Positions 1 to 64,000 of a DNA stretch of 64,000 bases are shown here, one piece after another. The position numbers and the translations under genes were made by a program. The stretch comes from Tahibacter harae (GTDB lineage Bacteria; Pseudomonadota; Gammaproteobacteria; Xanthomonadales; Rhodanobacteraceae): contig NZ_JANFQO010000003.1 of the NCBI RefSeq assembly GCF_024437735.1, positions 310,001 through 374,000 of the forward strand. Reading direction: 5' to 3'. Each line of letters begins with the position of its first letter. Positions within the stretch are counted from its first letter, which is position 1. Under the pieces are notes generated by a model. It worked only from the letters and a program-made list of their open reading frames with translations. It made no database searches and was not told where the DNA came from.

Positions 1-568
1 CCGCAACGGCTGCTGCGGCAGCCGGCGCCACCACAGGCACTGCCGTGACGTCCGGCGCCACGGCAATCCGCGCAGCCGCAGCGGCCGCCGTTCTCGCCGC
101 CGGCACGGGTGCGGCGGCATCTTGCGCCGCGGCGCCGGCAGGAACATCCAGGATGCCGCGCACCCGCGCCCGCAGCGCCAGCATCTCGTCGCGCTCGCTG
201 CGCTGGCCGGCCTGCTCTTCCTGCCGCTTCAGGCGCCGCTCCAGCGCCAGCTCGCGGTACTTGCGATTGGCGTAGGCCAGCGACAGGCGGATGTCCGGCA
301 GGTGGATCTTGTCCACTTCGTCGGGCAGCGAATCGAAGCTGATGTAGTTCTCCTCTATCCACAGCCCGCGCCGCCGCGCCACGATGCGCGTATCGCGCTC
401 CTCGAAGAACAGCCGCGACCAGTCCGTGTCCGGCGGCGGCCGATCCAGCCGCAGGAACATCACGCGCAAGGTTTCATGCACCCGCGACCAGGTGGTCCTG
501 CTCAGGTCCAGGTCGATGATGCGGATGTCCTGGAATTCCTCGTCCGTGATGCGGGGCTGGATCGGCAT
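1..568 (-). CDS. Hypothetical protein downstream of aceF, 3' end cut by window
   Basis: The frame opens with an ATG at 566-568 (protein start MPIQPRITDEEFQDI) and stays open to base 1, so at least 189 residues are visible and the C-terminus is missing. The start lies only 13 nt after the aceF stop on the same strand, so the two are probably co-transcribed. Residues 1-110 look like a folded, charged domain rich in Trp, Arg and Asp (motifs WSRVHETLRVMFLRLD and RRRGLWIEENYISFDSLP). A charged, probably helical stretch follows (YRELALERRLKRQEE), then an Ala/Pro/Val-rich tail that is still running at the edge. No signal peptide is visible. I do not recognise the family. Linkage to pyruvate dehydrogenase is the only functional hint. 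Confidence 0.75.
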   Translation of the reverse strand, partial: MPIQPRITDEEFQDIRIIDLDLSRTTWSRVHETLRVMFLRLDRPPPDTDWSRLFFEERDTRIVARRRGLWIEENYISFDSLPDEVDKIHLPDIRLSLAYANRKYRELALERRLKRQEEQAGQRSERDEMLALRARVRGILDVPAGAAAQDAAAPVPAARTAAAAAARIAVAPDVTAVPVVAPAAAAAVA

Positions 569-581
569 AGGCTCGCTGGTT

Positions 582-1973
582 TCAGAGTAAGGTCCGGCGC
601 ATGTCGGCCAGTACCTGTCCCAGGTAGCTGGTGAACCGCGCGGCCGAAGCGCCGTCGATCACGCGGTGGTCGTAGCTCAGCGACAGCGGCAGGATCAGGC
701 GCGGCTGGAAGGCCTTGCCGTCCCACACCGGCTTGATGGCGGACTTGGACACGCCGAGGATGGCCACTTCCGGCGCATTCACGATGGGCGTGAAGGCAGT
801 GCCGCCGATGCCGCCCAGCGAGGAAATGGAGAAGCAGCCGCCGGACATGTCGGCCGGCCCCAGCTTGCCTTCGCGCGCCTTGGCGGCGAGTTCGCCGGTC
901 TCGCGCGCGATCTCCAGCACGCCCTTGCTGTCGGCGTCCTTGAGCACGGGCACGACCAGGCCGTTGGGCGTATCGGCGGCGAAACCGATATGGAAATATT
1001 TCTTCAGCACCAGATTCTCGCCGCTGGCATCCAGCGAGGCGTTGAAATCCGGGAATTTCTTCAGCGCCGAGACCACGGCGCGGATGAGGAAAGCGAGCAT
1101 GGTCAGCTTGACGCCGGACTTCTCGTTTTCCTTGTTGATCTGTACGCGCAGCGCTTCCAGCTCGGTGATGTCGGCGTCGTCGTGCTGGGTGACGTGCGGG
1201 ATCATGACCCAGTTGCGCGCGAGGTTGGCGCCGGAAATCTTCTTGATGCGCGACAGCGGGCGGGTTTCCACCGCACCGAACTTGGCGAAGTCGACCTGGG
1301 GCCAGGGCAGCAGGTTGAGACCGCCGCCGGCGGCGACCGGCGCAGCCGCGCCGCGCGGTGCGGTGCCGGCGGACAGGGCCTGCTTGACGAAATTCTGCAC
1401 GTCCTCGCGCGTGATGCGCGCCTTGCGGCCGCTGCCGCTGACCTGGCTCAGATCGACGCCCAGCTCGCGCGCGAACAGGCGCACGGCGGGGCTGGCATGG
1501 GGCACCTTGTCCGGCATGACCACACTGGCGTCGAACGGCACCGGCGGCGTGCGCGGGCCGGCGATCTCGGCGTCTATGCCCGGGCGGGCCGCATCGGCCA
1601 CCGCGGCGGCGGGCGCCGCCTCGGCCCTGGCCGGCGCCGGCGCGGCAGCAGGTTCGGATTTCGCCGCGGCCGGCTCGGCCCTGGCCGGGGCCGCCTCGGC
1701 CTTGGGCGCGGCAGGAGCGGCCGGCCTGGCCGCCGCATCGGCTGCATCGATCACCGCGACGACCGAACCTTCGGATACTTCATCGCCGATCTTGACCTTG
1801 ATCTCCTTCACCACGCCGGCGAACGGCGCAGGCACTTCCATGGTGGCCTTGTCCGACTCCAGCGTCAGCAGGCCCTGGTCCTTCTTCACCGTATCGCCCG
1901 GGGCGACCAGGATCTCGATCACTGGCACATTGGCGTAGTTGCCGATGTCGGGAACCTTCACTTCTTGCGACAT
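582..1973 (-). CDS. aceF: Dihydrolipoyllysine-residue acetyltransferase, E2 of pyruvate dehydrogenase
   Basis: E2 core of the pyruvate dehydrogenase complex. It transfers the acetyl group from lipoamide to CoA to make acetyl-CoA in the cytosol. There is one lipoyl domain (residues 1-76) with the lipoylation site in ESDKATMEVP (Lys42), a long Ala/Pro linker, a peripheral-subunit-binding domain around HASPAVRLFARELGVDLSQV, and a catalytic acetyltransferase domain ending in SYDHRVIDGASAARF (His436 and Asp440 expected catalytic). At 463 residues it is a single-lipoyl form, shorter than the three-lipoyl E. coli protein. I chose MSQEVKVPDIG as start because GGGAGG lies 5 nt upstream; an in-frame ATG ten codons earlier has no support. 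No E1 or E3 gene is in view; E3 may lie beyond the left edge. Confidence 0.95.
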   Translation of the reverse strand: MSQEVKVPDIGNYANVPVIEILVAPGDTVKKDQGLLTLESDKATMEVPAPFAGVVKEIKVKIGDEVSEGSVVAVIDAADAAARPAAPAAPKAEAAPARAEPAAAKSEPAAAPAPARAEAAPAAAVADAARPGIDAEIAGPRTPPVPFDASVVMPDKVPHASPAVRLFARELGVDLSQVSGSGRKARITREDVQNFVKQALSAGTAPRGAAAPVAAGGGLNLLPWPQVDFAKFGAVETRPLSRIKKISGANLARNWVMIPHVTQHDDADITELEALRVQINKENEKSGVKLTMLAFLIRAVVSALKKFPDFNASLDASGENLVLKKYFHIGFAADTPNGLVVPVLKDADSKGVLEIARETGELAAKAREGKLGPADMSGGCFSISSLGGIGGTAFTPIVNAPEVAILGVSKSAIKPVWDGKAFQPRLILPLSLSYDHRVIDGASAARFTSYLGQVLADMRRTLL

Positions 1974-2148
1974 ACGCCCTCCCAGGCGGCAGATTTCGGG
2001 CAAGGCGGCTATTGTGGCGGCGAAGCCACGCCTGCACCAGCGCCTGGAGCAGACAACCTAGCCGCCGGGCCGGGGCATATTCCGATTGGTTCGCCCCGCT
2101 CCCGCCCGCAGCCGCTAAGCTGACCGGCATTTGCTGCGGAATGGCTAC

Positions 2149-3240
2149 ATGGACATACCGGAATTGCGCGCTCAACTTGATCAGGTCGACAAGGACCTGG
2201 TCCGTCTTGCCGCCGAACGCCAGCGCATCGTCGCCGAGATCGGCCGCAGCAAGCGCGGCAGCGGCCGCCCGCTGCGCGATTTCCGGCGCGAAAAAGAAGT
2301 GCTGGACAACGTGCGCGGCCATGCGCGCGAGGCCGGCATCGATCCGGAACTGGCCGCCGGCCTGATGCAGCTGCTGATCAACGCCTCGCTGACCCGGCAG
2401 GAGCAGGACACCGTGCGCGCCCTGTCCCAGGGCGGCGGCCGGCGCGCGCTGGTCATCGGCGGCAGCGGCCGCATGGGCGCCTGGTTCGCGCGCTTCCTCG
2501 ACGCCCAGGGCTTTCAGGTGGAAGTGGCCGATCCGGTCGCCAACGCCGCCGGCTTCGCCCAGCGCGAGCGCTGGGACGAAGGCGGCCTGGAGCACGACCT
2601 GATCGTCGTCGCCACGCCGCTGCGCGCGGCAGCGCGCATCCTCGCCGCGCTGGCGGAAAAGCGCCCGCCCGGCATCGTGTTCGACCTGGGCTCGATCAAG
2701 ACCCCGCTGCGCGGATCCCTGGCCGCGCTCAAGGCCGCCGGCGTGCGCGCCACCTCCATCCACCCCCTGTTCGGCCCTTCGGCCAATGTGCTGGCCGGAC
2801 GCCACGTGGTGCTGATCGACTGCGGCGACCGCGCGGCGCTGGAGGCTGCCCGCGCCCTGTTCGCCTCCACCACCGCGATCACGGTGGAAATGGACCTGGA
2901 CGAGCACGACCGCGTCATCGCCCTGGTGCTGGGCCTGTCGCACGCGGTCAATATCGCCTTCACCGCGGCCCTGGCCGGCAGCGGCGTGGATTCGGAGCGG
3001 CTCAAGGCCGTGTCCTCGACCACCTTCGGCGCCCAGCTCGGCATCGCCGAGGGCGTGGCGCGGGAAAACCCGCATCTGTATTTCGAGATCCAGTCGCTCA
3101 ACGCCCACAACGGCCCCGCGCTCACCGCCCTGGACGAAGCCGTCCACACCCTGCTCGCCGCGGTGCGCAACGGCGACGAGGACAGCTTTGTCAGCCTGAT
3201 GCAGCAGGGGCGGGATTATCTGCACGCGCCCCAGGAGTGA
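2149..3240 (+). CDS. tyrA: Bifunctional chorismate mutase / prephenate dehydrogenase (T-protein)
   Basis: Converts chorismate to prephenate and then oxidatively decarboxylates it to 4-hydroxyphenylpyruvate, the committed route to tyrosine. Residues 1-90 are an AroQ-type chorismate mutase helix bundle (MDIPELRAQLDQVDKDLVRL). The rest is an NAD-dependent prephenate dehydrogenase with the Rossmann motif VIGGSGRMGAWFARF and the family segment SIHPLFGPSA. The length of 363 residues is typical of T-proteins. ATG at 2149 is preferred over a TTG at 2131 because the mutase domain begins there; its ribosome site is weak. It is divergent from aceF and transcribed alone. A dispersed inverted-repeat element begins directly after its stop. 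Confidence 0.93.
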   Translation: MDIPELRAQLDQVDKDLVRLAAERQRIVAEIGRSKRGSGRPLRDFRREKEVLDNVRGHAREAGIDPELAAGLMQLLINASLTRQEQDTVRALSQGGGRRALVIGGSGRMGAWFARFLDAQGFQVEVADPVANAAGFAQRERWDEGGLEHDLIVVATPLRAAARILAALAEKRPPGIVFDLGSIKTPLRGSLAALKAAGVRATSIHPLFGPSANVLAGRHVVLIDCGDRAALEAARALFASTTAITVEMDLDEHDRVIALVLGLSHAVNIAFTAALAGSGVDSERLKAVSSTTFGAQLGIAEGVARENPHLYFEIQSLNAHNGPALTALDEAVHTLLAAVRNGDEDSFVSLMQQGRDYLHAPQE

Positions 3241-3243
3241 GCG

Positions 3244-3342
3244 CCGGGATTCGGGATTGATGAGGCGGGATTCGCCAAAGCGGGCATCGCCTTGAGGGAT
3301 GCTGCGGCGCCTGCCCGGGTATTTGCGAATCCCGAATCCCGG
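3244..3342. repeat. Dispersed GATTCGGGAT-type element, copy 1
   Basis: Perfect 15-bp inverted repeats (CCGGGATTCGGGATT at 3244-3258 and its complement at 3328-3342) enclose about 70 nt. Each arm is itself built from the short unit GGGATTC. Related sequence recurs at 7013-7080 and 17903-18065. It has the look of a REP/MITE-like non-coding element and sits 3 nt after the tyrA stop. Confidence 0.75.
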
Positions 3343-3421
3343 TTCCACCGTGGCCAACGGTACTGTTCCGGCACTGCGCGCTGTGCTTAGGCTTGGTTTC
3401 CCTCCAAGCCGAGATTCCGCC

Positions 3422-4705
3422 ATGTCATTGCTGCGCCAATCGCTTGCTGCCGTCGTCGCTCTTGCCCTGCTGGGACCGGCCGCGGCCCAGTCCGAACGGG
3501 TCGCGCTGACCGCCGACCGCCTGTTCGATGCGGACAGCGGCCAGCTGCGCAGCAATGCCGTGGTGGTGATCGAGGGCGAGCGCATCGTCGAAGTGCGCAG
3601 CGACGGCAAGGTGCCCGACGGCGTGCGCCGCATCGACCTGGGCGACGCGACCCTGCTGCCGGGGCTGATCGACTGCCACGTGCACATCGACTGGCAATCC
3701 GGCGACTTCAACGAACAGATCCTGCGCCGCAGCGCGATAGACCAGGCCGTGATCGCCCATGTCTATGCGCGCCGTACGCTGGACGCGGGTTTCACCACGG
3801 TGCGCAACGTGGGCTCGTCCGAATTCGTCGACGTGGCCCTGCGCAATGCGATCAACCGCGGCGAGGTCGCCGGCCCGCGCATACTGGCCAGCGGCATGGC
3901 CCTGGGCGCCACCGGCAGCCATATGGACAGCGGCATGGGCATGTCGCCGTACCTGCGCTTCGACGGTTTCAGCGGCATCGCCGACGGCGTGGATGCGATC
4001 CGCGCCAAGGTCCGCTTCAATGTGAAATACGGCGCCGACGTCATCAAGTATGCCGCCAGCGCCGGCGTACTCAGCGAAGAGGAATCGGTAGGCGATCCGC
4101 AGTATTCGCAGGAAGAAATGAACACCGTGGTCGACGAGTCGCACCGCTGGCACCGCAAGGTCGCTGCCCACGCCCACGGCACCGAGGCGATCAAGATGGC
4201 GGTCAAGGCCGGCGTGGATTCGATCGAACACGGCAGCATGCTCGACGACGAAGCCATCGCGCTGATGAAGAAGCACGGCACCTACCTGGTCGCCGACGTC
4301 TACAACGACGACTACATCCTGGCCGAGTTCGCGCGGCTGAAGTTTCCGCAGAGCATGATCGAGAAAGAGCGCAAGGTCGGCCGCGTACAGCGCGAGAGCT
4401 TCCAGCGCGCGGTCAAGGCCGGCGTGAAGATCGCCTTCGGCACCGACGCCGGCGTCTATCCGCACGGCGACAACGGCAAGCAGTTCGCCAAGATGACCGA
4501 ATGGGGCCAGACCGCGGCCCAGGCATTGCAGGCCGCCACGATCAACGCCGCCGATCTGCTCGGCCGCAAGGACCAGGTCGGCAGCCTCAAGCCCGGTCTC
4601 TACGCCGACGTGATCGCCGTGCCCGGCAATCCGCTGGACGACATCAACCTGATGCAGAAGGTGTCGTTCGTGATGAAGGGCGGCAAGGTGGAAAAAGCCA
4701 GGTAA
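3422..4705 (+). CDS. Secreted metal-dependent amidohydrolase (imidazolonepropionase/prolidase-like)
   Basis: Amidohydrolase-superfamily enzyme with a Sec signal peptide (residues 1-23, cleavage after PAAA), so it acts in the periplasm or outside. Metal ligands are visible in order: DCHVHID (His86, His88), a candidate carboxylated lysine in DVIKYAASAG, AHAHG, IEHGS, and the Asp of FGTDAG. These match the branch annotated as imidazolonepropionase-like or Xaa-Pro/Xaa-Arg dipeptidases; the substrate cannot be read from sequence. It has 427 residues. The start is set by the signal peptide. A 7-bp perfect hairpin (GGCTTGG at 3390-3396 with CCAAGCC at 3404-3410) lies 11 nt before the ATG and could affect translation or mRNA stability. 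Confidence 0.88.
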   Translation: MSLLRQSLAAVVALALLGPAAAQSERVALTADRLFDADSGQLRSNAVVVIEGERIVEVRSDGKVPDGVRRIDLGDATLLPGLIDCHVHIDWQSGDFNEQILRRSAIDQAVIAHVYARRTLDAGFTTVRNVGSSEFVDVALRNAINRGEVAGPRILASGMALGATGSHMDSGMGMSPYLRFDGFSGIADGVDAIRAKVRFNVKYGADVIKYAASAGVLSEEESVGDPQYSQEEMNTVVDESHRWHRKVAAHAHGTEAIKMAVKAGVDSIEHGSMLDDEAIALMKKHGTYLVADVYNDDYILAEFARLKFPQSMIEKERKVGRVQRESFQRAVKAGVKIAFGTDAGVYPHGDNGKQFAKMTEWGQTAAQALQAATINAADLLGRKDQVGSLKPGLYADVIAVPGNPLDDINLMQKVSFVMKGGKVEKAR

Positions 4706-4794
4706 TGCAGAAAGCGTGCAGCGGCGGACGGCCCGCCGCTGCACGCCCGTCAGTTCCGCGGCGCCGCGGGATCCGCACGGCGCCGCGGAGAATT

Positions 4795-5547
4795 TCAGTC
4801 TTCCAGATCGAACAGATTGATGCGGCTGCCGTCGACGCGGATATCCAGCGCCGATTCCAGCCTGTCCAGCTTGGCCATCATCGGGCACAGCGTGGCGACG
4901 CGGGCGGCGAGCTGGCCGGTCTGGGTGTCGATGCGGCGCAGGATGTCGCGCTCGATCTTTTCGGCGCGCTGCTCCAGTTCCTTGGCCGCCGCCTCGTCGC
5001 CGCTGAGGGCGATGCTCACGGCCGAGCCTACCACCTCGCCGATGATGACCGGCATCAGGTCGGTCATGGCCTGTTCGGCGATCTGGTCGAATTCGTGCTC
5101 GTTCCAGGGATTCTTGTCGAAGCTGTCGTCGACGCGCTGCTTGAACTCGTCGCGCAGCACGCCCAGGCGCTGGCGCGCGGCGCTGCTGTCGGCGGTGGAG
5201 GAAAACGCGGCGGCGACTTCGCTGACCGCGGTATAGGCGATATCGACCGCATCGCGGGCTATGCCCTTGGCCTGCGGGATCAGTGCGCGCACGGTGGCTT
5301 CGTATTCGGCGATGCGGTCGCGGTCGGCCTCGCCCAGGCTGACTTCGCGGCCGTCGATCCGCAGGCTGCCCTTGTTCATCACGATGCGGGCCGGCTTGCC
5401 GTCCTCGCGGGTGAACTGCAGGCCGCTGCCGTCGAGGCTGACATCGTATTTGCTGTCCAGGCCGCAGGAGGCCAGATTGTGGTTGCCGGCCTGGGCGCCG
5501 GTCGCAAAGGTAAAGGCCAGGGTGGCGGCGAGCAGCAGGCGTTTCAT
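4795..5547 (-). CDS. DUF2884 (YggN) family periplasmic protein
   Basis: A 250-residue exported protein with a Sec signal peptide (MKRLLLAATLAFTFATGAQA, cleavage before GNHNL). The mature part begins with a Cys-containing segment (LASCGLDSKYDVSLDGSGLQF) followed by the basic/hydrophobic pattern and long helical region typical of DUF2884 (E. coli YggN). The function of the family is unknown. The helical half (about residues 95-240) is charged and ends NLFDLED. The start was chosen at the signal peptide; the frame is open further upstream without coding character. It is convergent with the amidohydrolase. The 256 nt upstream of it (to 5803) contain no gene that I can support. Confidence 0.82.
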   Translation of the reverse strand: MKRLLLAATLAFTFATGAQAGNHNLASCGLDSKYDVSLDGSGLQFTREDGKPARIVMNKGSLRIDGREVSLGEADRDRIAEYEATVRALIPQAKGIARDAVDIAYTAVSEVAAAFSSTADSSAARQRLGVLRDEFKQRVDDSFDKNPWNEHEFDQIAEQAMTDLMPVIIGEVVGSAVSIALSGDEAAAKELEQRAEKIERDILRRIDTQTGQLAARVATLCPMMAKLDRLESALDIRVDGSRINLFDLED

Positions 5548-5803
5548 CGATGACTCCGGCGGCAGGTTGGCGGTTTCCGGGGCAGGCCCGGCGGGAACGT
5601 GGCCTTGGATGCAGATTCTCGCGCCAGGGTTGCAAGGACGCAGGAGCCGGAAGCCCCCCTGACTTCCGGCAGGCCCCGGGCTGCCCCCGGTGCGCCGCGC
5701 CCGGCTGCAGCGCCGGCCTGGCCGCGACTTTGCGCCGCGCCGCGCACCTTCCAACGCCGCCGGCGCCCCGTATGCTTGCGCTCCCCTGACACGGAGTGCG
5801 TCC

Positions 5804-6433
5804 ATGTACATCCTGTATTACTCGCCCGGCTCGGCCAGCATGCTGCCCCACCTGTTGCTGCGCGAGATCGGCGCACAGCACGAACTGCGCGCGGTCAGCA
5901 TCGACAGCGGCGCCAACCGCAGCCCCGATTACCTCAAGCTCAATCCCAACGGCGTGCTGCCCACCCTGGTCATCGACGGCAAGCCCCATGCGGAGACCGC
6001 CGCCCTGCTGCTGATGCTGTGCGAGCGCCATCCTGAAGCCGGCCTGGCGCCGGCACCGGGCACGCCGCAGCGGCTGGATTTCCTGCAAGGCGTAATGCAC
6101 CTGGCCAACACCCTGCAGCCGGCTTTCCGCCTCTGGTTCTATCCCGGCGACCTGCCCCAGGCCGATGCCGACGCGGTCAAGGCCGGCGTGCGCAGCCGTA
6201 TCGAAGACTGTTTCGCCCGCCTGGATGCCCAGCTCGACGGCCGCGACTACCTGCTCGGCGGCGACAAGCCCAGCGCGCTGGACTTCTACGCTGTGATGCT
6301 GATGCGCTGGTCGCGCAACATGCCCAGGCCGGCGACGCAGTGGCCGCGGCTGCAGGGACTGGCCGACCGCATCCGCGCCCGCGACAGCTGGCGCAAGCTG
6401 TATGAGCTGGAGGGTCTCACCGAATGGGCCTGA
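5804..6433 (+). CDS. Glutathione S-transferase family protein
   Basis: A 209-residue GST with an N-terminal thioredoxin fold (residues 1-80). It has the beta-class opening YILYYSPGSASMLPHLLLRE, a cis-Pro loop in NPNGVLPTLVIDG and the glutathione gamma-Glu binding Glu in HAETAALLLML. The C-terminal helical domain carries the conserved DYLLGGDKPSALDFYAVMLMRW segment. It would conjugate or reduce electrophiles with glutathione in the cytosol. GGAG stands 7 nt before the ATG. The gene is monocistronic: a hairpin follows its stop at 6464-6489. Confidence 0.92.
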   Translation: MYILYYSPGSASMLPHLLLREIGAQHELRAVSIDSGANRSPDYLKLNPNGVLPTLVIDGKPHAETAALLLMLCERHPEAGLAPAPGTPQRLDFLQGVMHLANTLQPAFRLWFYPGDLPQADADAVKAGVRSRIEDCFARLDAQLDGRDYLLGGDKPSALDFYAVMLMRWSRNMPRPATQWPRLQGLADRIRARDSWRKLYELEGLTEWA

Positions 6434-6463
6434 GCAGTTCCGGATGAATTCGGCGTGAAAGCA

Positions 6464-6489
6464 CGCAGGCCTTGAAACAAAGGCCTGCG
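6464..6489 (+). terminator. Hairpin after the GST gene, possible terminator
   Basis: A perfect 10-bp stem (CGCAGGCCTT at 6464-6473, AAGGCCTGCG at 6480-6489) has a 6-nt loop, 31 nt after the GST stop. No T-run follows, so it may be an mRNA-stabilising hairpin or a weak terminator rather than a classical intrinsic terminator. Confidence 0.5.
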
Positions 6490-6518
6490 CAGCGCTGTTC
6501 CACGACATGGCAATTGCG

Positions 6519-6524
6519 TATAAC
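6519..6524 (+). promoter_or_regulatory. Possible -10 element for the four-helix hypothetical gene
   Basis: TATAAC lies in a locally AT-richer stretch just before the gene starting at 6545/6554. I see no good -35 hexamer at 16-18 bp, so this is a weak call based on position and the -10 match only. Confidence 0.3.
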
Positions 6525-6553
6525 GCGCACATGGCGATTACGGGATGACGGCC

Positions 6554-6997
6554 ATGAGCGCATTCGACGATGCCCAGCTGCTGATCCGCCTGCTGCGCGA
6601 AGGACGCGATTACTACATGTTCGCGCGCGACGAAGTGCGCGATCCGGAGATCGCCGAGGTCTTCGCCCTGGCCGTGCGCGCCCGGCGCGAACTGCTGGAA
6701 GACCTGGTCTCCACCCGCCTGCTGTTCCAGACCTCACCCGCCCATGCGGTGCGCACCTTGGCGCCGAATCTCGGCTACGAGGAACTGCGCCACCAGTTCG
6801 ACCCGCTGCACCCGCGCACCCAGGCCGCCGCACTGCACGAGCGCGAACGCCGCGTGATCGACCTGATGCACGATCTGTTCGAGCACGAGACCGAAAGCTC
6901 GCCCAAACTGCACGCGGCGATCAAGGCGCACTACGCGCTGTTTGTCGAAGTGGAAGATTGCCTGGGGCGGTGGAGCGCCACGCAGATGGCGATGTAG
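6554..6997 (+). CDS. Hypothetical four-helix (ferritin-like) protein
   Basis: A 147-residue soluble protein predicted from its pattern to be almost all helical: MSAFDDAQLLIRLLREGRD, then long amphipathic segments with regularly spaced Glu, His and Tyr (DPEIAEVFALAVRARRELLEDL, HERERRVIDLMHDLFEHE). This resembles small PA2169-like or ferritin-like helix bundles, but no ExxH metal motif pair is certain and I make no functional claim. An ATG at 6545 three codons upstream is equally possible. No signal peptide. It stands alone between the GST gene and a convergent small exported protein; copy 2 of the dispersed element follows its stop. Confidence 0.65.
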   Translation: MSAFDDAQLLIRLLREGRDYYMFARDEVRDPEIAEVFALAVRARRELLEDLVSTRLLFQTSPAHAVRTLAPNLGYEELRHQFDPLHPRTQAAALHERERRVIDLMHDLFEHETESSPKLHAAIKAHYALFVEVEDCLGRWSATQMAM

Positions 6998-7012
6998 TGC
7001 GGCGCGATTGGA

Positions 7013-7080
7013 GATTCGGGAATCGCAAAAGCGGCTTCACGCGATTCTGCCGATCCCGAATCGCCCATCCCGAATTCCGG
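7013..7080. repeat. Dispersed GATTCGGGA-type element, copy 2
   Basis: The arms GATTCGGGA (7013-7021) and TCCCGAATC (7054-7062) form an inverted repeat. Further degenerate copies (CATCCCGAATTCCGG) continue to 7080. It lies between two convergent genes, 16 nt after one stop and directly before the other, the same 3'-end setting as the other two copies. Confidence 0.7.
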
Positions 7081-7083
7081 CCC

Positions 7084-7461
7084 TCAAAACTCCAACGCCA
7101 CTTCCAGCGGCTGTACCGACAGCACGATGCGCGGATTGTCGCGGCGCCATTCGCGCTTGTCGGGCAGGTGCAGCTCATCCCTGTCATCGGCGGCGTAGCG
7201 CAGCACGCCGGAACTCAGGTGTACCGCGGCGCGCGCTTCGGAACCGGGCGGGAAGCGTATGCGCAGTCCCTGCGGCGAAGGCGCGGCGACACGGTCGAGG
7301 AAGGCCAGGCCGGCCAGGCTGGCGTCGTAGGCCCGGGCCAGTTCCAGATAAAGCGAATAGTGGAATTCCTGCTGCGGCCTGGCCGTTTCCGCCCGCAGCG
7401 GCAGGGCGAGGGTCAGCGTAGCGAGCGCGGTGAACGTCAGGGTGAGCAGACGGGGCAGCAC
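7084..7461 (-). CDS. Small exported hypothetical protein
   Basis: A 125-residue protein with a clear Sec signal peptide (MLPRLLTLTFTALATLTLALPLRAE, cleavage after LRA). The mature part of about 100 residues starts with a helical segment (FHYSLYLELARAYDAS) followed by beta-like strands ending LSVQPLEVALEF. There are no cysteines and no recognised domain. The gene is monocistronic and convergent with the helix-bundle gene. Probably a periplasmic protein; function unknown. Confidence 0.7.
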   Translation of the reverse strand: MLPRLLTLTFTALATLTLALPLRAETARPQQEFHYSLYLELARAYDASLAGLAFLDRVAAPSPQGLRIRFPPGSEARAAVHLSSGVLRYAADDRDELHLPDKREWRRDNPRIVLSVQPLEVALEF

Positions 7462-7531
7462 GACACGTAAGTCCGGCGGGGAGTGGGCCGACCCTAACCC
7501 GCGCCGGCTGAAGCCTGATTGACTGCGCGGC

Positions 7532-8272
7532 TCAGTCGGGCAGGCGGCGGAAGGTCACCACCAGCACATCGCGGTAGGCCGGGGCATTCGTGTCCACTGC
7601 CTGCACCGGCGTGACGCCGTGGAAGACGCGGGCGTCGTCGACCAGGGCCGCATCGAAGGCGTGGGTCAGCGTGAAGCGGCCGAGCAGGCGGCCGTCGGGT
7701 TCGTGGATGGTGGTGGTGCCGCTGGCGATGTTGTGGCGCGCGACCAGCAGCACCAGCACGTAATCCACGCCGTCGCGATGCACGCCTTCGGGCGTGGGCA
7801 GGCCGGCTTCGCCGGCGCGCGCCTCGATGCGGAACTGATGCACTTCCACCTGCCAGCGCGGCTGGCCGGCCAGCGCACCGAACAGCTGGCGGCAGTAGCG
7901 CAGCACGGTGCTCAGGCTGCCGGCGCCGTCCCAGCGCGCGTCCACCGGCTCGAACCAGCGTGCGATGCCGCCGTGCAGGTGGTTGTACTGCAAGGCCTGG
8001 TAGTGCGGCTGGTGCGGCTGGCGGCGCAGTTCGCCGTCCGCATCGCTGGCGTAGACGGCGTGGCGGCGGCGGCGGTAGCGCCCCTGGTCGGCCATGTAGG
8101 TGTCCACGGCCAGGTCGTTCCAGCTCGCGGCGAATTCGGCCCAGTCCTGCAGCGGGCCGCAGGCGGCGAGCTGGGCCTGGAAGGTGTCGCCGGCGACGAA
8201 GGCGAAGCCGACGCGGCGCAGGTCGGGCTCGACCGCGGCGAGCAGGCTGGGAGCGGTATCGGTGCGTTCCAT
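7532..8272 (-). CDS. 2OG-Fe(II) dioxygenase family protein (amino acid hydroxylase type)
   Basis: A 246-residue protein that resembles the 2OG-Fe dioxygenase family containing bacterial L-isoleucine 4-hydroxylase (PF10014). The facial triad is visible as HRD in TPEGVHRDGVDYVLVLL and the distal His in DDARVFHGVTPV. The segment NIASGTTTIHEPDGRLLGRFTL between them fits the jelly-roll core. It would hydroxylate a small molecule, probably a free amino acid, using 2-oxoglutarate and O2. The start MERTDTAPS is the first ATG consistent with domain length. The 291 nt between this start and the next gene are extremely GC-rich and carry no supported gene. Confidence 0.82.
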   Translation of the reverse strand: MERTDTAPSLLAAVEPDLRRVGFAFVAGDTFQAQLAACGPLQDWAEFAASWNDLAVDTYMADQGRYRRRRHAVYASDADGELRRQPHQPHYQALQYNHLHGGIARWFEPVDARWDGAGSLSTVLRYCRQLFGALAGQPRWQVEVHQFRIEARAGEAGLPTPEGVHRDGVDYVLVLLVARHNIASGTTTIHEPDGRLLGRFTLTHAFDAALVDDARVFHGVTPVQAVDTNAPAYRDVLVVTFRRLPD

Positions 8273-8563
8273 GCGGAAACGGTAGCAGAGCGCGGGCGCG
8301 GCGCGGACCGGCGATGGCGCATCGTCATATGCGTACAGGCGGCGCGGCCGCGCATGGCTCCCTGCGCGGCGGCGCGATTGGTTCCGCGGCGGCCGGCGCC
8401 GGTGTGCGCGAACCGCGCGCCGGTGCAGGGGTTCGGCGCGACACCATTGCCGGCGCGGCGCAGGGCCCGCGCGCCGGCCGCCGCGGCTTGGCTCCGCGCA
8501 ATCCGGCGGCATTGGCCCCGCGGCGCCGGCGTGCACGGGAGGCGTAATCCGCAACCGCCGCCT

Positions 8564-9208
8564 TCAGCGTCCGGCGCTGGCCTTCAGCGCGCTGCGCCCG
8601 CCCAGGCAGCGGCGCAGATTGGCGCGCGCGGCCATGTCGCAGCGTGCGTGGAAATAGTCGGACAGGAATATGCGCGGCGCATCGAGCAGGCTGCGCAGGA
8701 AACGGCGGCGGTAATGGCGGAACATCCAGGCCGGCAGCTTGCCGCGGTACTCCTGTGCGATGGCGGCGTCGTAGGCGTCGAAGCGTTCCGGTGCAGCAGC
8801 GAGTATGGCCATGTCGCAGTCCAGGAACAGCGCCGCGTCGGCATCGGCCTGGCCGGGCTGCCAGTGGCCGTGGCGCGCGGTCATCAGGATCAGGGCGGCG
8901 ACACGCTCCGCATCGGCGGCCTGCGGCGGCAGCCAGCGCGCGATTGCGGCGCGGGCCAGCTCGGCGCTGCGCGCCTCGTTGTCCTTGCGTCCCGCCTCGT
9001 AGATCGCATCGTGGTAGAGCAGCGCCAGGAACACTTCGGCCGGCTGCGCCCAGCCCACGTCCGCGGCAACGGCGGCGTAGTGCCCCAGTACTTCCTGCAC
9101 ATGGGCGAAATTGTGATAAGCCCGCGGCGGCTGCGCGTACTGCGCCTGCAACTGCTGCAGCAGTTCCTCCGGCAATGGCAGCGGTGCGGCCAGGTCTGCG
9201 GTGTTCAT
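8564..9208 (-). CDS. HD-superfamily metal-dependent hydrolase
   Basis: A 214-residue protein of the predicted HD phosphohydrolase group (COG4339-like). The metal-binding residues are visible in order: His in YHNFAHVQEVL, the HD pair in LALLYHDAIYE, and Asp in FLDCDMAILAA. The family start (RAYHNFAHV) and the C-terminal segment SDYFHARCDMAARANLRRCL are present. The substrate is unknown; HD proteins of this type cleave phosphoesters of nucleotides or related compounds. ATG at 9206-9208 precedes the conserved N-terminus. It is divergent from the ABC permease gene 75 nt away. Confidence 0.83.
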   Translation of the reverse strand: MNTADLAAPLPLPEELLQQLQAQYAQPPRAYHNFAHVQEVLGHYAAVAADVGWAQPAEVFLALLYHDAIYEAGRKDNEARSAELARAAIARWLPPQAADAERVAALILMTARHGHWQPGQADADAALFLDCDMAILAAAPERFDAYDAAIAQEYRGKLPAWMFRHYRRRFLRSLLDAPRIFLSDYFHARCDMAARANLRRCLGGRSALKASAGR

Positions 9209-9283
9209 CGCTGATGGCGTCCTGTGCAACAACCCAACTCTTGCCCCATGCCGCGTCACACGGCAGCGACCACACTCGCACAA

Positions 9284-10429
9284 ATGCCCAGCCTATTTCA
9301 CCCTCGCCTGCTCGAAACCCGCCGCGTCGCCGGCAACCGCCTGCGCCTGGCCCTGCGCCACTGGCCGCAGACCGTGTTCCATCTTGTCGGCGGCGGCGTG
9401 CTGCTGGCCCTGGTCGTCAACGGCGTGGGCCGCATCGACGGCGACCGCATAGGCCTGGTGCTGCGCCTGCTTTCCGCCCAGCCGCTGCTGCTGGGACTGG
9501 CTTTCGCCGGCTTCGGCCTGGCCATGGTGCGCAGTTCCACGCTCACCCTGGCCGAGGAACTGCGCACCGGCTGGTGGGGCGCGATGCCGGTGCCGGCGGC
9601 GGCGACGCGGCGCAGCCTGCAATTGAATGCGCTGCTGCTGACCGTGTTCGGCAACGCCGTGGTGCTGGCCGTATTGCTGCTGGTGGTATGGCTGTCGCGC
9701 CGCTCCACCAGCTGGTTCACGCCGGTCGCGCTCACCGCCAGCATTGCGCTGTGGCTGGGCGCGCTGCTGGGCTATCTCGGCGCCCGCCGGCGCGAGCGGC
9801 TGCCGCCCGGCGCGCGCACGCAGGAGCATTCCAGCGCCGCGTTCCTGCGCCTGGACCGGCTGGATCATCCACAACTGCACCATCTGCCGGACTGGCAGCG
9901 CCGCGAGACCGCGCGGCGCTGGCGCGCCGGCGGCCGCCGCTGGCAGCTGGGCGGACTGGCCCTGCTGATTCCCGCTGCCATGCCCGCGGCCAGCCTTGCC
10001 GGCCTGTCGCTGCTGGGCATTGCGCTGATCTGGTATGGACTTGCCCTGCGCGCGAGCGAGGACAGCATCGTCGCCGCCGACCGCCTCAGCGCCGCCCTGC
10101 CCCTGCCGTTTCCGCGCTTTGCCGCGGCCACGCTGCGCTATCCGCTGTTCGCCTGGAGCTGCACCGCGCTGCTCTGTGTGATCGGACTGCTGCTGCAGTC
10201 GGCCAGCCTGACCCTGGCACTGATCGTGGTGCTGGCGCTGGGCCTGGGCAGCCTGCTTTCGCTGAGCCTGACCTGGCGCTACCGCAAGCGTCCATGGCTG
10301 GCGCGCACGCGCGCCGTGGCGGAGACCTGCCTGTTGCTGCTGCTCGCCTATCAGCTGCCGCCGCTGGCGCCGGTTGCCGCGCTGGGCCTGATCGCCCGTC
10401 ACTATTACGTCGCCCGGAGTGTTCGCTGA
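9284..10429 (+). CDS. ABC transporter permease, multi-pass membrane protein
   Basis: A 381-residue inner-membrane protein with roughly eight to nine hydrophobic segments (for example FHLVGGGVLLALVVNGV, LLLGLAFAGFGLAMV, AVVLAVLLLVVWL, IALWLGALLGYLGA, and a C-terminal cluster from LCVIGLLLQSASLTLALIV). Its stop overlaps the start of an ABC ATPase gene by one base (TGATG), so the two form an exporter module. The sequence is not one of the common permease families that I can name. ATG at 9284 is preferred over an ATG 60 nt upstream because the upstream residues lack coding character. Confidence 0.8.
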   Translation: MPSLFHPRLLETRRVAGNRLRLALRHWPQTVFHLVGGGVLLALVVNGVGRIDGDRIGLVLRLLSAQPLLLGLAFAGFGLAMVRSSTLTLAEELRTGWWGAMPVPAAATRRSLQLNALLLTVFGNAVVLAVLLLVVWLSRRSTSWFTPVALTASIALWLGALLGYLGARRRERLPPGARTQEHSSAAFLRLDRLDHPQLHHLPDWQRRETARRWRAGGRRWQLGGLALLIPAAMPAASLAGLSLLGIALIWYGLALRASEDSIVAADRLSAALPLPFPRFAAATLRYPLFAWSCTALLCVIGLLLQSASLTLALIVVLALGLGSLLSLSLTWRYRKRPWLARTRAVAETCLLLLLAYQLPPLAPVAALGLIARHYYVARSVR

Positions 10430-11175
10430 TGTCTGCACTGGAAATCGCCGGCCTGGTCCATGCCTACGGCCCGCATCGCGTGCTGGACAATCTGGACCTG
10501 CGCATCGCTCCCGGCGAATTCGTCGCCCTGATCGGCCCCAACGGCTCGGGCAAGACCACGCTGCTGCGCTGCCTGGCCGGAATACTCGCGCCGCAGCAGG
10601 GCCGCGTCGCGATCGCCGGCATCGCGCTGGGCGAGGACGCGCTCGCCGCCAAACAGCGCCTGGGCTTCGCCGTCGATCCGACCTTGCTGCCGCCGCTGCT
10701 GACCGGCCGCCAGTGCCTGGAACTGTTCGCCGGCGCGCGCGGCCTGGGCGGCGTGCCCGCGGCCACGCTCGCGCTCGCAGGCGAGCTGGCTTTCGATACC
10801 TGGCTGGATCGCGAAGTGCAGAGCTACTCGCTGGGCACGCGGCAGAAGCTCGGCATCCTGCTCGGCGTGATCGGCGAACCGCCGCTGATCGTGCTGGACG
10901 AACCCATGAACGGCCTGGACCCGCTCAGCGCCTTTGCCCTGAAGCAATACCTGGTGCGCCTGACCCGCGAAAACGGCTGCGCCGTGCTGCTGGCCACGCA
11001 CGCGCTGGAAGTGGCCGAACGCTTCATCAGCCGCTGCGTGCTGCTGCTCGGCGGCCGTCTGGTGCAGGACTGGGACACCGCCGCACTGGATGCGATCCGC
11101 CACGATGCGGACAACTCGCTGGAACAGGTGATGGTCGAGGCGCTGCGGCGCTTCGGCGCGCCGCGCACGGACTGA
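10429..11175 (+). CDS. ABC transporter ATP-binding protein
   Basis: A 248-residue ABC ATPase. Walker A is GPNGSGKTT (residues 37-45), the signature motif is YSLGTRQ (a variant of LSGGQ, as often seen in CcmA/NatA-type exporters), Walker B is LIVLDEP, the D-loop is NGLDP and the switch His lies in LLATHALE. It energises the permease encoded immediately upstream (one-base overlap). The CcmA/NatA-like sequence suggests export rather than uptake, and no binding-protein gene is present. A hairpin at 11203-11230 follows its stop. Confidence 0.92.
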   Translation: MSALEIAGLVHAYGPHRVLDNLDLRIAPGEFVALIGPNGSGKTTLLRCLAGILAPQQGRVAIAGIALGEDALAAKQRLGFAVDPTLLPPLLTGRQCLELFAGARGLGGVPAATLALAGELAFDTWLDREVQSYSLGTRQKLGILLGVIGEPPLIVLDEPMNGLDPLSAFALKQYLVRLTRENGCAVLLATHALEVAERFISRCVLLLGGRLVQDWDTAALDAIRHDADNSLEQVMVEALRRFGAPRTD

Positions 11176-11202
11176 GGCCCGGCCTCGCCGCCGCGCGCAG
11201 GG

Positions 11203-11230
11203 CCGCACCGCCGTCACGCACGCGGTGCGG
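11203..11230. terminator. Hairpin between convergent ABC and FG-GAP genes
   Basis: A perfect 9-bp stem (CCGCACCGC at 11203-11211, GCGGTGCGG at 11222-11230) has a 10-nt loop, 27 nt after the ABC ATPase stop and 15 nt past the FG-GAP gene stop. No T-tract is seen. The position fits a shared terminator. Confidence 0.5.
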
Positions 11231-11245
11231 AACCCGGCAACGTCC

Positions 11246-12631
11246 TCACGGCCGCGTGCACGGGCGCGCCGCGGTGTTGCCTTGGAGGCCGTCGACGAAG
11301 AGCAGATCGCAGGCGTAGATGGCGGCACCGCCGCCACTCGCGGCGAAGTCCTGCGCCGGCCAGCCGACGACGATCATGTCCAGCGCCACGCTCAGGGCGC
11401 GGCCGAGATTCACATTGCCCGAGCCCGGGAACGTCAGCTCCTGCCGCAGCGGCCAGGCGCCGCCCGAAGGCGCCTGGCGGTCGAACACGTAGACGCGGCC
11501 CTGGTCGGGGAACGACGGGCCGCGCGCGCGGCCGTCCGCGCCGACGGCGAGGCGCGTGCCGTCGATGCCGACCGCGCTGCCGAAGCGGTCGCCGGCCTCG
11601 GCCTCGGGATGCTGGACCAGCGCCTCGAACGCATACGCATTCTGGCCGACCGCGCGCACATGGATGAACGCGCCGCCGCCCGGTGTGCCGTTGACGCTGC
11701 GCCCGGGCGCGCCGAGGGCGAGATAGCCGTCGACCTCGGCCGACGTGCGCTGGATCGCGACGCTGCTGCCCATCGCATCGGCCAGCCCCGGCGTCGCGTT
11801 GGCAAACTCCTGCCGGTAGTCCCAGCCCGTGCCGAAATCGCTGCGCTGGTACAGGTAGCCGCGGCCGGCCAGGCCGAAGCCGCCGCTGTTGACGTAGGCC
11901 GGCGCGCCGATCAGCAGCGAGCGGTAGCCGGTCAAGGGCACGCTGCCCGAGGTCGCCGCCAGCGCGAGCGCATGGCCGAAGCGCGAGCCGGCCGGCGATT
12001 CGGGACCGAACAGGATGTCTTCCCAGGCCACGCCCGCGCCGTCGATGCGGCCGGTCGCGACCGCGCCGCGCTCGACGCCGGCGAGCGTGCTGCGCCCCAG
12101 CGGCGCGCCGACCGCGAACACGCCGCCGGAAAGCGCGACCGCCGCGCCTATGCCCAGCTCGGCATCGGGCTCGGCGATGACCGGCGGGAACAGCTTGCGG
12201 AACGCCGCCGGAAACAAGGGCTCCTGCAGATCCACCAGATAGGCCTTGGCACGGCCGTCGCTGCAGCCGGGACAGCCGATCAGCACGCGGCTGCCGGATA
12301 CCGAGACGGATGCGCCGAACCGCGCGCCGGCCTGCGCCGATTCGCCGTCCAGCGCGCCCAGCCGCAGCGGCGCCAGCGCGCGCCAGGCGCCGTCGGTCCA
12401 GCGGTAGATGCCGACGCGGCCTGAGTCGGCCGCGCCGTCGTCGTCATGGCCCGGCACGCCGACGGCCAGCCATTCGCCGTCGCGCGAAACGCTGCTTCCG
12501 GCGCGATCGGCGGCATTGCCCGATCCGAAGACCGGCGGCAGGTAGCTGTAGACCGGTGCCGTCTGCGCGGCCGCGGCACCGCTGCCGCAGGCGAGCGCGG
12601 CGATCGCAAGAATGCGCACAAATATACGCAC
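11246..12631 (-). CDS. Secreted FG-GAP/beta-propeller repeat protein with C-terminal FVDG-type tail
   Basis: A 461-residue exported protein. It has a signal peptide (MRIFVRILAIAALACGSGAAAA) and then about seven repeats of the form RFGxSVxxxGxxLxVGAPG (for example GSSVSRDGEWLAVGVPGHDD, ARFGASVSVSGSRVLIGCPG, DRFGSAVGIDGTRLAVGADG). This is the FG-GAP pattern of integrin-like beta-propellers. The C-terminus LLFVDGLQGNTAARPCTRP is a degenerate form of the FADGFE tail on the S8 protease at 55034-58555. Translation starts at a GTG with GGGGAGAGG directly upstream. Probably a surface or secreted protein; ligand unknown. Confidence 0.8.
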   Translation of the reverse strand: MRIFVRILAIAALACGSGAAAAQTAPVYSYLPPVFGSGNAADRAGSSVSRDGEWLAVGVPGHDDDGAADSGRVGIYRWTDGAWRALAPLRLGALDGESAQAGARFGASVSVSGSRVLIGCPGCSDGRAKAYLVDLQEPLFPAAFRKLFPPVIAEPDAELGIGAAVALSGGVFAVGAPLGRSTLAGVERGAVATGRIDGAGVAWEDILFGPESPAGSRFGHALALAATSGSVPLTGYRSLLIGAPAYVNSGGFGLAGRGYLYQRSDFGTGWDYRQEFANATPGLADAMGSSVAIQRTSAEVDGYLALGAPGRSVNGTPGGGAFIHVRAVGQNAYAFEALVQHPEAEAGDRFGSAVGIDGTRLAVGADGRARGPSFPDQGRVYVFDRQAPSGGAWPLRQELTFPGSGNVNLGRALSVALDMIVVGWPAQDFAASGGGAAIYACDLLFVDGLQGNTAARPCTRP

Positions 12632-12691
12632 GGCCTCTCCCCGTTGACGTCGCTACGACGATGAACGCCATCGTCACCGCGAAGCGAACAT

Positions 12692-12715
12692 CGTGCGGCG
12701 CCGCAGCGCCGCACG
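12692..12715 (-). terminator. GC-rich hairpin downstream of sppA
   Basis: A perfect 10-bp stem (CGTGCGGCGC at 12692-12701, GCGCCGCACG at 12706-12715) has a 4-nt loop, 4 nt past the sppA stop on the minus strand. A T-run is lacking, so the strength of termination is uncertain. Confidence 0.55.
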
Positions 12716-12719
12716 GGGC

Positions 12720-14567
12720 TCAGCGGATCTCGCAGAAGCAGTAGGCGAATGCCTTGGGCTTGCCGTCCTGGAGCGAGCGCAGCATGCGCAGCGGCCGCTG
12801 CAGATCCGGGTCCTGGAGCAGCGCGGTTTCCGGCCGCAGCAGCTCGATGCGGGCCAGAGCCTGCGCGCTGGCGTTGTTGCTGAGGCTGAGCAGGAAGCGC
12901 TCGAACGCGCCGGGGGTTTTCTCGATGTAGCGGGTCTGCCATTCCGTGCCGAGCTTGGCGCGTTCGGCCGCCGCGGCAACGGCCGCGTCGAGACCGCCGA
13001 GCTTGTCCACCAGGCCGCGCTCCAGCGCCTGGCGGCCGCTCCAGACCCGGCCGCGGGCGACCTGGTCGATTTCCGCCGGCTGCTTGCCGCGCGCCTCGGC
13101 GACGCGGCCGATGAAATCGCGGTAGCCCTTGTCGATGATGGACTGGATCACCTTGGCCACGGACGGATCCAGCGGCCGGCGCGGATCCAGCGCGCCGGCG
13201 AAGGGCGTAGTGCCGACGCCGTCGGTATGCACGCCGATCTTCTGCAGCGTGGCGTCTATGTTCACGAACAGGCCGAAGATGCCGATGGAGCCGGTGATGG
13301 TCGCGGGCTGTGCGTAGATCTCGTCGGCGTTCATCGAGATCCAGTAGCCGCCGGAAGCGGCCACGTCGCCCATCGAGGCGATCACCGGCTTGCCGGCAGC
13401 CTTGATCAGCTGCACTTCGCGGCGGATCTGCTCGGAAGCGAACACTTCGCCGCCGGGCGAGTTCACGCGCAGCACCACGGCCTTGACGTTGTCGTCCTCG
13501 CGCGCCTCGCGCAGCAGCGCGGCGGTGGACTCGCCGCCGACCGTGCCCGGCGCCTGTTCGCCGCCGACGATTTCGCCTTCGGCCACGACCACCGCGACCG
13601 AGGCGCGCAGATCCGGCGCCGACTGGCTCAGCATGGCCTGGTAATCGCGCCAGTGGATCTGGCGGAAGGTGTGGTTCTCCTTGTCCGCGACGCCCTTGGC
13701 GATGAGGATTTCGCGCGCTTCGTCGCGCGTGGCGAGGCGGTCGACCAGGTGCGAGGTCAGCGCGATCTTGGCCATATCGCCGTTCGCATCTTCCACTGCA
13801 TCGGGCAGGATCTCGATGCCGTTCTGGATCGCCTTGGGTTCCAGCTTGCGCCGGCTGCCGACCTCGCTGAGCCAGGTCTGCCACAGGCCGTCCAGCCAGT
13901 AGCGGTCGGCCTCGCGCGCTTCGCTGGAGGCGCCGTTGAGGATGTAGGGCTCGGCCGCCGACTTGAATTCCCCTACGCGGAACAGGTGAACGGTGACGGC
14001 GAGCTTGTCCAGCAGATCCTTGTAGTAGCCGCGGTAGCTGGCGAAGCCGTTGAGCAGCACCGCGCCGTCGGGATGCAGCAGGATCTGGTCCGCATGCGTG
14101 CTGAGCAGGTAGGGCAGCTGGGTCATGCCGTCGGACACGGCGACGACTTCCTTACCGCTGCTGCGGAAGCGCTCCAGCGCCTGGCCTATCTCCATCAGGC
14201 TGGCCATGCCGGCGCCGCGCAGGTCGTCGGGCAGCAGCACGATGCGTTCGATGTTGGGATCCTTGGCCGCGCGCTGGATCACGTCCAGCACATCGCGCAG
14301 CTGGAATTCGGCGGCCTTGTTGCCGAGCATGCGTTCCAGCGCGCGCGAGCCGGCGTCGTTGCGGTATTGCTCCACCAGTTGGCCCTTCAGATCCAGCACC
14401 AGCGCCGTGCGCGGCTGCAGCAGCGGCGCCCGCGCCGACAGCGCGATGAAGAAGGCCAGCAGGATGAACAGGAAGATCAGGTTCAGAACCAGCCGGCGGG
14501 TGAAGTTCACGGCATCCCAGATGCCGGTGAAGAACCGCCGCAGCAGGCCGGGCTTGCGCTCCGTCAT
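12720..14567 (-). CDS. sppA: Signal peptide peptidase SppA, 67K type
   Basis: Membrane-bound serine protease that degrades cleaved signal peptides at the inner membrane. At 615 residues it matches the long, duplicated enterobacterial form. One N-terminal membrane anchor (LVLNLIFLFILLAFFIALSA) is followed by two tandem S49 repeats. The expected general base Lys202 lies in GEFKSAAEPYIL, and the nucleophile Ser405 in GDVAASGGYWIS, followed by GSIGIFG. Of two close ATGs, the second (MTERKPG) is chosen because GGAG sits 8 nt before it but only 1-2 nt before the first. Monocistronic, with a hairpin after the stop. Confidence 0.94.
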   Translation of the reverse strand: MTERKPGLLRRFFTGIWDAVNFTRRLVLNLIFLFILLAFFIALSARAPLLQPRTALVLDLKGQLVEQYRNDAGSRALERMLGNKAAEFQLRDVLDVIQRAAKDPNIERIVLLPDDLRGAGMASLMEIGQALERFRSSGKEVVAVSDGMTQLPYLLSTHADQILLHPDGAVLLNGFASYRGYYKDLLDKLAVTVHLFRVGEFKSAAEPYILNGASSEAREADRYWLDGLWQTWLSEVGSRRKLEPKAIQNGIEILPDAVEDANGDMAKIALTSHLVDRLATRDEAREILIAKGVADKENHTFRQIHWRDYQAMLSQSAPDLRASVAVVVAEGEIVGGEQAPGTVGGESTAALLREAREDDNVKAVVLRVNSPGGEVFASEQIRREVQLIKAAGKPVIASMGDVAASGGYWISMNADEIYAQPATITGSIGIFGLFVNIDATLQKIGVHTDGVGTTPFAGALDPRRPLDPSVAKVIQSIIDKGYRDFIGRVAEARGKQPAEIDQVARGRVWSGRQALERGLVDKLGGLDAAVAAAAERAKLGTEWQTRYIEKTPGAFERFLLSLSNNASAQALARIELLRPETALLQDPDLQRPLRMLRSLQDGKPKAFAYCFCEIR

Positions 14568-14609
14568 TTGCATTCTCCAGATTGAGTTTTCACGGCCGCC
14601 GGGCGGCCG

Positions 14610-16019
14610 TCATCCGTGATTGTGGCCCGGAACCGCGGCGGAATCCTGTGCCGCGGGGCCGGGCGGCTGCCAGCGCCCGTGGCGGGCCTGGCGGTGGAAG
14701 CGCAGGAACAGCAATACCGCCGCGGCCGACAGGCCGGCGATCAGCCCCATCCACATGCCGCGCGCGCCCTGGCCGGCGCGGAACGCCAGATACCAGCCCA
14801 CCGGCATGCCAATGCCCCAGTACGCCAGCACCGTGATCAGCATGGGCACGCGCGTGTCCTTGAGCCCGCGCAAGGCACCGTTCGAGGCAACCTGGATGCC
14901 GTCGGAAAACTGGAACAGGCCGGCCAGCACCAGCAGCTGCCCGGCCAGGGCGATGACGGCGCCGTCGCTGGTGTACAGCGCGGCCACGCGCTCGGGCACG
15001 AGCAGCATGAAGCTGACCGGCAGGAACTGGGTCGCGATGCACAGCACGATGCCGGAATAGCCGGCGTAGCGCACGCCGCGCGCATCGCCGCGGCCCACCG
15101 CATTGCCCACGCGCACGGTGATGGCCAGCGCCAGGCCCAGCGGCACCATGAAGCAGACCGCCGATACGTTGAGCGCGATCTGGTGGGCCGAAGCCGTGGT
15201 CTCGCCGAAACCCGCCAGCACCAGGGCGACCACGGCGAACAGGCTGGCCTCCATGAACACCGCAACCCCCATGGGCAGGCCTATGCGCAGCAGCTGGGAG
15301 ATGGCGCGCCAGTCCGGCCGGTCCCAGCGCGCGAACAGATCCTGGCGGCGGTATTCCGGACGCCAGCGCAACCAGGCCAGCAGGGCGAACATCTGCAGCC
15401 ACAGCACCAGCGCCGTGGCTGCGCCGCAGCCGCGCGCGCCCTGCGGCGAAAAACCGAGGCGGCCGTACATCAGCGCCCAGCCTATGGGCGCAAGCAAGGC
15501 CAGGCCGAGCAGGCCGAAATACATGGTGGGCCGGGTCAGGCCCATGCCTTCACTGACGCCGCGCAGGGCGAAATACGCGCACAGCGCCGGTGCGCCCCAG
15601 GAAATGGCATGGACGAAGGCCAGCGCGTCGTCGCGCAGGCTGGGATCCACGCCGATCCAGTGCAGGAACAGCGGCGCGAGCAGGCGCACCGCGAAGAACA
15701 GCAGCACGCCCATGCCGGCGGCCAGCCACAGGGCCTGGCGGAACAGCGCGCCGATCTCCTTCTCGCGCCGCGCGCCGGCCAGCTGGGCCACCGACGGCGA
15801 CAGCGCCATCATCACGCCCAGTGCGGCGACGTAGGCCAGCACCCAGAAATTCGCGCCCACCGACACCGCGCCCAGGGTGTGCGCGTTCAGATGCCCGGCC
15901 AGCATGGTATCGATCACGGTCATGCCCACGCCGCTGAGCTGCCCCGCCACCAGGGGCAGGGCGAGCAACAGGGTCTGGCCAAATTCGCGCCGCAGGCGCT
16001 GGCTGTCGAAGGAGAACAT
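14610..16019 (-). CDS. MATE family efflux transporter (NorM-like)
   Basis: A 469-residue multidrug and toxic compound extrusion protein with twelve expected membrane helices in two homologous halves. The opening FGQTLLLALPLVAGQLSGVGMTVIDTMLAG is the family hallmark, and the second half begins RIGLPMGVAVFMEASLFAVVAL. It would export organic cations in exchange for Na+ or H+. The start MFSFDSQRLRREF is the first ATG before the conserved helix 1; GGAG-type sequence is not obvious. Divergent from the DUF3667 gene. Substrate not predictable. Confidence 0.92.
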   Translation of the reverse strand: MFSFDSQRLRREFGQTLLLALPLVAGQLSGVGMTVIDTMLAGHLNAHTLGAVSVGANFWVLAYVAALGVMMALSPSVAQLAGARREKEIGALFRQALWLAAGMGVLLFFAVRLLAPLFLHWIGVDPSLRDDALAFVHAISWGAPALCAYFALRGVSEGMGLTRPTMYFGLLGLALLAPIGWALMYGRLGFSPQGARGCGAATALVLWLQMFALLAWLRWRPEYRRQDLFARWDRPDWRAISQLLRIGLPMGVAVFMEASLFAVVALVLAGFGETTASAHQIALNVSAVCFMVPLGLALAITVRVGNAVGRGDARGVRYAGYSGIVLCIATQFLPVSFMLLVPERVAALYTSDGAVIALAGQLLVLAGLFQFSDGIQVASNGALRGLKDTRVPMLITVLAYWGIGMPVGWYLAFRAGQGARGMWMGLIAGLSAAAVLLFLRFHRQARHGRWQPPGPAAQDSAAVPGHNHG

Positions 16020-16163
16020 GGGCGGGCAACTGGCTGAAGCGACCTGACAGTTTATCAGGCTTGCGCCGGTGCTCCTGTTAAACATCCGCCGGCGCCAGGG
16101 GACAGCCCGGCGCCTATCGGCCATACTCCGGCGCTGCCAGCCCTGGAAGAAACCGCGCCCGCC

Positions 16164-17597
16164 ATGAACCAGCCCGCGCCTGCTCCGCCTGCGTCCGATT
16201 CCTGCGCCAACTGCGGCGCCACGCTGCAAGGCAAGTACTGCCACGCCTGCGGGCAGCCGATCAAAGGCATGATACGGCCGCTGTCGGGGCTGACCGCCGA
16301 TGTGATCGACAGCGTGTTCAATATCGACTCGCGCATCCTGCGCACGATCGGCCCGCTGTATTTCCGCCCCGGCTTCCTCACCACGGAATATTTCATCGGC
16401 CGGCGCCAGCGCTATGTCACGCCGTTCCGGCTGGTCTTCTTCCTCACCATCATCGCCTTCCTGCTCGCCCAGCTCTACAGCGACCAGACGGGGCTGAGCA
16501 ACAGCCCGCTGTTCAAGATGGGCACCAATTCCATCGCCGCGGCCACCACCCAGGAAACGGTTTTCCACTTCCGCGACGAGGCGCTGAAGGAAATCGAGGA
16601 AGCCACGCGCAAGAGCGGCCTGCCGCCGGAGGCGCGCAAGGCGCTGGAGGAAGCGCGCGCGGAGATCCTGCGCCAGTCCCAGGCGCGCATGGAATACCTG
16701 AAGAAAGTGCAAGAAGCCCGCGCCAAGGGCCTGCCGCCGCCGGCGCCGCAGAGTGCCGACGAGGGCAATCCCGTGCCCGATTCGGCGCACTGGCGCAAGC
16801 GCAAGGAATCAAAAGAATCACCGGCCGGCGAACCGGCACCGGCGGAGGAAAACAAGCCTGCCGCGGAGACACCGGCAGGCGGCGCCCCGTCCGAAGCCCC
16901 CGCCGCGCCCGCGATCGAGATTCCTGGCGCGACCGTGCCGCCGATCCAGCTTCCGCCGATACCCGAGGTGCGCGACAAGGACGGCAAGGTGGTACCGACG
17001 CCGCCGGTGCCGCAGCTTCCGGGCACGGACGGCGAGAAGGAACCGGAAATCACCTTCAGCGGCGGCAAGCCCTGGGATCCGAAGACCAATCCGCTCACGT
17101 TCGATTTCCTGCCCGAGGCCGGCAACGCGAAAGTGAACGAGCTGATCGGCACGATGCGGCACAACCTCAAGCGCATCAGCACCGAGCCCAAGCGCATGAT
17201 GGCGGCCTACTTCGGCGTGCTGCCGCAGACCCTGTTCGTGCTGATGCCGCTGTTCGCCGTGATGTTGAAATTCTTCTACATTTTCAAACGGCGCTACTAC
17301 ATGGAGCATCTGATCGTGGCGCTGCACAGCCACGCCTTCCTCTCCCTGAGCGTGCTGCTGATCTCGCTGCTGGGCCTGGCCCGGCTGGCCTTCCCGGCCG
17401 CGACAACGCCGCTGACCTGGCTGATGATGGCCGCCGGTTGGTGGATGCCGCTGTACCTGCTGCTGATGCAGAAGCGGGTCTACCGCCAGAACTGGTTCAT
17501 GACCCTGCTCAAGTTCAGCATCATCGGCACCTGCTACACCGTGCTGGTATCGGTGGCCCTGGCCATTGCAGCCGTGATTGCACTGGCGGTCGCATGA
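16164..17597 (+). CDS. DUF3667 family membrane protein with zinc ribbon
   Basis: A 477-residue protein. It opens with a zinc-ribbon CANCGATLQGKYCHACGQ (two CxxC pairs), then the conserved YFRPGFLTTEYFIGRRQRYV and a first membrane helix (FRLVFFLTIIAFLLAQLY). A long soluble insert follows (about residues 105-345), with a charged helical stretch and a Pro/Glu/Ala-rich part. Four C-terminal membrane helices end the protein. This arrangement fits DUF3667, a family of unknown function found widely in Gammaproteobacteria and Bacteroidetes. The last bases overlap the next start (ATGA), so both genes are translated together. Confidence 0.88.
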   Translation: MNQPAPAPPASDSCANCGATLQGKYCHACGQPIKGMIRPLSGLTADVIDSVFNIDSRILRTIGPLYFRPGFLTTEYFIGRRQRYVTPFRLVFFLTIIAFLLAQLYSDQTGLSNSPLFKMGTNSIAAATTQETVFHFRDEALKEIEEATRKSGLPPEARKALEEARAEILRQSQARMEYLKKVQEARAKGLPPPAPQSADEGNPVPDSAHWRKRKESKESPAGEPAPAEENKPAAETPAGGAPSEAPAAPAIEIPGATVPPIQLPPIPEVRDKDGKVVPTPPVPQLPGTDGEKEPEITFSGGKPWDPKTNPLTFDFLPEAGNAKVNELIGTMRHNLKRISTEPKRMMAAYFGVLPQTLFVLMPLFAVMLKFFYIFKRRYYMEHLIVALHSHAFLSLSVLLISLLGLARLAFPAATTPLTWLMMAAGWWMPLYLLLMQKRVYRQNWFMTLLKFSIIGTCYTVLVSVALAIAAVIALAVA

Positions 17598-17896
17598 TCG
17601 TCTACGAGGTCAGTCTCGAAGTGGACCATGCGATCGTGGCGCCTTACCTGGCCTGGCTGCGCGACCACATCGCGCAGATCCTCGCCCTGCCCGGCTTCGT
17701 CGACGCACACCTGTACGAACGCCGCGACGTCGCAGTCGACGCGCCGCGGCACAGCCTGGTCGTGGTCTACCGCCTCAGCGACGAACCGGCGCTGGAGAAC
17801 TATTTCACCCACCACGCCGCGGCCCTGCGCGCCGACGGACAGGCGCGCTTTCCCGGACAGTTCAGCGCGACGCGGCGCGTGTTGCGAGAGCTGTAA
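17594..17896 (+). CDS. DUF4286 family protein
   Basis: A 100-residue soluble protein of DUF4286, an antibiotic-biosynthesis-monooxygenase-like ferredoxin fold. It has the conserved opening MIVYEVSLEVD and the family segment YLAWLRDHIAQILALPGFVDAHLYER, ending with a short basic stretch. Its ATG overlaps the DUF3667 stop by four bases. The family's role is unknown. Copy 3 of the dispersed element starts 7 nt after the stop. Confidence 0.88.
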   Translation: MIVYEVSLEVDHAIVAPYLAWLRDHIAQILALPGFVDAHLYERRDVAVDAPRHSLVVVYRLSDEPALENYFTHHAAALRADGQARFPGQFSATRRVLREL

Positions 17897-17902
17897 GCAG
17901 CC

Positions 17903-18065
17903 GGGTTCGGGATTGGAGATTCGCGAAGCCAGGCGCTGCTGCCCGTGCTGCTTTTGCTTGAGGCCGGGATTCGGGACTCGGGATTCGCGAAAGCAGCCAC
18001 GCTGAGCGGAGCGTTTTGCTCTGCGATCCCGAATCGCTAATCACTAATCCGTATCCCCGATCCCG
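17903..18065. repeat. Dispersed GATTCGGGA-type element, copy 3
   Basis: This longest copy has several GGGATTCG units on the left (17908-17982) and CGATCCCGAATCGC on the right (18024-18038), then further degenerate units to 18065. It lies between the stops of two convergent genes, and its right end runs into the 3' coding end of the DUF3106 gene, supplying its last codons and stop. Confidence 0.7.
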
Positions 18066-19038
18066 GCTCCTGATCGCCGCTCAAGCGCTGCGCCCGCGTC
18101 GCCGCATCCATCTGCAGGATCGCCCTGCGCAGCGCCGCCTGGCGTTCCGGCGGCGTGCTGCCGTGCAGATGGCGGAATGCGCGGCGCTGCTCCGGAGTCA
18201 GGCTGTCGAGCAGGCGGCGCAGGGGTTCGCGTTCGGCTTCGGGCAGGGACTGCAGCCAGCGTTCGCGCGCGAGGGCGCGGCGTTCGGCGGCGGCGCCCTG
18301 CAGGAAGGCGCGGCGTTCCGGCGGGCTCATGCGCTCGAATTCCTCGCGCAGGCGGGCGCGTTCGCCGGGCGGCAGATCGCGGAAGCGTTTCATGCCGCGG
18401 CGTACGCGGTCCTGCTGTTCCGGCGGCATGTTGCGGAAATCGCGGAAGCGTTCGCGCAGTTGCTGACGCTGCTCGGGCGTGAGTTCCTGCCAGCGGCGGA
18501 AGCGCTCCTGCATTTCTGCACGCCGCGGCGGCGGCAGTTCGGCCCAGCGCGCGGCGGCGCGGCGCAGGCGCGCCTGGCGTTCCGGCGGCAATTGGTCCCA
18601 TTGCGCGGCGAAGGGCTGCAGCTGCTCGCGCTCGGCGGGAGAGAGACTGTTCCACGGCGCGGGCCTGGGCGGCTCCGGCGGTGACGCCGCGCGGGCCGGA
18701 TCCGGTGCTGCGCCCGCGGCCGGCCCAGTGCGCGCGGTGTCGGCCGGCGGTGCGGGCGGCATCTGCGCCTGCTGTGCCAGGCGCAGATGCCGGCTTTCAT
18801 GCCTTGCCTTACCGGTTGGGAAAGGTCGCTCCGCGTCCGCCAGCTGCGCCAAACGCAAAGATCCAGCTCCGCACCGGCCACGGTCTGCGCAGGAATACCG
18901 CTCCGACGCCGACGGCGGCTCCGGGTACCGGGCCTGGGCTCCGCGCCCGCATTCCATCCGCATAGATGGCGCCGCATCCGGCGGTTGCGCCCCTATCGGC
19001 AAAGCCAGCGCCAGCATCGCAAAAGCCAGACGCCGCAC
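18037..19038 (-). CDS. DUF3106 family exported protein with 18-residue repeats
   Basis: Last gene of the ECF sigma operon. I place the start at a GTG at 19036-19038, because it opens a short signal peptide (RRLAFAMLALALPIGA). In-frame ATGs at 19128/19137 would overlap the upstream gene and add about 30 residues before it. After an atypical, low-similarity stretch (residues 20-110) come at least five tandem 18-residue units of the form LPPERQARLRRAAARWAE, LPPPRRAEMQERFRRWQE, LTPEQRQQLRERFRDFRN. This Pro-Glu-Arg repeat is the DUF3106 signature. The C-terminal residues EPGSGIRISD are encoded inside a dispersed repeat element. Role unknown; probably periplasmic. Confidence 0.75.
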   Translation of the reverse strand: MRRLAFAMLALALPIGAQPPDAAPSMRMECGRGAQARYPEPPSASERYSCADRGRCGAGSLRLAQLADAERPFPTGKARHESRHLRLAQQAQMPPAPPADTARTGPAAGAAPDPARAASPPEPPRPAPWNSLSPAEREQLQPFAAQWDQLPPERQARLRRAAARWAELPPPRRAEMQERFRRWQELTPEQRQQLRERFRDFRNMPPEQQDRVRRGMKRFRDLPPGERARLREEFERMSPPERRAFLQGAAAERRALARERWLQSLPEAEREPLRRLLDSLTPEQRRAFRHLHGSTPPERQAALRRAILQMDAATRAQRLSGDQEPGSGIRISD

Positions 19039-19117
19039 GCGGTGCAGACCCGGCTGCCGCACGGCGTGAGCCGCTGCGCACCCGTCTTGGTCACGCCCGC
19101 AACCACGGCCGGAAAGA

Positions 19118-19366
19118 TCAGCGTCCATCGTCCTCATCCCCAGAATCCCGCGGCACCGGCGGCAGTTCGGCCGGATCTATCCATTCGCCCCGGGCGTCCT
19201 CGAATTCGCTCAGGTACAGCAGCAGTTCGGCATCGGCCGCAGCGCTGTCGGCCGGGACCGGCCTCGCCGTCGCGGCGGGCGGCGGGCCCGGCGCCGGCGG
19301 CGCGACGGCCGCGGCGGTGCTGAGCACGAGGCTCAGCCATTGTGCTCGTCTTGCGCATCCAGCCAT
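19118..19366 (-). CDS. Small exported acidic hypothetical protein in ECF operon
   Basis: An 82-residue protein with an N-terminal hydrophobic segment (WLSLVLSTAAAVAPPAPGP) that looks like a signal peptide, then an acidic domain ADAELLLYLSEFEDARGEWIDPAELPPV. The start overlaps the end of the upstream gene by 34 nt, which is long but compatible with coupled translation. The motif resembles the acidic C-terminus of the upstream gene product (ELELTDELEFYAWLDA), suggesting that both small proteins share a partner. No family that I can name with certainty. Confidence 0.6.
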   Translation of the reverse strand: MAGCARRAQWLSLVLSTAAAVAPPAPGPPPAATARPVPADSAAADAELLLYLSEFEDARGEWIDPAELPPVPRDSGDEDDGR

Positions 19367-19698
19367 GCGTAGAACTCCAGCTCATCGGTCAGTTCCAGCT
19401 CGCCTTCGGCGAGCAGTTCGGCGTCTTCCGGCGACAGGGTCGCCGCGGCGGGCAGGCCGGTGTTGTTGCCGGGCGCGGTCGGCGGCCCGTCCGGCCACAG
19501 CAGCGCCACGGCCAGCAGCAGCGAGGCGGCGACGGCGAGGCGGCGCGTCCAGCGCAGCGGCCGGCGCTGCGGCGCCAGCCCGGCCAGGGCGCGCTGGCGC
19601 GCCTGGTTCAGGCGCGACACGGTGGCCGCGTCCAGCGCCTGGGCGGAGTCCTCCAGCACGGCGCGGGCCTCGCCGGTCCAGTCGGGATGCTCGTTCAT
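19333..19698 (-). CDS. Single-pass membrane protein following ECF sigma factor (anti-sigma candidate, DUF3619-like)
   Basis: A 121-residue protein. It has a helical cytoplasmic N-terminus (ARAVLEDSAQALDAATVSRLNQARQRAL), one membrane helix preceded by basic residues (RRLAVAASLLLAVALLWP) and an acidic C-terminus (LSPEDAELLAEGELELTDELEFYAWLDAQ). The first part (DxxTxxRLxxAR) matches the DUF3619-type pattern found next to ECF sigma genes. Its ATG overlaps the sigma stop (ATGA), so it is a natural candidate for the membrane regulator of that sigma factor. No zinc-binding HxxxCxxC motif is present. Confidence 0.75.
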   Translation of the reverse strand: MNEHPDWTGEARAVLEDSAQALDAATVSRLNQARQRALAGLAPQRRPLRWTRRLAVAASLLLAVALLWPDGPPTAPGNNTGLPAAATLSPEDAELLAEGELELTDELEFYAWLDAQDEHNG

Positions 19699-20258
19699 CG
19701 GTGCGGCTCCAGGGCGGCGCGCAGCGCATTCAGCGCGCGCCAGAGATGGGTTTTCACGCTGCCCTCGCCGCAGCGCATGGCGGCGGCGGTGGCGGCCACG
19801 TCCAGGCCTTCCCAGATGCGCAGCAGGAAGGCCTGGCGCTGACGCAGCGGCAGGGCGCGCAGGGCAGCATCCAGGGCCTGCCCGGCATCGGCATCGGCCA
19901 GGCGCGCCAGCGGGCCGGCTTCGGCCGGGTCTTCGGCCAGGGCGATGGGATCTTCCTCGTCCTCGTCCGCCCGTGCCGGCCACCACGCCGCCAGCCAGCG
20001 CCCGCGCACCTTGCCGCGCCGGTGCCAGTCGGTGAGGCGGCTGTCCAGCACGCGGTGGAACAGCGGCGCCCAGTCGGCCTCGGGCTTGGCGGCATAGTGG
20101 CGCACGAAGCCGAGCATGGCGTCCTGCACCAGATCCAGCGCCTCGTCGCGATTGCCGGTGGACAGCTCGGCCATGCGCAGCGCGCGCCGCTCGACGCCGC
20201 GCAGAAAGCCGTCGAGGCGGGTTCGCGCGGCGGGGGCTTCGGCCCGGTCCAGTGGCAT
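19695..20258 (-). CDS. ECF-type RNA polymerase sigma factor
   Basis: A 187-residue sigma-70 family factor. Region 2 is visible in NRDEALDLVQDAMLGFVRHY and region 4 helix-turn-helix in LPLRQRQAFLLRIWEGLDVAATAAAMRCGEGSVKTHLWRAL. An acidic linker (RADEDEEDPIALAEDPAEAG) separates them. The start MPLDRAEAP is favoured over an upstream ATG at 20291, because a TAGAAT -10 candidate at 20290-20295 would put the transcript start between them. It heads a four-gene overlapping operon with a membrane protein, a small exported protein and a DUF3106 protein. The operon points to sensing something at the envelope. Confidence 0.88.
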   Translation of the reverse strand: MPLDRAEAPAARTRLDGFLRGVERRALRMAELSTGNRDEALDLVQDAMLGFVRHYAAKPEADWAPLFHRVLDSRLTDWHRRGKVRGRWLAAWWPARADEDEEDPIALAEDPAEAGPLARLADADAGQALDAALRALPLRQRQAFLLRIWEGLDVAATAAAMRCGEGSVKTHLWRALNALRAALEPHR

Positions 20259-20289
20259 CCAGCTCGAATCCTTTGCCAGGTTGCAGTTC

Positions 20290-20295
20290 ATTCTA
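20290..20295 (-). promoter_or_regulatory. Candidate -10 element of the ECF sigma operon
   Basis: On the minus strand TAGAAT (5 of 6 to TATAAT) lies 32 nt before the chosen sigma start. The -35 region 17 bp upstream is a poor match, so this could also be read by another sigma factor or be chance. Confidence 0.4.
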
Positions 20296-20456
20296 GTGGG
20301 GTGGTTCGTGGAACGACGCGCGCGGGCCGATTTCGCTGCCGGGCAGCGGTGATGGCGAGGTGCCCGGCCGGCAGAGCGGCGGTGGGATCTCCCGCCCTGC
20401 GGCCGCGGTGATCCTGAATTGGTCCGAAGAGCCGTCCTGCCGCCACGCTGCACCCG

Positions 20457-20498
20457 CTTTTTTGCGCCCGTCCCGCTTCAACGCAGGGCGCAAAAAAG
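20457..20498. other. Perfect 13-bp inverted repeat with T-run in 5' arm
   Basis: CTTTTTTGCGCCC (20457-20469) and GGGCGCAAAAAAG (20486-20498) are exact complements around a 16-nt loop. The unit GGGCGCAAA is repeated once more about 10 nt further on. The T-run is in the 5' arm on both strands, the reverse of an intrinsic terminator, so a protein-binding or structural role is more likely. Confidence 0.6.
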
Positions 20499-20561
20499 GG
20501 TTGACAGGGCGCAAAGCCAGACGCCATGCGGAGGAGGCGCATCCGCCCCCTGTGTCAAGGG

Positions 20562-20775
20562 TTGTACACAGCCCCCGCCAGGCGGGCCGGACCGTTGCGA
20601 CAAACGCGCCAAGTGCCGCAGATTACTTTTTTAAGACAATTTAACCCATTGATTCGGAACGAATATGGCGAATTGATTAAAGAATCGCCAAGCCGAGGCG
20701 AAGCCCGTATTTACGGCCTTTGCGCGCGTCTGTCCGGGCTTGTTCCACAGCTTTATCCACAGGTCTTGTGGATAA
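20562..20775. promoter_or_regulatory. AT-rich spacer with DnaA boxes upstream of priA
   Basis: Two perfect consensus DnaA boxes form a palindrome: TTATCCACA at 20753-20761 and its complement TGTGGATAA at 20767-20775, 5 nt apart. Weaker 7-of-9 matches are TGTTCCACA at 20741-20749 and TTGTACACA at 20562-20570. Between them, 20619-20693 is strikingly AT-rich for this genome (contains TTACTTTTTTAAG and GAATTGATTAAAGAAT). The whole 20296-21021 spacer holds no supported gene. It could be a DnaA-responsive control region for priA, a DnaA titration site, or an origin-like element; the sequence alone cannot decide. Confidence 0.65.
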
Positions 20776-21021
20776 GCGGCAAATCCTTTTCAAAACAGTC
20801 GACTGCGCCAGATTGCTAATAATTTGACCAGGAATGTCGCCGGGCCGCCGGGCAGGCAAGGCATAGCGCACGTACCGGTAACTTCTTCCCGCCCTGGCGC
20901 AGGGGCGCGGGCTGGCCGGAAATCCGGGTTTTCACCTCGCCAGTCCGGTAGCCGCCGCTCCGCGACAGGGCAACCCATGCGACCATAGGCAGGTTTCGAC
21001 CAGCGGCCAGAACCGCCGTCC

Positions 21022-23199
21022 ATGCCTGAAATCCTGCGCGTCGCCGTTCCTGTTCCGCTGCCGCAGCTGTTCGACTACCGCGCGCCGCGCGGTGTGCGGG
21101 TCGCTCCCGGCTGCCGCGTGCTGGTGCCGTTCGGGCCGGGGCGGCAGGTCGCCGTGGTGGTCGGCAGCGCGGCGCACAGCGAGGTGGATCCGGCGAAGCT
21201 GAAATCGGTCAGCGCGGTGCTGGACACCACGCCGCTGCTGGGCGAGGAACTGCTGGCCACGCTGCAATGGGCCGCGCGCTACTACCAGCATCCGCTGGGC
21301 GCGGTGCTGGAAACTGCGCTGCCGGTGGGGCTGCGCCAGGCCAAGCCGCTGCCGTTCGAAGGCTATCGCGCGCTGGCGCTGAGCGCGGACGGGCGCGCGA
21401 CCAGCGCCGACACCCTGCGCCGCGGCACGCGCATCCGCACCTTGTTCGAGCGGCTGGCGGCGGGTCCGCTGACGTATGCAGCGCTGGATGTCGCGCTGCC
21501 TGGCTGGCGCGACAGCGCCGCGGCGCTGCGCCAGCGCGGCCTGATCGAGACGGTCGCCGTGGCCGCCAGTGCCGAAGTGGCGCCCTGCACCGCCGCGCCG
21601 GCCCTGAACCCGGCCCAGGCCGAGGCCGTGAGCCGTATCGCGGCCCAGCTGCAGCGCTTCCAGCCCTGGCTGCTGCAGGGCGTGACCGGCAGCGGCAAGA
21701 CCGAGGTGTATCTGGGCCTGATCGAGCACGTGGTCGCCGCCGGCCGCCAGGCCCTGGTGCTGGTGCCGGAGATCGGCCTGACCCCGCAGACCCTGCGCCG
21801 CTTCCGCGACCGCTTCGGCAACGGCGTGCATGCGCTGCATTCCGGCCTGGCCGAAGGTGAGCGCTCGCGCGCCTGGCTGGCGGCGGCACGCGGCGAGGCC
21901 CAGGTCATACTCGGTACGCGCTCGGCGGTGTTCGCGCCGCTGCCGCGGCTGGGGCTGATCGCGGTCGACGAGGAACACGACGCCTCCTACAAGCAGCAGG
22001 ACGGCTTCCGCTACCACGCCCGCGACCTGGCCGTGGTACGCGCGCGGGCGCTGGGGATTCCGGTGGTGCTGGGCTCGGCCACGCCGTCGCTGGAAAGCCT
22101 GGCCAACGCCGCCTCGGGCCGCTACGAAAAACTGTTGCTGCCGCTGCGTGCAGGCAGTGCCCAGCCGCCGCAGCTGCGCGTGGTCGATGCGCGCCGCACC
22201 CGCCTGAGCCACGGCCTGGGTCCGGAACTGCTCACCGCCCTGCGCGCCACCCTGGCGCGCGGCGAACAGGCGCTGATCTTCCGCAATCGCCGCGGCTACG
22301 CGCCGGTGCTGCTATGCCACGACTGCGGCTGGCATGCGGACTGCGAACGCTGCGCCAAGCCCATGACCTTGCATCGCCAGCGCGGGCGGCTGGTCTGCCA
22401 TCACTGCGAAGCCGAGCGGCGCGTGCCGGTGCATTGCGAGGAATGCAACAGCACCAACCTGATGCCCCAGGGCCAGGGCACCGAACGCCTGGAAGAAGCC
22501 CTGGGCGAACTCTTCCCCGATACCGCCCTGGTGCGCATAGACCGCGAGACGACGCGCCGGCGCGGCGCGCTGGAAGCCCTGCTGGACCGGCTGGGGCCGA
22601 ACCAGCCCGGCATCTACATAGGCACGCAGATGCTGGCCAAGGGGCATGACCTGCCCAACCTCACCCTGGTCGCCATCCTGGGCGTGGACGAAGGCCTGCA
22701 CAGCATCGACTTCCGCGCCAGCGAACGCCTGGGCCAGCTCATCGTGCAGGTGGCCGGCCGCGCCGGCCGCGCGCACAAGCCCGGTACGGTACTGCTGCAG
22801 ACGCATCATCCGGATCACCCGCTGCTGGCGCGGCTGCTGCGCGGCGGCTATGCGGCGCTGGCCGAGGAACTGCTGGCCGAGCGCCGCGCCGCCGAGCTGC
22901 CGCCGTATGCGCACCTGGCCCTGCTGCGCGCCGAGGCCAAGGAAATGGCCGCCGTGGAAGAATTCCTGCACGCCTGCGCCGCCGCCGCCGGTGCCGTCGA
23001 AGGCGTGGACCTGAGCGGGCCGATTCCCGCCCCCATGCCGCTGCGCGCCGGACTGGCGCGCGCGCAATTGCTGCTCTCGGCGCTGGACCGCACCCGCCTG
23101 CAGGCGGCGCTGCCCGGCTGGCTCGAATCCTGGCGTCAGCTGCCCTCGGCGCGGCGCGTGCGCTGGTCCCTCGATGTGGACCCCATCGACCTGTATTGA
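21022..23199 (+). CDS. priA: Primosomal protein N' (replication restart helicase PriA)
   Basis: A 725-residue superfamily 2 helicase that reloads DnaB at stalled forks. It has an N-terminal DNA-binding domain (VAVPVPLPQLFDYRAP, GCRVLVPFG), Walker A GVTGSGKTEVYLG near residue 220, Walker B in AVDEEHDASYKQQ, motif III GSATPSLES, and the zinc-binding insertion with four CxxC-like pairs (CHDCGWHADCERC, CHHCE, HCEECNS). The helicase motif VAGRAGRAHKPG follows. Length matches E. coli PriA (732). The start MPEILRVAVP fits the family N-terminus. Upstream lies the DnaA-box region. Confidence 0.96.
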   Translation: MPEILRVAVPVPLPQLFDYRAPRGVRVAPGCRVLVPFGPGRQVAVVVGSAAHSEVDPAKLKSVSAVLDTTPLLGEELLATLQWAARYYQHPLGAVLETALPVGLRQAKPLPFEGYRALALSADGRATSADTLRRGTRIRTLFERLAAGPLTYAALDVALPGWRDSAAALRQRGLIETVAVAASAEVAPCTAAPALNPAQAEAVSRIAAQLQRFQPWLLQGVTGSGKTEVYLGLIEHVVAAGRQALVLVPEIGLTPQTLRRFRDRFGNGVHALHSGLAEGERSRAWLAAARGEAQVILGTRSAVFAPLPRLGLIAVDEEHDASYKQQDGFRYHARDLAVVRARALGIPVVLGSATPSLESLANAASGRYEKLLLPLRAGSAQPPQLRVVDARRTRLSHGLGPELLTALRATLARGEQALIFRNRRGYAPVLLCHDCGWHADCERCAKPMTLHRQRGRLVCHHCEAERRVPVHCEECNSTNLMPQGQGTERLEEALGELFPDTALVRIDRETTRRRGALEALLDRLGPNQPGIYIGTQMLAKGHDLPNLTLVAILGVDEGLHSIDFRASERLGQLIVQVAGRAGRAHKPGTVLLQTHHPDHPLLARLLRGGYAALAEELLAERRAAELPPYAHLALLRAEAKEMAAVEEFLHACAAAAGAVEGVDLSGPIPAPMPLRAGLARAQLLLSALDRTRLQAALPGWLESWRQLPSARRVRWSLDVDPIDLY

Positions 23200-23220
23200 A
23201 GGCAAACGTGTGAGCAATCC

Positions 23221-24498
23221 ATGCAATCGCAGCAAAAACCCCATGTCGTCATCATCGGCGGCGGTTTCGGCGGGCTGTGGGCCGCCCGCGCCCTGGCCGG
23301 CAGCGCGGTGCGGGTCAGCCTGATCGACAAGGTCAACCATCACCTGTTCCAGCCGCTGCTGTACCAGGTCGCCACGGCAGGACTGTCCATGCCCGATATC
23401 GCCGCGCCGCTGCGGCATATCCTGCGCAACCAGGCCAATGCCACGGTGCTGCTGGGCGAAGTCAGCGAGATCGACCACGCCCGGCGCCAGGTGCGCTGCA
23501 CCGACGGCAATGCGCTGGACTACGACTACCTCATCGTCGCCAGCGGCGCGCGCCATGCCTATTTCGGCCACGACGAATGGGCCGCCCACGCGCCGGGCCT
23601 GAAAACGCTCGACGACGCCTTGGTCATACGCCGCCAGGTGCTGACCGCATTCGAGCGCGCCGAGGCCGAGCCCGACGCGGCCCGCCGCGCCGCCTGGCTG
23701 AACTTCGTCGTCATCGGCGGCGGCCCCACCGGCGTGGAACTGGCCGGCACTCTGGCCGAGATCGCACGGCACACCCTGCGCCGCGAATTCCGCCGCGTCG
23801 ATCCCGCCACCGCACGGGTAATGCTGGTGGAAGCCGGTCCGCGCGTGCTGGCCGCGCTGCCGGCGGAACTTTCAGTCAAGGCGGAAAAACAGCTGCAGCG
23901 CCTGGGCGTGGAGGTGCTGACCGGCCGCGCGGTGACCACTGTCGACGCTGACGGCATAGCCTTGGGCGAGGAACGCATCGCGGCGCGCAGCGTGCTCTGG
24001 GCCGCCGGCGTGGCGGCCTCTCCGCTGGGCCGCCAGCTGGGCGCACCGCTGGACAAGGCCGGGCGCGTGCTGGTGCAGGATGACCTCAGCCTGGCCGGGC
24101 AGCCGGAAATCTTCGTGATCGGCGATCTGGCCAGCAAGCAGCAGGACGGCCGCCCGCTGCCCGGCGTGGCGCCGGTGGCCAAGCAGATGGGCACGCATGC
24201 GGCCAGGACAATCCTGGCACGCCTGCGCGGCCAGCCGGCCAGACCGTTCCGCTATTCCGACGTGGGTTCGCTGGCGACCATAGGCCGCATGGCCGCGGTG
24301 GCCGACCTGGGCCGGATCCGCCTGTCCGGCATCCTGGCCTGGTGGTTCTGGCTGTTCGTGCACATTTTCTTCCTGATCGGCTTCCGCAGCCGCCTGATCG
24401 TGCTGATCAACTGGGCCTGGTCGTACTGGACCTACCAGCGCCACGCGCGAATCATCGTCGGCCAGCAGCCGGCCACGCCGGAAGACCGCAGCGCCTGA
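23221..24498 (+). CDS. ndh: Type II NADH:quinone oxidoreductase (NDH-2)
   Basis: A 425-residue single-subunit, non-proton-pumping NADH dehydrogenase. It has the FAD-binding motif VVIIGGGFGGLWAARAL at the N-terminus, the NDH-2 quinone-site segment VNHHLFQPLLYQVATAGL, the NAD-binding motif VVIGGGPTGVELAGTLAEI and the second FAD contact IFVIGDLA. The C-terminus has an aromatic amphipathic membrane anchor (LAWWFWLFVHIFFLIGF followed by SRLIVLINWAWSYWTYQR), as in known NDH-2 enzymes. It feeds electrons from NADH to quinone at the inner membrane. It follows priA by 21 nt and may share its transcript; a strong terminator follows. Confidence 0.93.
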   Translation: MQSQQKPHVVIIGGGFGGLWAARALAGSAVRVSLIDKVNHHLFQPLLYQVATAGLSMPDIAAPLRHILRNQANATVLLGEVSEIDHARRQVRCTDGNALDYDYLIVASGARHAYFGHDEWAAHAPGLKTLDDALVIRRQVLTAFERAEAEPDAARRAAWLNFVVIGGGPTGVELAGTLAEIARHTLRREFRRVDPATARVMLVEAGPRVLAALPAELSVKAEKQLQRLGVEVLTGRAVTTVDADGIALGEERIAARSVLWAAGVAASPLGRQLGAPLDKAGRVLVQDDLSLAGQPEIFVIGDLASKQQDGRPLPGVAPVAKQMGTHAARTILARLRGQPARPFRYSDVGSLATIGRMAAVADLGRIRLSGILAWWFWLFVHIFFLIGFRSRLIVLINWAWSYWTYQRHARIIVGQQPATPEDRSA

Positions 24499-24509
24499 TC
24501 GCAGAAACG

Positions 24510-24535
24510 ACGACGGCCCCTCGCGGGGCCGTCGT
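24510..24535. terminator. Hairpin terminator between convergent ndh and rpoH
   Basis: A perfect 11-bp stem (ACGACGGCCCC, loop TCGC, GGGGCCGTCGT) lies 12 nt past ndh and 26 nt past rpoH. The symmetric position between two convergent stops suits bidirectional termination; downstream sequence is only moderately T-rich. Confidence 0.75.
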
Positions 24536-24560
24536 GTGCTGTTGCGGTGTTGCCTGTGAT

Positions 24561-25427
<867 letters not shown>

Positions 25428-25457
25428 GGCTTGAAACCTCCAATACTGGAACACAGG

Positions 25458-25484
25458 TTAGCACTCGCCTACACAGAGTGCTAA
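25458..25484 (-). promoter_or_regulatory. CIRCE operator (HrcA-binding) upstream of rpoH
   Basis: TTAGCACTC (25458-25466), a 9-nt spacer, and GAGTGCTAA (25476-25484) match the canonical 9-9-9 CIRCE inverted repeat at every arm position. It ends 30 nt before the rpoH ATG, in the probable 5' untranslated region or core promoter, where the HrcA repressor would block transcription until heat shock. Confidence 0.92.
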
Positions 25485-25532
25485 GTGCGCCGGGAGTTCC
25501 CTGTTCGGGACGTCGCCCAGCGAACGGCGATT

Positions 25533-25541
25533 AGTGTACCA
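25533..25541 (-). promoter_or_regulatory. Possible extended -10 promoter of rpoH
   Basis: On the minus strand TGGTACACT (extended TGn plus TACACT) lies about 50 nt upstream of the CIRCE arm. The -35 region is not recognisable, so this is weak; a promoter closer to CIRCE cannot be excluded. Confidence 0.3.
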
Positions 25542-25665
25542 GCAAGTACAGGAAAAGGGTTAGGGCGCTGTGAAAACGTTATTACGCTTTGGCGCCATAA
25601 TCGGCGGAACCTTCTAGAAGCCTGATTCAGCTGGACTTTCCCCCTCGCCGACCGGCATAAGCCGG

Positions 25666-27717
25666 TCATTGCGATGGCAGCGGTTCAGCCTCGTCGCCCT
25701 CTTCCAGCAAGCCCTGCAACAGCAGCACCAGTGTCGTCAGTTGGCGCGGCAGCTGCTTGGACGCCGCCTCGCGCCAGTGCTGCAGCACGGTATGCAGCTG
25801 GCGCGCGGTGTTTTCAAGGCCGAGCACGGCAAGTTCGTCGGCCAGGCCGCGCAGCCGCCGCAGCGCCGAGGCCGGCTGCTGGCGCAGCCCCTGGCGCGCC
25901 CACAGCACCAGTTCTTCGCGCACCTTCTCCAGCAACGCCTGCAGCGCGCCACGCGGCGGTGCCGGCGGCTGGCCGGGCAAGGTCTGCGCAGCGGCCGGAC
26001 TGGCCTGCAGCACGACGGCGCGCTGCGCCGTCAGCAGGCTCAGCGGCATCAACCGGACTTCGCCCTGGACCAGGCTGGCCGTGGCCGCGATGCGCCGCGG
26101 CGGATCGTCGCCGTCGGCCAGCAGCGCTGCCAGGGCATCGACTGCGGACGGCGCGGCCGTCTGGTACGGCAGGGCCAGCTGCACCTCATCGCCGGGCTCG
26201 GCCTGTTCCGCGTCGTCGGCGCAGAGCAGGCGCGCGTACAGGGTCTGCTCGGCCGCGTCCCAGCCCCAGTCCAGCACCGCCGCCACTGGCAGCACGTGCA
26301 CATGAGCAATGGCCTGGCGCGGCCGCACGAAATCCGGCTGGGCCGTGCGCAGGTGCCGTGCCAGCGCCGCGCCGCCGGGCTGGCGCAGCGGCGCCGCCAG
26401 TCCTTCCCAGGACTGCGCCGACAACGGCAGCACGCTGGTCTGGCGCGCCAGCGCGGAAATGTCCACCAGACCGTTGGCGCGCCGCCGCGCACCGCGCGTG
26501 ACGACCTGCGCCGCGGCCAGCTGGCGCAGATTCTGCCCGGCCACCCGCCGGCCCAGCAGCGGCGTGGGCGCCTGCCCGTCTACCCGCGGCCAGCTGCGTT
26601 CCAGCACGGTGACGGCCAGGGTGTCCGGATCGGCGAACAGGATGCGCGCGCCGTCGCTGCGCGCATCGCTCCAGCATTGCAGGCCCAGCGAGACCAGCTT
26701 GAGATGATCCAGCGCCACTTCGCCGCGCACACCCACGCCGAGGATCTGGCTCGCCGGCAGCACCGGCTGGGCCTGCGCTGCCGCCTGCGTGGCCGCGGCC
26801 AGCCGCGCCGCGGTTTCCGCCAGCACCTGCAACAGGCGCAGCGGATCAAAGCGGCTGGAGCGGTCGGCCTGGTCCTGTATCAGTTCGCGCAGCTCGGCCA
26901 GGCATCCCGCCGGCCAGCTCCAGCCCTGCGCGGCCAGGCGCTGCAGCAAGGCCGCGTGCGCCGCCTCCAGCCCGCTCCAGTCCTGGCTGCTACCGTCCAG
27001 CCAGAGCCGCGCGAGGAAGGCGTAGACGTCCTCGACCAGCGCCAGCTCCTGCGCATCCAGCCCCAGCGCCGCCGTGCGCGCATTGCGCGGCGCCAGCTCG
27101 ATCACTGCATCGGCCAGCCCGCCGGCCTGGCGGAAGGCCCATACCGCAAGGGCCACATGTTCACAATTCCCGCCGAGGCGGCAGTCGCAGCGCGCATGCG
27201 ACAGATTGCGCCGCGAAAAAAAACGCACGCTGCACAGCGGCAGATGCGCCACCGGCGCCGGCGCTTCCGGCCGCCACGCCGCCAGGCGCACCACCGGCGC
27301 GGCCGCGGCCTGGCGCGCCGCCTGTTCCAGCATCGCCGGGGCGAGGGCGGCAGCCAGGGCCGCATCGTCGAATTCGCCCGGGCTCCAGGCGGTTTCTGCT
27401 GCGGCCGGCGCGGTTTCCGCCGCCGGCGCCGAGGCCGCGAGCCAGTGCTGATAGGCCAGCACCAGGGTCACCCGATGCCGGCACAGCCCCGCCGCGGGAC
27501 AGGTACACAATGCCTCGCGCAGCGATTTGCCGACCGCGAGACTGGCGCGCTGCCCGTCCTCGTACTGCGCATGCACCGTGGCCTGCGCATCGACCTCGAT
27601 CTGCGGCAGACGGCCCTCGGCGATGTCCTTCTGCGCCCGCTTCACGAAGCCGGGATTGGCCAGCGCGGTCAGCGCCTCCACGCCGAGTTCGGCCAGATCG
27701 GCCCGCCGCGTGCTCAT
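25666..27717 (-). CDS. SWIM zinc finger protein with two SWIM motifs (MoxR-VWA cluster)
   Basis: A 683-residue cytosolic protein, last gene of the MoxR-VWA cluster. Two CxCx5CxH SWIM motifs are visible: CTCPAAGLCRH (Cys71, Cys73, Cys79, His81) and CDCRLGGNCEH (Cys177, Cys179, Cys185, His187). SWIM fingers bind DNA or proteins. The remaining 480 residues are Ala/Leu-rich with helical and beta segments (for example VGVRGEVALDHLKLVSLGLQCWSD) and no other domain that I can name. Its ATG overlaps the VWA gene stop by four bases (ATGA), so it is translated as part of the cluster. The start MSTRRADLAELG follows from that junction. Confidence 0.85.
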   Translation of the reverse strand: MSTRRADLAELGVEALTALANPGFVKRAQKDIAEGRLPQIEVDAQATVHAQYEDGQRASLAVGKSLREALCTCPAAGLCRHRVTLVLAYQHWLAASAPAAETAPAAAETAWSPGEFDDAALAAALAPAMLEQAARQAAAAPVVRLAAWRPEAPAPVAHLPLCSVRFFSRRNLSHARCDCRLGGNCEHVALAVWAFRQAGGLADAVIELAPRNARTAALGLDAQELALVEDVYAFLARLWLDGSSQDWSGLEAAHAALLQRLAAQGWSWPAGCLAELRELIQDQADRSSRFDPLRLLQVLAETAARLAAATQAAAQAQPVLPASQILGVGVRGEVALDHLKLVSLGLQCWSDARSDGARILFADPDTLAVTVLERSWPRVDGQAPTPLLGRRVAGQNLRQLAAAQVVTRGARRRANGLVDISALARQTSVLPLSAQSWEGLAAPLRQPGGAALARHLRTAQPDFVRPRQAIAHVHVLPVAAVLDWGWDAAEQTLYARLLCADDAEQAEPGDEVQLALPYQTAAPSAVDALAALLADGDDPPRRIAATASLVQGEVRLMPLSLLTAQRAVVLQASPAAAQTLPGQPPAPPRGALQALLEKVREELVLWARQGLRQQPASALRRLRGLADELAVLGLENTARQLHTVLQHWREAASKQLPRQLTTLVLLLQGLLEEGDEAEPLPSQ

Positions 27718-28838
27718 GCGCGGATCTTCCCGGCCAGCCACGCCGCCAGCTCGCCCGGCGTCATCGCGCCGACCTGGGCGCCGACCTTGACCAGCCGCGC
27801 CGCGGTCTCGCGATCGAACGCGGGCGTGGCCGCCGAATCCAGCGCAGCCAGTCCCAGCACCTGGGTACCGGACTGCACCAGCGCCTGCACCCGCCGCACC
27901 AGTTCGGCGGCATCGCGTCCTTCAAAAAAATCGCTGACCAGCACGACGATGCTGCGCGCCGGATTGGCTATGCAGCCTTGCGCATAGGCCACGGCCTTGG
28001 CGATGTCGGTGCCGCCGCCCAGTTGTACCTTCATCAACAATTCCACTGGATCGGATACATCGCGCGTCAGGTCCACCACTTCGGTATCGAACGCGACCAG
28101 CCGTGTCGACATACCGGGCAGGTTCCACAGGCAGGCAGCCATCACCGCCGAATGGATCACCGAATCGACCATGGAGCCGCTCTGGTCCACCAGCAGGATC
28201 AGCTCCCAGCGCTGCACATGCCGGCGCGAGCGGCTGGCGAACACGGGATCCTGGATATAAAGCCTGCGCCGCTGCGGATCCCAGCGCGCCAGGCTGGCGC
28301 GCACCGTGCGCGCGAAATCGAAATTGCTGGCCGCTTTCACGCGCGAGCGCCGGCGCCGGTCGCGCGGCCCGGCGAAGGCCTGGCGCACCTCGGCCGCAAG
28401 TTTCTCCATGATCCGCCGCACCACTTCGGCGACGATGCGCCGCGCCGCCGCCAATACCGCCGGGTTCATCAGGTGCTTGGTCTGCAGCACCGCACGCAGC
28501 AGGCTTTCCGACGGTTCCAGGCGTTCCAGCACGTCGAGATTGGTCACCACCTCGGTGATGCCGTAGCGCTCGACCGCGTCCTGCTCCAGGCGTTCTATGA
28601 CTTCCTGCGGAAACAGGCGGTGGACGTCGTTGATCCATTCCGGCGTGGTCAGCTGCGAGGCGCCGTCGCCGCCGCTGCGCTCGCCGCGGCGGGCGCGCTC
28701 GGGATCGCGGCCGTACAACCATTCCAGGGCGGCGTCGGCGCTGGCGATCTCGCCGTCCAGGCCGCCCAGGGACTGCTGCGCGGCCTCGCCCAGCAGCAGG
28801 CGCCAGCGTTGCAAAGGCGCGGGTATTTTCAAACTCAT
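27714..28838 (-). CDS. CoxE-like VWA domain protein of the MoxR cluster
   Basis: A 374-residue cytosolic protein. An N-terminal helical region (residues 1-210) precedes a von Willebrand A domain with an intact MIDAS: DQSGS starting at Asp218, Thr in QLGGGTDIAKA, and Asp in VLVSDFFEG. VWA proteins of this group work with MoxR AAA+ ATPases, which remodel or load a target bound through the metal site. Overlaps of 4 nt at both ends (with the DUF5682 and SWIM genes) show tight coupling. No signal peptide or membrane helix. Confidence 0.9.
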   Translation of the reverse strand: MSLKIPAPLQRWRLLLGEAAQQSLGGLDGEIASADAALEWLYGRDPERARRGERSGGDGASQLTTPEWINDVHRLFPQEVIERLEQDAVERYGITEVVTNLDVLERLEPSESLLRAVLQTKHLMNPAVLAAARRIVAEVVRRIMEKLAAEVRQAFAGPRDRRRRSRVKAASNFDFARTVRASLARWDPQRRRLYIQDPVFASRSRRHVQRWELILLVDQSGSMVDSVIHSAVMAACLWNLPGMSTRLVAFDTEVVDLTRDVSDPVELLMKVQLGGGTDIAKAVAYAQGCIANPARSIVVLVSDFFEGRDAAELVRRVQALVQSGTQVLGLAALDSAATPAFDRETAARLVKVGAQVGAMTPGELAAWLAGKIRA

Positions 28839-31195
28839 GCGGGAAGCTCCGGCGCCGCCACGCCCCAGGCGTGCAGCCGCGCCCAGATGGCCTTTTCGCG
28901 CTGCATGGCCCGCGCCAGCTGCTGCGCATCGCGCTCGGCCGGCAAAGCCGCGGTAAGCGCCGACTGCGGCAATTGCGTCGCCGAATGCAGGCGCAGCACC
29001 AGACTGGCGACACCGCCGCGCTCGCGCGCCGGCAGCCAGGCAAAGGCGCCGCGCAGGGCCGGCAGCGCCTGCAGGAAATCGGCGTCGTCCAGCGCGGCGA
29101 TGAGGCGATCCACCTCGGCGATGAAATCCTCGCGCTGGCTCAATTGTTCCCGCGCCAGCGCAAGCAGACCGGACAAGGCATCGCCAAGCTGCTCCGGCGC
29201 CAGCGCGCGCAGCAGCGCCACCGCCGCGGTCAGATCGAAGGCGGCCAGGCCGGACTGTTCTTCGGCCTGGGGCAGGCTGAGCAGCGCGCCCAGCGCCGCG
29301 CCGCGGCTCAGGGGCGCGGAATCCGGGCTATGCACCTTGCGCGCGAACACGGCCAGCGCCCGCGGGCTTTCCACGCTCAGCGGCAGCGCATCGTGCGCGG
29401 CCTGGCCGCGCACCAGATCGCGCAGCGCAATCTGCGCGCGCAAGTGCGCAAAACCCTGCGCCGGTGCGATCGCCGCGGGCGGCTCCAGCAGCCACAGGGC
29501 GCGGTCGAACGCACTCTCGATCACGCTGCGCAGCAGCGGCGAAGCCGCCATGGCCAGGGCCTGGCCGTGGCGGAACAGCGGATACAGCAGGCCCAGCGCC
29601 TCGCCCAGCGGTTCGAACTGTGCGCTCGCCGCGACGGCTTCGCGCAGATCCTGCAGCAGCGCGCCGCTGGCACCGGACAGCCCGGCCAGGGCCGCCGCGT
29701 TCAGGCCCTGCGCCAGTGCGGCGACATCGCCGCGCGCGCCGCGCAGCCGTTCCTCCAGCGCCGCCTGGGCCGCTTCGGCCAGAGTCGCGCCATAGGCGCC
29801 GGCTTCGATCAGCGCGGCCTGCTGTTCCAGCGGCTGGTCCAGCTGCCACAGTTCCTCGCGCTCGCCGGACAGGGCCAGCTGCGGCCCCTGCACGCGGCGG
29901 ATGCCGGGAATCTGCAGCAAAAGCAATCGGTGCAGAATGTGACTCTTCCCGCGTCCGGCCGGCGTGAGCAGGTCCAGCCGCAGCTCGCCGCGCAATACCA
30001 GCCCGGCCGCTTCCAGCTCCTGCGCCAGCGCCGCCAGCAGCGGCGGCTGCGGCGTGGCCGGTGCAAGCCGGCCGCGCACGTCGCCGGCCAGCACGTCCAT
30101 CATTTCCACCAGCAGCGGCGCGGTGCCGGCGCGGATGCGGCCGCGGTAGGTCCACGGCAGCGGCACGTCCTGGGCTTCTTTCAGCAAGGTCGCCGCGGCC
30201 GCGTCCAGCCAGTCCGCGCGCAGCGGCACGGCGTGGCCGCGCAATTGCGCCAGGCCCTGGGCGTGGGTATGCAGCGCGATCAGGTCCGCGGTCGAGGCGA
30301 CCAGCCTGCGCTGGCGCAGGCGCTGGGCCGTGTCCTGCATCAGCCGCAGCCCCGCGGCCTGCGCGCCGTGCTCCCACAGCCATTGGTAGTACAGCGGCGA
30401 GGACATGCCCGAGGCATAGCCCTGGAACGCATCCAGCCGCTTGAAGCTGTAGGGCACGAGAAAGGAACCGTGGCGCAGCGCGGCGTCCACCGGCGGCTGC
30501 GGCGTGGCCGGCTCCTGCGCCGCGGCCGGCAGCCCGCGCCACAGCCGCGCCAGCGCCGGCGCGTGATAGCCGCCGCAGACCACCAGCACCGCGCCGTCGC
30601 CGCGCGCCATGGCCCAGGCGATCCAGGCGGCCATGTGCGTTTCGCGCGCGGCGTTGCCGCAGGAACCCGGATCGTCGCCGCGCAGGTGCCCGAAATACAG
30701 GTCCAGTTGTGTCGCCAGCGCGTCGGTATCGGTTTCCTGCTCGAACAGGTGATCCCACAGCGCGTCGCGGCCCTCGATGCCCAGGCTGTCTGCCAGGGCC
30801 TGCTCGTAGGCGTCGGCGCGCAGCGCATACGCGGCTTCGGGCGCGTCGGCGTAGCGGTTGGGCAGTTCGGCGAAGGCGTCGTGCCAGGCCGGCAGGTCGA
30901 TGAAGCGCACGCAGGCGCCGCTGTCGCGCCCCAGCACCAGCGCCTGCCATTCCGGCGAATGCTCGGCGAACGGCGACCACGAACCGCGCTGCACGCCGGT
31001 GCCGGAAAGATAGCTGTAGATCGCCAGCGGCAATTCATGCCCCAGGAACAGCTCATCCAGGCGCGCATTGAAATCCGCCGGCCCTTCGATCAGCACGTAG
31101 CGCGGCCGCAGCGCGCGCAGCTGCGCCGCGACCAGGCGCGCGCAGGCCGGCGAGTGATGGCGCACGCCGATGATGTGCGGTGCGGCGTTGCTCAT
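28835..31195 (-). CDS. DUF5682 family protein of the MoxR-VWA cluster
   Basis: A 786-residue protein. The N-terminal third carries GVRHHSPACARL, PRYVLIEGPADF, and later VLVVCGGYHAPALARL. Paired His/Glu motifs of this kind recall the TraB/ChaN/EreA-type fold, but that link is my inference. The family is DUF5682, known from MoxR-VWA neighbourhoods and without an assigned activity that I know of. The middle and C-terminus are helical and Ala/Leu-rich. Four-base overlaps join it to the MoxR gene before and the VWA gene after. No export signal. Confidence 0.85.
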   Translation of the reverse strand: MSNAAPHIIGVRHHSPACARLVAAQLRALRPRYVLIEGPADFNARLDELFLGHELPLAIYSYLSGTGVQRGSWSPFAEHSPEWQALVLGRDSGACVRFIDLPAWHDAFAELPNRYADAPEAAYALRADAYEQALADSLGIEGRDALWDHLFEQETDTDALATQLDLYFGHLRGDDPGSCGNAARETHMAAWIAWAMARGDGAVLVVCGGYHAPALARLWRGLPAAAQEPATPQPPVDAALRHGSFLVPYSFKRLDAFQGYASGMSSPLYYQWLWEHGAQAAGLRLMQDTAQRLRQRRLVASTADLIALHTHAQGLAQLRGHAVPLRADWLDAAAATLLKEAQDVPLPWTYRGRIRAGTAPLLVEMMDVLAGDVRGRLAPATPQPPLLAALAQELEAAGLVLRGELRLDLLTPAGRGKSHILHRLLLLQIPGIRRVQGPQLALSGEREELWQLDQPLEQQAALIEAGAYGATLAEAAQAALEERLRGARGDVAALAQGLNAAALAGLSGASGALLQDLREAVAASAQFEPLGEALGLLYPLFRHGQALAMAASPLLRSVIESAFDRALWLLEPPAAIAPAQGFAHLRAQIALRDLVRGQAAHDALPLSVESPRALAVFARKVHSPDSAPLSRGAALGALLSLPQAEEQSGLAAFDLTAAVALLRALAPEQLGDALSGLLALAREQLSQREDFIAEVDRLIAALDDADFLQALPALRGAFAWLPARERGGVASLVLRLHSATQLPQSALTAALPAERDAQQLARAMQREKAIWARLHAWGVAAPELPA

Positions 31196-32298
31196 GGCAG
31201 GCGGTGGCGCGCCTCGAAATACGCGCGCCAGTGATTGCCGCTCTTCTTCGCCACCTTCTGCTCGAAATAGCGGCGCAGCTTGGCGCGGTCGTCCGCGTCG
31301 TCCTTGACCACGGTGCCGGCGATGCAGTCGACCAGGTCCGCCGGCTCGCCTTCGCGCTGCTCCAGGAACCAGGCGCGTACACCTACCGCGTGAGCGACGT
31401 TCACCGCCTCGGCGGTGGACATCACCGCATTGAGCCGGTCCATGCCGCCTTCGCGGCGCGCGCCGTCCTGGCTTGCGCGCAGATCGCGGAACGTGGTCAC
31501 CAGCAGTTCCAGCACGCTGCCCGGCACGCTGTGCGGAATGCCGCTGCGTGCGAGCAGTTCGGCAGAAGCCTGCTGCACCAGGGCCAGCTCGCGCTCGTAG
31601 TCGAGGATGGGGAAGACCGTCTCGAAATCGAAGCGGCGCTTGAGCGCGGCCGACATCTCGTTCACGCCGCGGTCGCGCGTATTGGCCGTGGCGATGATGT
31701 TGAAGCCTTCGCGCGCATACAGCATGGCGTGCTCGCCGGACAGCTCGGGCACGGCCATCACGCGGTCCGACAGCATGCCGAGCAGACAGTCCTGCACTTC
31801 CAGCGGCGCGCGCGTGATTTCCTCGAAGCGCACCACGCGGCCGTCGCGCATGCCCTGGTACAGCGGCGCCGGCACCAGCGCGCGCGGGCTGGGGCCTTCG
31901 TTGATGAGCAGGGCGTAGTTCCAGGAATACTTGATCTGGTCCTCGGTGATCGAGGCGCCGCCCTGGATGGTCAGCGTGGAAACGCCCGAGACCGCCGTCG
32001 CCAGCAGTTCCGACAGCAGCGACTTGGCCGTGCCCGGCTCGCCGACCAGCATCAGCCCGCGTCCGGTGGCCAGCGTCACCAGCATGCGTTCCACCGCCGC
32101 GACCGGCGCGACGATCTTGCGCGTGACGCCGAGCTTGTCGTCGCCCAGCACGAAGGCGCGCGCGGCCTTCAGGCTCAGCGCCCAGCCGGGCGGGCGCGGG
32201 TCGCGGTCCGCTGCGGCCAAGCGCTGCAGCTGTTCGGCATAGAGGATTTCCGCCGGCGGGCGCTGCAGGGAAACCGCGGTGTCGTTGTTCTTGGCCAT
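31192..32298 (-). CDS. MoxR-family AAA+ ATPase
   Basis: A 368-residue AAA+ ATPase. Walker A is GEPGTAKS (residues 86-93), the Walker B segment is VVRFEEI with Glu in place of the usual Asp at the first acidic position, sensor 1 lies in IIATANTRDRG, and the arginine-finger region is ALKRRFDFETVFP. MoxR ATPases act as chaperones with a VWA partner, here encoded two genes downstream. The start MAKNNDTAV has GAGG 5 nt upstream; an ATG three codons earlier overlaps that ribosome site. It begins a run of four genes linked by ATGA overlaps, 83 nt after the DUF4132 gene. Confidence 0.93.
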   Translation of the reverse strand: MAKNNDTAVSLQRPPAEILYAEQLQRLAAADRDPRPPGWALSLKAARAFVLGDDKLGVTRKIVAPVAAVERMLVTLATGRGLMLVGEPGTAKSLLSELLATAVSGVSTLTIQGGASITEDQIKYSWNYALLINEGPSPRALVPAPLYQGMRDGRVVRFEEITRAPLEVQDCLLGMLSDRVMAVPELSGEHAMLYAREGFNIIATANTRDRGVNEMSAALKRRFDFETVFPILDYERELALVQQASAELLARSGIPHSVPGSVLELLVTTFRDLRASQDGARREGGMDRLNAVMSTAEAVNVAHAVGVRAWFLEQREGEPADLVDCIAGTVVKDDADDRAKLRRYFEQKVAKKSGNHWRAYFEARHRLP

Positions 32299-32381
32299 GA
32301 TCCTCATCTCTACATCAACGTTGACGGCCGCAGCCGGTGCGGCGCGGTTTTGCCAGCGGTATGCGGTACGACGGCAGCGCC

Positions 32382-35300
32382 TCAGCCATTGGTCAGGTAT
32401 TCCATATCGCGCACCAGCTCGCTGGCGGCGATGGCGTCGAGTTCGCTCAGCGGCAGCGGATCCTGCATGTCGCCCCAGGCCGAAGGCTTGCCGACCTGGA
32501 TCTGGCGCAGTTTCTGCTCGGCGTATTCGCCGACCAGGCCGACGATGATGCCGGGATCCAGTTGCAGCTCGATCACGCGGTCGCCCTTGAGCGGCTTGGT
32601 GAAATACCAGATGCAGCCGCCGTCCTGGGCCTGGCCGCGGCGCCAGCCCTTGTTGACCAGGCCGAGCACGCGGCCGGTGGGCACGACCCGGTCCAGCCAG
32701 CGCTCCAGCTTGCGCTGGCCCAGTTCCTCCGGTGTGAGCGCGTGGCTGTCGCGGCCGAGCTGGGCGAAGGGCTGCAGCAGTTCGTAGTCGGCGAACAGCT
32801 GGCCGAAGGCGGCGGCCTGGTCGGCCGGCAGTTCCAGCGCATGCGGCAAGCCAATGCGCCGGGTTTCGTCCAGGCCCAGTTGCAGCGGATTGTCTTCGGC
32901 ATCGCTGAAGCTGCCATCCTCGGCCACGCGGAAACAATGCAGCAGGCGGCCGCCGTGGCTGTCCTCGGCGCTATCCATTTCGTACACGCCCCAGACCAGG
33001 CGCTGCACCAGATGGCGCAGCAGCGGATGGCCGGCGAGGAACTGGCGGAACACGTCCTCGCTCCAGCGCCGGCGCGTGCACATGGCGACTTCCAGGCGCT
33101 GCACCTGCTGCTGGGCGATAGTGCGCGCATCTTTCTTCAGCGCCTTGAACCGTTCCACCGCCGCGGCCGACAGTGCGGCATCGTCGGTCTTCCTGGGCTT
33201 GGGCAGATCGGCCAGACGCGCGCCGTCGGCATCGCTGACGTACGGCTTCAGCGCCTCGTCGAAGCCGACGCGGAACTGGCGCGGGCCGAAATCCAGGATC
33301 AGGATGCCGCTTTCGTCCAGGCCCAGGTCCGGCGCCAGGCGGTCTTCCAGTTCCTCGGCGCTGAGCCCGCGCGCCTGCGCGATGGCGTCGATCTTTTCCC
33401 GTGCCTTGTCCTGCAATCCCTTGAATTTCACTTTCTGCGCGATGCCGTTGAGCAGCATCAGCGCCACGTCGCTGCCGATCGCGGCCAGCACGTCCAGGCC
33501 GGCCACGGCGCGCGCGTGCGCTGCTTCGCCGGGCCAGGCGCGGATCAGCGGCGTGAGCCGGCGCGCCGTATCGTCGTTGCCGAACCAGCCCAGCGCATTC
33601 AGCGCCCAGCCTTCCTTGGACGGCGAGCCGGCGCCGAGCCAGGCGTTGAACAGGTCCCAGGCGAAATCCGCCAGCGATTCGCGCGTGCAGGCTTCGGCCA
33701 CCTGGCCTATGCCGGCATACAGTTCCTCGTGGCTGGGGAATGCCAGCATGTCGCCCAGGTGCTGCAGCGCTCCGTCGGACAGGGCCTTGCCGCTGCCGCG
33801 CAGCAGCGGCCGGCGCCAGCTGCGCGGCGCCCAGAATGCCGGTGCCGGAGCGCGTTTACTGGGAAAGCGGTCCAGCGCATCTTCCTGCAGCACGCTGCCC
33901 AGGCCGGCGACCACGTCGTCGCGGCCGTAGCGCGCGGCCATCTCCAGCAGCAGCGCCTCGTGCCCGTTCGCCGCCAGCAGGCGCAGCGCCGAGCCGGCGC
34001 AGTCGCGCGCTTCGCCGGGCTTGCCCAGGGCCGGCGCGATCAATGCCGCCGCAGCATGCTGCGGATAGCGCAGCAGCCAGTCGCGGCCGAAGCCGCGCAA
34101 GGTCTTGAGCCTGGTCAGCGCGCGGGCTGCAACGACGGCGAGTTCGGTATCCGCATAGCGCAGGGCCAGCCCGGTAAACGCGCCGGGATTGCGCCGTATC
34201 GCGCGCAGCACGCCGGGCCAGGCGCGCGGGCCGTAGCGCGCGGCGACGAATTCCACGTCGCTTTCGGAACTGGCTTCGCCGACCAGTTCGTTCCAGAAGG
34301 CGACGCCGACGTCGTCCGGCAGCTGGGACAGCGCCGCGCCGTCGATGCTGACGTAGTAATGCTTGCGCAGCGGCTTGATCTGCCGCCACAGCGCAACCAG
34401 CGCGGCGGCGTCAACGGCCTTGACCGCCGCCAGCGCCTGTTTGCGCAGTTCCTCGTCGCGGACCCTGTCCAGGCTGGTCCAGTCCGATTCAAAGCCCAGG
34501 TCCTTGATCGCCTGCAACAGCGCGTTGTTGCCCTTGTAGCGATTGCGCTGCCATTCGGACAGTTGCGCCGCGCGTTCGCGTTCGGCGGCCGGCCAATGCT
34601 CCTGCAGCGGCAGCACCAGCGGGGCGAGCCCGCCCACGCTGGCGATGGTCTTGCGCGGCTTGTGCCAGGGCGGATCGGCCAGCACGCGCGGCAGTTCGGT
34701 CGCGTCGGCGACGTCGGCCGGGCCGGCCAGCTGTGCGTGCAGACGTTCGATCAGCGCATGGGCCGCGGGACTGAGCCAAGGCTGCAGCGACGCGAGCGCA
34801 GCTTCGTTGTTGGCGATGAGCTGGGTCAGCAGCGGCGCCTGCGCGCCCGCCTCGCGCGGGCCGGCGCCCAGCCCGCCCGCCAGTGCCGCGAGCGCCGCCA
34901 GCGGCCAGCGCTGCGCGGCCTGGTTCAGGCGCAGCAGATGGCTCTTGCTCGTGCCCGCGATGCGCGCCAGCGCGGCCACTGCCTCGGGCAGGCCGATATG
35001 GCGCAGGAGTTCCGCGCAATTCTCGCTGGCCGGATCGCCGAGCAGTATCGGCAGCATGTCCAGGCGGCGCTCGCGCAGCAGGGTCGCCAGTGCGCCTTTG
35101 TCGTGGAAGAAATAGTGGTGTTCCGTGCGTGCGCCCTGCAGCGCCGCCAGTGCCGCCGGATCGCGCAGGCTTACGCGCAGCCACTGCGCCACGCCAGGCA
35201 GGGTCGCACCGGCCGCAGCGGTCAGGCGCATTGCGGTTTCGTCGGCGAGCTGCGCATCGTCCAGCACCACGGCCATGACCGCCTGGCGCGCCGGATGCAG

Positions 35301-36413
35301 CGCGGCGATGCGCTCGCGCAGGCGCTGCGCACACTGTTGCCACACATCGGCGTCGGCCGCAGCCAGATGGGCGCGGAACAGCCGTTCCTCGTGACTCAGC
35401 GGCGACTGCCAGTGCGCGCCCAGCGCCGCACTCACCTGATAGCCGGCGCTGTACTTGCGTTGCAGCGTATTGCCCTGCCAGCGTGTGTCCGAACCTACCT
35501 CGAAAGTCTGCGCCAGCAGCAGCAGGTCGAAAGCCTGCACCAGGCCGCGTTCGGCGATCAGGAATTCGGCCAGGCTGCCGGAATGGGTCTCGCCGCGTAC
35601 CACGCTCGCGGCCCAGGCCAGCAGCAGCGCGTCGGATTCCTCGCTGCCGCGCAGGCTGCGCTGCTGCACGCGGGTCCAGGTTTCCTGCAGCAATGCGTGC
35701 AGGGCCGGATCGGTCGCCGGCAGATCCAGCTCGGCATTCTGCAGCAGCGTCTCGCGCAGGCTCAGCCAGGCCACGCGCGGATCGCGCGGCTCGATGGGTG
35801 CGGGAAAGCGCCGCGTCGGCAGCGCCGTGGCATTGCCTTCGAGATAGCGCCAGGCCGCGTTGTAATCCAGCGGCTCGCCCGCGGCCAGCCAGGGCGGTAC
35901 GCCGGGCAGCTGTGGCAGGGCGTCGAGGTCCAGTTCTTCCGCCGCGATGGCGGCAGGCGTGGCGGGCTGCCGCGCCGGTGCCGTGGACACTATGGCTGCC
36001 GCAGCTTCGTACGGCGCCGCCACCGGCGCAGCGGATGCGCCGGACGCTGAAAAATCTTCCTTCTTTTCGCCAGCAGCGGAATCCACAACATCCGAGGCCG
36101 CGGCAACCGCCGCCGCACCGCTTCCGGCCGCCGCTTTCTTCACCGTCTTCGCTGCCGCCGGCGCGGATGCCGCAGCCGCGGCCGGCGCTGCACCAGACGC
36201 AACGCCATCGCCCCGCTCCACATAGCCCTTGCCGGTCTTCTCCGCGACCAGCTTGAGCACGGCCGCGGCGGCCTTGGCCTCGTCGGCGAAATTCTTGGTC
36301 TGGCTCTGGCCTTGGGTGCCTATGCGTCCCCAGCGCAAATTCACATCGGCGCCGGCCTGCTCCACTTCCCAGAATTTGTTCGAGGTGCCTTCGGAAAACT
36401 CGAAACGGCGCAT
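32382..36413 (-). CDS. WGR-DUF4132 giant protein of the MoxR-VWA cluster
   Basis: A 1343-residue cytosolic protein, first gene of the cluster. Residues 1-75 form a WGR domain (RRFEFSEGTSNKFWEVEQ, then LRWGRIGTQGQSQTKNF), a module found in PARP proteins and in bacterial MolR-type proteins. An Ala/Pro-rich low-complexity linker follows to about residue 165. The body is a long helical, HEAT-like array (for example PEAVAALARIAGTSKSHLLR), and the last 250 residues (from about FRQFLAGHPLLRHLVQRLVWG to the end) are the DUF4132 core with GLVNKGWRRGQAQDGGCIWYF. Function unknown; probably the large substrate or effector of the ATPase-VWA pair. Confidence 0.87.
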   Translation of the reverse strand: MRRFEFSEGTSNKFWEVEQAGADVNLRWGRIGTQGQSQTKNFADEAKAAAAVLKLVAEKTGKGYVERGDGVASGAAPAAAAASAPAAAKTVKKAAAGSGAAAVAAASDVVDSAAGEKKEDFSASGASAAPVAAPYEAAAAIVSTAPARQPATPAAIAAEELDLDALPQLPGVPPWLAAGEPLDYNAAWRYLEGNATALPTRRFPAPIEPRDPRVAWLSLRETLLQNAELDLPATDPALHALLQETWTRVQQRSLRGSEESDALLLAWAASVVRGETHSGSLAEFLIAERGLVQAFDLLLLAQTFEVGSDTRWQGNTLQRKYSAGYQVSAALGAHWQSPLSHEERLFRAHLAAADADVWQQCAQRLRERIAALHPARQAVMAVVLDDAQLADETAMRLTAAAGATLPGVAQWLRVSLRDPAALAALQGARTEHHYFFHDKGALATLLRERRLDMLPILLGDPASENCAELLRHIGLPEAVAALARIAGTSKSHLLRLNQAAQRWPLAALAALAGGLGAGPREAGAQAPLLTQLIANNEAALASLQPWLSPAAHALIERLHAQLAGPADVADATELPRVLADPPWHKPRKTIASVGGLAPLVLPLQEHWPAAERERAAQLSEWQRNRYKGNNALLQAIKDLGFESDWTSLDRVRDEELRKQALAAVKAVDAAALVALWRQIKPLRKHYYVSIDGAALSQLPDDVGVAFWNELVGEASSESDVEFVAARYGPRAWPGVLRAIRRNPGAFTGLALRYADTELAVVAARALTRLKTLRGFGRDWLLRYPQHAAAALIAPALGKPGEARDCAGSALRLLAANGHEALLLEMAARYGRDDVVAGLGSVLQEDALDRFPSKRAPAPAFWAPRSWRRPLLRGSGKALSDGALQHLGDMLAFPSHEELYAGIGQVAEACTRESLADFAWDLFNAWLGAGSPSKEGWALNALGWFGNDDTARRLTPLIRAWPGEAAHARAVAGLDVLAAIGSDVALMLLNGIAQKVKFKGLQDKAREKIDAIAQARGLSAEELEDRLAPDLGLDESGILILDFGPRQFRVGFDEALKPYVSDADGARLADLPKPRKTDDAALSAAAVERFKALKKDARTIAQQQVQRLEVAMCTRRRWSEDVFRQFLAGHPLLRHLVQRLVWGVYEMDSAEDSHGGRLLHCFRVAEDGSFSDAEDNPLQLGLDETRRIGLPHALELPADQAAAFGQLFADYELLQPFAQLGRDSHALTPEELGQRKLERWLDRVVPTGRVLGLVNKGWRRGQAQDGGCIWYFTKPLKGDRVIELQLDPGIIVGLVGEYAEQKLRQIQVGKPSAWGDMQDPLPLSELDAIAASELVRDMEYLTNG

Positions 36414-36460
36414 GGCCTTCCCTGCAGACGTGCGGAACGGCCAACGCTAATCGCAGCCGG

Positions 36461-37141
36461 TTACAGCGTCCAGTCCACCGGACTCTTTCCGTGGCGCATC
36501 AGGTATTCGTTCGCGGCGGAGAAATGGCCGCAGCCGATGAAGCCGCGGTGGGCCGACAGCGGCGAGGGATGCGGCGCCTTGAGCACGCAGTGGCGGCGGC
36601 CGTCGATCAGCTTGCCCTTGGCCTGGGCGTAGGAGCCCCACAGCATGAACACCAGGCCCTCGCGCTCGCGGTTGAGGGTGTCGATGATGGAATCGGTGAA
36701 GCCTTCCCAGCCCTTGCCCTGGTGCGAGTTGGCCAGGCCCTGTTCCACCGTCAGCACCGCATTGAGCAGCAGCACGCCCTGTTCGGCCCAGCGCGTTAGG
36801 CAGCCGTGGCGCGGCGGCGAGAAGCCGAGGTCGCGCTGCAGTTCCACGTACATGTTGCGCAGCGACGGCGGCACGGCGATGCCCGGCTGCACCGAGAAAC
36901 ACAGGCCGTGGGCCTGGCCCGGGCCGTGGTAGGGGTCCTGGCCCAGGATCACCACTTTCACCTGATCGAACGGTGTGGCTTCCAGCGCGGCGAAGATCTG
37001 CTTCGGCGGCGGATAGATGATCTTGCCGCTGCGCAGTTCGCTGCGCAGGAATTCCGACAGGGCCTGCATGTCGGGCCGGTCCAGATAGGCACCGACGCGC
37101 TCCTTCCAGGAAGGTTCCAGCTTTACCCGCGTTTCGCTCAT
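36461..37141 (-). CDS. ung: Uracil-DNA glycosylase, family 1
   Basis: Removes uracil from DNA to start base-excision repair. All family 1 motifs are present in 226 residues: the water-activating loop [18 protein letters not shown], the Pro-rich loop in [12 protein letters not shown], the uracil-binding LLLNAVLTV, and the minor-groove loop [10 protein letters not shown]. The start [12 protein letters not shown] overlaps the preceding regulator gene stop by four bases, so both are co-translated. Length is normal for Ung. Confidence 0.97.
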
Positions 37142-37989
37142 GCAGTTTCCGTCTGCAGCGTGGCGCGCGAATGCTGGCCCACCCGCAGCTGGAACAGCAG
37201 CTTGGTGATGAGCAGGCGTTCCTCGATGGGTTTCTCCACCAGATCGTTCGCGCCCTGGCGGATCAGTACCGCCTGGTTCTTGGGATTGTCGTCGCCGGTC
37301 ATCACCAGCACCGGCAGCTGGGCCTTGCCGTAGCCGTAGTCGTTGCGGATGCGTTCGAGCAGGTCGCCGCCCGTGAGTTCGCCCTTGAGGTTCACGTCGG
37401 TGAGGACGATGTCGGCGCCGGGCACCTTGCCCTGGGCCTTGGCGGTTTCCAGCAGGGCCAGGGCGTCTTCCACGCTGACCACGTGCAGCACGGTCAGGCC
37501 GTGCTTTTCCATCATGCGCCGGGTCGCCAGGGCGACCACGCGGCTGTCCTCGACGTAGAGCACTTCGCCGGTGACATTGGATTCGGGCCGCACATAGCCG
37601 CGGATGAAGGCCGCCAGCGCGTTGAAGCCCAGCGACTTGTCGAAATAATCGGTGACCGCGTCGGACATGGTGCGCGCCACCAGGCGCTCCTGCACGTCGC
37701 CGGAAACCACCACGATGGGGATATAGGCCTGGGGCGAGTGTTCGCGGATGTGCTGGGCCAGTTCCAGCCCGTCCATGTCCGGCAGGCGCAGCGCGGTGGT
37801 GACGAAATCGACCACGCCGGATTCGAGCTGTTTCTTGGCTTCGGCGCCGCTTTCGCAGGCCAGCACGGTCACGCCCGGCAGATCGGACTTGAGCACCTGC
37901 TCGATCAGGCGGCGCACGACCTTGGAGCCGTCCACGACCATCACCCTGGGCTCGTCGCTGGCGATATGACGGGTGAGATGGGCTTCCAT
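37138..37989 (-). CDS. Two-receiver response regulator, first receiver degenerate
   Basis: A 283-residue protein made of two CheY-like receiver domains with no output domain. The second (residues about 145-275) has the expected phosphorylation site: acidic pair in LYVEDSRV, phosphoacceptor Asp in DIVLTDVNL, Thr in VMTGDD and Lys in VEKPIEE. In the first, the acidic pair is reduced to VVDGS and the phosphoacceptor is Ala ([14 protein letters not shown]), so it probably cannot be phosphorylated. The start MEAHLTRH has a GGGGGG run upstream. It may act as a phosphate sink or a protein-binding adaptor; its sensor kinase is not in the window. Confidence 0.87.
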
Positions 37990-38058
37990 TAGGTTCCCCC
38001 CGAGGAACTTCCGCGTAGTACGCAAAGATTCTGGTACGGCACCCGGATCACCTGCGGC

Positions 38059-39060
38059 TCATTCAGGATGAGCTTCTGCCAGGTGGCGGGCAGTGGCAAG
38101 CATAGCGCCAAGCCAGCCCAAAACGGCACTGAGCAAGGGCACGGACGCGGCCGCCAGCGGCGACAGCCCGTGCAGGACGAAACGGTGATCATAGCTTTCC
38201 AGCAGCTGGTTGACCGGCGCGGCCAGGGCCCATTGCACCCCCAGCACCACGACCAGAGCGAAGGCGCCGCTGAACAGGCCGTACCAGATGCCGGTGTACA
38301 GGAACGGCCGGCGCACAAAGCCGGGGCTGGCACCGATCAGCTGCATCACGGCGATTTCCTCGGCGCGGGACTGGATATCCAGTCGCACCGTATTGCCCAC
38401 CACCAGCAGGGTGGCCAGGGCCAGCAGGCCCGCCAGCACCAGCACGCTGCGCTGGGACAGGCCGAGGATGGCGCCCAGGCGGCGGCGCCAGGCCGCGTCG
38501 TACTGCACCAGGTCGACACCGGCGTCGCGGCGCAGCTCGGCCAGCACGGCGGGCTCGTCGCTGCCGCGGCTTTCGCGCGGGGTCACGATCAGCACATGCG
38601 GCAGCGGGTTGAACTGCAGCACATCCAGCGCGTCGGCGAAGCCGGACATGGCGCGGAATTCCTCCAGGCCCTGCTCGGGCGTGGTCTGCTTGACCGCGGC
38701 CACGTCGGCGCGGGCCTGCAGGCGCTGGGCCAGCGCGGCGCTGCCGGCGGCATCGACCGAAGGCTTGAGGAAGACGGTGATCTCGCGTGCATCCTGCCAG
38801 CCGCCGCTGAGGCCGCGGGCGTTGTCCAGCAGGATCAGGAACAGCAGCGGCAGGGCCAGGGCCAGGCCCATGACCAAGGCGGTCAGCGCGGTCGCCCAGG
38901 GTTTGGCCAGCAGCCGGCCCAGGCTGGAGAACAGGCTGTACAGGTGCTGGTCGCGCCAGCTCTTGAAGCCCAGCCGCGTGCGCGGCCCGGCGCGCTCGGC
39001 CGCGCGCGGCGGCGGCGCGGGCGCCTTGAGACGGTTGCCGGAAGGCTTCTTCGCAAACAT
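38059..39060 (-). CDS. ftsX: Cell division protein FtsX
   Basis: Membrane half of the FtsEX complex, which couples septum formation to activation of periplasmic amidases through EnvC-type adaptors. It has a cytoplasmic N-terminus (residues 1-55), membrane helix 1 (ATALTALVMGLALALPLLFLILL), a periplasmic domain (about 80-180) and three C-terminal helices (SVLVLAGLLALATLLVVGNTV, FSGAFALVVVLGVQWAL, LSAVLGWLGAMLA). The conserved QLIGASPGFVRRPF loop lies between helices 2 and 3. Its start overlaps the ftsE stop by one base. Length 333, normal. Confidence 0.95.
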   Translation of the reverse strand: MFAKKPSGNRLKAPAPPPRAAERAGPRTRLGFKSWRDQHLYSLFSSLGRLLAKPWATALTALVMGLALALPLLFLILLDNARGLSGGWQDAREITVFLKPSVDAAGSAALAQRLQARADVAAVKQTTPEQGLEEFRAMSGFADALDVLQFNPLPHVLIVTPRESRGSDEPAVLAELRRDAGVDLVQYDAAWRRRLGAILGLSQRSVLVLAGLLALATLLVVGNTVRLDIQSRAEEIAVMQLIGASPGFVRRPFLYTGIWYGLFSGAFALVVVLGVQWALAAPVNQLLESYDHRFVLHGLSPLAAASVPLLSAVLGWLGAMLATARHLAEAHPE

Positions 39061-39737
39061 CAGGCGCTGCCTCCCGGTCGCCAGTCGTCGAGCAGGCGGC
39101 CGTGATCCAGCACCAGCACGCGCTTGCCCATGCGCTTGACCAAAGGCAGGTCGTGGCTGGCGATGAGCACGGTAGTGCCGACCTGCTGGAAATCGGCGAA
39201 CAGTTGCATGATTTCGCCGGAGAGCTGCGGATCGAGGTTGCCGGTGGGCTCGTCGGCGATCAGCACCGCCGGCTTGGCCACGATGGCGCGGGCTATGCCC
39301 ACGCGCTGCTGCTCGCCGGTGGACAGGGTGATCGGCGCGGAGCGCTCGCGTTCGAGCAGGCCGACCTTGTCCAATGCGGCGCGCACGCGCTTGGCGATTT
39401 CCTCGCGCGCCAGCCCCGCGATGATCAGCGGCAGGGCGACGTTGTCGTAGACGCTGCGGTCCATCAGCAGGCGGTGATCCTGGAACACCATGCCCAGGCC
39501 GCGGCGCAGTTCCGGGATGCGGCGCCGGCCCAGCCCGTGCAGGTTCTGCCCGTTGACCGTGACATGGCCGCGGTTGGGCCGTTCGATCAGGGCGATGAGC
39601 TTGAGCAGGGTGCTCTTGCCGGCCCCGGAATGGCCGGTCACGAAGGCCATCTCGCCCGCGGCCAGCTCGAACGAGAGTTCGTGCAGGGCCTCGTGGCCGG
39701 AGGGATAGCGCTTGGTGACCTGGTCGAATCGGATCAT
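39060..39737 (-). CDS. ftsE: Cell division ATP-binding protein FtsE
   Basis: ABC-type ATPase of the divisome, 225 residues. Walker A is GHSGAGKST, the signature LSTGEQQR, Walker B VLIADEP, and the H-loop LIASHDL. The opening MIRFDQVTKRYP and the segment GMVFQDHRLLMDRSVYDN are typical of FtsE. It drives FtsX conformational change. The one-base overlap (TGATG) with ftsX shows co-translation. A plain 180-nt spacer separates it from gspF. FtsE-FtsX here is not followed by rpoH but by a receiver gene and ung. Confidence 0.96.
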   Translation of the reverse strand: MIRFDQVTKRYPSGHEALHELSFELAAGEMAFVTGHSGAGKSTLLKLIALIERPNRGHVTVNGQNLHGLGRRRIPELRRGLGMVFQDHRLLMDRSVYDNVALPLIIAGLAREEIAKRVRAALDKVGLLERERSAPITLSTGEQQRVGIARAIVAKPAVLIADEPTGNLDPQLSGEIMQLFADFQQVGTTVLIASHDLPLVKRMGKRVLVLDHGRLLDDWRPGGSA

Positions 39738-39917
39738 TCGGCGGCGCGGAACTCGGTGACGGTGGCGGAAGCCGGCGGTGCCGGCGGCAACGGGGTGACG
39801 CCGAATGCTAATGCGTTCGCCGCCGCGGCCGGATTCGACCAAGGTCAACAGTACCGATTCCGCGCGAGCGGTCACCCTGGCGCATGTCAGTTTCCCCTGT
39901 GAAACCCAGCCGCGCGG

Positions 39918-41123
39918 CTATTTGACCATCTGGTTCAGATTGAAGATCGGCAACAGTATGGCCAGCACGATGAACAGCACCATCGCGCCGACCAGCAGGA
40001 TTACCGCCGGACCCAGCACCGCGGTCAGCACCGCCAGCCAGCGGTCCAGTTCCTTGGCCTGGTGCCCGGCCGCCTCGTCCAGCATGCGTTCGAGCTGGCC
40101 GGAGCGTTCGCCGCTGGCGATCAGGCGCACCGCCACCGGCGGAAAATAACCGCTGTCGGCCAGCGCGCGCGAGAAGGCACCGCCTTCGCGCACCTTGTGC
40201 GCGGCGCGGCGCAGCGCCTCGCGCATGGGCAGGTTGGGCACGACCTGGGCGGAGATGGCCAGCGCATCCAGCAGCGGCACCGCACTGGCGCTGAGCAGGG
40301 CCAGGGTGCGCGCGGCGCGCGCGGTGTTGGAGGCGCGGGTGAGCTTGCCGATCAGGGGCAGGCGCAGCAGCAGACGGTGCCAGGCCATGCGCAGCTTCTC
40401 GCGCCGGAGCGCAAAGCGCGTGGCGAACACGAACACGGCCAGGCCGGCGAACACCAGCAGGCCCCAGCGCTTGACCAGTTCCGACAGGCCGATCAGCACC
40501 GTGGTCGGCAGCGGCAGCTGCTGCTTCATGCTGGCGAACACGCCGACGATCTGCGGCACCACGTAGACCAGCAGCCCGGTCACCACGGCAATCGCGACCA
40601 GGGTGAGAAGAATGGGATAGGCCAGCGCCGTCAGCATCTGCTGGCGCAGCGCGTCGCGCGATTCGGCGTACTCGGCCAGGCGCTCCAGCACCGTGCCCAG
40701 GCGGCCGGATTGCTCGCCGGCGGCGACCGAGGCGCGGTAGATCTCGGGAAAGCTTTCCGGGTAGTCGGCAAAGGCCGTCGCCAGGCCGGCGCCTTCCATC
40801 ACGCGGGAACGCAGCGCGATGACCAGGCTGCGCGCGCGTTCGTCCTCGCCCTGCTCGCCCAGCGCGGCCAGGGCTTCGTCGATGGGCAGGCCGGCGTTTA
40901 GCAGGGTCGCGAGCTGGCGCGTGAACAGGGCCAGCTGGGTTGCCGACAGGCCGCGCCGGCCCAGCGGCGACGCCTGCTGTTTCTCGTCGACCGCGTTCAC
41001 TTCCAGCGGATTGAGGCCGCGCTCGCGCAAGGTCTGACGCACGGCGCGCGCCGTATCGCCCTGCAGCACGCCGCGCTGGGTCTTGCCGCTGGCGTCCAGG
41101 GCTTGGTAGGCGAATGCCGGCAC
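39918..41123 (-). CDS. gspF: Type II secretion/type IV pilus inner-membrane platform protein (GspF family)
   Basis: A 401-residue T2SS F-family protein. It opens with the signature MPAFAYQALDASGKTQRGVLQGDT and has two homologous cytoplasmic helical domains (ALFTRQLATLLNAGLPIDEALA and TLALLSASAVPLLDALAI) and three membrane helices (LLTLVAIAVVTGLLVYVVP, LVFAGLAVFVFATRF, AVILLVGAMVLFIVLAILLPIF). The basic/acidic pattern and length match GspF/XpsF better than PilC. It anchors the secretion ATPase to the pseudopilus machinery. No other secretion genes lie within 20 kb, so it is an isolated gene here; the symbol is a family name rather than proof of T2SS function. Confidence 0.87.
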   Translation of the reverse strand: MPAFAYQALDASGKTQRGVLQGDTARAVRQTLRERGLNPLEVNAVDEKQQASPLGRRGLSATQLALFTRQLATLLNAGLPIDEALAALGEQGEDERARSLVIALRSRVMEGAGLATAFADYPESFPEIYRASVAAGEQSGRLGTVLERLAEYAESRDALRQQMLTALAYPILLTLVAIAVVTGLLVYVVPQIVGVFASMKQQLPLPTTVLIGLSELVKRWGLLVFAGLAVFVFATRFALRREKLRMAWHRLLLRLPLIGKLTRASNTARAARTLALLSASAVPLLDALAISAQVVPNLPMREALRRAAHKVREGGAFSRALADSGYFPPVAVRLIASGERSGQLERMLDEAAGHQAKELDRWLAVLTAVLGPAVILLVGAMVLFIVLAILLPIFNLNQMVK

Positions 41124-41211
41124 GCGATCGGATCCGTGGAGGGAGGGCCGGATTGTCCACGGAAAGGCCGGGCGGGGGTAGCGGCCGGGGCGGCGCCCCG
41201 GCCGCCGCGGC

Positions 41212-41628
41212 TCAGATCATGGTCACGCCGGCCGGCGGCTGCGGCTCGGCCACGGTCTTGTAGAACCACAGCGTGTGGCCGACCGGATCGACGACGGAGA
41301 AATTGCGGTCGCCCCACCACTGCGTCGCCGGCGCCTGGGCGATGGCCACGCCGCGGCCGCTGAGTTCGGCGTGGTAGGCGTCCACGTCCTCGACTTCGAC
41401 GTAGATCTCCAGCGCGCCGGCGGTCAGGCTGCCGCCGTCCTGGGGCCGCGCCAGCATCAGCATGGCGCCGCCGCGCTGGACGATGGCGAAATCGAGCTGG
41501 CCGTCCTTGCCGACCATGCCCATCAGATGATCGAAGCCCAGCTGTTCCAGGTAGAAATCGCGCAGGGAATCAACCGAGGCGACATAGCGCAGCGGAATCA
41601 CCGAGGCGGGTCTGGCAGTGCTGTTCAT
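41212..41628 (-). CDS. VOC (glyoxalase/bleomycin resistance) family protein
   Basis: A 138-residue single-module-pair vicinal oxygen chelate protein. It has the first beta-alpha-beta unit RYVASVDSLRDFYLEQLGFD and the second ALEIYVEVEDVDAYHAELSGRG with FSVVDPVGHTLWFYKTV. The typical C-terminal metal Glu position reads Trp-Phe-Tyr, and the His of DPVGHTLWF is present. It may bind a drug, aromatic or ketoaldehyde; the substrate is open. GGAG sits 8 nt before the ATG. It is divergent from a TrmB-type regulator 77 nt away, a common pairing for a regulated resistance gene. Confidence 0.87.
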   Translation of the reverse strand: MNSTARPASVIPLRYVASVDSLRDFYLEQLGFDHLMGMVGKDGQLDFAIVQRGGAMLMLARPQDGGSLTAGALEIYVEVEDVDAYHAELSGRGVAIAQAPATQWWGDRNFSVVDPVGHTLWFYKTVAEPQPPAGVTMI

Positions 41629-41687
41629 TGCGTTTTCTCCGTGGCTTGCGGTGGCGAAAGTATCGGCAGACACTGCGCCGCATTCAT

Positions 41688-41703
41688 CTACTTTGTGGAG
41701 TAG
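41688..41703. promoter_or_regulatory. Inverted repeat in the VOC/TrmB divergent region
   Basis: CTACT (41688-41692), six bases, AGTAG (41699-41703) overlap the GGAG ribosome site of the regulator gene starting at 41706. The placement suits an autoregulatory operator or an RNA hairpin occluding that site; arms are short, so chance is possible. Confidence 0.4.
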
Positions 41704-41705
41704 AA

Positions 41706-42569
41706 ATGCGCGTGGCCTGGGCCGAGTTCGGCCTGCTCGACGAAGCCGGCTTCGGCAGCTACGAGAAACGCGCCCTGGTCACCCTGGCGGTGCACGGGGT
41801 CAGCGATGCGGCCACGCTATGCCGCGACGGCGACATTCCTACCTCCAAGATCTACGCGGCGATGGAGAAACTGGCCCAGCTCGGCCTGATCGAGGTGCGC
41901 CGCTCGCGCCCGCAGCTGTATGCGGCGCTGCCGCCGGAGCCGCTGATCGAACGCCTCAACGCCATCGCGCGCGAACGCGCCGAGCAGTTCGCCCAGGCCT
42001 CGGCCGGCCTGCGCGCCGCCTTCGACAAGCTGCCGCGCCGGCTGCGCAGCAGCGAGGCACGGGTGGACCTGGCGCTGGGCGCCGACAGCCACGTCAAGCG
42101 CCATGTCAGCCGCCTGGCCGGGGCACGCCGGCGCGTGCTGTCGTATCTGGAAGCCGGCGACATCGCTGCGATCCACAGCCTGCGCGAACGCGAAGGCTTC
42201 GATGTGATGAAGACAATTGCCCGTCAAAGAGAGAACGCGGCGCTGGAGCACCGCGTCATCTTCGGCTTCAGCGACCGCACCGCGCCGCGCCTGCTCGCCT
42301 TCCTGCGCGATTTCGCCGCTTCCACGCGCAACTTGAGCGGCGTGCGCTACAGCGGCGAGATGGGCCATCCCTTTCACGTGATCGACGACGAACAGGTGAT
42401 CCTGGCGCTGGATCATCCCTTCGTCGGCGAAGGCCGCTTCGCCTCGCTGCTGGTGCATGATGCAGGCCTGGCCGCACAGCTGGCCGAGGGCTTTGAACAG
42501 CTGTGGCAGCGGGCGATGAAGGATCTGCGCGAGATCCGCGGCTGGCCCGGCCGCAGCGGCCGGGCCTGA
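41706..42569 (+). CDS. TrmB-type HTH transcriptional regulator
   Basis: A 287-residue regulator. The N-terminal winged helix-turn-helix is visible in KRALVTLAVHGVSDAATLCRDG and IPTSKIYAAMEKLAQLGLIEVRRSRPQLYAA, the TrmB pattern. A coiled segment (LIERLNAIARERAEQFAQASAGL) and a C-terminal ligand-type domain (VIFGFSDRTAPRLLAFLRDF, HPFHVIDDEQVILALDHPF) follow. The architecture matches sugar-sensing TrmB proteins, but the ligand is unknown. It is divergent from the VOC gene and its own ribosome site overlaps a short inverted repeat. It converges with an amino acid permease gene whose stop lies 9 nt away. Confidence 0.85.
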   Translation: MRVAWAEFGLLDEAGFGSYEKRALVTLAVHGVSDAATLCRDGDIPTSKIYAAMEKLAQLGLIEVRRSRPQLYAALPPEPLIERLNAIARERAEQFAQASAGLRAAFDKLPRRLRSSEARVDLALGADSHVKRHVSRLAGARRRVLSYLEAGDIAAIHSLREREGFDVMKTIARQRENAALEHRVIFGFSDRTAPRLLAFLRDFAASTRNLSGVRYSGEMGHPFHVIDDEQVILALDHPFVGEGRFASLLVHDAGLAAQLAEGFEQLWQRAMKDLREIRGWPGRSGRA

Positions 42570-42578
42570 GCACAGGCC

Positions 42579-44012
42579 TTACTTTTTCGCCAATGCGCTG
42601 TGGCGTATGCCGTAGGCGAAGTACACCACCAGGCCGGCCAGCATCCACAGGCCGAAGCGTTCCCAGGTGACCAGCGGCAGGCCGGTCAGCAGCCAGATCG
42701 AGAACACCACGCCGATGATGGGCACCAGCGGCACCAGCGGGGTGCGGAAGGCGCGCTTCACGTCCGGGCGGGTGTAGCGCAGCACGACGATGGACGAACA
42801 GATCACGATGAAGGCGCACAGCACGCCGATGTTCACCAGCTTGGCCAGGTCGCCGATGGGCAGCGCGCCGGCGGCGAGGCCGGTGAGCACGCCCAGCATC
42901 AGCGTGGGCCGGTACGGCGTGCCGTAGCGCGGATGCACCTTGGCGAACCAGGCCGGCAGCAGGCCGTCGCGGGCCAGCGAGAACCAGATGCGCGCCGCCG
43001 CCAGCATGAAGGCGAACACCACGCTGATGATGCTGGCCACGGCCACGGCGGAGATCGCCGCGCTGATCCAGTTCAGGCCCAGCGACTGGAACGCATTGGC
43101 CACCGGCGCGTCATTGTTGAGCGTGGTGTAGTGGGCGACGCCGGTGATGACGAAGGAAATGGTCAGGTACAGCGCCATGGACACGCCCAGCGACAGCAGG
43201 ATGGCGCGCGGCAGGTCGCGCTGCGGATTCCTGGATTCTTCCGCCGCGGTGGTCAGGGTGTCGTAGCCGAATACCGCGAAGAACACGACCGAAGCTGCCG
43301 CGACCACGCCGTGGAAGCCGAAATGGCGCTCGCCGTTGGCATCGACCACTTCCGGCGGGATGAACGGCACCCAGTTGGCGCTGTTGATGTAGAACGCGCC
43401 AATGCCGATCACCAGCGCCACTCCGACCACCTTGACCGCCACCACGATGGTGTTGAGGCGCGCGCCGGTCTCGGTGCGCACGGTCAGGAGCACCGCCACG
43501 CCCATCGCCACCAGGGCGGCGATCACATTGAATACGCGCCCGTCGCCGGTGCCCATCGCGCCCTGCGCCCATACCGGCAGATGGATGCCGACATGCGCGA
43601 GCAGGTTCTGCAGATAGCCGGCCCAGCCGCTCGCGACCGCGGCGACGATCAGCGCATATTCCAGCAACAAGTCCCAGCCGATCAGCCAGGCCACGCCTTC
43701 GCCCAGTACCGCGTAGCCGTAGGTGTAGGCGCTGCCGGTGACCGGGATCATGCCCGCGAATTCCGCATAGCACAGCGCCGCCGCGGCGCTGGCGATGCCG
43801 GCGATGATAAAGGCCAGCGCCACCGCTGGGCCGGCGTTCACCGCGGCCTGCTGCCCGGCCAGCACGAAGATGCCGACGCCGATGATGCCGCCCAGGCCTA
43901 TCGCCGTGAGCTGCCACAGGCCCAGCACCCGGCGCAGCTCACCGCGCGCACCGGCTTCGCTCTGCAGTTGTTCGATGCTCTTGTGTCGCGTGATCTGCTG
44001 AATCAGGTTCAT
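42579..44012 (-). CDS. APC-family amino acid permease (cationic amino acid transporter-like)
   Basis: A 477-residue permease with twelve to thirteen expected helices. The conserved helix 1 motif GLGGIIGVGIFVLAGQQA, the helix 2 and 3 motif YAEFAGMIPVTGSAYTYGY and the helix 8 motif ARIWFSLARDGLLPAWFAKVHPRYGTPY belong to the CAT/YfnA branch. Alanine, arginine or other amino acids are plausible substrates, taken up with protons; the exact one is not predictable. The start MNLIQQITRHKS is the first ATG of the conserved amphipathic N-terminus. The neighbour 70 nt upstream on the same strand is a second APC permease. Confidence 0.92.
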   Translation of the reverse strand: MNLIQQITRHKSIEQLQSEAGARGELRRVLGLWQLTAIGLGGIIGVGIFVLAGQQAAVNAGPAVALAFIIAGIASAAAALCYAEFAGMIPVTGSAYTYGYAVLGEGVAWLIGWDLLLEYALIVAAVASGWAGYLQNLLAHVGIHLPVWAQGAMGTGDGRVFNVIAALVAMGVAVLLTVRTETGARLNTIVVAVKVVGVALVIGIGAFYINSANWVPFIPPEVVDANGERHFGFHGVVAAASVVFFAVFGYDTLTTAAEESRNPQRDLPRAILLSLGVSMALYLTISFVITGVAHYTTLNNDAPVANAFQSLGLNWISAAISAVAVASIISVVFAFMLAAARIWFSLARDGLLPAWFAKVHPRYGTPYRPTLMLGVLTGLAAGALPIGDLAKLVNIGVLCAFIVICSSIVVLRYTRPDVKRAFRTPLVPLVPIIGVVFSIWLLTGLPLVTWERFGLWMLAGLVVYFAYGIRHSALAKK

Positions 44013-44082
44013 GGTTTCTCCCGGCAACTCGCCCGATCATAGCGGAGCGTGGAAGACGCCGGCGGGTGCCGGAGGTCGCGCG

Positions 44083-45492
44083 CTAGCCCGTGCGGCGCTG
44101 CAGCAGATAGAAGATGGGCACACCGAGCAGCACGATGCCCAGCCCTGGCCAGGTGAACGCCGGCTTCCAGATCAGCAGGCCGATGCCGACGCCCGTGGCC
44201 AGCAGGATGTACAGCGCCGGCAGCAGCGGATAGCCGAAGGCGCGGTACGGCCGCTCCGCATCCGGCCGCGCGACGCGCAGGCGGAACAGGCCGGCGATGG
44301 TCAGGGTGTAGAAGATCAGCGTAGCCAGGATCACGTAGTCGAGCAGGTCGCCGTAGCGCCCGGACAGGCACAGCACACAGGCCCACAGCGCCTGCGCCCA
44401 CAGCGCCCAGCCCGGCACGGCCTGGGCATTGAGCCTGGCCGCCTGGCGGAAGAACAGGCCGTCGCCGGCCATGCTGTAGTAGACGCGCGCGCCGGCCATG
44501 ACCAGGCCGTTCACGCAGCCGAAGGTGGACACCATGATCAGCACCGCGATCAGGCTGGTACCCCAGGGCCCGAACGCCGCCTGGGCCGCAGCCACGCCGA
44601 CGCGGTCGGCCTCCGCACCGGCGATGCCCGCCAGCGGCAGCACGGCCAGGTACATGAGGTTGCAGACCAGGTACAGGCTGCACACCAGCGCCGTGCCCAG
44701 GAACAGGCTCAGGCCGACGTTGCGGCGCGGGTTCTTCATCTCGTCGGCGACCGAGGCCGCGCTGTGCCAGGAATCCGAGGAGAACAGCGCGCCGACCATG
44801 GACACCGCGATGGCCGGCAGCAGGGCCAGGGCCAGCCCATCCACGCTCGCCGCCGGACGCTGCCAGGCCTGCGCCCAGTTGGCCTGCCAGATCTCCCACT
44901 TCGCCCCCAGCAGCAGGCCGAAGCCGACCAGGCAGATCACCGCGGCGATCTTGGCCAGAGTGAAACCGGTCTGTATCCATTTCGCATAGTTCACACCGCG
45001 GCTGTTGATGAAGGTCAGCAGCAGCACTACGCCGATAGAAACCGCCTGCGCCGCACTGAGGCGGAAACCGCCGGCAGTGAACAATACGTGCTGCTCGCCC
45101 AGCCCGGGAAACAGATACGCTGCGAACTTGGCGAAGGCCACACCGACGGCGGCGATGGATCCGGTCTGGATCACCGCAAAGAAGGCCCAACCGTAGAGGA
45201 ATGCCGGCAGCCGCCCCCAGGCCTCGCGCAGATAGACGTACTGCCCGCCGGCCTTGGGATACATCGCCGACAGCTCGCCGTAGGCCAGCGCCCCGGCCAC
45301 GGTCATCACGCCGGAGATCAGCCAGACCAGCACCAGCCAGCCCGCGCCGCCGGTCATGCGCACGATGTCAGCGCTGACGATGAAGATGCCCGAACCGATC
45401 ATGGAACCGGCCACCAGCATGGTGCCGTCGAGCAGGCTGAGGGAGCGACGGAAGCCCGGCGCGGCGGATTCGTTGGCGGATGCGTCGCTCAT
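44083..45492 (-). CDS. APC-family amino acid permease (SteT/LAT-like)
   Basis: A 469-residue permease of the APC superfamily. Helix 1 reads LLDGTMLVAGSMIGSGIFIVSADI, followed by YGELSAMYPKAGGQYVYLREAWG. The GSGIF glycine motif binds substrate in this family. Pattern and length fit the SteT/LAT exchanger branch, so exchange of neutral amino acids is likely. It differs clearly from the neighbouring CAT-like permease, so the pair is not a recent duplication. Probably co-transcribed with it. The start MSDASANESAAPGFRRSLS is the first ATG before the family region. Confidence 0.9.
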   Translation of the reverse strand: MSDASANESAAPGFRRSLSLLDGTMLVAGSMIGSGIFIVSADIVRMTGGAGWLVLVWLISGVMTVAGALAYGELSAMYPKAGGQYVYLREAWGRLPAFLYGWAFFAVIQTGSIAAVGVAFAKFAAYLFPGLGEQHVLFTAGGFRLSAAQAVSIGVVLLLTFINSRGVNYAKWIQTGFTLAKIAAVICLVGFGLLLGAKWEIWQANWAQAWQRPAASVDGLALALLPAIAVSMVGALFSSDSWHSAASVADEMKNPRRNVGLSLFLGTALVCSLYLVCNLMYLAVLPLAGIAGAEADRVGVAAAQAAFGPWGTSLIAVLIMVSTFGCVNGLVMAGARVYYSMAGDGLFFRQAARLNAQAVPGWALWAQALWACVLCLSGRYGDLLDYVILATLIFYTLTIAGLFRLRVARPDAERPYRAFGYPLLPALYILLATGVGIGLLIWKPAFTWPGLGIVLLGVPIFYLLQRRTG

Positions 45493-45679
45493 GCGCTACC
45501 TCGGGGTGGACCGGTCGATCATAGCCAGCCCGCCCCGCGCCGGACGAGGCGGATTCCCGCGCCGCGGTCGCGCTTCCGGTATGGACGCCTGCGCGGGAAT
45601 GCGGCAGCGCCGGCGCACCATGCGCCTGCGCGAGACCCGGCGCACTCTGCAATCCGCAGGATCCCCTACAATCCGCCCC

Positions 45680-46621
45680 ATGCCCTCGCCCACCCTACGC
45701 CTGAGCCTCGTCCTGCTGCTGGCGGCCTTCGCCGCGGCGCCGCAGGCGAAGAAAATATACAAATTCACCGACGCCAACGGCGTCACCCACTTCACCGACC
45801 GCAAGCCCGACACCGACCAGCCGGTCGAGGAGACCATCGTCAAGGTCGAGCAGAGCCGCATGGTGGAGCTGCGCGTCGAAGGCCATGCGACCGAGCGGCG
45901 CGCGCGCCTGTTCAACAATTTCGCCGGGCCGGCGCAGATCGAGCTGTCGGCGGGCGCGGTGCGCAATATCGCGACCGAACCGGCGCTGCCGCTGCAGGTG
46001 ACCTTGCAGGCCAAGGAAGAGAAAGTCGTCGCCAGCCTGCGCCAGGCCGATCCGTCCCAGCCGGCCGGCTTCGAACTGGCGATGCGCGCGATCCCTGGCA
46101 GCCCCACCGCGCAGCATGACGACGGCGCCGAATACCACTGGCCGCTGGGCGGCTTTCCGGCGCGCATCCACCAGGGCTTCAACGGTTCCTTCAGCCATAC
46201 CGGCGAGGAATCGCGCTATGCCATGGACGCCGCCGCCGACGAGGGCACGCCGGTGCTGGCCGCCCGCGACGGCGTGGTGATGGAGGTGCAGGACGACTAC
46301 TACGGCGCCGGCCTGGACAAGGAGAAATTCGCCAGCCGCGCCAATGTGGTGCGCATCCTGCACAAGGACGGCAGCATGGCTGTCTACGCCCACCTCGCGC
46401 CGGAAAGCGTGGCGGTGCGGGCCGGCCAGCACGTCTACGTCGGCCAGCAGGTCGGCGCCTCGGGCAATACCGGCTATTCCACCGGGCCGCACCTGCATTT
46501 CTGCGTACAGCTCAACCGCGGCATGAAACTGGTGTCGGTACCGTTCCGCATGCGCGGTCCGGACGATGCCCTGCTGCAGCTGGACGGCGCCGGCGCGAAC
46601 AGGACAGCCGCGGGCGAGTGA
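45680..46621 (+). CDS. DUF4124 and M23 (LytM) peptidase protein, exported
   Basis: A 313-residue exported protein. It has a signal peptide ([23 protein letters not shown]), a DUF4124 domain ([20 protein letters not shown]) typical of Lysobacterales envelope proteins, a beta-rich linker (residues 60-160), and a zinc peptidase M23 domain. The metal and catalytic residues visible are His in [13 protein letters not shown] with its Asp, the active-site His in AVYAHLAP, and the HxH motif [10 protein letters not shown]. It probably cuts peptidoglycan cross-bridges or activates amidases. TACAAT 8 nt before the ATG resembles a -10 element, which would give a very short leader. Monocistronic. Confidence 0.9.
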
Positions 46622-46722
46622 TCCCTGCCCGCGCGGCCCGGCTTCCCGCACAGCCCGCCGGGCCGTCGACTGCGGCCCGGGGCCGGGCTCCGGCCGGTGC
46701 CCCGCCCCGCCCGGCCTGCCGC

Positions 46723-46728
46723 TATACT
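46723..46728 (+). promoter_or_regulatory. Candidate -10 element of prfC
   Basis: TATACT in the context GCTATACTTCGCGG lies 53 nt before the prfC ATG. I see no convincing -35 hexamer at 16-18 bp, so confidence is low. Confidence 0.4.
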
Positions 46729-46781
46729 TCGCGGTCCCCTGCCCCGCCCTGGGCGCCGGGTTGCTCCCTCAGACCGCCGCC

Positions 46782-48383
<1,602 letters not shown>

Positions 48384-48405
48384 AGCCGCTGCGAGTTCCG
48401 GAACG

Positions 48406-48435
48406 AAAAAAGCCCGTCGCGAGACGGGCTTTTTT
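48406..48435. terminator. Strong bidirectional intrinsic terminator after prfC
   Basis: A perfect 13-bp stem, AAAAAAGCCCGTC, loop GCGA, GACGGGCTTTTTT, has an A-tract on one side and a T-tract on the other, so it can end prfC (+) and the convergent anti-sigma-like gene (-), whose stop is 25 nt away. Confidence 0.93.
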
Positions 48436-48459
48436 CATGGGCGCATGATGCGCGCCGGC

Positions 48460-49017
48460 TCAGCTGTCGGAGGGCGTGCGGAAGATGCGGTCGTTGAGCG
48501 GATTGTCGCCGCCGCCGTAGCGGAAGATCTCGTCGCCGCGGGCGTCGGACGGGCTTTCCACCGCGGCGAAGATGCTGTCGGGCTGCGCCGCCGGCGCCTG
48601 CAGGCGGGCCAGGGCGGACTGGCCGGCCATCTGCGTGTGCTGGCCGCTGTGGGCGGCGAACAGGGCCAGGGCGGCGACCACGCTGGCGGCCATCGCGCCC
48701 CACTGCCAGCCGCGCTCGCGGCTGCGGCGGCCATGGGCACTGCGCCGGCTGCGCTCGCGCAGCCCGTGCGCCGGAGCGGCCTGGGCCAGGCAATGCGCCA
48801 GCTGGGCCGAGGACGGTTCCAGCGCGCTGAGGAAACGCACCAGGTCGGCGTGGGCGGCAGAGCCCGCCAGGGCATCGACGACCTCGCCGCGCTCGTGCGG
48901 CACGATACGGCCGGCGGCCGCGCGCAGCGCCGTGTCGGCATCGACCAGGGCCCGCGCGCTGAGGCTCTGCGGCGCGGTAAGCGTCTGATAAAGCTGGGAA
49001 AGGCTGGGCTTAGTCAT
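48460..49017 (-). CDS. Single-pass membrane protein following second ECF sigma factor (anti-sigma candidate)
   Basis: A 185-residue protein. A cytoplasmic, Ala/Arg-rich half (SARALVDADTALRAAAGR, ERSRRSAHGRRSRERG) leads into one membrane helix (WGAMAASVVAALALFAAHS), then a periplasmic tail ending YGGGDNPLNDRIFRTPSDS. The layout suits an anti-sigma factor of the adjacent ECF sigma gene, although no zinc-finger HxxxCxxC is present. Its ATG overlaps the sigma stop by eight bases, so expression is coupled. The family is not named by me. Monocistronic beyond that, with the shared terminator after it. Confidence 0.72.
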   Translation of the reverse strand: MTKPSLSQLYQTLTAPQSLSARALVDADTALRAAAGRIVPHERGEVVDALAGSAAHADLVRFLSALEPSSAQLAHCLAQAAPAHGLRERSRRSAHGRRSRERGWQWGAMAASVVAALALFAAHSGQHTQMAGQSALARLQAPAAQPDSIFAAVESPSDARGDEIFRYGGGDNPLNDRIFRTPSDS

Positions 49018-49564
49018 CAAACTCTCCGGCTCCTATGTCGCGCAGGCGCTGTTTCAGTTCATCCATGCCGCGCGAAACCAATTTCCTGGCTGCCTCGGCC
49101 GAGGTACCCATCAGATCCGCGATTTCCTGCAGGGCAAAGCCTTGCAGATGCAGGCTGATGGGCTGGCGCCGGCGTTCAGGCAGCGCGGCGAGGCAGGCTT
49201 TGAGCTGCTCGACGTGCTGGTGACCGCTGGCACGGTCCTCAGGGCCGCGATTCTGGTCCGGAAAGGGATCGAAACCTTCCTCGCCGTCCTCCGGCAGCGG
49301 TTCTGCCGCCCGGACCTGGGCCCTGCGCAGGGCGTCGATCACGGTGCTGGCAACCACTCGCTGGATATAAGACGCATGAAAGGCCGCAGACCGGTCACGC
49401 TCTATCGCCCGCCATAGCCGGATGCGGACTTCCTGTTCCACATCGTCGGCGTCGATGCCGTGGCGGGCCAGGCCGTGGGCCGAGACCAGGGCGCGCAGCT
49501 TGGCGCCGTAGTCGGCCAGCAGGCGCTCCAGACGCTCGTGATTGGGGTCGTTTATGCGGCCCAC
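49010..49564 (-). CDS. ECF-type RNA polymerase sigma factor (second)
   Basis: A 184-residue sigma-70 family factor. Region 2 is in DADDVEQEVRIRLWRAIERDRS and AAFHASYIQRVVASTVIDALRRA, and region 4 in LKACLAALPERRRQPISLHLQGFALQEIADLMGTSAEAARKLVSRGMDELKQRL. Start is a GTG (49562-49564) just inside the conserved NDPNHERLERLLADYGAKLR. It pairs with the overlapping membrane protein gene downstream. It is distinct from the ECF factor at 19695-20258 in sequence and operon content. Signal and regulon unknown. Confidence 0.85.
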   Translation of the reverse strand: MGRINDPNHERLERLLADYGAKLRALVSAHGLARHGIDADDVEQEVRIRLWRAIERDRSAAFHASYIQRVVASTVIDALRRAQVRAAEPLPEDGEEGFDPFPDQNRGPEDRASGHQHVEQLKACLAALPERRRQPISLHLQGFALQEIADLMGTSAEAARKLVSRGMDELKQRLRDIGAGEFDD

Positions 49565-49685
49565 GGCTTACCGGCGGACAGGGAAAGTCGCGCATCGTCC
49601 GCGAAACGCCAGGTGCTGGCAATCATGGCCTGCGCCACATGACGGCCGTGCGGCGCAGGCTCCGTACCGCGGCGAAGGACTGCGC

Positions 49686-50114
49686 TCAGCCGGCGATATA
49701 GCGCTGCATGTGGGCCAGCGCCTCGGCCTGTTCCTCGATCACGGCCTTGACCAGGTCGCCTATGGAGATCACCCCGACCACGCGCCCCTGCGCCACCACG
49801 GGCAGATGGCGTATGCGCCGCTGCGTGCACAGCAGCATGCATTCGTCGACGGTGTTGTCGGGCGATACGGTCTCCACCGGCGCGGACATGATCTGCCACA
49901 CCGGCGTCTCCGCCGAGGAACGCCCCAGCAGGATGACCTTGCGCGCATAGTCGCGCTCGGAAACGATGCCGGCCAGCTCCTCGCCGTTCATCACCAGCAA
50001 GGCGCCGACGTGGTGATCGGCCATAGCCTGTATGGCCTGCAGAACCGGCTGATCGGGCTCCACCGAGAAAACCTGGCCGCCCTTGCCTTCCAGCAGATGT
50101 TTGACCTGACGCAT
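49686..50114 (-). CDS. Tandem CBS domain protein
   Basis: A 142-residue soluble protein made only of two CBS domains: first QVFSVEPDQPVLQAIQAMADHHVGALLVMNGEELAGIVSERDY, second PVETVSPDNTVDECMLLCTQRRIRHLPVVAQGRVVGVISIGDL. Such pairs bind adenine nucleotides or SAM and report the energy state. The binding motif residues (Ile/Val-Ser-x-x-Asp) are kept in both halves. Stand-alone CBS pairs of this length are common in proteobacteria, with no fixed target. It is monocistronic; the start MRQVKHLLEGKG is clear. Confidence 0.93.
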   Translation of the reverse strand: MRQVKHLLEGKGGQVFSVEPDQPVLQAIQAMADHHVGALLVMNGEELAGIVSERDYARKVILLGRSSAETPVWQIMSAPVETVSPDNTVDECMLLCTQRRIRHLPVVAQGRVVGVISIGDLVKAVIEEQAEALAHMQRYIAG

Positions 50115-50216
50115 GCAGCCTCCGCGCGCGACCTGCCTGGGAATCGCAGTCTAGCGCGCGGCGCGGGCCAGGGCTAAGGCGGCCGGCGCAGGCTGCGCCG
50201 GCCGCTGTCGCGGCTG

Positions 50217-52898
50217 CTACGGCAGCAGCTCGAAGCCGTACTTGAAGATGGTGTCGCTGGAACCCTGCGGCAGCGGCCAGGCCCAGGCGCCGCGGGAGCG
50301 GGTGAAGGCGACCAGGGTACTCAGGCCGCGATCCACCACCAGGTCCCAGATCATCGCGCGCGGCAGGCCTTCGAAGTACTGCCACACCGGGCTGGCCGCA
50401 TTGATGTTGTCGGTGTAGTACAGGCCCCAGTCGGTGCCGGCGAATACCTGGCCGGGTACGTGCGGGCTGACCATGATGGCGTTGACCGGGATGTTGGGCA
50501 GGTTGCCGGTCTTGTTCTCCCAGGTGAACGTGGCGCAATTGGCGGTGCAGGTGACGCGGAACACATGGCCCGGCGTGGCCGGCGTGTTCTGGTCGAAACC
50601 GGCAATGGCGGCATAGCCGACCAGCGGGTTCTGCGCATCCGTGACCACGTCCTGCACCGGGCGGTTCGGCAGCACGGCGTTGGCGCCGGTGACATCGACC
50701 GCAGTCGCGTTGTTGGTGCCGGCCACGCCCAGGTTGAACACGTACTGCACGTTGCCGTCGTTGGTGCCGACGATGGCGACGGTCGGATCAGTGAAGGAAT
50801 AGGTCAGCTGGTTGATGTAGGAGCGGTTGTCCGAGCCCAGGATCAGGTTGTTCTTGGTCAGGTCGCCCGTCTTGGCCTGCCAGCTGGACGTGGGCACGGC
50901 GCCGGTCAGGGTCTCCCAGAGACGATGCGTGCCCGCGATCATGCGGCCGCAGCCGTTGACGCCGGTGGCGCAGCCGGAATTGGCCACCGCCGGATCGCCG
51001 TGCTTGTAGACCTCGATCGGCATGAGGAAGCTCTTGCGGTCGCTGCCCCAGCCGCCGCTGGCATTCACCGTGGCGCCGAACGGTCCGGTGGTGGACACGC
51101 GCACCGCGCCGTTCTGCGACTGGTAGTACCAGCGCTGCGCGTTCAGCGGCTCGATGCGGGTATAGGTGCCGTCGCCGCTGTTGGTCGATTCCCACAGCAT
51201 GGCGCCGGGATTGGCGCCGAACAGCGCCGCGGAGCTGCCGTTGTCCTGGGCGCCGCCGCTGGCGCCGGGATTGGCCGAGGTGGCGAAGTTCGCGGTGATG
51301 TCGCCGGAATAGAACTCGATGGTGTTGAGGCTGTCGTTGAGCGAGATAAACGTCGGCGTCGCCGCCGTGGCGTTGGCGGTGTAGTAAACGCCGCCGTCGT
51401 TGCCGATCAGCAGCTTGTCCGGGTCGTTGCCGACATAGGCACGGGCGTGGTGATCCACATGCACGCCGCCGCCGGAATAGCCGCAGGTGACGTTGGTGAA
51501 GCCGGCGCCGGCGTTGGTGGAACGGAACAGGTCCACCGCGCTGGCGAAGACCACGTCCGGATTGGTCGGCGACACGGTCAGGCCGGCGTCGTACCACATC
51601 TGCGTGCCTGCGTTGCCGCAGCCGGTGAAGCCGCTGCCGGTGGTGGTCTGGGTCCAGGTGGCGCCGCCGTCGCTGGACCTCAGCACCGAGTGCACGCCGC
51701 GCGAGGTCACGTCGGAGATCATGGCGTACATGATCTGGTTGTTGGTCGGCGCCACGGCCAGCTCGATGCGGCCGATGCTGGTGCTGGGCGTGCCGCTGCC
51801 CACGCCGGCCGGCCAGCCGCTGTTGCGCAGCTGCCAGTTGGCGACAGCCGGACAGCCGCTGGCGGGCATGGCGGTCTCGTACAGGCCGTTGGCGCCGTTG
51901 TTGCCCAGGTCCGGCTGCACCGGCGTCGGCGTGCCGCGCGTGCCCACGCCGGCGAACAGCGCCGTAGTCGCGCCCCGGTCCACCGCGATCAGCGCGGTGA
52001 TGTCCTGGCGCTGGGCGGTGGGGCCGCTGGTGAAGGCGTTGGTATAGCAGGGGCCGGACCAGGTGCCGCCGGCGTCGTAGGAGAAGAACAGGCCGGTCTT
52101 GGTGCCGACGACGACCTTGTTCGAGTCATTCGGATCGACCACCACCTTGCCTATCGCCTGGTACTGCGGAAAACCGCCGGCGGAAGGCTGGTAGAACATG
52201 CCGAACTCGTTCTCGCCGAGCACGCTCCAGGTCGCGCCGGCGTCGGTGCTCTTGAGCAGGCCCGAGGAACCGAACGAGAACGAGCCGTAGCGCAGGTCGC
52301 CGGTGCCGGCGTAGATGGTGTTGCGGTTGTTCGGGTCGATGTGGATGTCGCCGATCGCCGCGTTGACGATCTGCGCAATGCCATCGGTCTTGATTTCCCA
52401 GGTGGTGGAAGCCGAACAGCAATTGGTGGTCTTCCATACGCCGCCGCCGTCGGAGCCGGCGTAGGCGATGGTGGGATCGACCGGATCGACCACGATCACA
52501 TTGGTGCGGCCGGAGACGCGGCCGAAGCCCCATTCGGTGTCGTTGAGCGGCTTGGGACCCAGCGAGGTGAAGCGGGCCGGATCCAGCGCCAGCGGCGAAT
52601 CGGATGCGCGCGCATAGGATTTCTCGCCCTGCGGAACGCCGGCGCGGATCTGCTTCTCCTGCACCGCCGCCTCGGCCAGCCAGAGCTGGCTGAAGGTGCC
52701 GGTGGGATAGGACGCACGCTGCGCCCAGTAGTCGCCCTTGGGCGGCGCGGCGGCCTCATTGGCTTCGTATTCGCCGCCTTCGCGGTCGCGTTCGCCGGCC
52801 AGGCTGCGGGTCTGGTTGGTCTGGCAGGCACTGGTGGCCAGCGCCGCCAGCGTCAGGGCAAGGCAAAGCCGCCGGCGCGGCGGGAACGACAGGAACAT
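50217..52898 (-). CDS. Large exported BNR/sortilin-like repeat protein with FKYGFE tail
   Basis: An 893-residue exported protein with an N-terminal export signal (RLCLALTLAALATSAC). The Cys might be lipidated, but Ala-Thr-Ser-Ala-Cys is a poor lipobox. The body consists of WD/BNR-like propeller repeats with the motifs TIYAGTGD, GVWKTTNCC, GLLKSTDAGATWSVLGE, VLRSSDGGATWTQTT and VFRSTNAG, the Asp-box pattern of sortilin and sialidase propellers. It ends GSSDTIFKYGFELLP, a variant of the FADGFE tail. Catalytic sialidase residues are not evident, so it is probably a binding or scaffold protein. Monocistronic. Confidence 0.85.
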   Translation of the reverse strand: MFLSFPPRRRLCLALTLAALATSACQTNQTRSLAGERDREGGEYEANEAAAPPKGDYWAQRASYPTGTFSQLWLAEAAVQEKQIRAGVPQGEKSYARASDSPLALDPARFTSLGPKPLNDTEWGFGRVSGRTNVIVVDPVDPTIAYAGSDGGGVWKTTNCCSASTTWEIKTDGIAQIVNAAIGDIHIDPNNRNTIYAGTGDLRYGSFSFGSSGLLKSTDAGATWSVLGENEFGMFYQPSAGGFPQYQAIGKVVVDPNDSNKVVVGTKTGLFFSYDAGGTWSGPCYTNAFTSGPTAQRQDITALIAVDRGATTALFAGVGTRGTPTPVQPDLGNNGANGLYETAMPASGCPAVANWQLRNSGWPAGVGSGTPSTSIGRIELAVAPTNNQIMYAMISDVTSRGVHSVLRSSDGGATWTQTTTGSGFTGCGNAGTQMWYDAGLTVSPTNPDVVFASAVDLFRSTNAGAGFTNVTCGYSGGGVHVDHHARAYVGNDPDKLLIGNDGGVYYTANATAATPTFISLNDSLNTIEFYSGDITANFATSANPGASGGAQDNGSSAALFGANPGAMLWESTNSGDGTYTRIEPLNAQRWYYQSQNGAVRVSTTGPFGATVNASGGWGSDRKSFLMPIEVYKHGDPAVANSGCATGVNGCGRMIAGTHRLWETLTGAVPTSSWQAKTGDLTKNNLILGSDNRSYINQLTYSFTDPTVAIVGTNDGNVQYVFNLGVAGTNNATAVDVTGANAVLPNRPVQDVVTDAQNPLVGYAAIAGFDQNTPATPGHVFRVTCTANCATFTWENKTGNLPNIPVNAIMVSPHVPGQVFAGTDWGLYYTDNINAASPVWQYFEGLPRAMIWDLVVDRGLSTLVAFTRSRGAWAWPLPQGSSDTIFKYGFELLP

Positions 52899-53112
52899 GC
52901 GATGAACTCCGCGGTAGGCCGCCCGTGCAATGGCGTTGCGCCCCTTCCCTGGCGCACGGACGACGAATTCAGAACCGGCGCAACCGGGTCCCCCTCATGC
53001 ACCGGAATCGGCCGGCCCCTGGCACAGGACCGACATCAGGCGGAGCATGCCTCAGCCCAAAGACCCGCGTCCATAGACTTAATTTCAATGCTGCACAGTA
53101 GGGCTTTTTTGA

Positions 53113-54063
53113 TCAGTCCCGCTTCGCGGCAGAAGCGCCGGGCGCATGGTGGCGGTCGACGAAATACAGCGGCCGCTGCTTGGATTCGACATAGGTGCGG
53201 CCCAGGTATTCGCCGATCATGCCCAGGGCCATGAGCTGGGCTCCGCCCAGGAACAGCACCACCACCATCAGCGAAGGATAGCCGCGCACCGGGTCACCGT
53301 AGACCAGGGCCTTGAAGAACACGATCACGCCGAATACGAACGCGACCAGGGCGGCGAAGAAGCCGACATAGGTCGCCAGGCGCAGCGGGAAGGACGAGAA
53401 CGAGGTGATGCCTTCAAGCGCAAAATTCCACAACTTCCAATAGTTGTATTTGCTATCGCCGGCGAAGCGCGAATCGCGGTCGTAGACGATGGCGGTCTGG
53501 CGGAAGCCGACCCAGGTGAACAGGCCCTTCATGAAACGCTGGCGCTCGCGCACCAGTTTCAGCGCATCGACCACGCGCCGGCTCATCAGGCGGAAATCGC
53601 CGGTGTCGCGCGGCACCGGCAGGTCGCTCATCTTCTCCATCACGCGGTAGAACGCGGCCGAGGTGAATTTCTTCAGCACGGTCTCGCCGGCGCGGTTGGA
53701 GCGCGTGCCGTAGACCACGTCGTAGCCTTCGCGCCAGCGCGCGACGAATTCGGGGATCAGTTCGGGCTGGTCCTGCAGGTCGGCGTCGATGACCACGACG
53801 GCGTCGGCGTCGACATGGTCCAGGCCCGCGGTCAGCGCCAGTTCCTTGCCGAAATTGCGGCTGAGCTTGAGCGTGGCCACGCGCGGATCCTGCGCGCGCA
53901 GGGATTCCATTACCTGCCAGGTATCGTCGCGGCTGCCGTCGTCGACGTAGAGCACGCTGCATTGCAGGTCCAGGCCGTCGAACACGAGACCTATGCGGCG
54001 CTGGAATTCGCGCAAGCCTTCGCTCTCGTTATAGGCCGGAACCACGACGGCTAGAGTGTTCAT
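53113..54063 (-). CDS. Glycosyltransferase family 2 (GtrB/DPM1-like) with membrane segments
   Basis: A 316-residue glycosyltransferase. It has the GT2 opening LAVVVPAYNESEGLREF, the nucleotide-sugar segment VLYVDDGSRDDTWQVME, the metal motif DADLQDQPELIPEF and the acceptor region KLSRNFGKELALTAGLDHVDADAV. Two C-terminal helices (YVGFFAALVAFVFGVIVFFKALV, MVVVLFLGGAQLMALGMIGEYLG) tether it to the membrane. This matches bactoprenol-phosphate glucosyl/mannosyl transferases (GtrB, PolM-type). It would load a sugar on undecaprenyl phosphate for surface polysaccharide modification. The flippase partner is not in the window. The start MNTLAVVVPAYN is clear. Confidence 0.9.
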   Translation of the reverse strand: MNTLAVVVPAYNESEGLREFQRRIGLVFDGLDLQCSVLYVDDGSRDDTWQVMESLRAQDPRVATLKLSRNFGKELALTAGLDHVDADAVVVIDADLQDQPELIPEFVARWREGYDVVYGTRSNRAGETVLKKFTSAAFYRVMEKMSDLPVPRDTGDFRLMSRRVVDALKLVRERQRFMKGLFTWVGFRQTAIVYDRDSRFAGDSKYNYWKLWNFALEGITSFSSFPLRLATYVGFFAALVAFVFGVIVFFKALVYGDPVRGYPSLMVVVLFLGGAQLMALGMIGEYLGRTYVESKQRPLYFVDRHHAPGASAAKRD

Positions 54064-54220
54064 AAAAATGACACGCGGCTGGAAAAAACCGGCCGATGCT
54101 AGCCGAGCTTTGTGACAGAACGCGACCCGGCCGCGGCACGCCCGCCACGCCGCACGCATACGGGCCGCGCCGCTGCACACCGCCGCGTTCGCCATGCCGC
54201 CGCCGTCGCGGCGGACGCGG

Positions 54221-54943
54221 CTAGTAGATGCCGAGGTAGCCCGGCCCGCCGAGCTGGCGCGTCTGCCGCTCGATCCAGACCGCGCGCCGCTGCACGTAGG
54301 CCGAAGGCTTGTCCACGCGCAGGCGCCGCGGATTGGGCAGCACCGCGGCGAGCAGGGCCGCCTCGCGCGCGGTCAGCGCGCCGGGCGTCTTGCGGAAATA
54401 CACCTGGCTGGCCGCGGCCGCGCCGTAGACGCCGTCGCCGAACTCGGCCACGTTCATATACACCTCCAGGATGCGCCGCTTGGGCCAGCACAGCTCGATC
54501 AGCACGGTGAAATAGGCTTCCAGCCCCTTGCGCACGAAGCTGCGCCCGTTCCACAGGAACAGGTTCTTGGCGGTCTGCTGGCTGATCGTGCTGGCGCCGC
54601 GCAGGCGCTCGCCGTCCTCGGCATCCTCGATTGCCTCGCGGATCGCTTCCACGTCGAAACCGTGATGGCGCGGGAATTTCTGGTCCTCCGCCGCGACCAG
54701 GGCGATAGGCAGTTCGCGCGAGACCTGCGCCAGCGGCACCCAGCGCTGGCGCAGGCGGAAATTGTCCTCGCCGGCGGTCCAGGCGGCGAGCTGGCGCTCG
54801 GCCATGAAGCCGGAATACGGCACCGGCACGAAGCGCAGCAGCAGCACCAGGGCGATGCTGCCGGCCAGCCAGGCCAGTGCCAGGCGCCAGCTCCAGCGCC
54901 AGAGGAAGCGCGCGACGCGGCGCTTGGGAGTACGTGAGGCCAC
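54221..54943 (-). CDS. mtgA: Monofunctional biosynthetic peptidoglycan glycosyltransferase
   Basis: GT51 enzyme that polymerises lipid II into glycan strands at the outer face of the inner membrane. A basic N-terminus and membrane anchor (LALAWLAGSIALVLLLRFVPV) precede the catalytic motif 1 VAAEDQKFPRHHGFD (catalytic Glu), motif 2 RGASTISQQTAKNLFLWNGRS, motif 3 RKGLEAYFTVLIELCWPKRRILEVYMNVAEFG (second Glu) and motif 4 AAAVLPNP. 240 residues, usual length. The start is GTG (54941-54943). Monocistronic. Confidence 0.94.
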   Translation of the reverse strand: MASRTPKRRVARFLWRWSWRLALAWLAGSIALVLLLRFVPVPYSGFMAERQLAAWTAGEDNFRLRQRWVPLAQVSRELPIALVAAEDQKFPRHHGFDVEAIREAIEDAEDGERLRGASTISQQTAKNLFLWNGRSFVRKGLEAYFTVLIELCWPKRRILEVYMNVAEFGDGVYGAAAASQVYFRKTPGALTAREAALLAAVLPNPRRLRVDKPSAYVQRRAVWIERQTRQLGGPGYLGIY

Positions 54944-54987
54944 GCGGCGACTGTCGAGGAAAGGAAGTCCGCAGCCTCGCAGAAATG

Positions 54988-55017
54988 CAACGGGCGCGGC
55001 AAGCCGCGCCCGTTGCC
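54988..55017 (-). terminator. Long hairpin terminator after the S8 protease gene
   Basis: GCAACGGGCGCGGC (54988-55001) and its complement (55004-55017) form a 13-14-bp stem 17 nt after the stop of the protease on the minus strand. A short T-rich stretch (ATTTCT) follows. Confidence 0.65.
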
Positions 55018-55033
55018 CTGTGCGGGACAGGTC

Positions 55034-58000
55034 TTACTGCGTTTTGCAGTTGAACTGCGCGTTGCTCTCGAAGCCGTCGGCGAACAGGCGGTCCAGGGCG
55101 CTGCCGCCCAGGCTGATGTCGTCGATGAAGGCGCCGGCGTACTCGGTGTTGCTGTCGGCCGTCACGCGCCAGCGGATGCGCACGTTCTGGCCGGCGTAGC
55201 TGCTGAGGTTGCGCGTGAAGGGCTTGTACACCGACGTCGTACCATTGGCCGAGGAATTGTTCGCGGTCGGCGTGGTGACGCCGGTGAACGCGCCCTGGGT
55301 GTTGGGGTAGCCGCAGGCGTTGATCGGCGGACTCAGGGTTTCGGCCAGGGTGTCCGGATAGCCGCCATCCGGCGGCAGATCGGACCAGGTCGCACCGTTG
55401 TCGGTGGAGATTTCCATGACCATGCCATCCCACTGGTATTCCAGGTCGTAGCGCGCCTGGAAGCTCAGCACAGCACCGGGCTGCACGAGCAGCTTGGGCG
55501 TGGTGATGGCCGCGCAGGTCGCCGACGGATAGCTGACGTTGTCATAGCCGGAGTGGTAGCTGCGCGTGCCGGTGTTGGCCGAGGTGTTGGTCACGTGCCA
55601 CGGCGAGTCCAGCGTGACGAAGATCCTGTCGTCGCCGTTGTCGCTGTAGGAGTCGCCGCGCACGCCGTCCGGACCGATGGGCGTGCCGTTCACCACCAGG
55701 CTGACCGGCGCCGTGTTGCCGAGCGAGTCGCTGGCGGTGACGCGGTAGAAGTACGGCTGGGCGAAGGACACGGCCGTGTCGTTGTAGGTGGTCGAGGGAT
55801 GGCCGCTGACCACCGTGACCGGCGCCGGGAAATACGGCGAGTTGTCGCGCTGTACCGCGTAGCTGATGCCGGTGGACGCGGCGCAGTTGGCCTGCGCGGC
55901 ATCCCAGGCCAGTCCGACGGTGCAGGTCGTGCCCTGGGTCGAGGTCACCGCGACGCTGTCGTGGGTGAATTCCGGCTGCAGGGTGCAGGCCGCGGTCGAG
56001 GTCACCTCGACGCAGTTGGACACCTCGCCTTCGACATCGTTGGCGATGCCGCGGATCTTGTAGGCGTAGGTCTTGCCCGACTGCGGCGTGGAGTCGACCA
56101 GCGGGCTGGCCGCGCCGCTGCCGACCAGGCGGAAATTGCCCGGGTCGGCGCTGGCGCAGGTGCCATCGGCGCGGTAGAGCTGGTAGCTGTTCGCCGCGCC
56201 GGTGAAGGCGACATTGACCTGATTGCCGCTGTTGGTCGCATTGACGGCGACCGGCGCCGCCGCCGGCGCGGTGGCCGGCAGGCCGAAGGCGCCGGACACG
56301 GCCAGCGCATAGCCCTGGCGGTTGGTGTTCGGACGCGAGCCGCCCGGGATGTTGGTGCCGCGCACGGTGAAGGTGTAGGTGCCGGCGGCCGGTGCGGTCA
56401 GGCGCACCTGTTCGACCGTGTTGCGCGCGTCGGCGCTGCCTCCGGTGGTGGAGACGCCACTGGCGAACACGTTGCCGAGGTAGGTGCCGCCCGGGCCGGT
56501 GACTTCCAGGTCGAGGTTGTTGACCAGGGACACTACCGCGCCCTGCTGTGCCTCGATGTCGTACCAGGCCAGGGTCGCGCGCAGTTCCTGGCCGGCGGCG
56601 ACATTGGCGATGGTGTAGACATGGGTGTCGCCGGTCTTGAGGCCGGCGGCCTGGGTGCGCTCGAACAGGCGCAGGCGGCGGTTGTCGTCGCCGCCGGTCA
56701 GGGTATTGCTGAACCACAGGTTGGAGTCCAGCCACATGCGGCCCCAGCCGTAGGTGTTGCTGTCCCAGTTCGCCGTGGTGACCGGGTTGGTGCCGTTGAG
56801 GATGGTCGCCTTCATGACCATACCCGACGGGTTGTACTTGTCGGCCGCGGTGGCCGTACCGCGCGGGTAGAAGCCGTCGGCAAAGAACTGGCGCATCAAC
56901 GCGGCGTTGCCCGAAACGGTGGGCGCAGCCATGGAGGTGCCGCTCTTGGACGAAGTCGCCGGCGTTTCCGGAGTGGTATTGGTAGTGGTGTCGCCCGCAG
57001 CGGATATGGTCGACGAACCCGGCGCCATCACGTCGGGCTTGCGGCGGCCGTCGGCAGTGGGGCCGCGGCTGCTGAAGCTGGCCACGGAGGTGCCGCCGGC
57101 ATGGGCGGTGGCGCCCACCGTGACGGCGTTCTTGGCGTTGCCCGGCGAACCGATGGACTGGGTGCCCGGACCGCTGTTGCCGGCCGACACCACGAACAGC
57201 ATGTCCTCTTCCTTGCTCAGGGTGTAGTCGACTTCGTAGTCGTTGCCCGAGTAGACGCCGCCGGTGGGCGCGCCCCAGCTCGCGCTGTGGATGCGCGCGC
57301 TGGCCGCATAGGCCTGCGACAGGGTGCTGCTGAGATCGGTGATGGAAAGGCAGCCGGTGGTGTCGTTGCCGATGTCCTGGAACAGCAGCTGGGCGTTCGG
57401 CGCCATGCCATCGGCCAGTTCGTGGTTGGCCGCAGTCGGGGTGGAAGCCAGGTAGGTGCTGCCAAAGGTGCCGGCGGCGTCGCCGGCGATGGTGCCGCTG
57501 GTATGCGTGCCGTGGAAGCTGGTCGCGCTGGTGGTGCAGACCTGGTTGTTGTCGTACGCCGTCGCGCCCGGCTGCACCCAGTAGCCGTAGACCTTGCGGG
57601 TCGGATAGGTGGTGCCCAGGGCCGGCGGCAGCGGAGTTTCCGCCTCGGTCACCGCGGTGACCGGGCCGCTGCCCTTGTTCAGCGTGGTGAACCAGGCTTC
57701 GTTCGCATCCAGGCCCGAGTCGGAGATCGACACGATCTGGTTGCTGCCGAAGAGGCCGTGGTCCCAGATCGGCGTGCGGCCGGCCTCGACCGTGCCGCTG
57801 CCGGCGATGTTGACCGTGCTGTTGCCCTGGATGGCGCCGATCGCGCCGGAATTGTCCAGCTCGGGCTGCAGGTAGTGGCCTACCCAGGCCACGCCTTCCA
57901 TGCCGGTGGCCACGCGCACCAGGTCGGCCAGCCTGGCGGCATCGACGTTGAGGCGCACATACGGGCTGTCCGCGCGCGGATTGACCACGCTGGCGCGCAC

Positions 58001-58555
58001 GCCGGAAACCTTGAGCACGACCTGGGCCAGGGCCTCGGCCGATTCGCCGGCGAAGCCGTAGATTTCCACGTCGATGCCGCCGCCGGGCGCCTGGCCCAGG
58101 CTGCTGCGGGCGCCGGCGTACAGCGCCGGATCCAGCTTCATGCCGGGCTGATACAGCCCGGCCCAGCGCACGCCGCGGTCGCTGTTGAGATCGGCCAGAC
58201 TGCGCTGCGCGCCCAGGCCGACGATGAAGGCGTTGTTGGGCACATAGCCCAGGATGCGGAAGCCGCGCTTCTCCAGGCGCTCACGGCCGCCGCGGTCGCC
58301 GTCGGCGAACTGGACCAGGGCGTAGCGCGCCGTGGTCACGTCGGCGGCAGCGCCGGTGGCGCTGTAGTCGACGCGCTCCTGGGTGGGATCGATGGCACCG
58401 GCGCGGGTCAGCAGCAGGCGGGCGTTGTTCACCACGGCGTCGGTGAGCTGTTCCGCACCGACGGCACTGGGCTGGACCGCGCGGGGTCCCTGCGCGGTGG
58501 CAGCGCTGGCGACGAGAAGCAGCGAAATCGCCGCGGCAAGGCGGTGATGTTTCAT
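55034..58555 (-). CDS. Secreted S8 (subtilisin/kexin-like) serine protease with FADGFE tail
   Basis: A 1173-residue secreted subtilase with a signal peptide (MKHHRLAAAISLLLVASAATAQ) and a prodomain (about residues 35-230) before the catalytic domain. The triad is Asp279 (VSISDSGLDAN), His348 (FHGTHTSGTIAG) and Ser541 (SGTSMAAPTVSG), with oxyanion Asn460 (SAGNSGPG). After the catalytic domain come a P-domain-like beta region (YDIEAQQGAVVSLVNNLDLE) and repeated beta domains resembling fibronectin type III (YQLYRADGTCASADPG). The end RLFADGFESNAQFNCKTQ is the tail motif shared with other exported proteins here. The start MKHHRL has TTGAGA/TATAGT promoter elements upstream. Substrate is probably protein outside the cell. 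Confidence 0.93.
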   Translation of the reverse strand: MKHHRLAAAISLLLVASAATAQGPRAVQPSAVGAEQLTDAVVNNARLLLTRAGAIDPTQERVDYSATGAAADVTTARYALVQFADGDRGGRERLEKRGFRILGYVPNNAFIVGLGAQRSLADLNSDRGVRWAGLYQPGMKLDPALYAGARSSLGQAPGGGIDVEIYGFAGESAEALAQVVLKVSGVRASVVNPRADSPYVRLNVDAARLADLVRVATGMEGVAWVGHYLQPELDNSGAIGAIQGNSTVNIAGSGTVEAGRTPIWDHGLFGSNQIVSISDSGLDANEAWFTTLNKGSGPVTAVTEAETPLPPALGTTYPTRKVYGYWVQPGATAYDNNQVCTTSATSFHGTHTSGTIAGDAAGTFGSTYLASTPTAANHELADGMAPNAQLLFQDIGNDTTGCLSITDLSSTLSQAYAASARIHSASWGAPTGGVYSGNDYEVDYTLSKEEDMLFVVSAGNSGPGTQSIGSPGNAKNAVTVGATAHAGGTSVASFSSRGPTADGRRKPDVMAPGSSTISAAGDTTTNTTPETPATSSKSGTSMAAPTVSGNAALMRQFFADGFYPRGTATAADKYNPSGMVMKATILNGTNPVTTANWDSNTYGWGRMWLDSNLWFSNTLTGGDDNRRLRLFERTQAAGLKTGDTHVYTIANVAAGQELRATLAWYDIEAQQGAVVSLVNNLDLEVTGPGGTYLGNVFASGVSTTGGSADARNTVEQVRLTAPAAGTYTFTVRGTNIPGGSRPNTNRQGYALAVSGAFGLPATAPAAAPVAVNATNSGNQVNVAFTGAANSYQLYRADGTCASADPGNFRLVGSGAASPLVDSTPQSGKTYAYKIRGIANDVEGEVSNCVEVTSTAACTLQPEFTHDSVAVTSTQGTTCTVGLAWDAAQANCAASTGISYAVQRDNSPYFPAPVTVVSGHPSTTYNDTAVSFAQPYFYRVTASDSLGNTAPVSLVVNGTPIGPDGVRGDSYSDNGDDRIFVTLDSPWHVTNTSANTGTRSYHSGYDNVSYPSATCAAITTPKLLVQPGAVLSFQARYDLEYQWDGMVMEISTDNGATWSDLPPDGGYPDTLAETLSPPINACGYPNTQGAFTGVTTPTANNSSANGTTSVYKPFTRNLSSYAGQNVRIRWRVTADSNTEYAGAFIDDISLGGSALDRLFADGFESNAQFNCKTQ

Positions 58556-58643
58556 GGATTCGGTCTCCCAGGAAAAGGCGGCATCAGCCGCAAGAACCGC
58601 AACAGCGCCCAAGTATGCGGGGGCTGAACAGCAGGTAAATCAG

Positions 58644-58673
58644 ACTATAGACCGATCAAAAAATATTTCTCAA
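58644..58673 (-). promoter_or_regulatory. Probable sigma-70 promoter of the S8 protease gene
   Basis: On the minus strand TTGAGA (58668-58673) and TATAGT (58644-58649) are separated by 18 bp; each matches 5 of 6 consensus positions. The predicted transcript start near 58637 gives a leader of about 80 nt. The surrounding stretch is AT-rich for this genome. Confidence 0.62.
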
Positions 58674-58870
58674 GGCCGATTCCGGCCAAAGCCGCGCCGG
58701 AACTGGAGTTGTCCGTACAGGCAGTGCCGGAAGATCACAAAAAGCCACGATTCGGCCAGGTCCGGCCGCCCGGCCCGGCTGCGGCCCGGCGGCCGCGGCG
58801 GCATGGCGGATAATCCGCCCGCACTTGCAAATCCGTCCCGGCGGCCGCAGCTGAGCCGCCTTCAACAAGG
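58674..58870. other. Rest of the S8/hslO divergent spacer, nothing recognised
   Basis: The spacer between the protease and hslO is 315 nt. Besides the S8 promoter this part is GC-rich and holds no gene, hairpin or promoter that I can support; the hslO promoter must be here but is not obvious. Confidence 0.5.
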
Positions 58871-59767
58871 ATGCCTTACGTGGAAAGAACCCCCGATCGT
58901 CTGCACCGTTTCCTGCTTGAGCGCGCCGGCGTGAGCGGCGTGCTGGTGCAGTTGGAAGATGCCTGGCAGGAAGTGGCCGGACGCAGCGCCTATCCGCCTG
59001 CGGTCGCCGCACTGCTGGGCCAGGCGCTGGCGGCGACGGCCGCGCTGACCGGCACCATCAAGTTCACCGGCAAGCTGTCCCTGCAGCTGCACAGCAAGGG
59101 CGAGCTGGGCCTGCTGTATACCGAATGCAATGACGAGGGCCGCGTGCGCGGCCTGGCGCAGTGGCGTGAAGGCATCGGCGCCGCCGTCGACCTGGCGTCA
59201 CTGGCCGAGCCGCTGCTGGCCGTCACCATCGAGAACGCCGCCACCGGCCAGCGCCAGCAGGGCATGGTGCCGGTGGAGCACGGCAGCCTGGCGCAGTTGC
59301 TGGAGGGCTATTTCGAGCGTTCCGAGCAGTTGCCCAGCCGCATCCAGCTGGCCTGCGCCGGCGGCCGCGCCGCGGCCCTGATCCTGCAGCCGCTGGCCCA
59401 GGCCGGCGGCAGCGGCGGCGCCGATCCGGACGGCTGGAACCGGGTACGCCACCTCGCCGCCACGCTGACCGACGAGGAACTGCTGCAGCTGGAACCGGAA
59501 CAGGTGCTGCTGCGCCTGTTCCACGAGGAAAACGTGCGCGTCAACGAACAGCGCGACTTGCATTTCGGCTGCCATTGCAGCCGCGAACGGGTCGCGGCGG
59601 TGCTGCGCAACCTGGGCCGCGACGAGAGCGAAGCAGCGCTGCAGTCCGACGGCCGCATTGAGGTCACCTGCGAGTTCTGCAACGCGCACTATCACTTCGA
59701 CCGCATCGACCTGGAGCAGGTATTCAGCGAGCAGCCCGAGCCGCCGGGTTCGGACAGTACGCATTGA
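58871..59767 (+). CDS. hslO: Redox-regulated chaperone Hsp33
   Basis: A 298-residue cytosolic holdase chaperone switched on by oxidation. It has the fold opening RFLLERAGVSGVLVQLEDAWQEV, the segment GTIKFTGKLSLQLHSKGELGLLYTECND, and the C-terminal zinc redox switch with four cysteines, FGCHCSRERVAAVLRNLG then VTCEFCNAHYHF (CxC and CxxC). All four are intact. Length matches E. coli HslO (292). It is divergent from the S8 gene. The start MPYVERTPDRLHR is the first ATG of the conserved frame. RpoH-dependent in enterobacteria; rpoH itself is at 24561-25427 here. Confidence 0.95.
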   Translation: MPYVERTPDRLHRFLLERAGVSGVLVQLEDAWQEVAGRSAYPPAVAALLGQALAATAALTGTIKFTGKLSLQLHSKGELGLLYTECNDEGRVRGLAQWREGIGAAVDLASLAEPLLAVTIENAATGQRQQGMVPVEHGSLAQLLEGYFERSEQLPSRIQLACAGGRAAALILQPLAQAGGSGGADPDGWNRVRHLAATLTDEELLQLEPEQVLLRLFHEENVRVNEQRDLHFGCHCSRERVAAVLRNLGRDESEAALQSDGRIEVTCEFCNAHYHFDRIDLEQVFSEQPEPPGSDSTH

Positions 59768-59943
59768 ACCGAAGGCCGTGCGCGGTTTTCCGCGTGCGGT
59801 GCCCTGTCTGTTAGACGGCAGGCGCAGCGCTGGTCAGCTGCGCCGCAATCGGCTCGGGAGTCTGGAGATCCGCCTGCGGCGCAGTACGGAACTGTCTGCG
59901 TGCAGTTTCCCGGCCGCCCGCTGCGGGCGGCGGCCGATCCGGC

Positions 59944-62922
59944 TCAGTCCGGGCCGACGCCCAGCCAGTGCTCCGCCGGCTGCGGCCGGCCGAACAGGAA
60001 GCCCTGGCCGAATTCACAGCCCAGGGCTTCCAGCGCCTGCTGCTGGGCTTCGGTCTCTATGCCCTCGGCAATGACCTGCATGCCCAGCGAGCCGGCCATG
60101 GCCAGGATCGCCCGCACCACCGCGCTGGAACTGCCATCGTCGTAGGGACGCATCTCGGCGACGAAGGAGCGGTCGATCTTCAGCGCCTGCAGCGGGTACT
60201 GGTGCAGGTAGCTGAGGCTGGAATAGCCGGTGCCGAAATCGTCCAGCGCCACGCTGATGCCGCGGCGACGCAGGCCGTCGAGGATCTGCTTCACCTGGGC
60301 CGGGTTTTCCAGCAGCGCGCGCTCGGTGACTTCGATGCGGATGCGGCTGGGCATGACGCCGTTGCGATCGAGGATGGCGAACAGCTCGCGATCCAGCTCG
60401 CTGAGGCGGAAATGCCGCGCGGTGAGATTGATGCTGATGAAACCGCCCTGGGCCGTCAGCGCCGGTGCGATCGCGCAGACGCGCTCGAACATCTGCCAGT
60501 CGATCTGCTCGGCCGAGCCGCTGTCCTCGGCCACGGGCAGGAAATCCCCAGGCAGCAGCACGCCGCGCTCGGGATGTCGCCAGCGCACCAGGGCCTCGTA
60601 GCCGACCACGCTGCGGTCCGACAATCGCACTATGGGCTGGAAATACGGCTCCAGCTCGCCGCGGGCGATGGCGCGGCGCAGATCGTTCTCCACCTCCAGC
60701 AGGCGCAGCGCCTCCTGGTGCAGGCCTTCGTCGAACAGCGCGTAGCGGTGGCGGCCTTCGGCCTTGGCCCGGTACATGGCCACATCGGCGTCGCGCAGCA
60801 GTTCCTCGGCCTTGGCATAGCGCGGCGAGGCCAGCGCAATGCCGATGGAGGCCGAGGTGAACACTTCCTTGGCGCCCAGGCGTATCGGTGCATTCAGCGC
60901 GTGGATGATGCGCGCGGCGAAGTTGATCGCGCGCTCGGGCTCGGCCGAGTCATGCAGCAGGATGGCGAATTCGTCGCCGCCCAGGCGCGCGGCGACATCG
61001 CCGGAATCCAGGCAGCCGGCGATGCGGCCGCCCACTTCGTACAGCAGATCGTCGCCGATCAGATGACCGACCGAATCGTTGATTACCTTGAAGCGGTCCA
61101 GATCCAGGAACAGCACTGCAAACGGCCGCCGCGCATCGCGCCGGTAGCGGTCCAGGGCCAGCTCCAGGCGCTCCAGGAACAAGGTGCGGTTGGGCAGGCC
61201 GGTAAGCGAATCGTGCAACGTCTCGTGCTTGAGCTGGCGTTCGATGCTTTCGCGGTAGGCCATCTGCTCGCGCAGGTCGCGGTTGGCCGCGGCCAGCTCG
61301 GCGGTGCGCTCGGTGACGCGCTGCTCCAGCTCGGCATAGGCGGATTTCAGCGACTCCGCATTGCGCTTGCGCTCCAGCGCATTGGCAATGTGGTAGCTCA
61401 CGAAGGTGAGCAATTCCTGGTCGCGCGGCGTATAGCCGTAGTCCTCGGAATAGCTCTGCACGGCGAGTACGCCCACCGCCTTGTCGGCGCAGATCAGCGG
61501 CACGCCCAGCCAGCAGGTGGACTGCGTGCCTATGCTGTTGACGGCGCCGGCCTGGGTCAGCCGCTCGATGCCGGCGCGGTCGACCAGCAGGGCCTGGCCG
61601 TGGTTGAGCACGTATTCGGTCAGGCCGCGGCCGGGCCGGCGCGAGCGCCGCTCGTGGTCGAATTCGTCCACCGAGTACGGAAAGCGCAGCTCGTCGGCAT
61701 CGTCGGAGGCAAGCGCAATGTAGAAATTGCGCGCATTAAGCAGGCCGCCGACGACGCGGTGCAGGGCGGCGTAGAAATCCTCCAGGCTGTCGGTCGCATT
61801 GGCCAGCTCGGCGATGCGGAACAGCGCCGCCTGCAGGCGTTCGCCGCGCTGGCGTTCCAACACCTGCTGCTGCAGCACACGATTGGCCTCGCGCAGCGCA
61901 TCGGTGCGCTCGGCCACGCGCTGCTCCAGTTCCTCGTGGGCGCGGCGGCGTTCCAGGGCGGTGAGAATGTGCTGGGCGACATAGGTCAGCAGGGTCTGGT
62001 CCTGCTCGGTGAAGCGTTCGCTCTCGCGATAGCTCTGCACCACGATGCCGCCGACCACCTGGTTGCCGCGCAGCAGCGGCACGCCCAGCCAGTCCACGCA
62101 TTCCGGACCGGCCTGAGAGATGGGGCCGTCCACCTGGCCGCCGAGCATATCGGGCGAGCCGCGCAGCGCCTTGCCGCCGGTGATCAGGTGCCAGGTCATG
62201 CTGCGGTACAGCTCGTGCAGCGAGAACTCGCGGGTCTGGTCCGGCGCGTCGGAATCGGCCACGTCGACGAAATACGGGAAACGCACGCTGTGCCGCGACG
62301 GCTCGTACAGCGCGATATAGAAATTCTCCGCATACATCAGGCTGCCGACGATGCGGTGCAGCGCGGCCATCACCTCGGGCATGTCGCGGTCGGTATTGGC
62401 CTGGTCGGCGATGGCGAACAGGGCGCGCTGCAGGCGTTCGGCCCGTTCCAGGCGGTCCACCGCCTGCTGCAGGCTGTCGGCCGCGTGCACACTGACCAGC
62501 TTGGCATCCAGCAGCAGCAGGGTACGCGCCCAGGCTTCCTGCCAGTCGGCACCGGACCAGGCCTCGGCCGGGACGCGGGCATCGAGCAGGCCGGTGGTGG
62601 CCTCGGGCACGCCCAGCGCCTGCAGCACGCGCACTTCGCGCGCATCCTGGTCGACCAGGACGATCGGCGGCGCCAGCGGCGCGGAAACCACGCCTTCGGG
62701 GCGGCTGGCCACGTGCCGCGCCATCAGCACCGCCGCGGCCGCGCTGTCGACCAGGCGGAACTGCCCCGGGCCCAGCAGGGCCGTACAGAGTGCGACGCCG
62801 GCCTGGCCTACGTCGTCCCAGCCTACTGCCTGCAACAGACGCTGCAACGCGCTGTCTATGGCGTCCGAGCCCCAGCCGGAACGAAGCGGATTCGCGCTGC
62901 TGGTGGCGTTGGGACTAGGCAT
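59944..62922 (-). CDS. GAF-GAF-GGDEF-EAL cyclic-di-GMP protein
   Basis: A 992-residue signalling protein with no membrane helix. Two GAF-like sensor domains (about residues 190-330 and 395-535), each followed by a coiled coil (EELEQRVAERTDAL, YAELEQRVTERTAELAAANRDL), precede the GGDEF domain (575-735; GGDEF intact in RLGGDEFAILL) and the EAL domain (750-985). EAL catalytic residues are all present: YEALVRWRHP, ISINLTARHF, IEVTERALLE, DDFGTGYSSLSYL, KIDRSFV, IAEGIETEA and FGQGF. The product-inhibition RxxD site before GGDEF reads DSGD, so it is lost. Probably a phosphodiesterase, possibly bifunctional. Divergent from the gene at 63127. Confidence 0.93.
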   Translation of the reverse strand: MPSPNATSSANPLRSGWGSDAIDSALQRLLQAVGWDDVGQAGVALCTALLGPGQFRLVDSAAAAVLMARHVASRPEGVVSAPLAPPIVLVDQDAREVRVLQALGVPEATTGLLDARVPAEAWSGADWQEAWARTLLLLDAKLVSVHAADSLQQAVDRLERAERLQRALFAIADQANTDRDMPEVMAALHRIVGSLMYAENFYIALYEPSRHSVRFPYFVDVADSDAPDQTREFSLHELYRSMTWHLITGGKALRGSPDMLGGQVDGPISQAGPECVDWLGVPLLRGNQVVGGIVVQSYRESERFTEQDQTLLTYVAQHILTALERRRAHEELEQRVAERTDALREANRVLQQQVLERQRGERLQAALFRIAELANATDSLEDFYAALHRVVGGLLNARNFYIALASDDADELRFPYSVDEFDHERRSRRPGRGLTEYVLNHGQALLVDRAGIERLTQAGAVNSIGTQSTCWLGVPLICADKAVGVLAVQSYSEDYGYTPRDQELLTFVSYHIANALERKRNAESLKSAYAELEQRVTERTAELAAANRDLREQMAYRESIERQLKHETLHDSLTGLPNRTLFLERLELALDRYRRDARRPFAVLFLDLDRFKVINDSVGHLIGDDLLYEVGGRIAGCLDSGDVAARLGGDEFAILLHDSAEPERAINFAARIIHALNAPIRLGAKEVFTSASIGIALASPRYAKAEELLRDADVAMYRAKAEGRHRYALFDEGLHQEALRLLEVENDLRRAIARGELEPYFQPIVRLSDRSVVGYEALVRWRHPERGVLLPGDFLPVAEDSGSAEQIDWQMFERVCAIAPALTAQGGFISINLTARHFRLSELDRELFAILDRNGVMPSRIRIEVTERALLENPAQVKQILDGLRRRGISVALDDFGTGYSSLSYLHQYPLQALKIDRSFVAEMRPYDDGSSSAVVRAILAMAGSLGMQVIAEGIETEAQQQALEALGCEFGQGFLFGRPQPAEHWLGVGPD

Positions 62923-63126
62923 TACGCGGCTGGATCTCGGCGCAGGGGCTGGTGGGGCCGGGGCAGTGTACCGATATGCTCCGATCGGCGGAATTGCGCC
63001 AGATTGGTGACGAAAGGCAAGCAATCGGCGTTACTTTTTTGTAAACTCGGCGCCTAACCGTGTCTGGAAACTGCGGAACTTGATTTTTCCAGGCGGGTCC
63101 CACAGCAATCCCGGCCATTTCCCTGC

Positions 63127-64000
63127 ATGCGCAAGCTTCTCGCCACCTTAGCGTTGACTGTGCTGATGCCGCTCGCGGCGTCCGCGCAGTACATCGTGCC
63201 CGAGGCGGCGGAGGCCGAGCAGAAAGCCATGCTGGACCGCCTGCTCAGCGCCGGCCCGAATGCGGAAAGCAGCAACCTGGTGCCGATGTGGAGCACGCCC
63301 GACGGCCGCGTACTGGTCGCCGTGGCCCAGTCCGGCCCGCCGCAGCCGCCGATAGCGCCGGCCTCGCCCCAGGTCGGCACCGCATTGGACTGGCGCTTGA
63401 TCGACGCCACCACCCTGCTGGACGGCCGCGTCGGCGTCCGCCTCGGCGAAAACACCCATCTGCATGGCGGCCTGAGCCTGGCGCCGCTGACCCTGGCCGA
63501 ACCGGCGCTCGCACTGGATTGCGTCAACAGCGGCTACCTCGGCGTGATCGGCCCCGACTGCCAGGCGGCCCGCGCCGACCTGCGCAGCGGCAACTGGTAC
63601 GGCGGCAACGTCGGCGCCAGCTGGGCCGGCTCCGAATTCGGCCTGGAACTGGGCCTGGCCCTGAGCTGGCTGGAACCCGCCCTGCCGCGCAATCTGATGC
63701 CGGCGCTGAGTTCCGCCCTGCCGGCAGTCTCCGCCCCCGGCACCAGCGCCCTGCCCAACCTGGTAATCCCGGCCCATACCCTGGGACGCTTCAGCGATTC
63801 GGCCCAGTTCGGCGCCCGCGGCAGCTGGTTCTTCGCGCCCAAGCAGAGCCTGGACCTGGGCGCCAGCATAGGCCGCATCCGCCTCAGCCCCGATCCCGCC
63901 GGCAGCCGCCCGCTGTGGCAGCAGACCGCGCTGAGCCTGGGCCTCGGCGGCAGCGCCCTCAGCACCAACATCACCGGCCGCATCTACAACCCGCTGCGCG
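63127..64000 (+). CDS. Exported hypothetical protein (outer-membrane barrel-like), 3' end cut by window
   Basis: The frame opens at ATG 63127 with a signal peptide (MRKLLATLALTVLMPLAASA) and stays open to the last base, giving at least 291 residues. The mature part alternates Gly/Leu/Ser short strands (HLHGGLSLAPLTL, GNVGASWAGSEFGLELGLALSW, SLDLGASIGRIRLSP, TALSLGLGGSALSTNITGRI), a pattern of transmembrane beta-barrels. There is one cysteine pair in ALDCVNSGYLGVIGPDCQ. I do not recognise the family; the C-terminal half is missing. Divergent from the GGDEF-EAL gene. Confidence 0.78.
   Translation, partial: MRKLLATLALTVLMPLAASAQYIVPEAAEAEQKAMLDRLLSAGPNAESSNLVPMWSTPDGRVLVAVAQSGPPQPPIAPASPQVGTALDWRLIDATTLLDGRVGVRLGENTHLHGGLSLAPLTLAEPALALDCVNSGYLGVIGPDCQAARADLRSGNWYGGNVGASWAGSEFGLELGLALSWLEPALPRNLMPALSSALPAVSAPGTSALPNLVIPAHTLGRFSDSAQFGARGSWFFAPKQSLDLGASIGRIRLSPDPAGSRPLWQQTALSLGLGGSALSTNITGRIYNPLR

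Follow-up and report, generated by a model that had tools for sequence, protein, structure and literature searches.

A YehI-LMPQ-type operon in Tahibacter harae, with a TIKI-like DUF5682 protein as the possible client of its MoxR/VWA pair

MoxR AAA+ ATPases and their VWA partners remodel targets and insert metal, according to the accessible parts of two papers (PMC13036017, PMC9976466). For NorQD, the accessible text of the first of these describes a finger of the VWA protein entering the MoxR pore and ATP-driven remodelling of the target. Other MoxR-vWA pairs are linked to further genes, including a third component (VMAP, iSTAND, FtsH or beta-propeller), and in the available portion of PMC7159879 such ternary systems are proposed to act in biological conflict. 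They are marked by a variable effector domain, either fused to the vWA protein or encoded next to it. The available part of PMC3893208 lists YehL as one of seven named MoxR subfamilies. In Escherichia coli K-12, the five families described below are encoded by yehI, yehL, yehM, yehP and yehQ, on one strand and in the same order as in the operon analysed here.

That operon lies in a 64,000-nt stretch of Tahibacter harae DNA (the window), where the minus strand carries five genes assigned to Pfam families above the curated cut-offs. A 1343-residue WGR-DUF4132 protein (32382..36413) is followed by a 368-residue MoxR AAA+ ATPase (31192..32298; AAA_5, E 5.1e-33), a 786-residue DUF5682 protein (28835..31195; PF18934, E 4.5e-104), a 374-residue CoxE-like VWA protein (27714..28838; PF05762, VWA_CoxE, E 3.8e-60) and a 683-residue double-SWIM zinc-finger protein (25666..27717; PF04434 in two stretches, E 2.1e-6). 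The initial annotation had listed these five families on one strand, with ATGA overlaps linking the last four genes, and we recovered all of the genes as well as three real overlaps: MoxR/DUF5682 (31192..31195), DUF5682/VWA (28835..28838) and VWA/SWIM (27714..27717). The last of these follows if the SWIM start codon is the ATG at 27717, as is most likely, and not the GTG at 27741 that opens the longest frame. The DUF4132 gene is not coupled in this way, its stop codon lying 83 nt from the MoxR ATG (32298). Since ung, on the same strand, ends 47 nt before this gene starts, the transcript may begin further upstream. A consensus scan of 25300-36700 found no sigma-70-like promoter (0.6 expected) and four terminators against 5.3 expected, thus no excess. 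The GC and GC3 values of the operon equal those of the flanking genes and so give no sign of recent import. The neighbours of the locus are the housekeeping genes priA, rpoH, ung, ftsX and ftsE.

The products of yehI, yehL, yehM, yehP and yehQ share 31% (over 1241 columns), 75% (pairwise, over 358 columns), 47%, 69% and 36% identity with their counterparts in the window, and the VWA and SWIM genes overlap by 4 nt in both organisms. K-12 differs in having a small extra gene, yehK, between the DUF4132 and MoxR genes, a broken second DUF4132 gene, yehH, and no ATGA overlap between yehL and yehM. Its WGR domain is encoded apart, by yehF; YehI itself gives no WGR match in Pfam, whereas its homologue in the window has the domain added at the N-terminus. 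The locus had been put forward as an undescribed system, a description we do not retain because K-12 holds the same families in the same order and YehL is already a named subfamily. The name reportedly goes back to the original MoxR review. The accompanying remark that no mechanism had been demonstrated agrees with our finding no function in print for the yehI/yehLMPQ system in the literature searched, which was mostly without subscription papers and in which a gene-name search cannot prove absence.

To survey the operon more widely, we gathered 95 loci through DUF5682 alone and then sought the remaining families around each. MoxR was encoded directly upstream of DUF5682 in 88 of 90 loci, and in 85 of 89 a VWA gene followed downstream within 4 kb; two of the four VWA misses (L038 and L077) have the VWA gene farther along, past two DUF4132 genes, and in L079, L091 and L118 MoxR or VWA is missing at the expected place. 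SWIM was present in 66 of the 95 loci, DUF4132 in 67 and both in 61, with all five families on one strand in 54. Two architectures were observed, DUF4132-MoxR-DUF5682-VWA-SWIM and SWIM-DUF5691-MoxR-DUF5682-VWA. The second, found for example on a Deinococcus taeanensis plasmid, shares the MoxR-DUF5682-VWA core and a SWIM protein with the first but carries DUF5691 in place of DUF4132, and its SWIM protein is a different one, encoded upstream rather than downstream. Eighteen of the 21 loci without a downstream SWIM gene carry SWIM and DUF5691 upstream, and DUF5691 occurred in none of the 66 loci with the first-architecture SWIM gene; the two sets of partner genes are mutually exclusive around one core.

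Because this gene order is found again in other phyla as well as in K-12, the arrangement is more than a chance one, and the proposal that the five genes are one unit was borne out by a collection that, built on DUF5682 only, returned the other families in fixed order. The housekeeping flanks could be taken to mean that these are five unrelated housekeeping neighbours; that fixed order around DUF5682 rules this out, and the overlapping genes and two mutually exclusive full sets likewise leave it a negligible probability. We are nearly certain that the five genes form a single YehI-LMPQ-type operon, one instance of a protein machine that is widespread in bacteria.

Sequence motifs were well conserved across the loci, with Walker A in 88 of 89 MoxR proteins, D-x-S-x-S in all 88 VWA proteins and CxC..CxH in 63 of 65 SWIM proteins; a Walker B pattern, found in 71 of 89 MoxR proteins, was too loose and was left unused. 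Mean identity over the 54 loci was 0.63 for MoxR, 0.55 for VWA, 0.40 for DUF5682, 0.30 for SWIM and 0.29 for DUF4132. Distances between the five operon proteins, the only ones compared, were correlated (r 0.87-0.99), which shared species history could explain.

In the window, motif searches located both hallmarks of a MoxR/VWA pair on the minus strand, the Walker A sequence GEPGTAKS in MoxR (32020-32043) and the MIDAS (DxSxS-T-D) in VWA, made up of DQSGSM (28170-28187), GGGTD (28005-28019) and SDFFEG (27918-27935). MoxR matched midasin rings in a PDB search (E 1.9e-10) and a bpMoxR model only below the cut-off (E 0.0053). No PDB chain matched the VWA protein at 0.01, and its 374 residues held no further Pfam domain above cut-off. 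NorQ and NorD share the Walker A and MIDAS features but act on a respiratory enzyme, whereas the target proposed here would be a soluble TIKI-like protein, with solenoid and SWIM proteins as additional partners.

That candidate target is DUF5682, whose residues 1-220 (30536..31195, minus strand) appear to form a distantly ChaN-like domain. In uncalibrated, one-to-one profile comparisons the DUF5682 N-terminus matched ChaN (PF04187) with 90.8% probability and TraB (PF01963) weakly, with 24.5%; the positive control, TraB against ChaN, reached 93.3%, and unrelated or reversed profiles at most 1.5%. With first-architecture sequences alone, the reported ChaN alignment covered only 32 columns. The Ere (erythromycin esterase) family was not recovered (0.1%), and ChaN-Ere (9.5%) and TraB-Ere (0.4%) comparisons, which used a shallow alignment, also failed. 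Residues 1-220 contain GVRHH (10-14), E37, D100, RExxM (184-188) and GGYH (208-211), and R12, H13, E37, D100, R184, E185 and H211 are invariant among the 53 sequences of alignment A2. Among the families of the TIKI superfamily (TraB/GumN, ChaN, erythromycin esterase), ChaN and TraB align with this domain over the span from its first to its second GxxH motif. In DUF5682, however, V11 stands at the position of the Glu in the GExH of ChaN, and a large helical C-terminal part is added. TIKI enzymes use a 2His/2Glu catalytic set according to the accessible parts of PMC6254334; of this set H13, E37 and H211 are invariant in DUF5682 and V11 takes the place of the first Glu, which TraB profiles (GTxH) also lack. 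The strand-helix order of the predicted model (pLDDT 91.4) fits a TIKI core, a parallel beta-sheet with helices. With the whole model, Foldseek placed no PDB entry at E <=0.001, the top match being a karyopherin (E 0.046); among the 50 matches listed there were only weak helical-repeat matches and no TIKI entry. When profile A2 was searched against the PDB, only the helical part matched, and weakly, to ATP synthase subunit b (E no better than 0.026); phmmer with P0003 as query gave no match. From these sequence comparisons, DUF5682 is probably a TIKI-superfamily member, and the chances that it is an active hydrolase appear about even.

The nearest profile match of DUF5682, PF04187, is haem-binding, the VWA protein is CoxE-like, and metal insertion by MoxR/VWA pairs is known from the accessible parts of PMC13036017 and PMC9976466. 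DUF5682 might accordingly carry haem or metal that MoxR/VWA inserts into a client encoded elsewhere. However, the gene clusters of the 17 second-architecture loci covered show no enzyme in need of a cofactor as a recurrent neighbour of the operon, and a cofactor chaperone leaves the SWIM and WGR domains unexplained; we consider this role quite improbable.

The WGR domain occupies residues 4-70 of the DUF4132 protein (36204..36404; PF05406, E 1.8e-19), and the DUF4132 domain proper residues 1064-1257 (32643..33224; PF13569, E 6.7e-49). Between them, residues 160-1024 (33342..35936) are nearly all helical in the AlphaFold2 model (pLDDT 90.7). Its best Foldseek match was CAND1 (E 8.4e-4 but TM 0.13), and profile A3 matched HEAT-like alphaRep proteins (E 1.3e-7); we predict a HEAT-like solenoid. 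A search without iteration found WGR in 28 of 110 DUF4132 ORFs and 21 of 69 loci; the iterated-model count was discarded because the model grew into DUF4132. The SWIM protein has two CxCx5CxH fingers (27475-27507 and 27157-27189). All of these features lie on the minus strand.

Such domains would also suit an SOS-type DNA-damage module, in which WGR-DUF4132 and SWIM would attach to DNA that is broken or stalled, and the protein complexes there would be removed or processed by the MoxR/VWA/DUF5682 core. In the accessible parts of PMC8533742, the Deinococcus radiodurans operon drA0165-drA0166 (DUF4132 protein) and dr2173 (WGR domain) are strongly induced upon depletion of the damage-response repressor DdrO, and E. 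coli MolR is cited as in the LexA regulon; this Deinococcus evidence, however, bears on DUF4132/WGR genes and not on a demonstrated YehLMPQ-type operon. K-12 has a LexA-like site, CTGGATAAAATTACAG, 9 nt upstream of yehF (L005 10450-10465), a two-mismatch scan of the stretch being uninformative, but the window has none near the operon start. Across loci, CTGTN8ACAG with at most one mismatch was not enriched (11 of 60 non-Actinobacteria loci, 10.8 sites expected), and GAACN4GTTC occurred in one of 20 actinobacterial loci (0.27 expected). The operon comes after ung on the same strand in the window, but in a relative (L202) another gene sits between the two. We regard a DNA-damage module as rather doubtful.

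The initial annotation had also raised a conflict or stress role. In an anti-phage version, the solenoid and SWIM proteins would sense an invader and MoxR/VWA would free a toxic DUF5682 effector. MoxR-vWA conflict systems have indeed been published, but as far as the available portion of PMC7159879 goes their third components all differ from the DUF4132, DUF5682 and SWIM proteins (Pfam) found here, and its main text holds no terms for the families of this operon. The spread is patchy (14 of 398 genomes at the phylum level and 17 of 147 at the family level), the recognition-type SWIM and DUF4132 proteins diverge fast compared with MoxR, DUF4132 genes stand in runs of two or three in some loci, and on a mobilizable Iodobacter plasmid the operon adjoins a type I restriction-modification system. 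Against this, 5162 of 5426 E. coli genomes carry the operon at >=80% cover, as do all 8 genomes of the window's genus, the close relatives having it at one fixed site, and DUF5682 is rare on plasmids (31 of 72,556 records) and phages (1 of 50,697). PADLOC-DB gave no relevant match for the five proteins, only the WGR part (E 1.7e-6) and a weak SWIM match to PDC-S62 (E 0.0047). The suggested defence-island association did not emerge either: in a sample of 31 of the 95 loci, 141 of the 228 ORFs flanking the operon were screened at 1e-10 and gave 11 families and 12 family-member matches; the control, 136 of 172 ORFs taken from 15 stretches in the same proteobacterial genomes, gave 11 and 13. The output counts families and not distinct proteins, so that only family-member sums are comparable, and a few test ORFs are the second architecture itself; in this sample there was no excess of defence genes over control. 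Defence is weakened by the lack of a relevant PADLOC match or a nearby excess, the rarity on plasmids and phages and the fixed genus site, and we consider it unlikely. In four intact E. coli copies yehM and yehP are under purifying selection (pN/pS 0.06-0.15 and 0.04-0.10, respectively); yehM is frameshifted or stopped in three of eight further records.

The families, their cross-phylum order, the intact Walker A, MIDAS and SWIM motifs and the apparently ChaN-like N-terminus of DUF5682, as read from sequence, are best explained overall by a YehI-LMPQ machine in which MoxR/VWA acts on TIKI-like DUF5682 and the solenoid and SWIM proteins recognise a trigger, a reading to which we assign a probability of roughly 40%. 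By analogy with NorQ and NorD, which remodel nitric oxide reductase, a MoxR hexamer and its VWA partner would use ATP to remodel DUF5682, encoded between them, and would thereby load metal into, or open, its TIKI-like active site (H13/H14, E37, H211). That MoxR/VWA acts on DUF5682 is itself a tentative assignment, and DUF5682 could be a co-worker rather than a client. The HEAT-like solenoid would recognise the trigger together with SWIM and deliver the activated hydrolase to its substrate; in the first architecture this solenoid would be DUF4132, which often carries a DNA-binding WGR domain, and in the second DUF5691. Within this model the most likely trigger would be nucleic acid or else a stressed complex bound there; that it is nucleic acid or DNA damage is possible but doubtful.

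If the model is true, MoxR/VWA pairs, until now linked to the maturation of metal enzymes, would gain a hydrolase client. This could, though we think it somewhat unlikely, be the first recognised MoxR/VWA machine with a TIKI hydrolase client: an ATP-gated, metal-loaded DUF5682 on a solenoid and SWIM protein reading damaged or foreign nucleic acid, with two mutually exclusive recognition sets on one core across phyla, K-12 included. The best-studied bacterium carries the same set, and the candidate link between DUF5682 (YehM) and hydrolases, together with two interchangeable recognition sets, would turn an orphan operon into a claim on named residues and partners.

The five genes are present as the initial annotation described them, on the minus strand at 25666-36413: a WGR-DUF4132 gene (32382-36413), a MoxR AAA+ gene (31192-32298), a DUF5682 gene (28835-31195), a VWA gene of the CoxE-like family (27714-28838), and a gene for a double-SWIM protein (25666-27717). 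ATGA overlaps connect the last four in turn, and the DUF4132 gene lies 83 nt before MoxR and 47 nt after ung. The operon is flanked by housekeeping genes, with priA, rpoH, ung, ftsX, and ftsE matching above NCBIfam cut-offs and an oxidoreductase and a response-regulator-like gene matching below them, and it was not distinct from its surroundings in base composition. The ung gene overlaps the response-regulator-like gene upstream of it by 4 nt (36461-38025), so that one strand is continuous, with no large gap anywhere between ftsE and the SWIM gene.

Escherichia coli K-12 MG1655 carries a counterpart on a single strand: yehI (DUF4132), yehK, yehL (MoxR), yehM (DUF5682), yehP (VWA), and yehQ (SWIM). 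By BLASTP, the window proteins were 31% identical to YehI (1241 columns), 75% to YehL (358), 47% to YehM (779), 69% to YehP (366), and 36% to YehQ (628). YehL is one of seven named MoxR subfamilies (PMC3893208). The set had been put forward as an undescribed system, a claim that must be withdrawn given these existing names (yehI/yehLMPQ, with YehL as a MoxR subfamily); the accompanying statement that no mechanism had been demonstrated agrees with the literature we searched, which yielded no demonstrated function for this gene set, no mention of DUF5682 or DUF5691 (three papers mention DUF4132), and no co-mention of MoxR with DUF4132 or with VWA plus DUF5682.

DUF5682 was found in 14 of 398 genomes in the phylum, 17 of 147 in the family, and 8 of 8 in the genus; with the genus set aside, the family count is 9 of 139. 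Using DUF5682 alone, we gathered 95 loci: K-12, 14 loci from 13 other genomes among the 14 DUF5682-positive genomes of the phylum, and the best 80 of at least 575 confirmed relatives, which are top matches and hence an uneven sample (by title, Proteobacteria, Actinobacteria, Bacteroidota, Planctomycetes, Verrucomicrobia, Myxococcota, Firmicutes, and one cyanobacterium). MoxR was immediately upstream of DUF5682 in 88 of 90 loci with room for it, and VWA followed it within 4 kb in 85 of 89; three loci (L079, L091, and L118) failed these placements, and VWA was also missed in L038 and L077 because of two intervening DUF4132 genes. SWIM was present in 66 of the 95 loci, DUF4132 in 67, and both in 61, and all five genes shared one strand in 54, bearing out the expected co-occurrence of the families in a fixed order. 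Pairwise distances of the five proteins across these 54 loci, comparing operon proteins alone, were correlated (r 0.87-0.99), and none of 500 permutations was as high. We conclude that the operon is a real, conserved five-part machine, and that it belongs to a set of genes for which E. coli names existed before.

Among the 21 loci lacking a downstream SWIM gene, 18 encode, upstream of MoxR, a different SWIM protein together with DUF5691, and the remaining three (L068, L099, and L107) are short or cut. No DUF5691 turned up in the 66 loci whose SWIM gene is of the first kind. Pfam checks of this second architecture confirmed DUF5691 in three of three cases tested and SWIM above the cut-off in one of two. 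An annotated Deinococcus plasmid has the order SWIM, DUF5691, AAA, DUF5682, VWA, plus one small extra gene. These counts indicate that the MoxR-DUF5682-VWA core is combined with either of two pairs of partners, each made up of a solenoid-type protein and a SWIM protein. The solenoid character of DUF5691 is based on HEAT_2 matches under the cut-off. For DUF4132, a model of residues 160-1343 (pLDDT 90.7) showed a long alpha-solenoid and, C-terminal to it, an alpha/beta part; Foldseek returned HEAT proteins, CAND1 among them (E 8.4e-4), with low TM-scores throughout, and the DUF4132 profile matched HEAT-like alphaRep proteins (E 1.3e-7). Of 110 DUF4132 ORFs, 28 have WGR fused to them, and these come from 21 of the 69 loci. 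WGR sits in an ORF apart from DUF4132 in L045, L047, and L036; L036 stops at a contig edge, and L047 has several operon genes split in two ORFs.

The operon lies between rpoH and ung in the window and in the three relatives whose sequence reaches far enough (L034, L199, and L202), and the cut contigs L200 and L201 are consistent on the rpoH side. Two other genus genomes carry more distant copies without these flanks (L203 in one, L204 and L205 in the other); L204 and L205 are two diverged operon copies ~43 kb apart in one genome. In L202, an additional WGR-DUF4132 gene lies between ung and the operon. Identity between the window and L034 was 91% for MoxR, 82% for VWA, 68% for DUF5682, 66% for SWIM, and 59% for DUF4132, with 97% for the flanking rpoH and 85% for ung. 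Both in the genus and across phyla, divergence was fastest in the DUF4132 and SWIM proteins, the putative recognition parts. The genome of the window has two more DUF4132 genes with no MoxR, DUF5682, or VWA close by (L039 on contig C12, at locus positions 6738-10394, and L040 on contig C79, at locus positions 9422-13066). A 358-aa ORF adjoins the latter on its downstream side; this and three other neighboring ORFs had no Pfam match at 0.01.

Residues invariant among 53 aligned DUF5682 sequences include R12, H13, E37, D100, R184, E185, M188, G208, H211, and Y260; conservation of H14 is 90% or higher. In single one-to-one profile comparisons, without database calibration, DUF5682 residues 1-290 matched ChaN (PF04187) at 90.8% (E 1.2e-6; 179 columns, from the first to the second GxxH) and TraB (PF01963) at 24.5% (E 8e-4; 205 columns, motifs all in order). 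The positive control, TraB against ChaN, gave 93.3%, and unrelated operon families, reversed profiles, and the C-terminal part of DUF5682 gave at most 1.5%. First-architecture sequences alone scored 90.7% against ChaN, but over 32 reported columns, and second-architecture sequences alone 74.8% over 108; the Ere family was not recovered. Foldseek with the whole-chain AlphaFold2 model (pLDDT 91.4) found no match at E 0.001 or better. The TIKI family includes ChaN and Ere, and its active members bear a 2His/2Glu set (PMC6254334), the first Glu of which is V11 in DUF5682 and Thr in TraB. We place DUF5682 in the TIKI superfamily with a probability of roughly 0.8, and predict at about even odds that it is an active enzyme of this type.

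MoxR AAA+ rings act together with VWA proteins in target remodeling and metal insertion, as in NorQ/NorD (PMC13036017, PMC9976466). Here DUF5682, with its set of invariant His and Glu residues, is encoded between the MoxR and VWA genes. By analogy with NorQ/NorD, the simplest reading is that DUF5682 would be the client of MoxR/VWA, and the solenoid and SWIM proteins may carry the complex to its signal. That signal could be DNA damage, making the operon a damage-response module: the DNA-damage repressor DdrO has been linked in Deinococcus to a DUF4132 operon and to a WGR gene, E. coli MolR is cited as a LexA-regulon member (both PMC8533742), and in K-12 a LexA-like site precedes yehF by 9 nt. 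We consider this doubtful, however, since LexA-like sites upstream of the operon elsewhere were at chance level (11 of 60 and 1 of 20 loci) and the window has no LexA-like site near the operon start.

The yehLMPQ genes were present at ≥80% cover in 5162 of 5426 E. coli genomes. Three of eight further E. coli records (L232, L233, and L236) are annotated with broken genes, in each case including yehM, with frameshifts or an internal stop, and in one also a frameshifted yehL. For four of the five records without such flags, pN/pS relative to K-12 was 0.06-0.15 for yehM and 0.04-0.10 for yehP; for yehL it was 0.02-0.07 in three, the fourth having no synonymous change, and for yehQ 0.11 and 0.44 in two, the length differing in the other two. 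The yeh genes are thus constrained where retained and lost in part of E. coli. A transposon insertion in the metG/DUF4132/yeh region is reported for one E. coli lineage (PMC9334617). Among 72,556 plasmid records, 31 contained DUF5682, and three of the matches listed were the size of a chromosome; the single hit in 50,697 phage records was to a scaffold that lacks annotation. This spread, the presence in 8 of 8 genus genomes, the fixed genus site, and the PADLOC results (for the five proteins, a match to the WGR part of DUF4132 and a weak one to SWIM; for flanking ORFs of 31 sampled loci, no excess of matches over control ORFs) lend little support to the suggested conflict role, and we regard a defense system as unlikely; what speaks for it is a copy on Iodobacter fluviatilis plasmid pl1 (L231) that adjoins a type I restriction-modification system. 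This plasmid is mobilizable and holds the whole operon, a second DUF4132 gene, and transposases.

The link between DUF5682 and TIKI is added here, none having been found in the literature searched, and the two-architecture survey of MoxR-DUF5682-VWA operons is likewise added.
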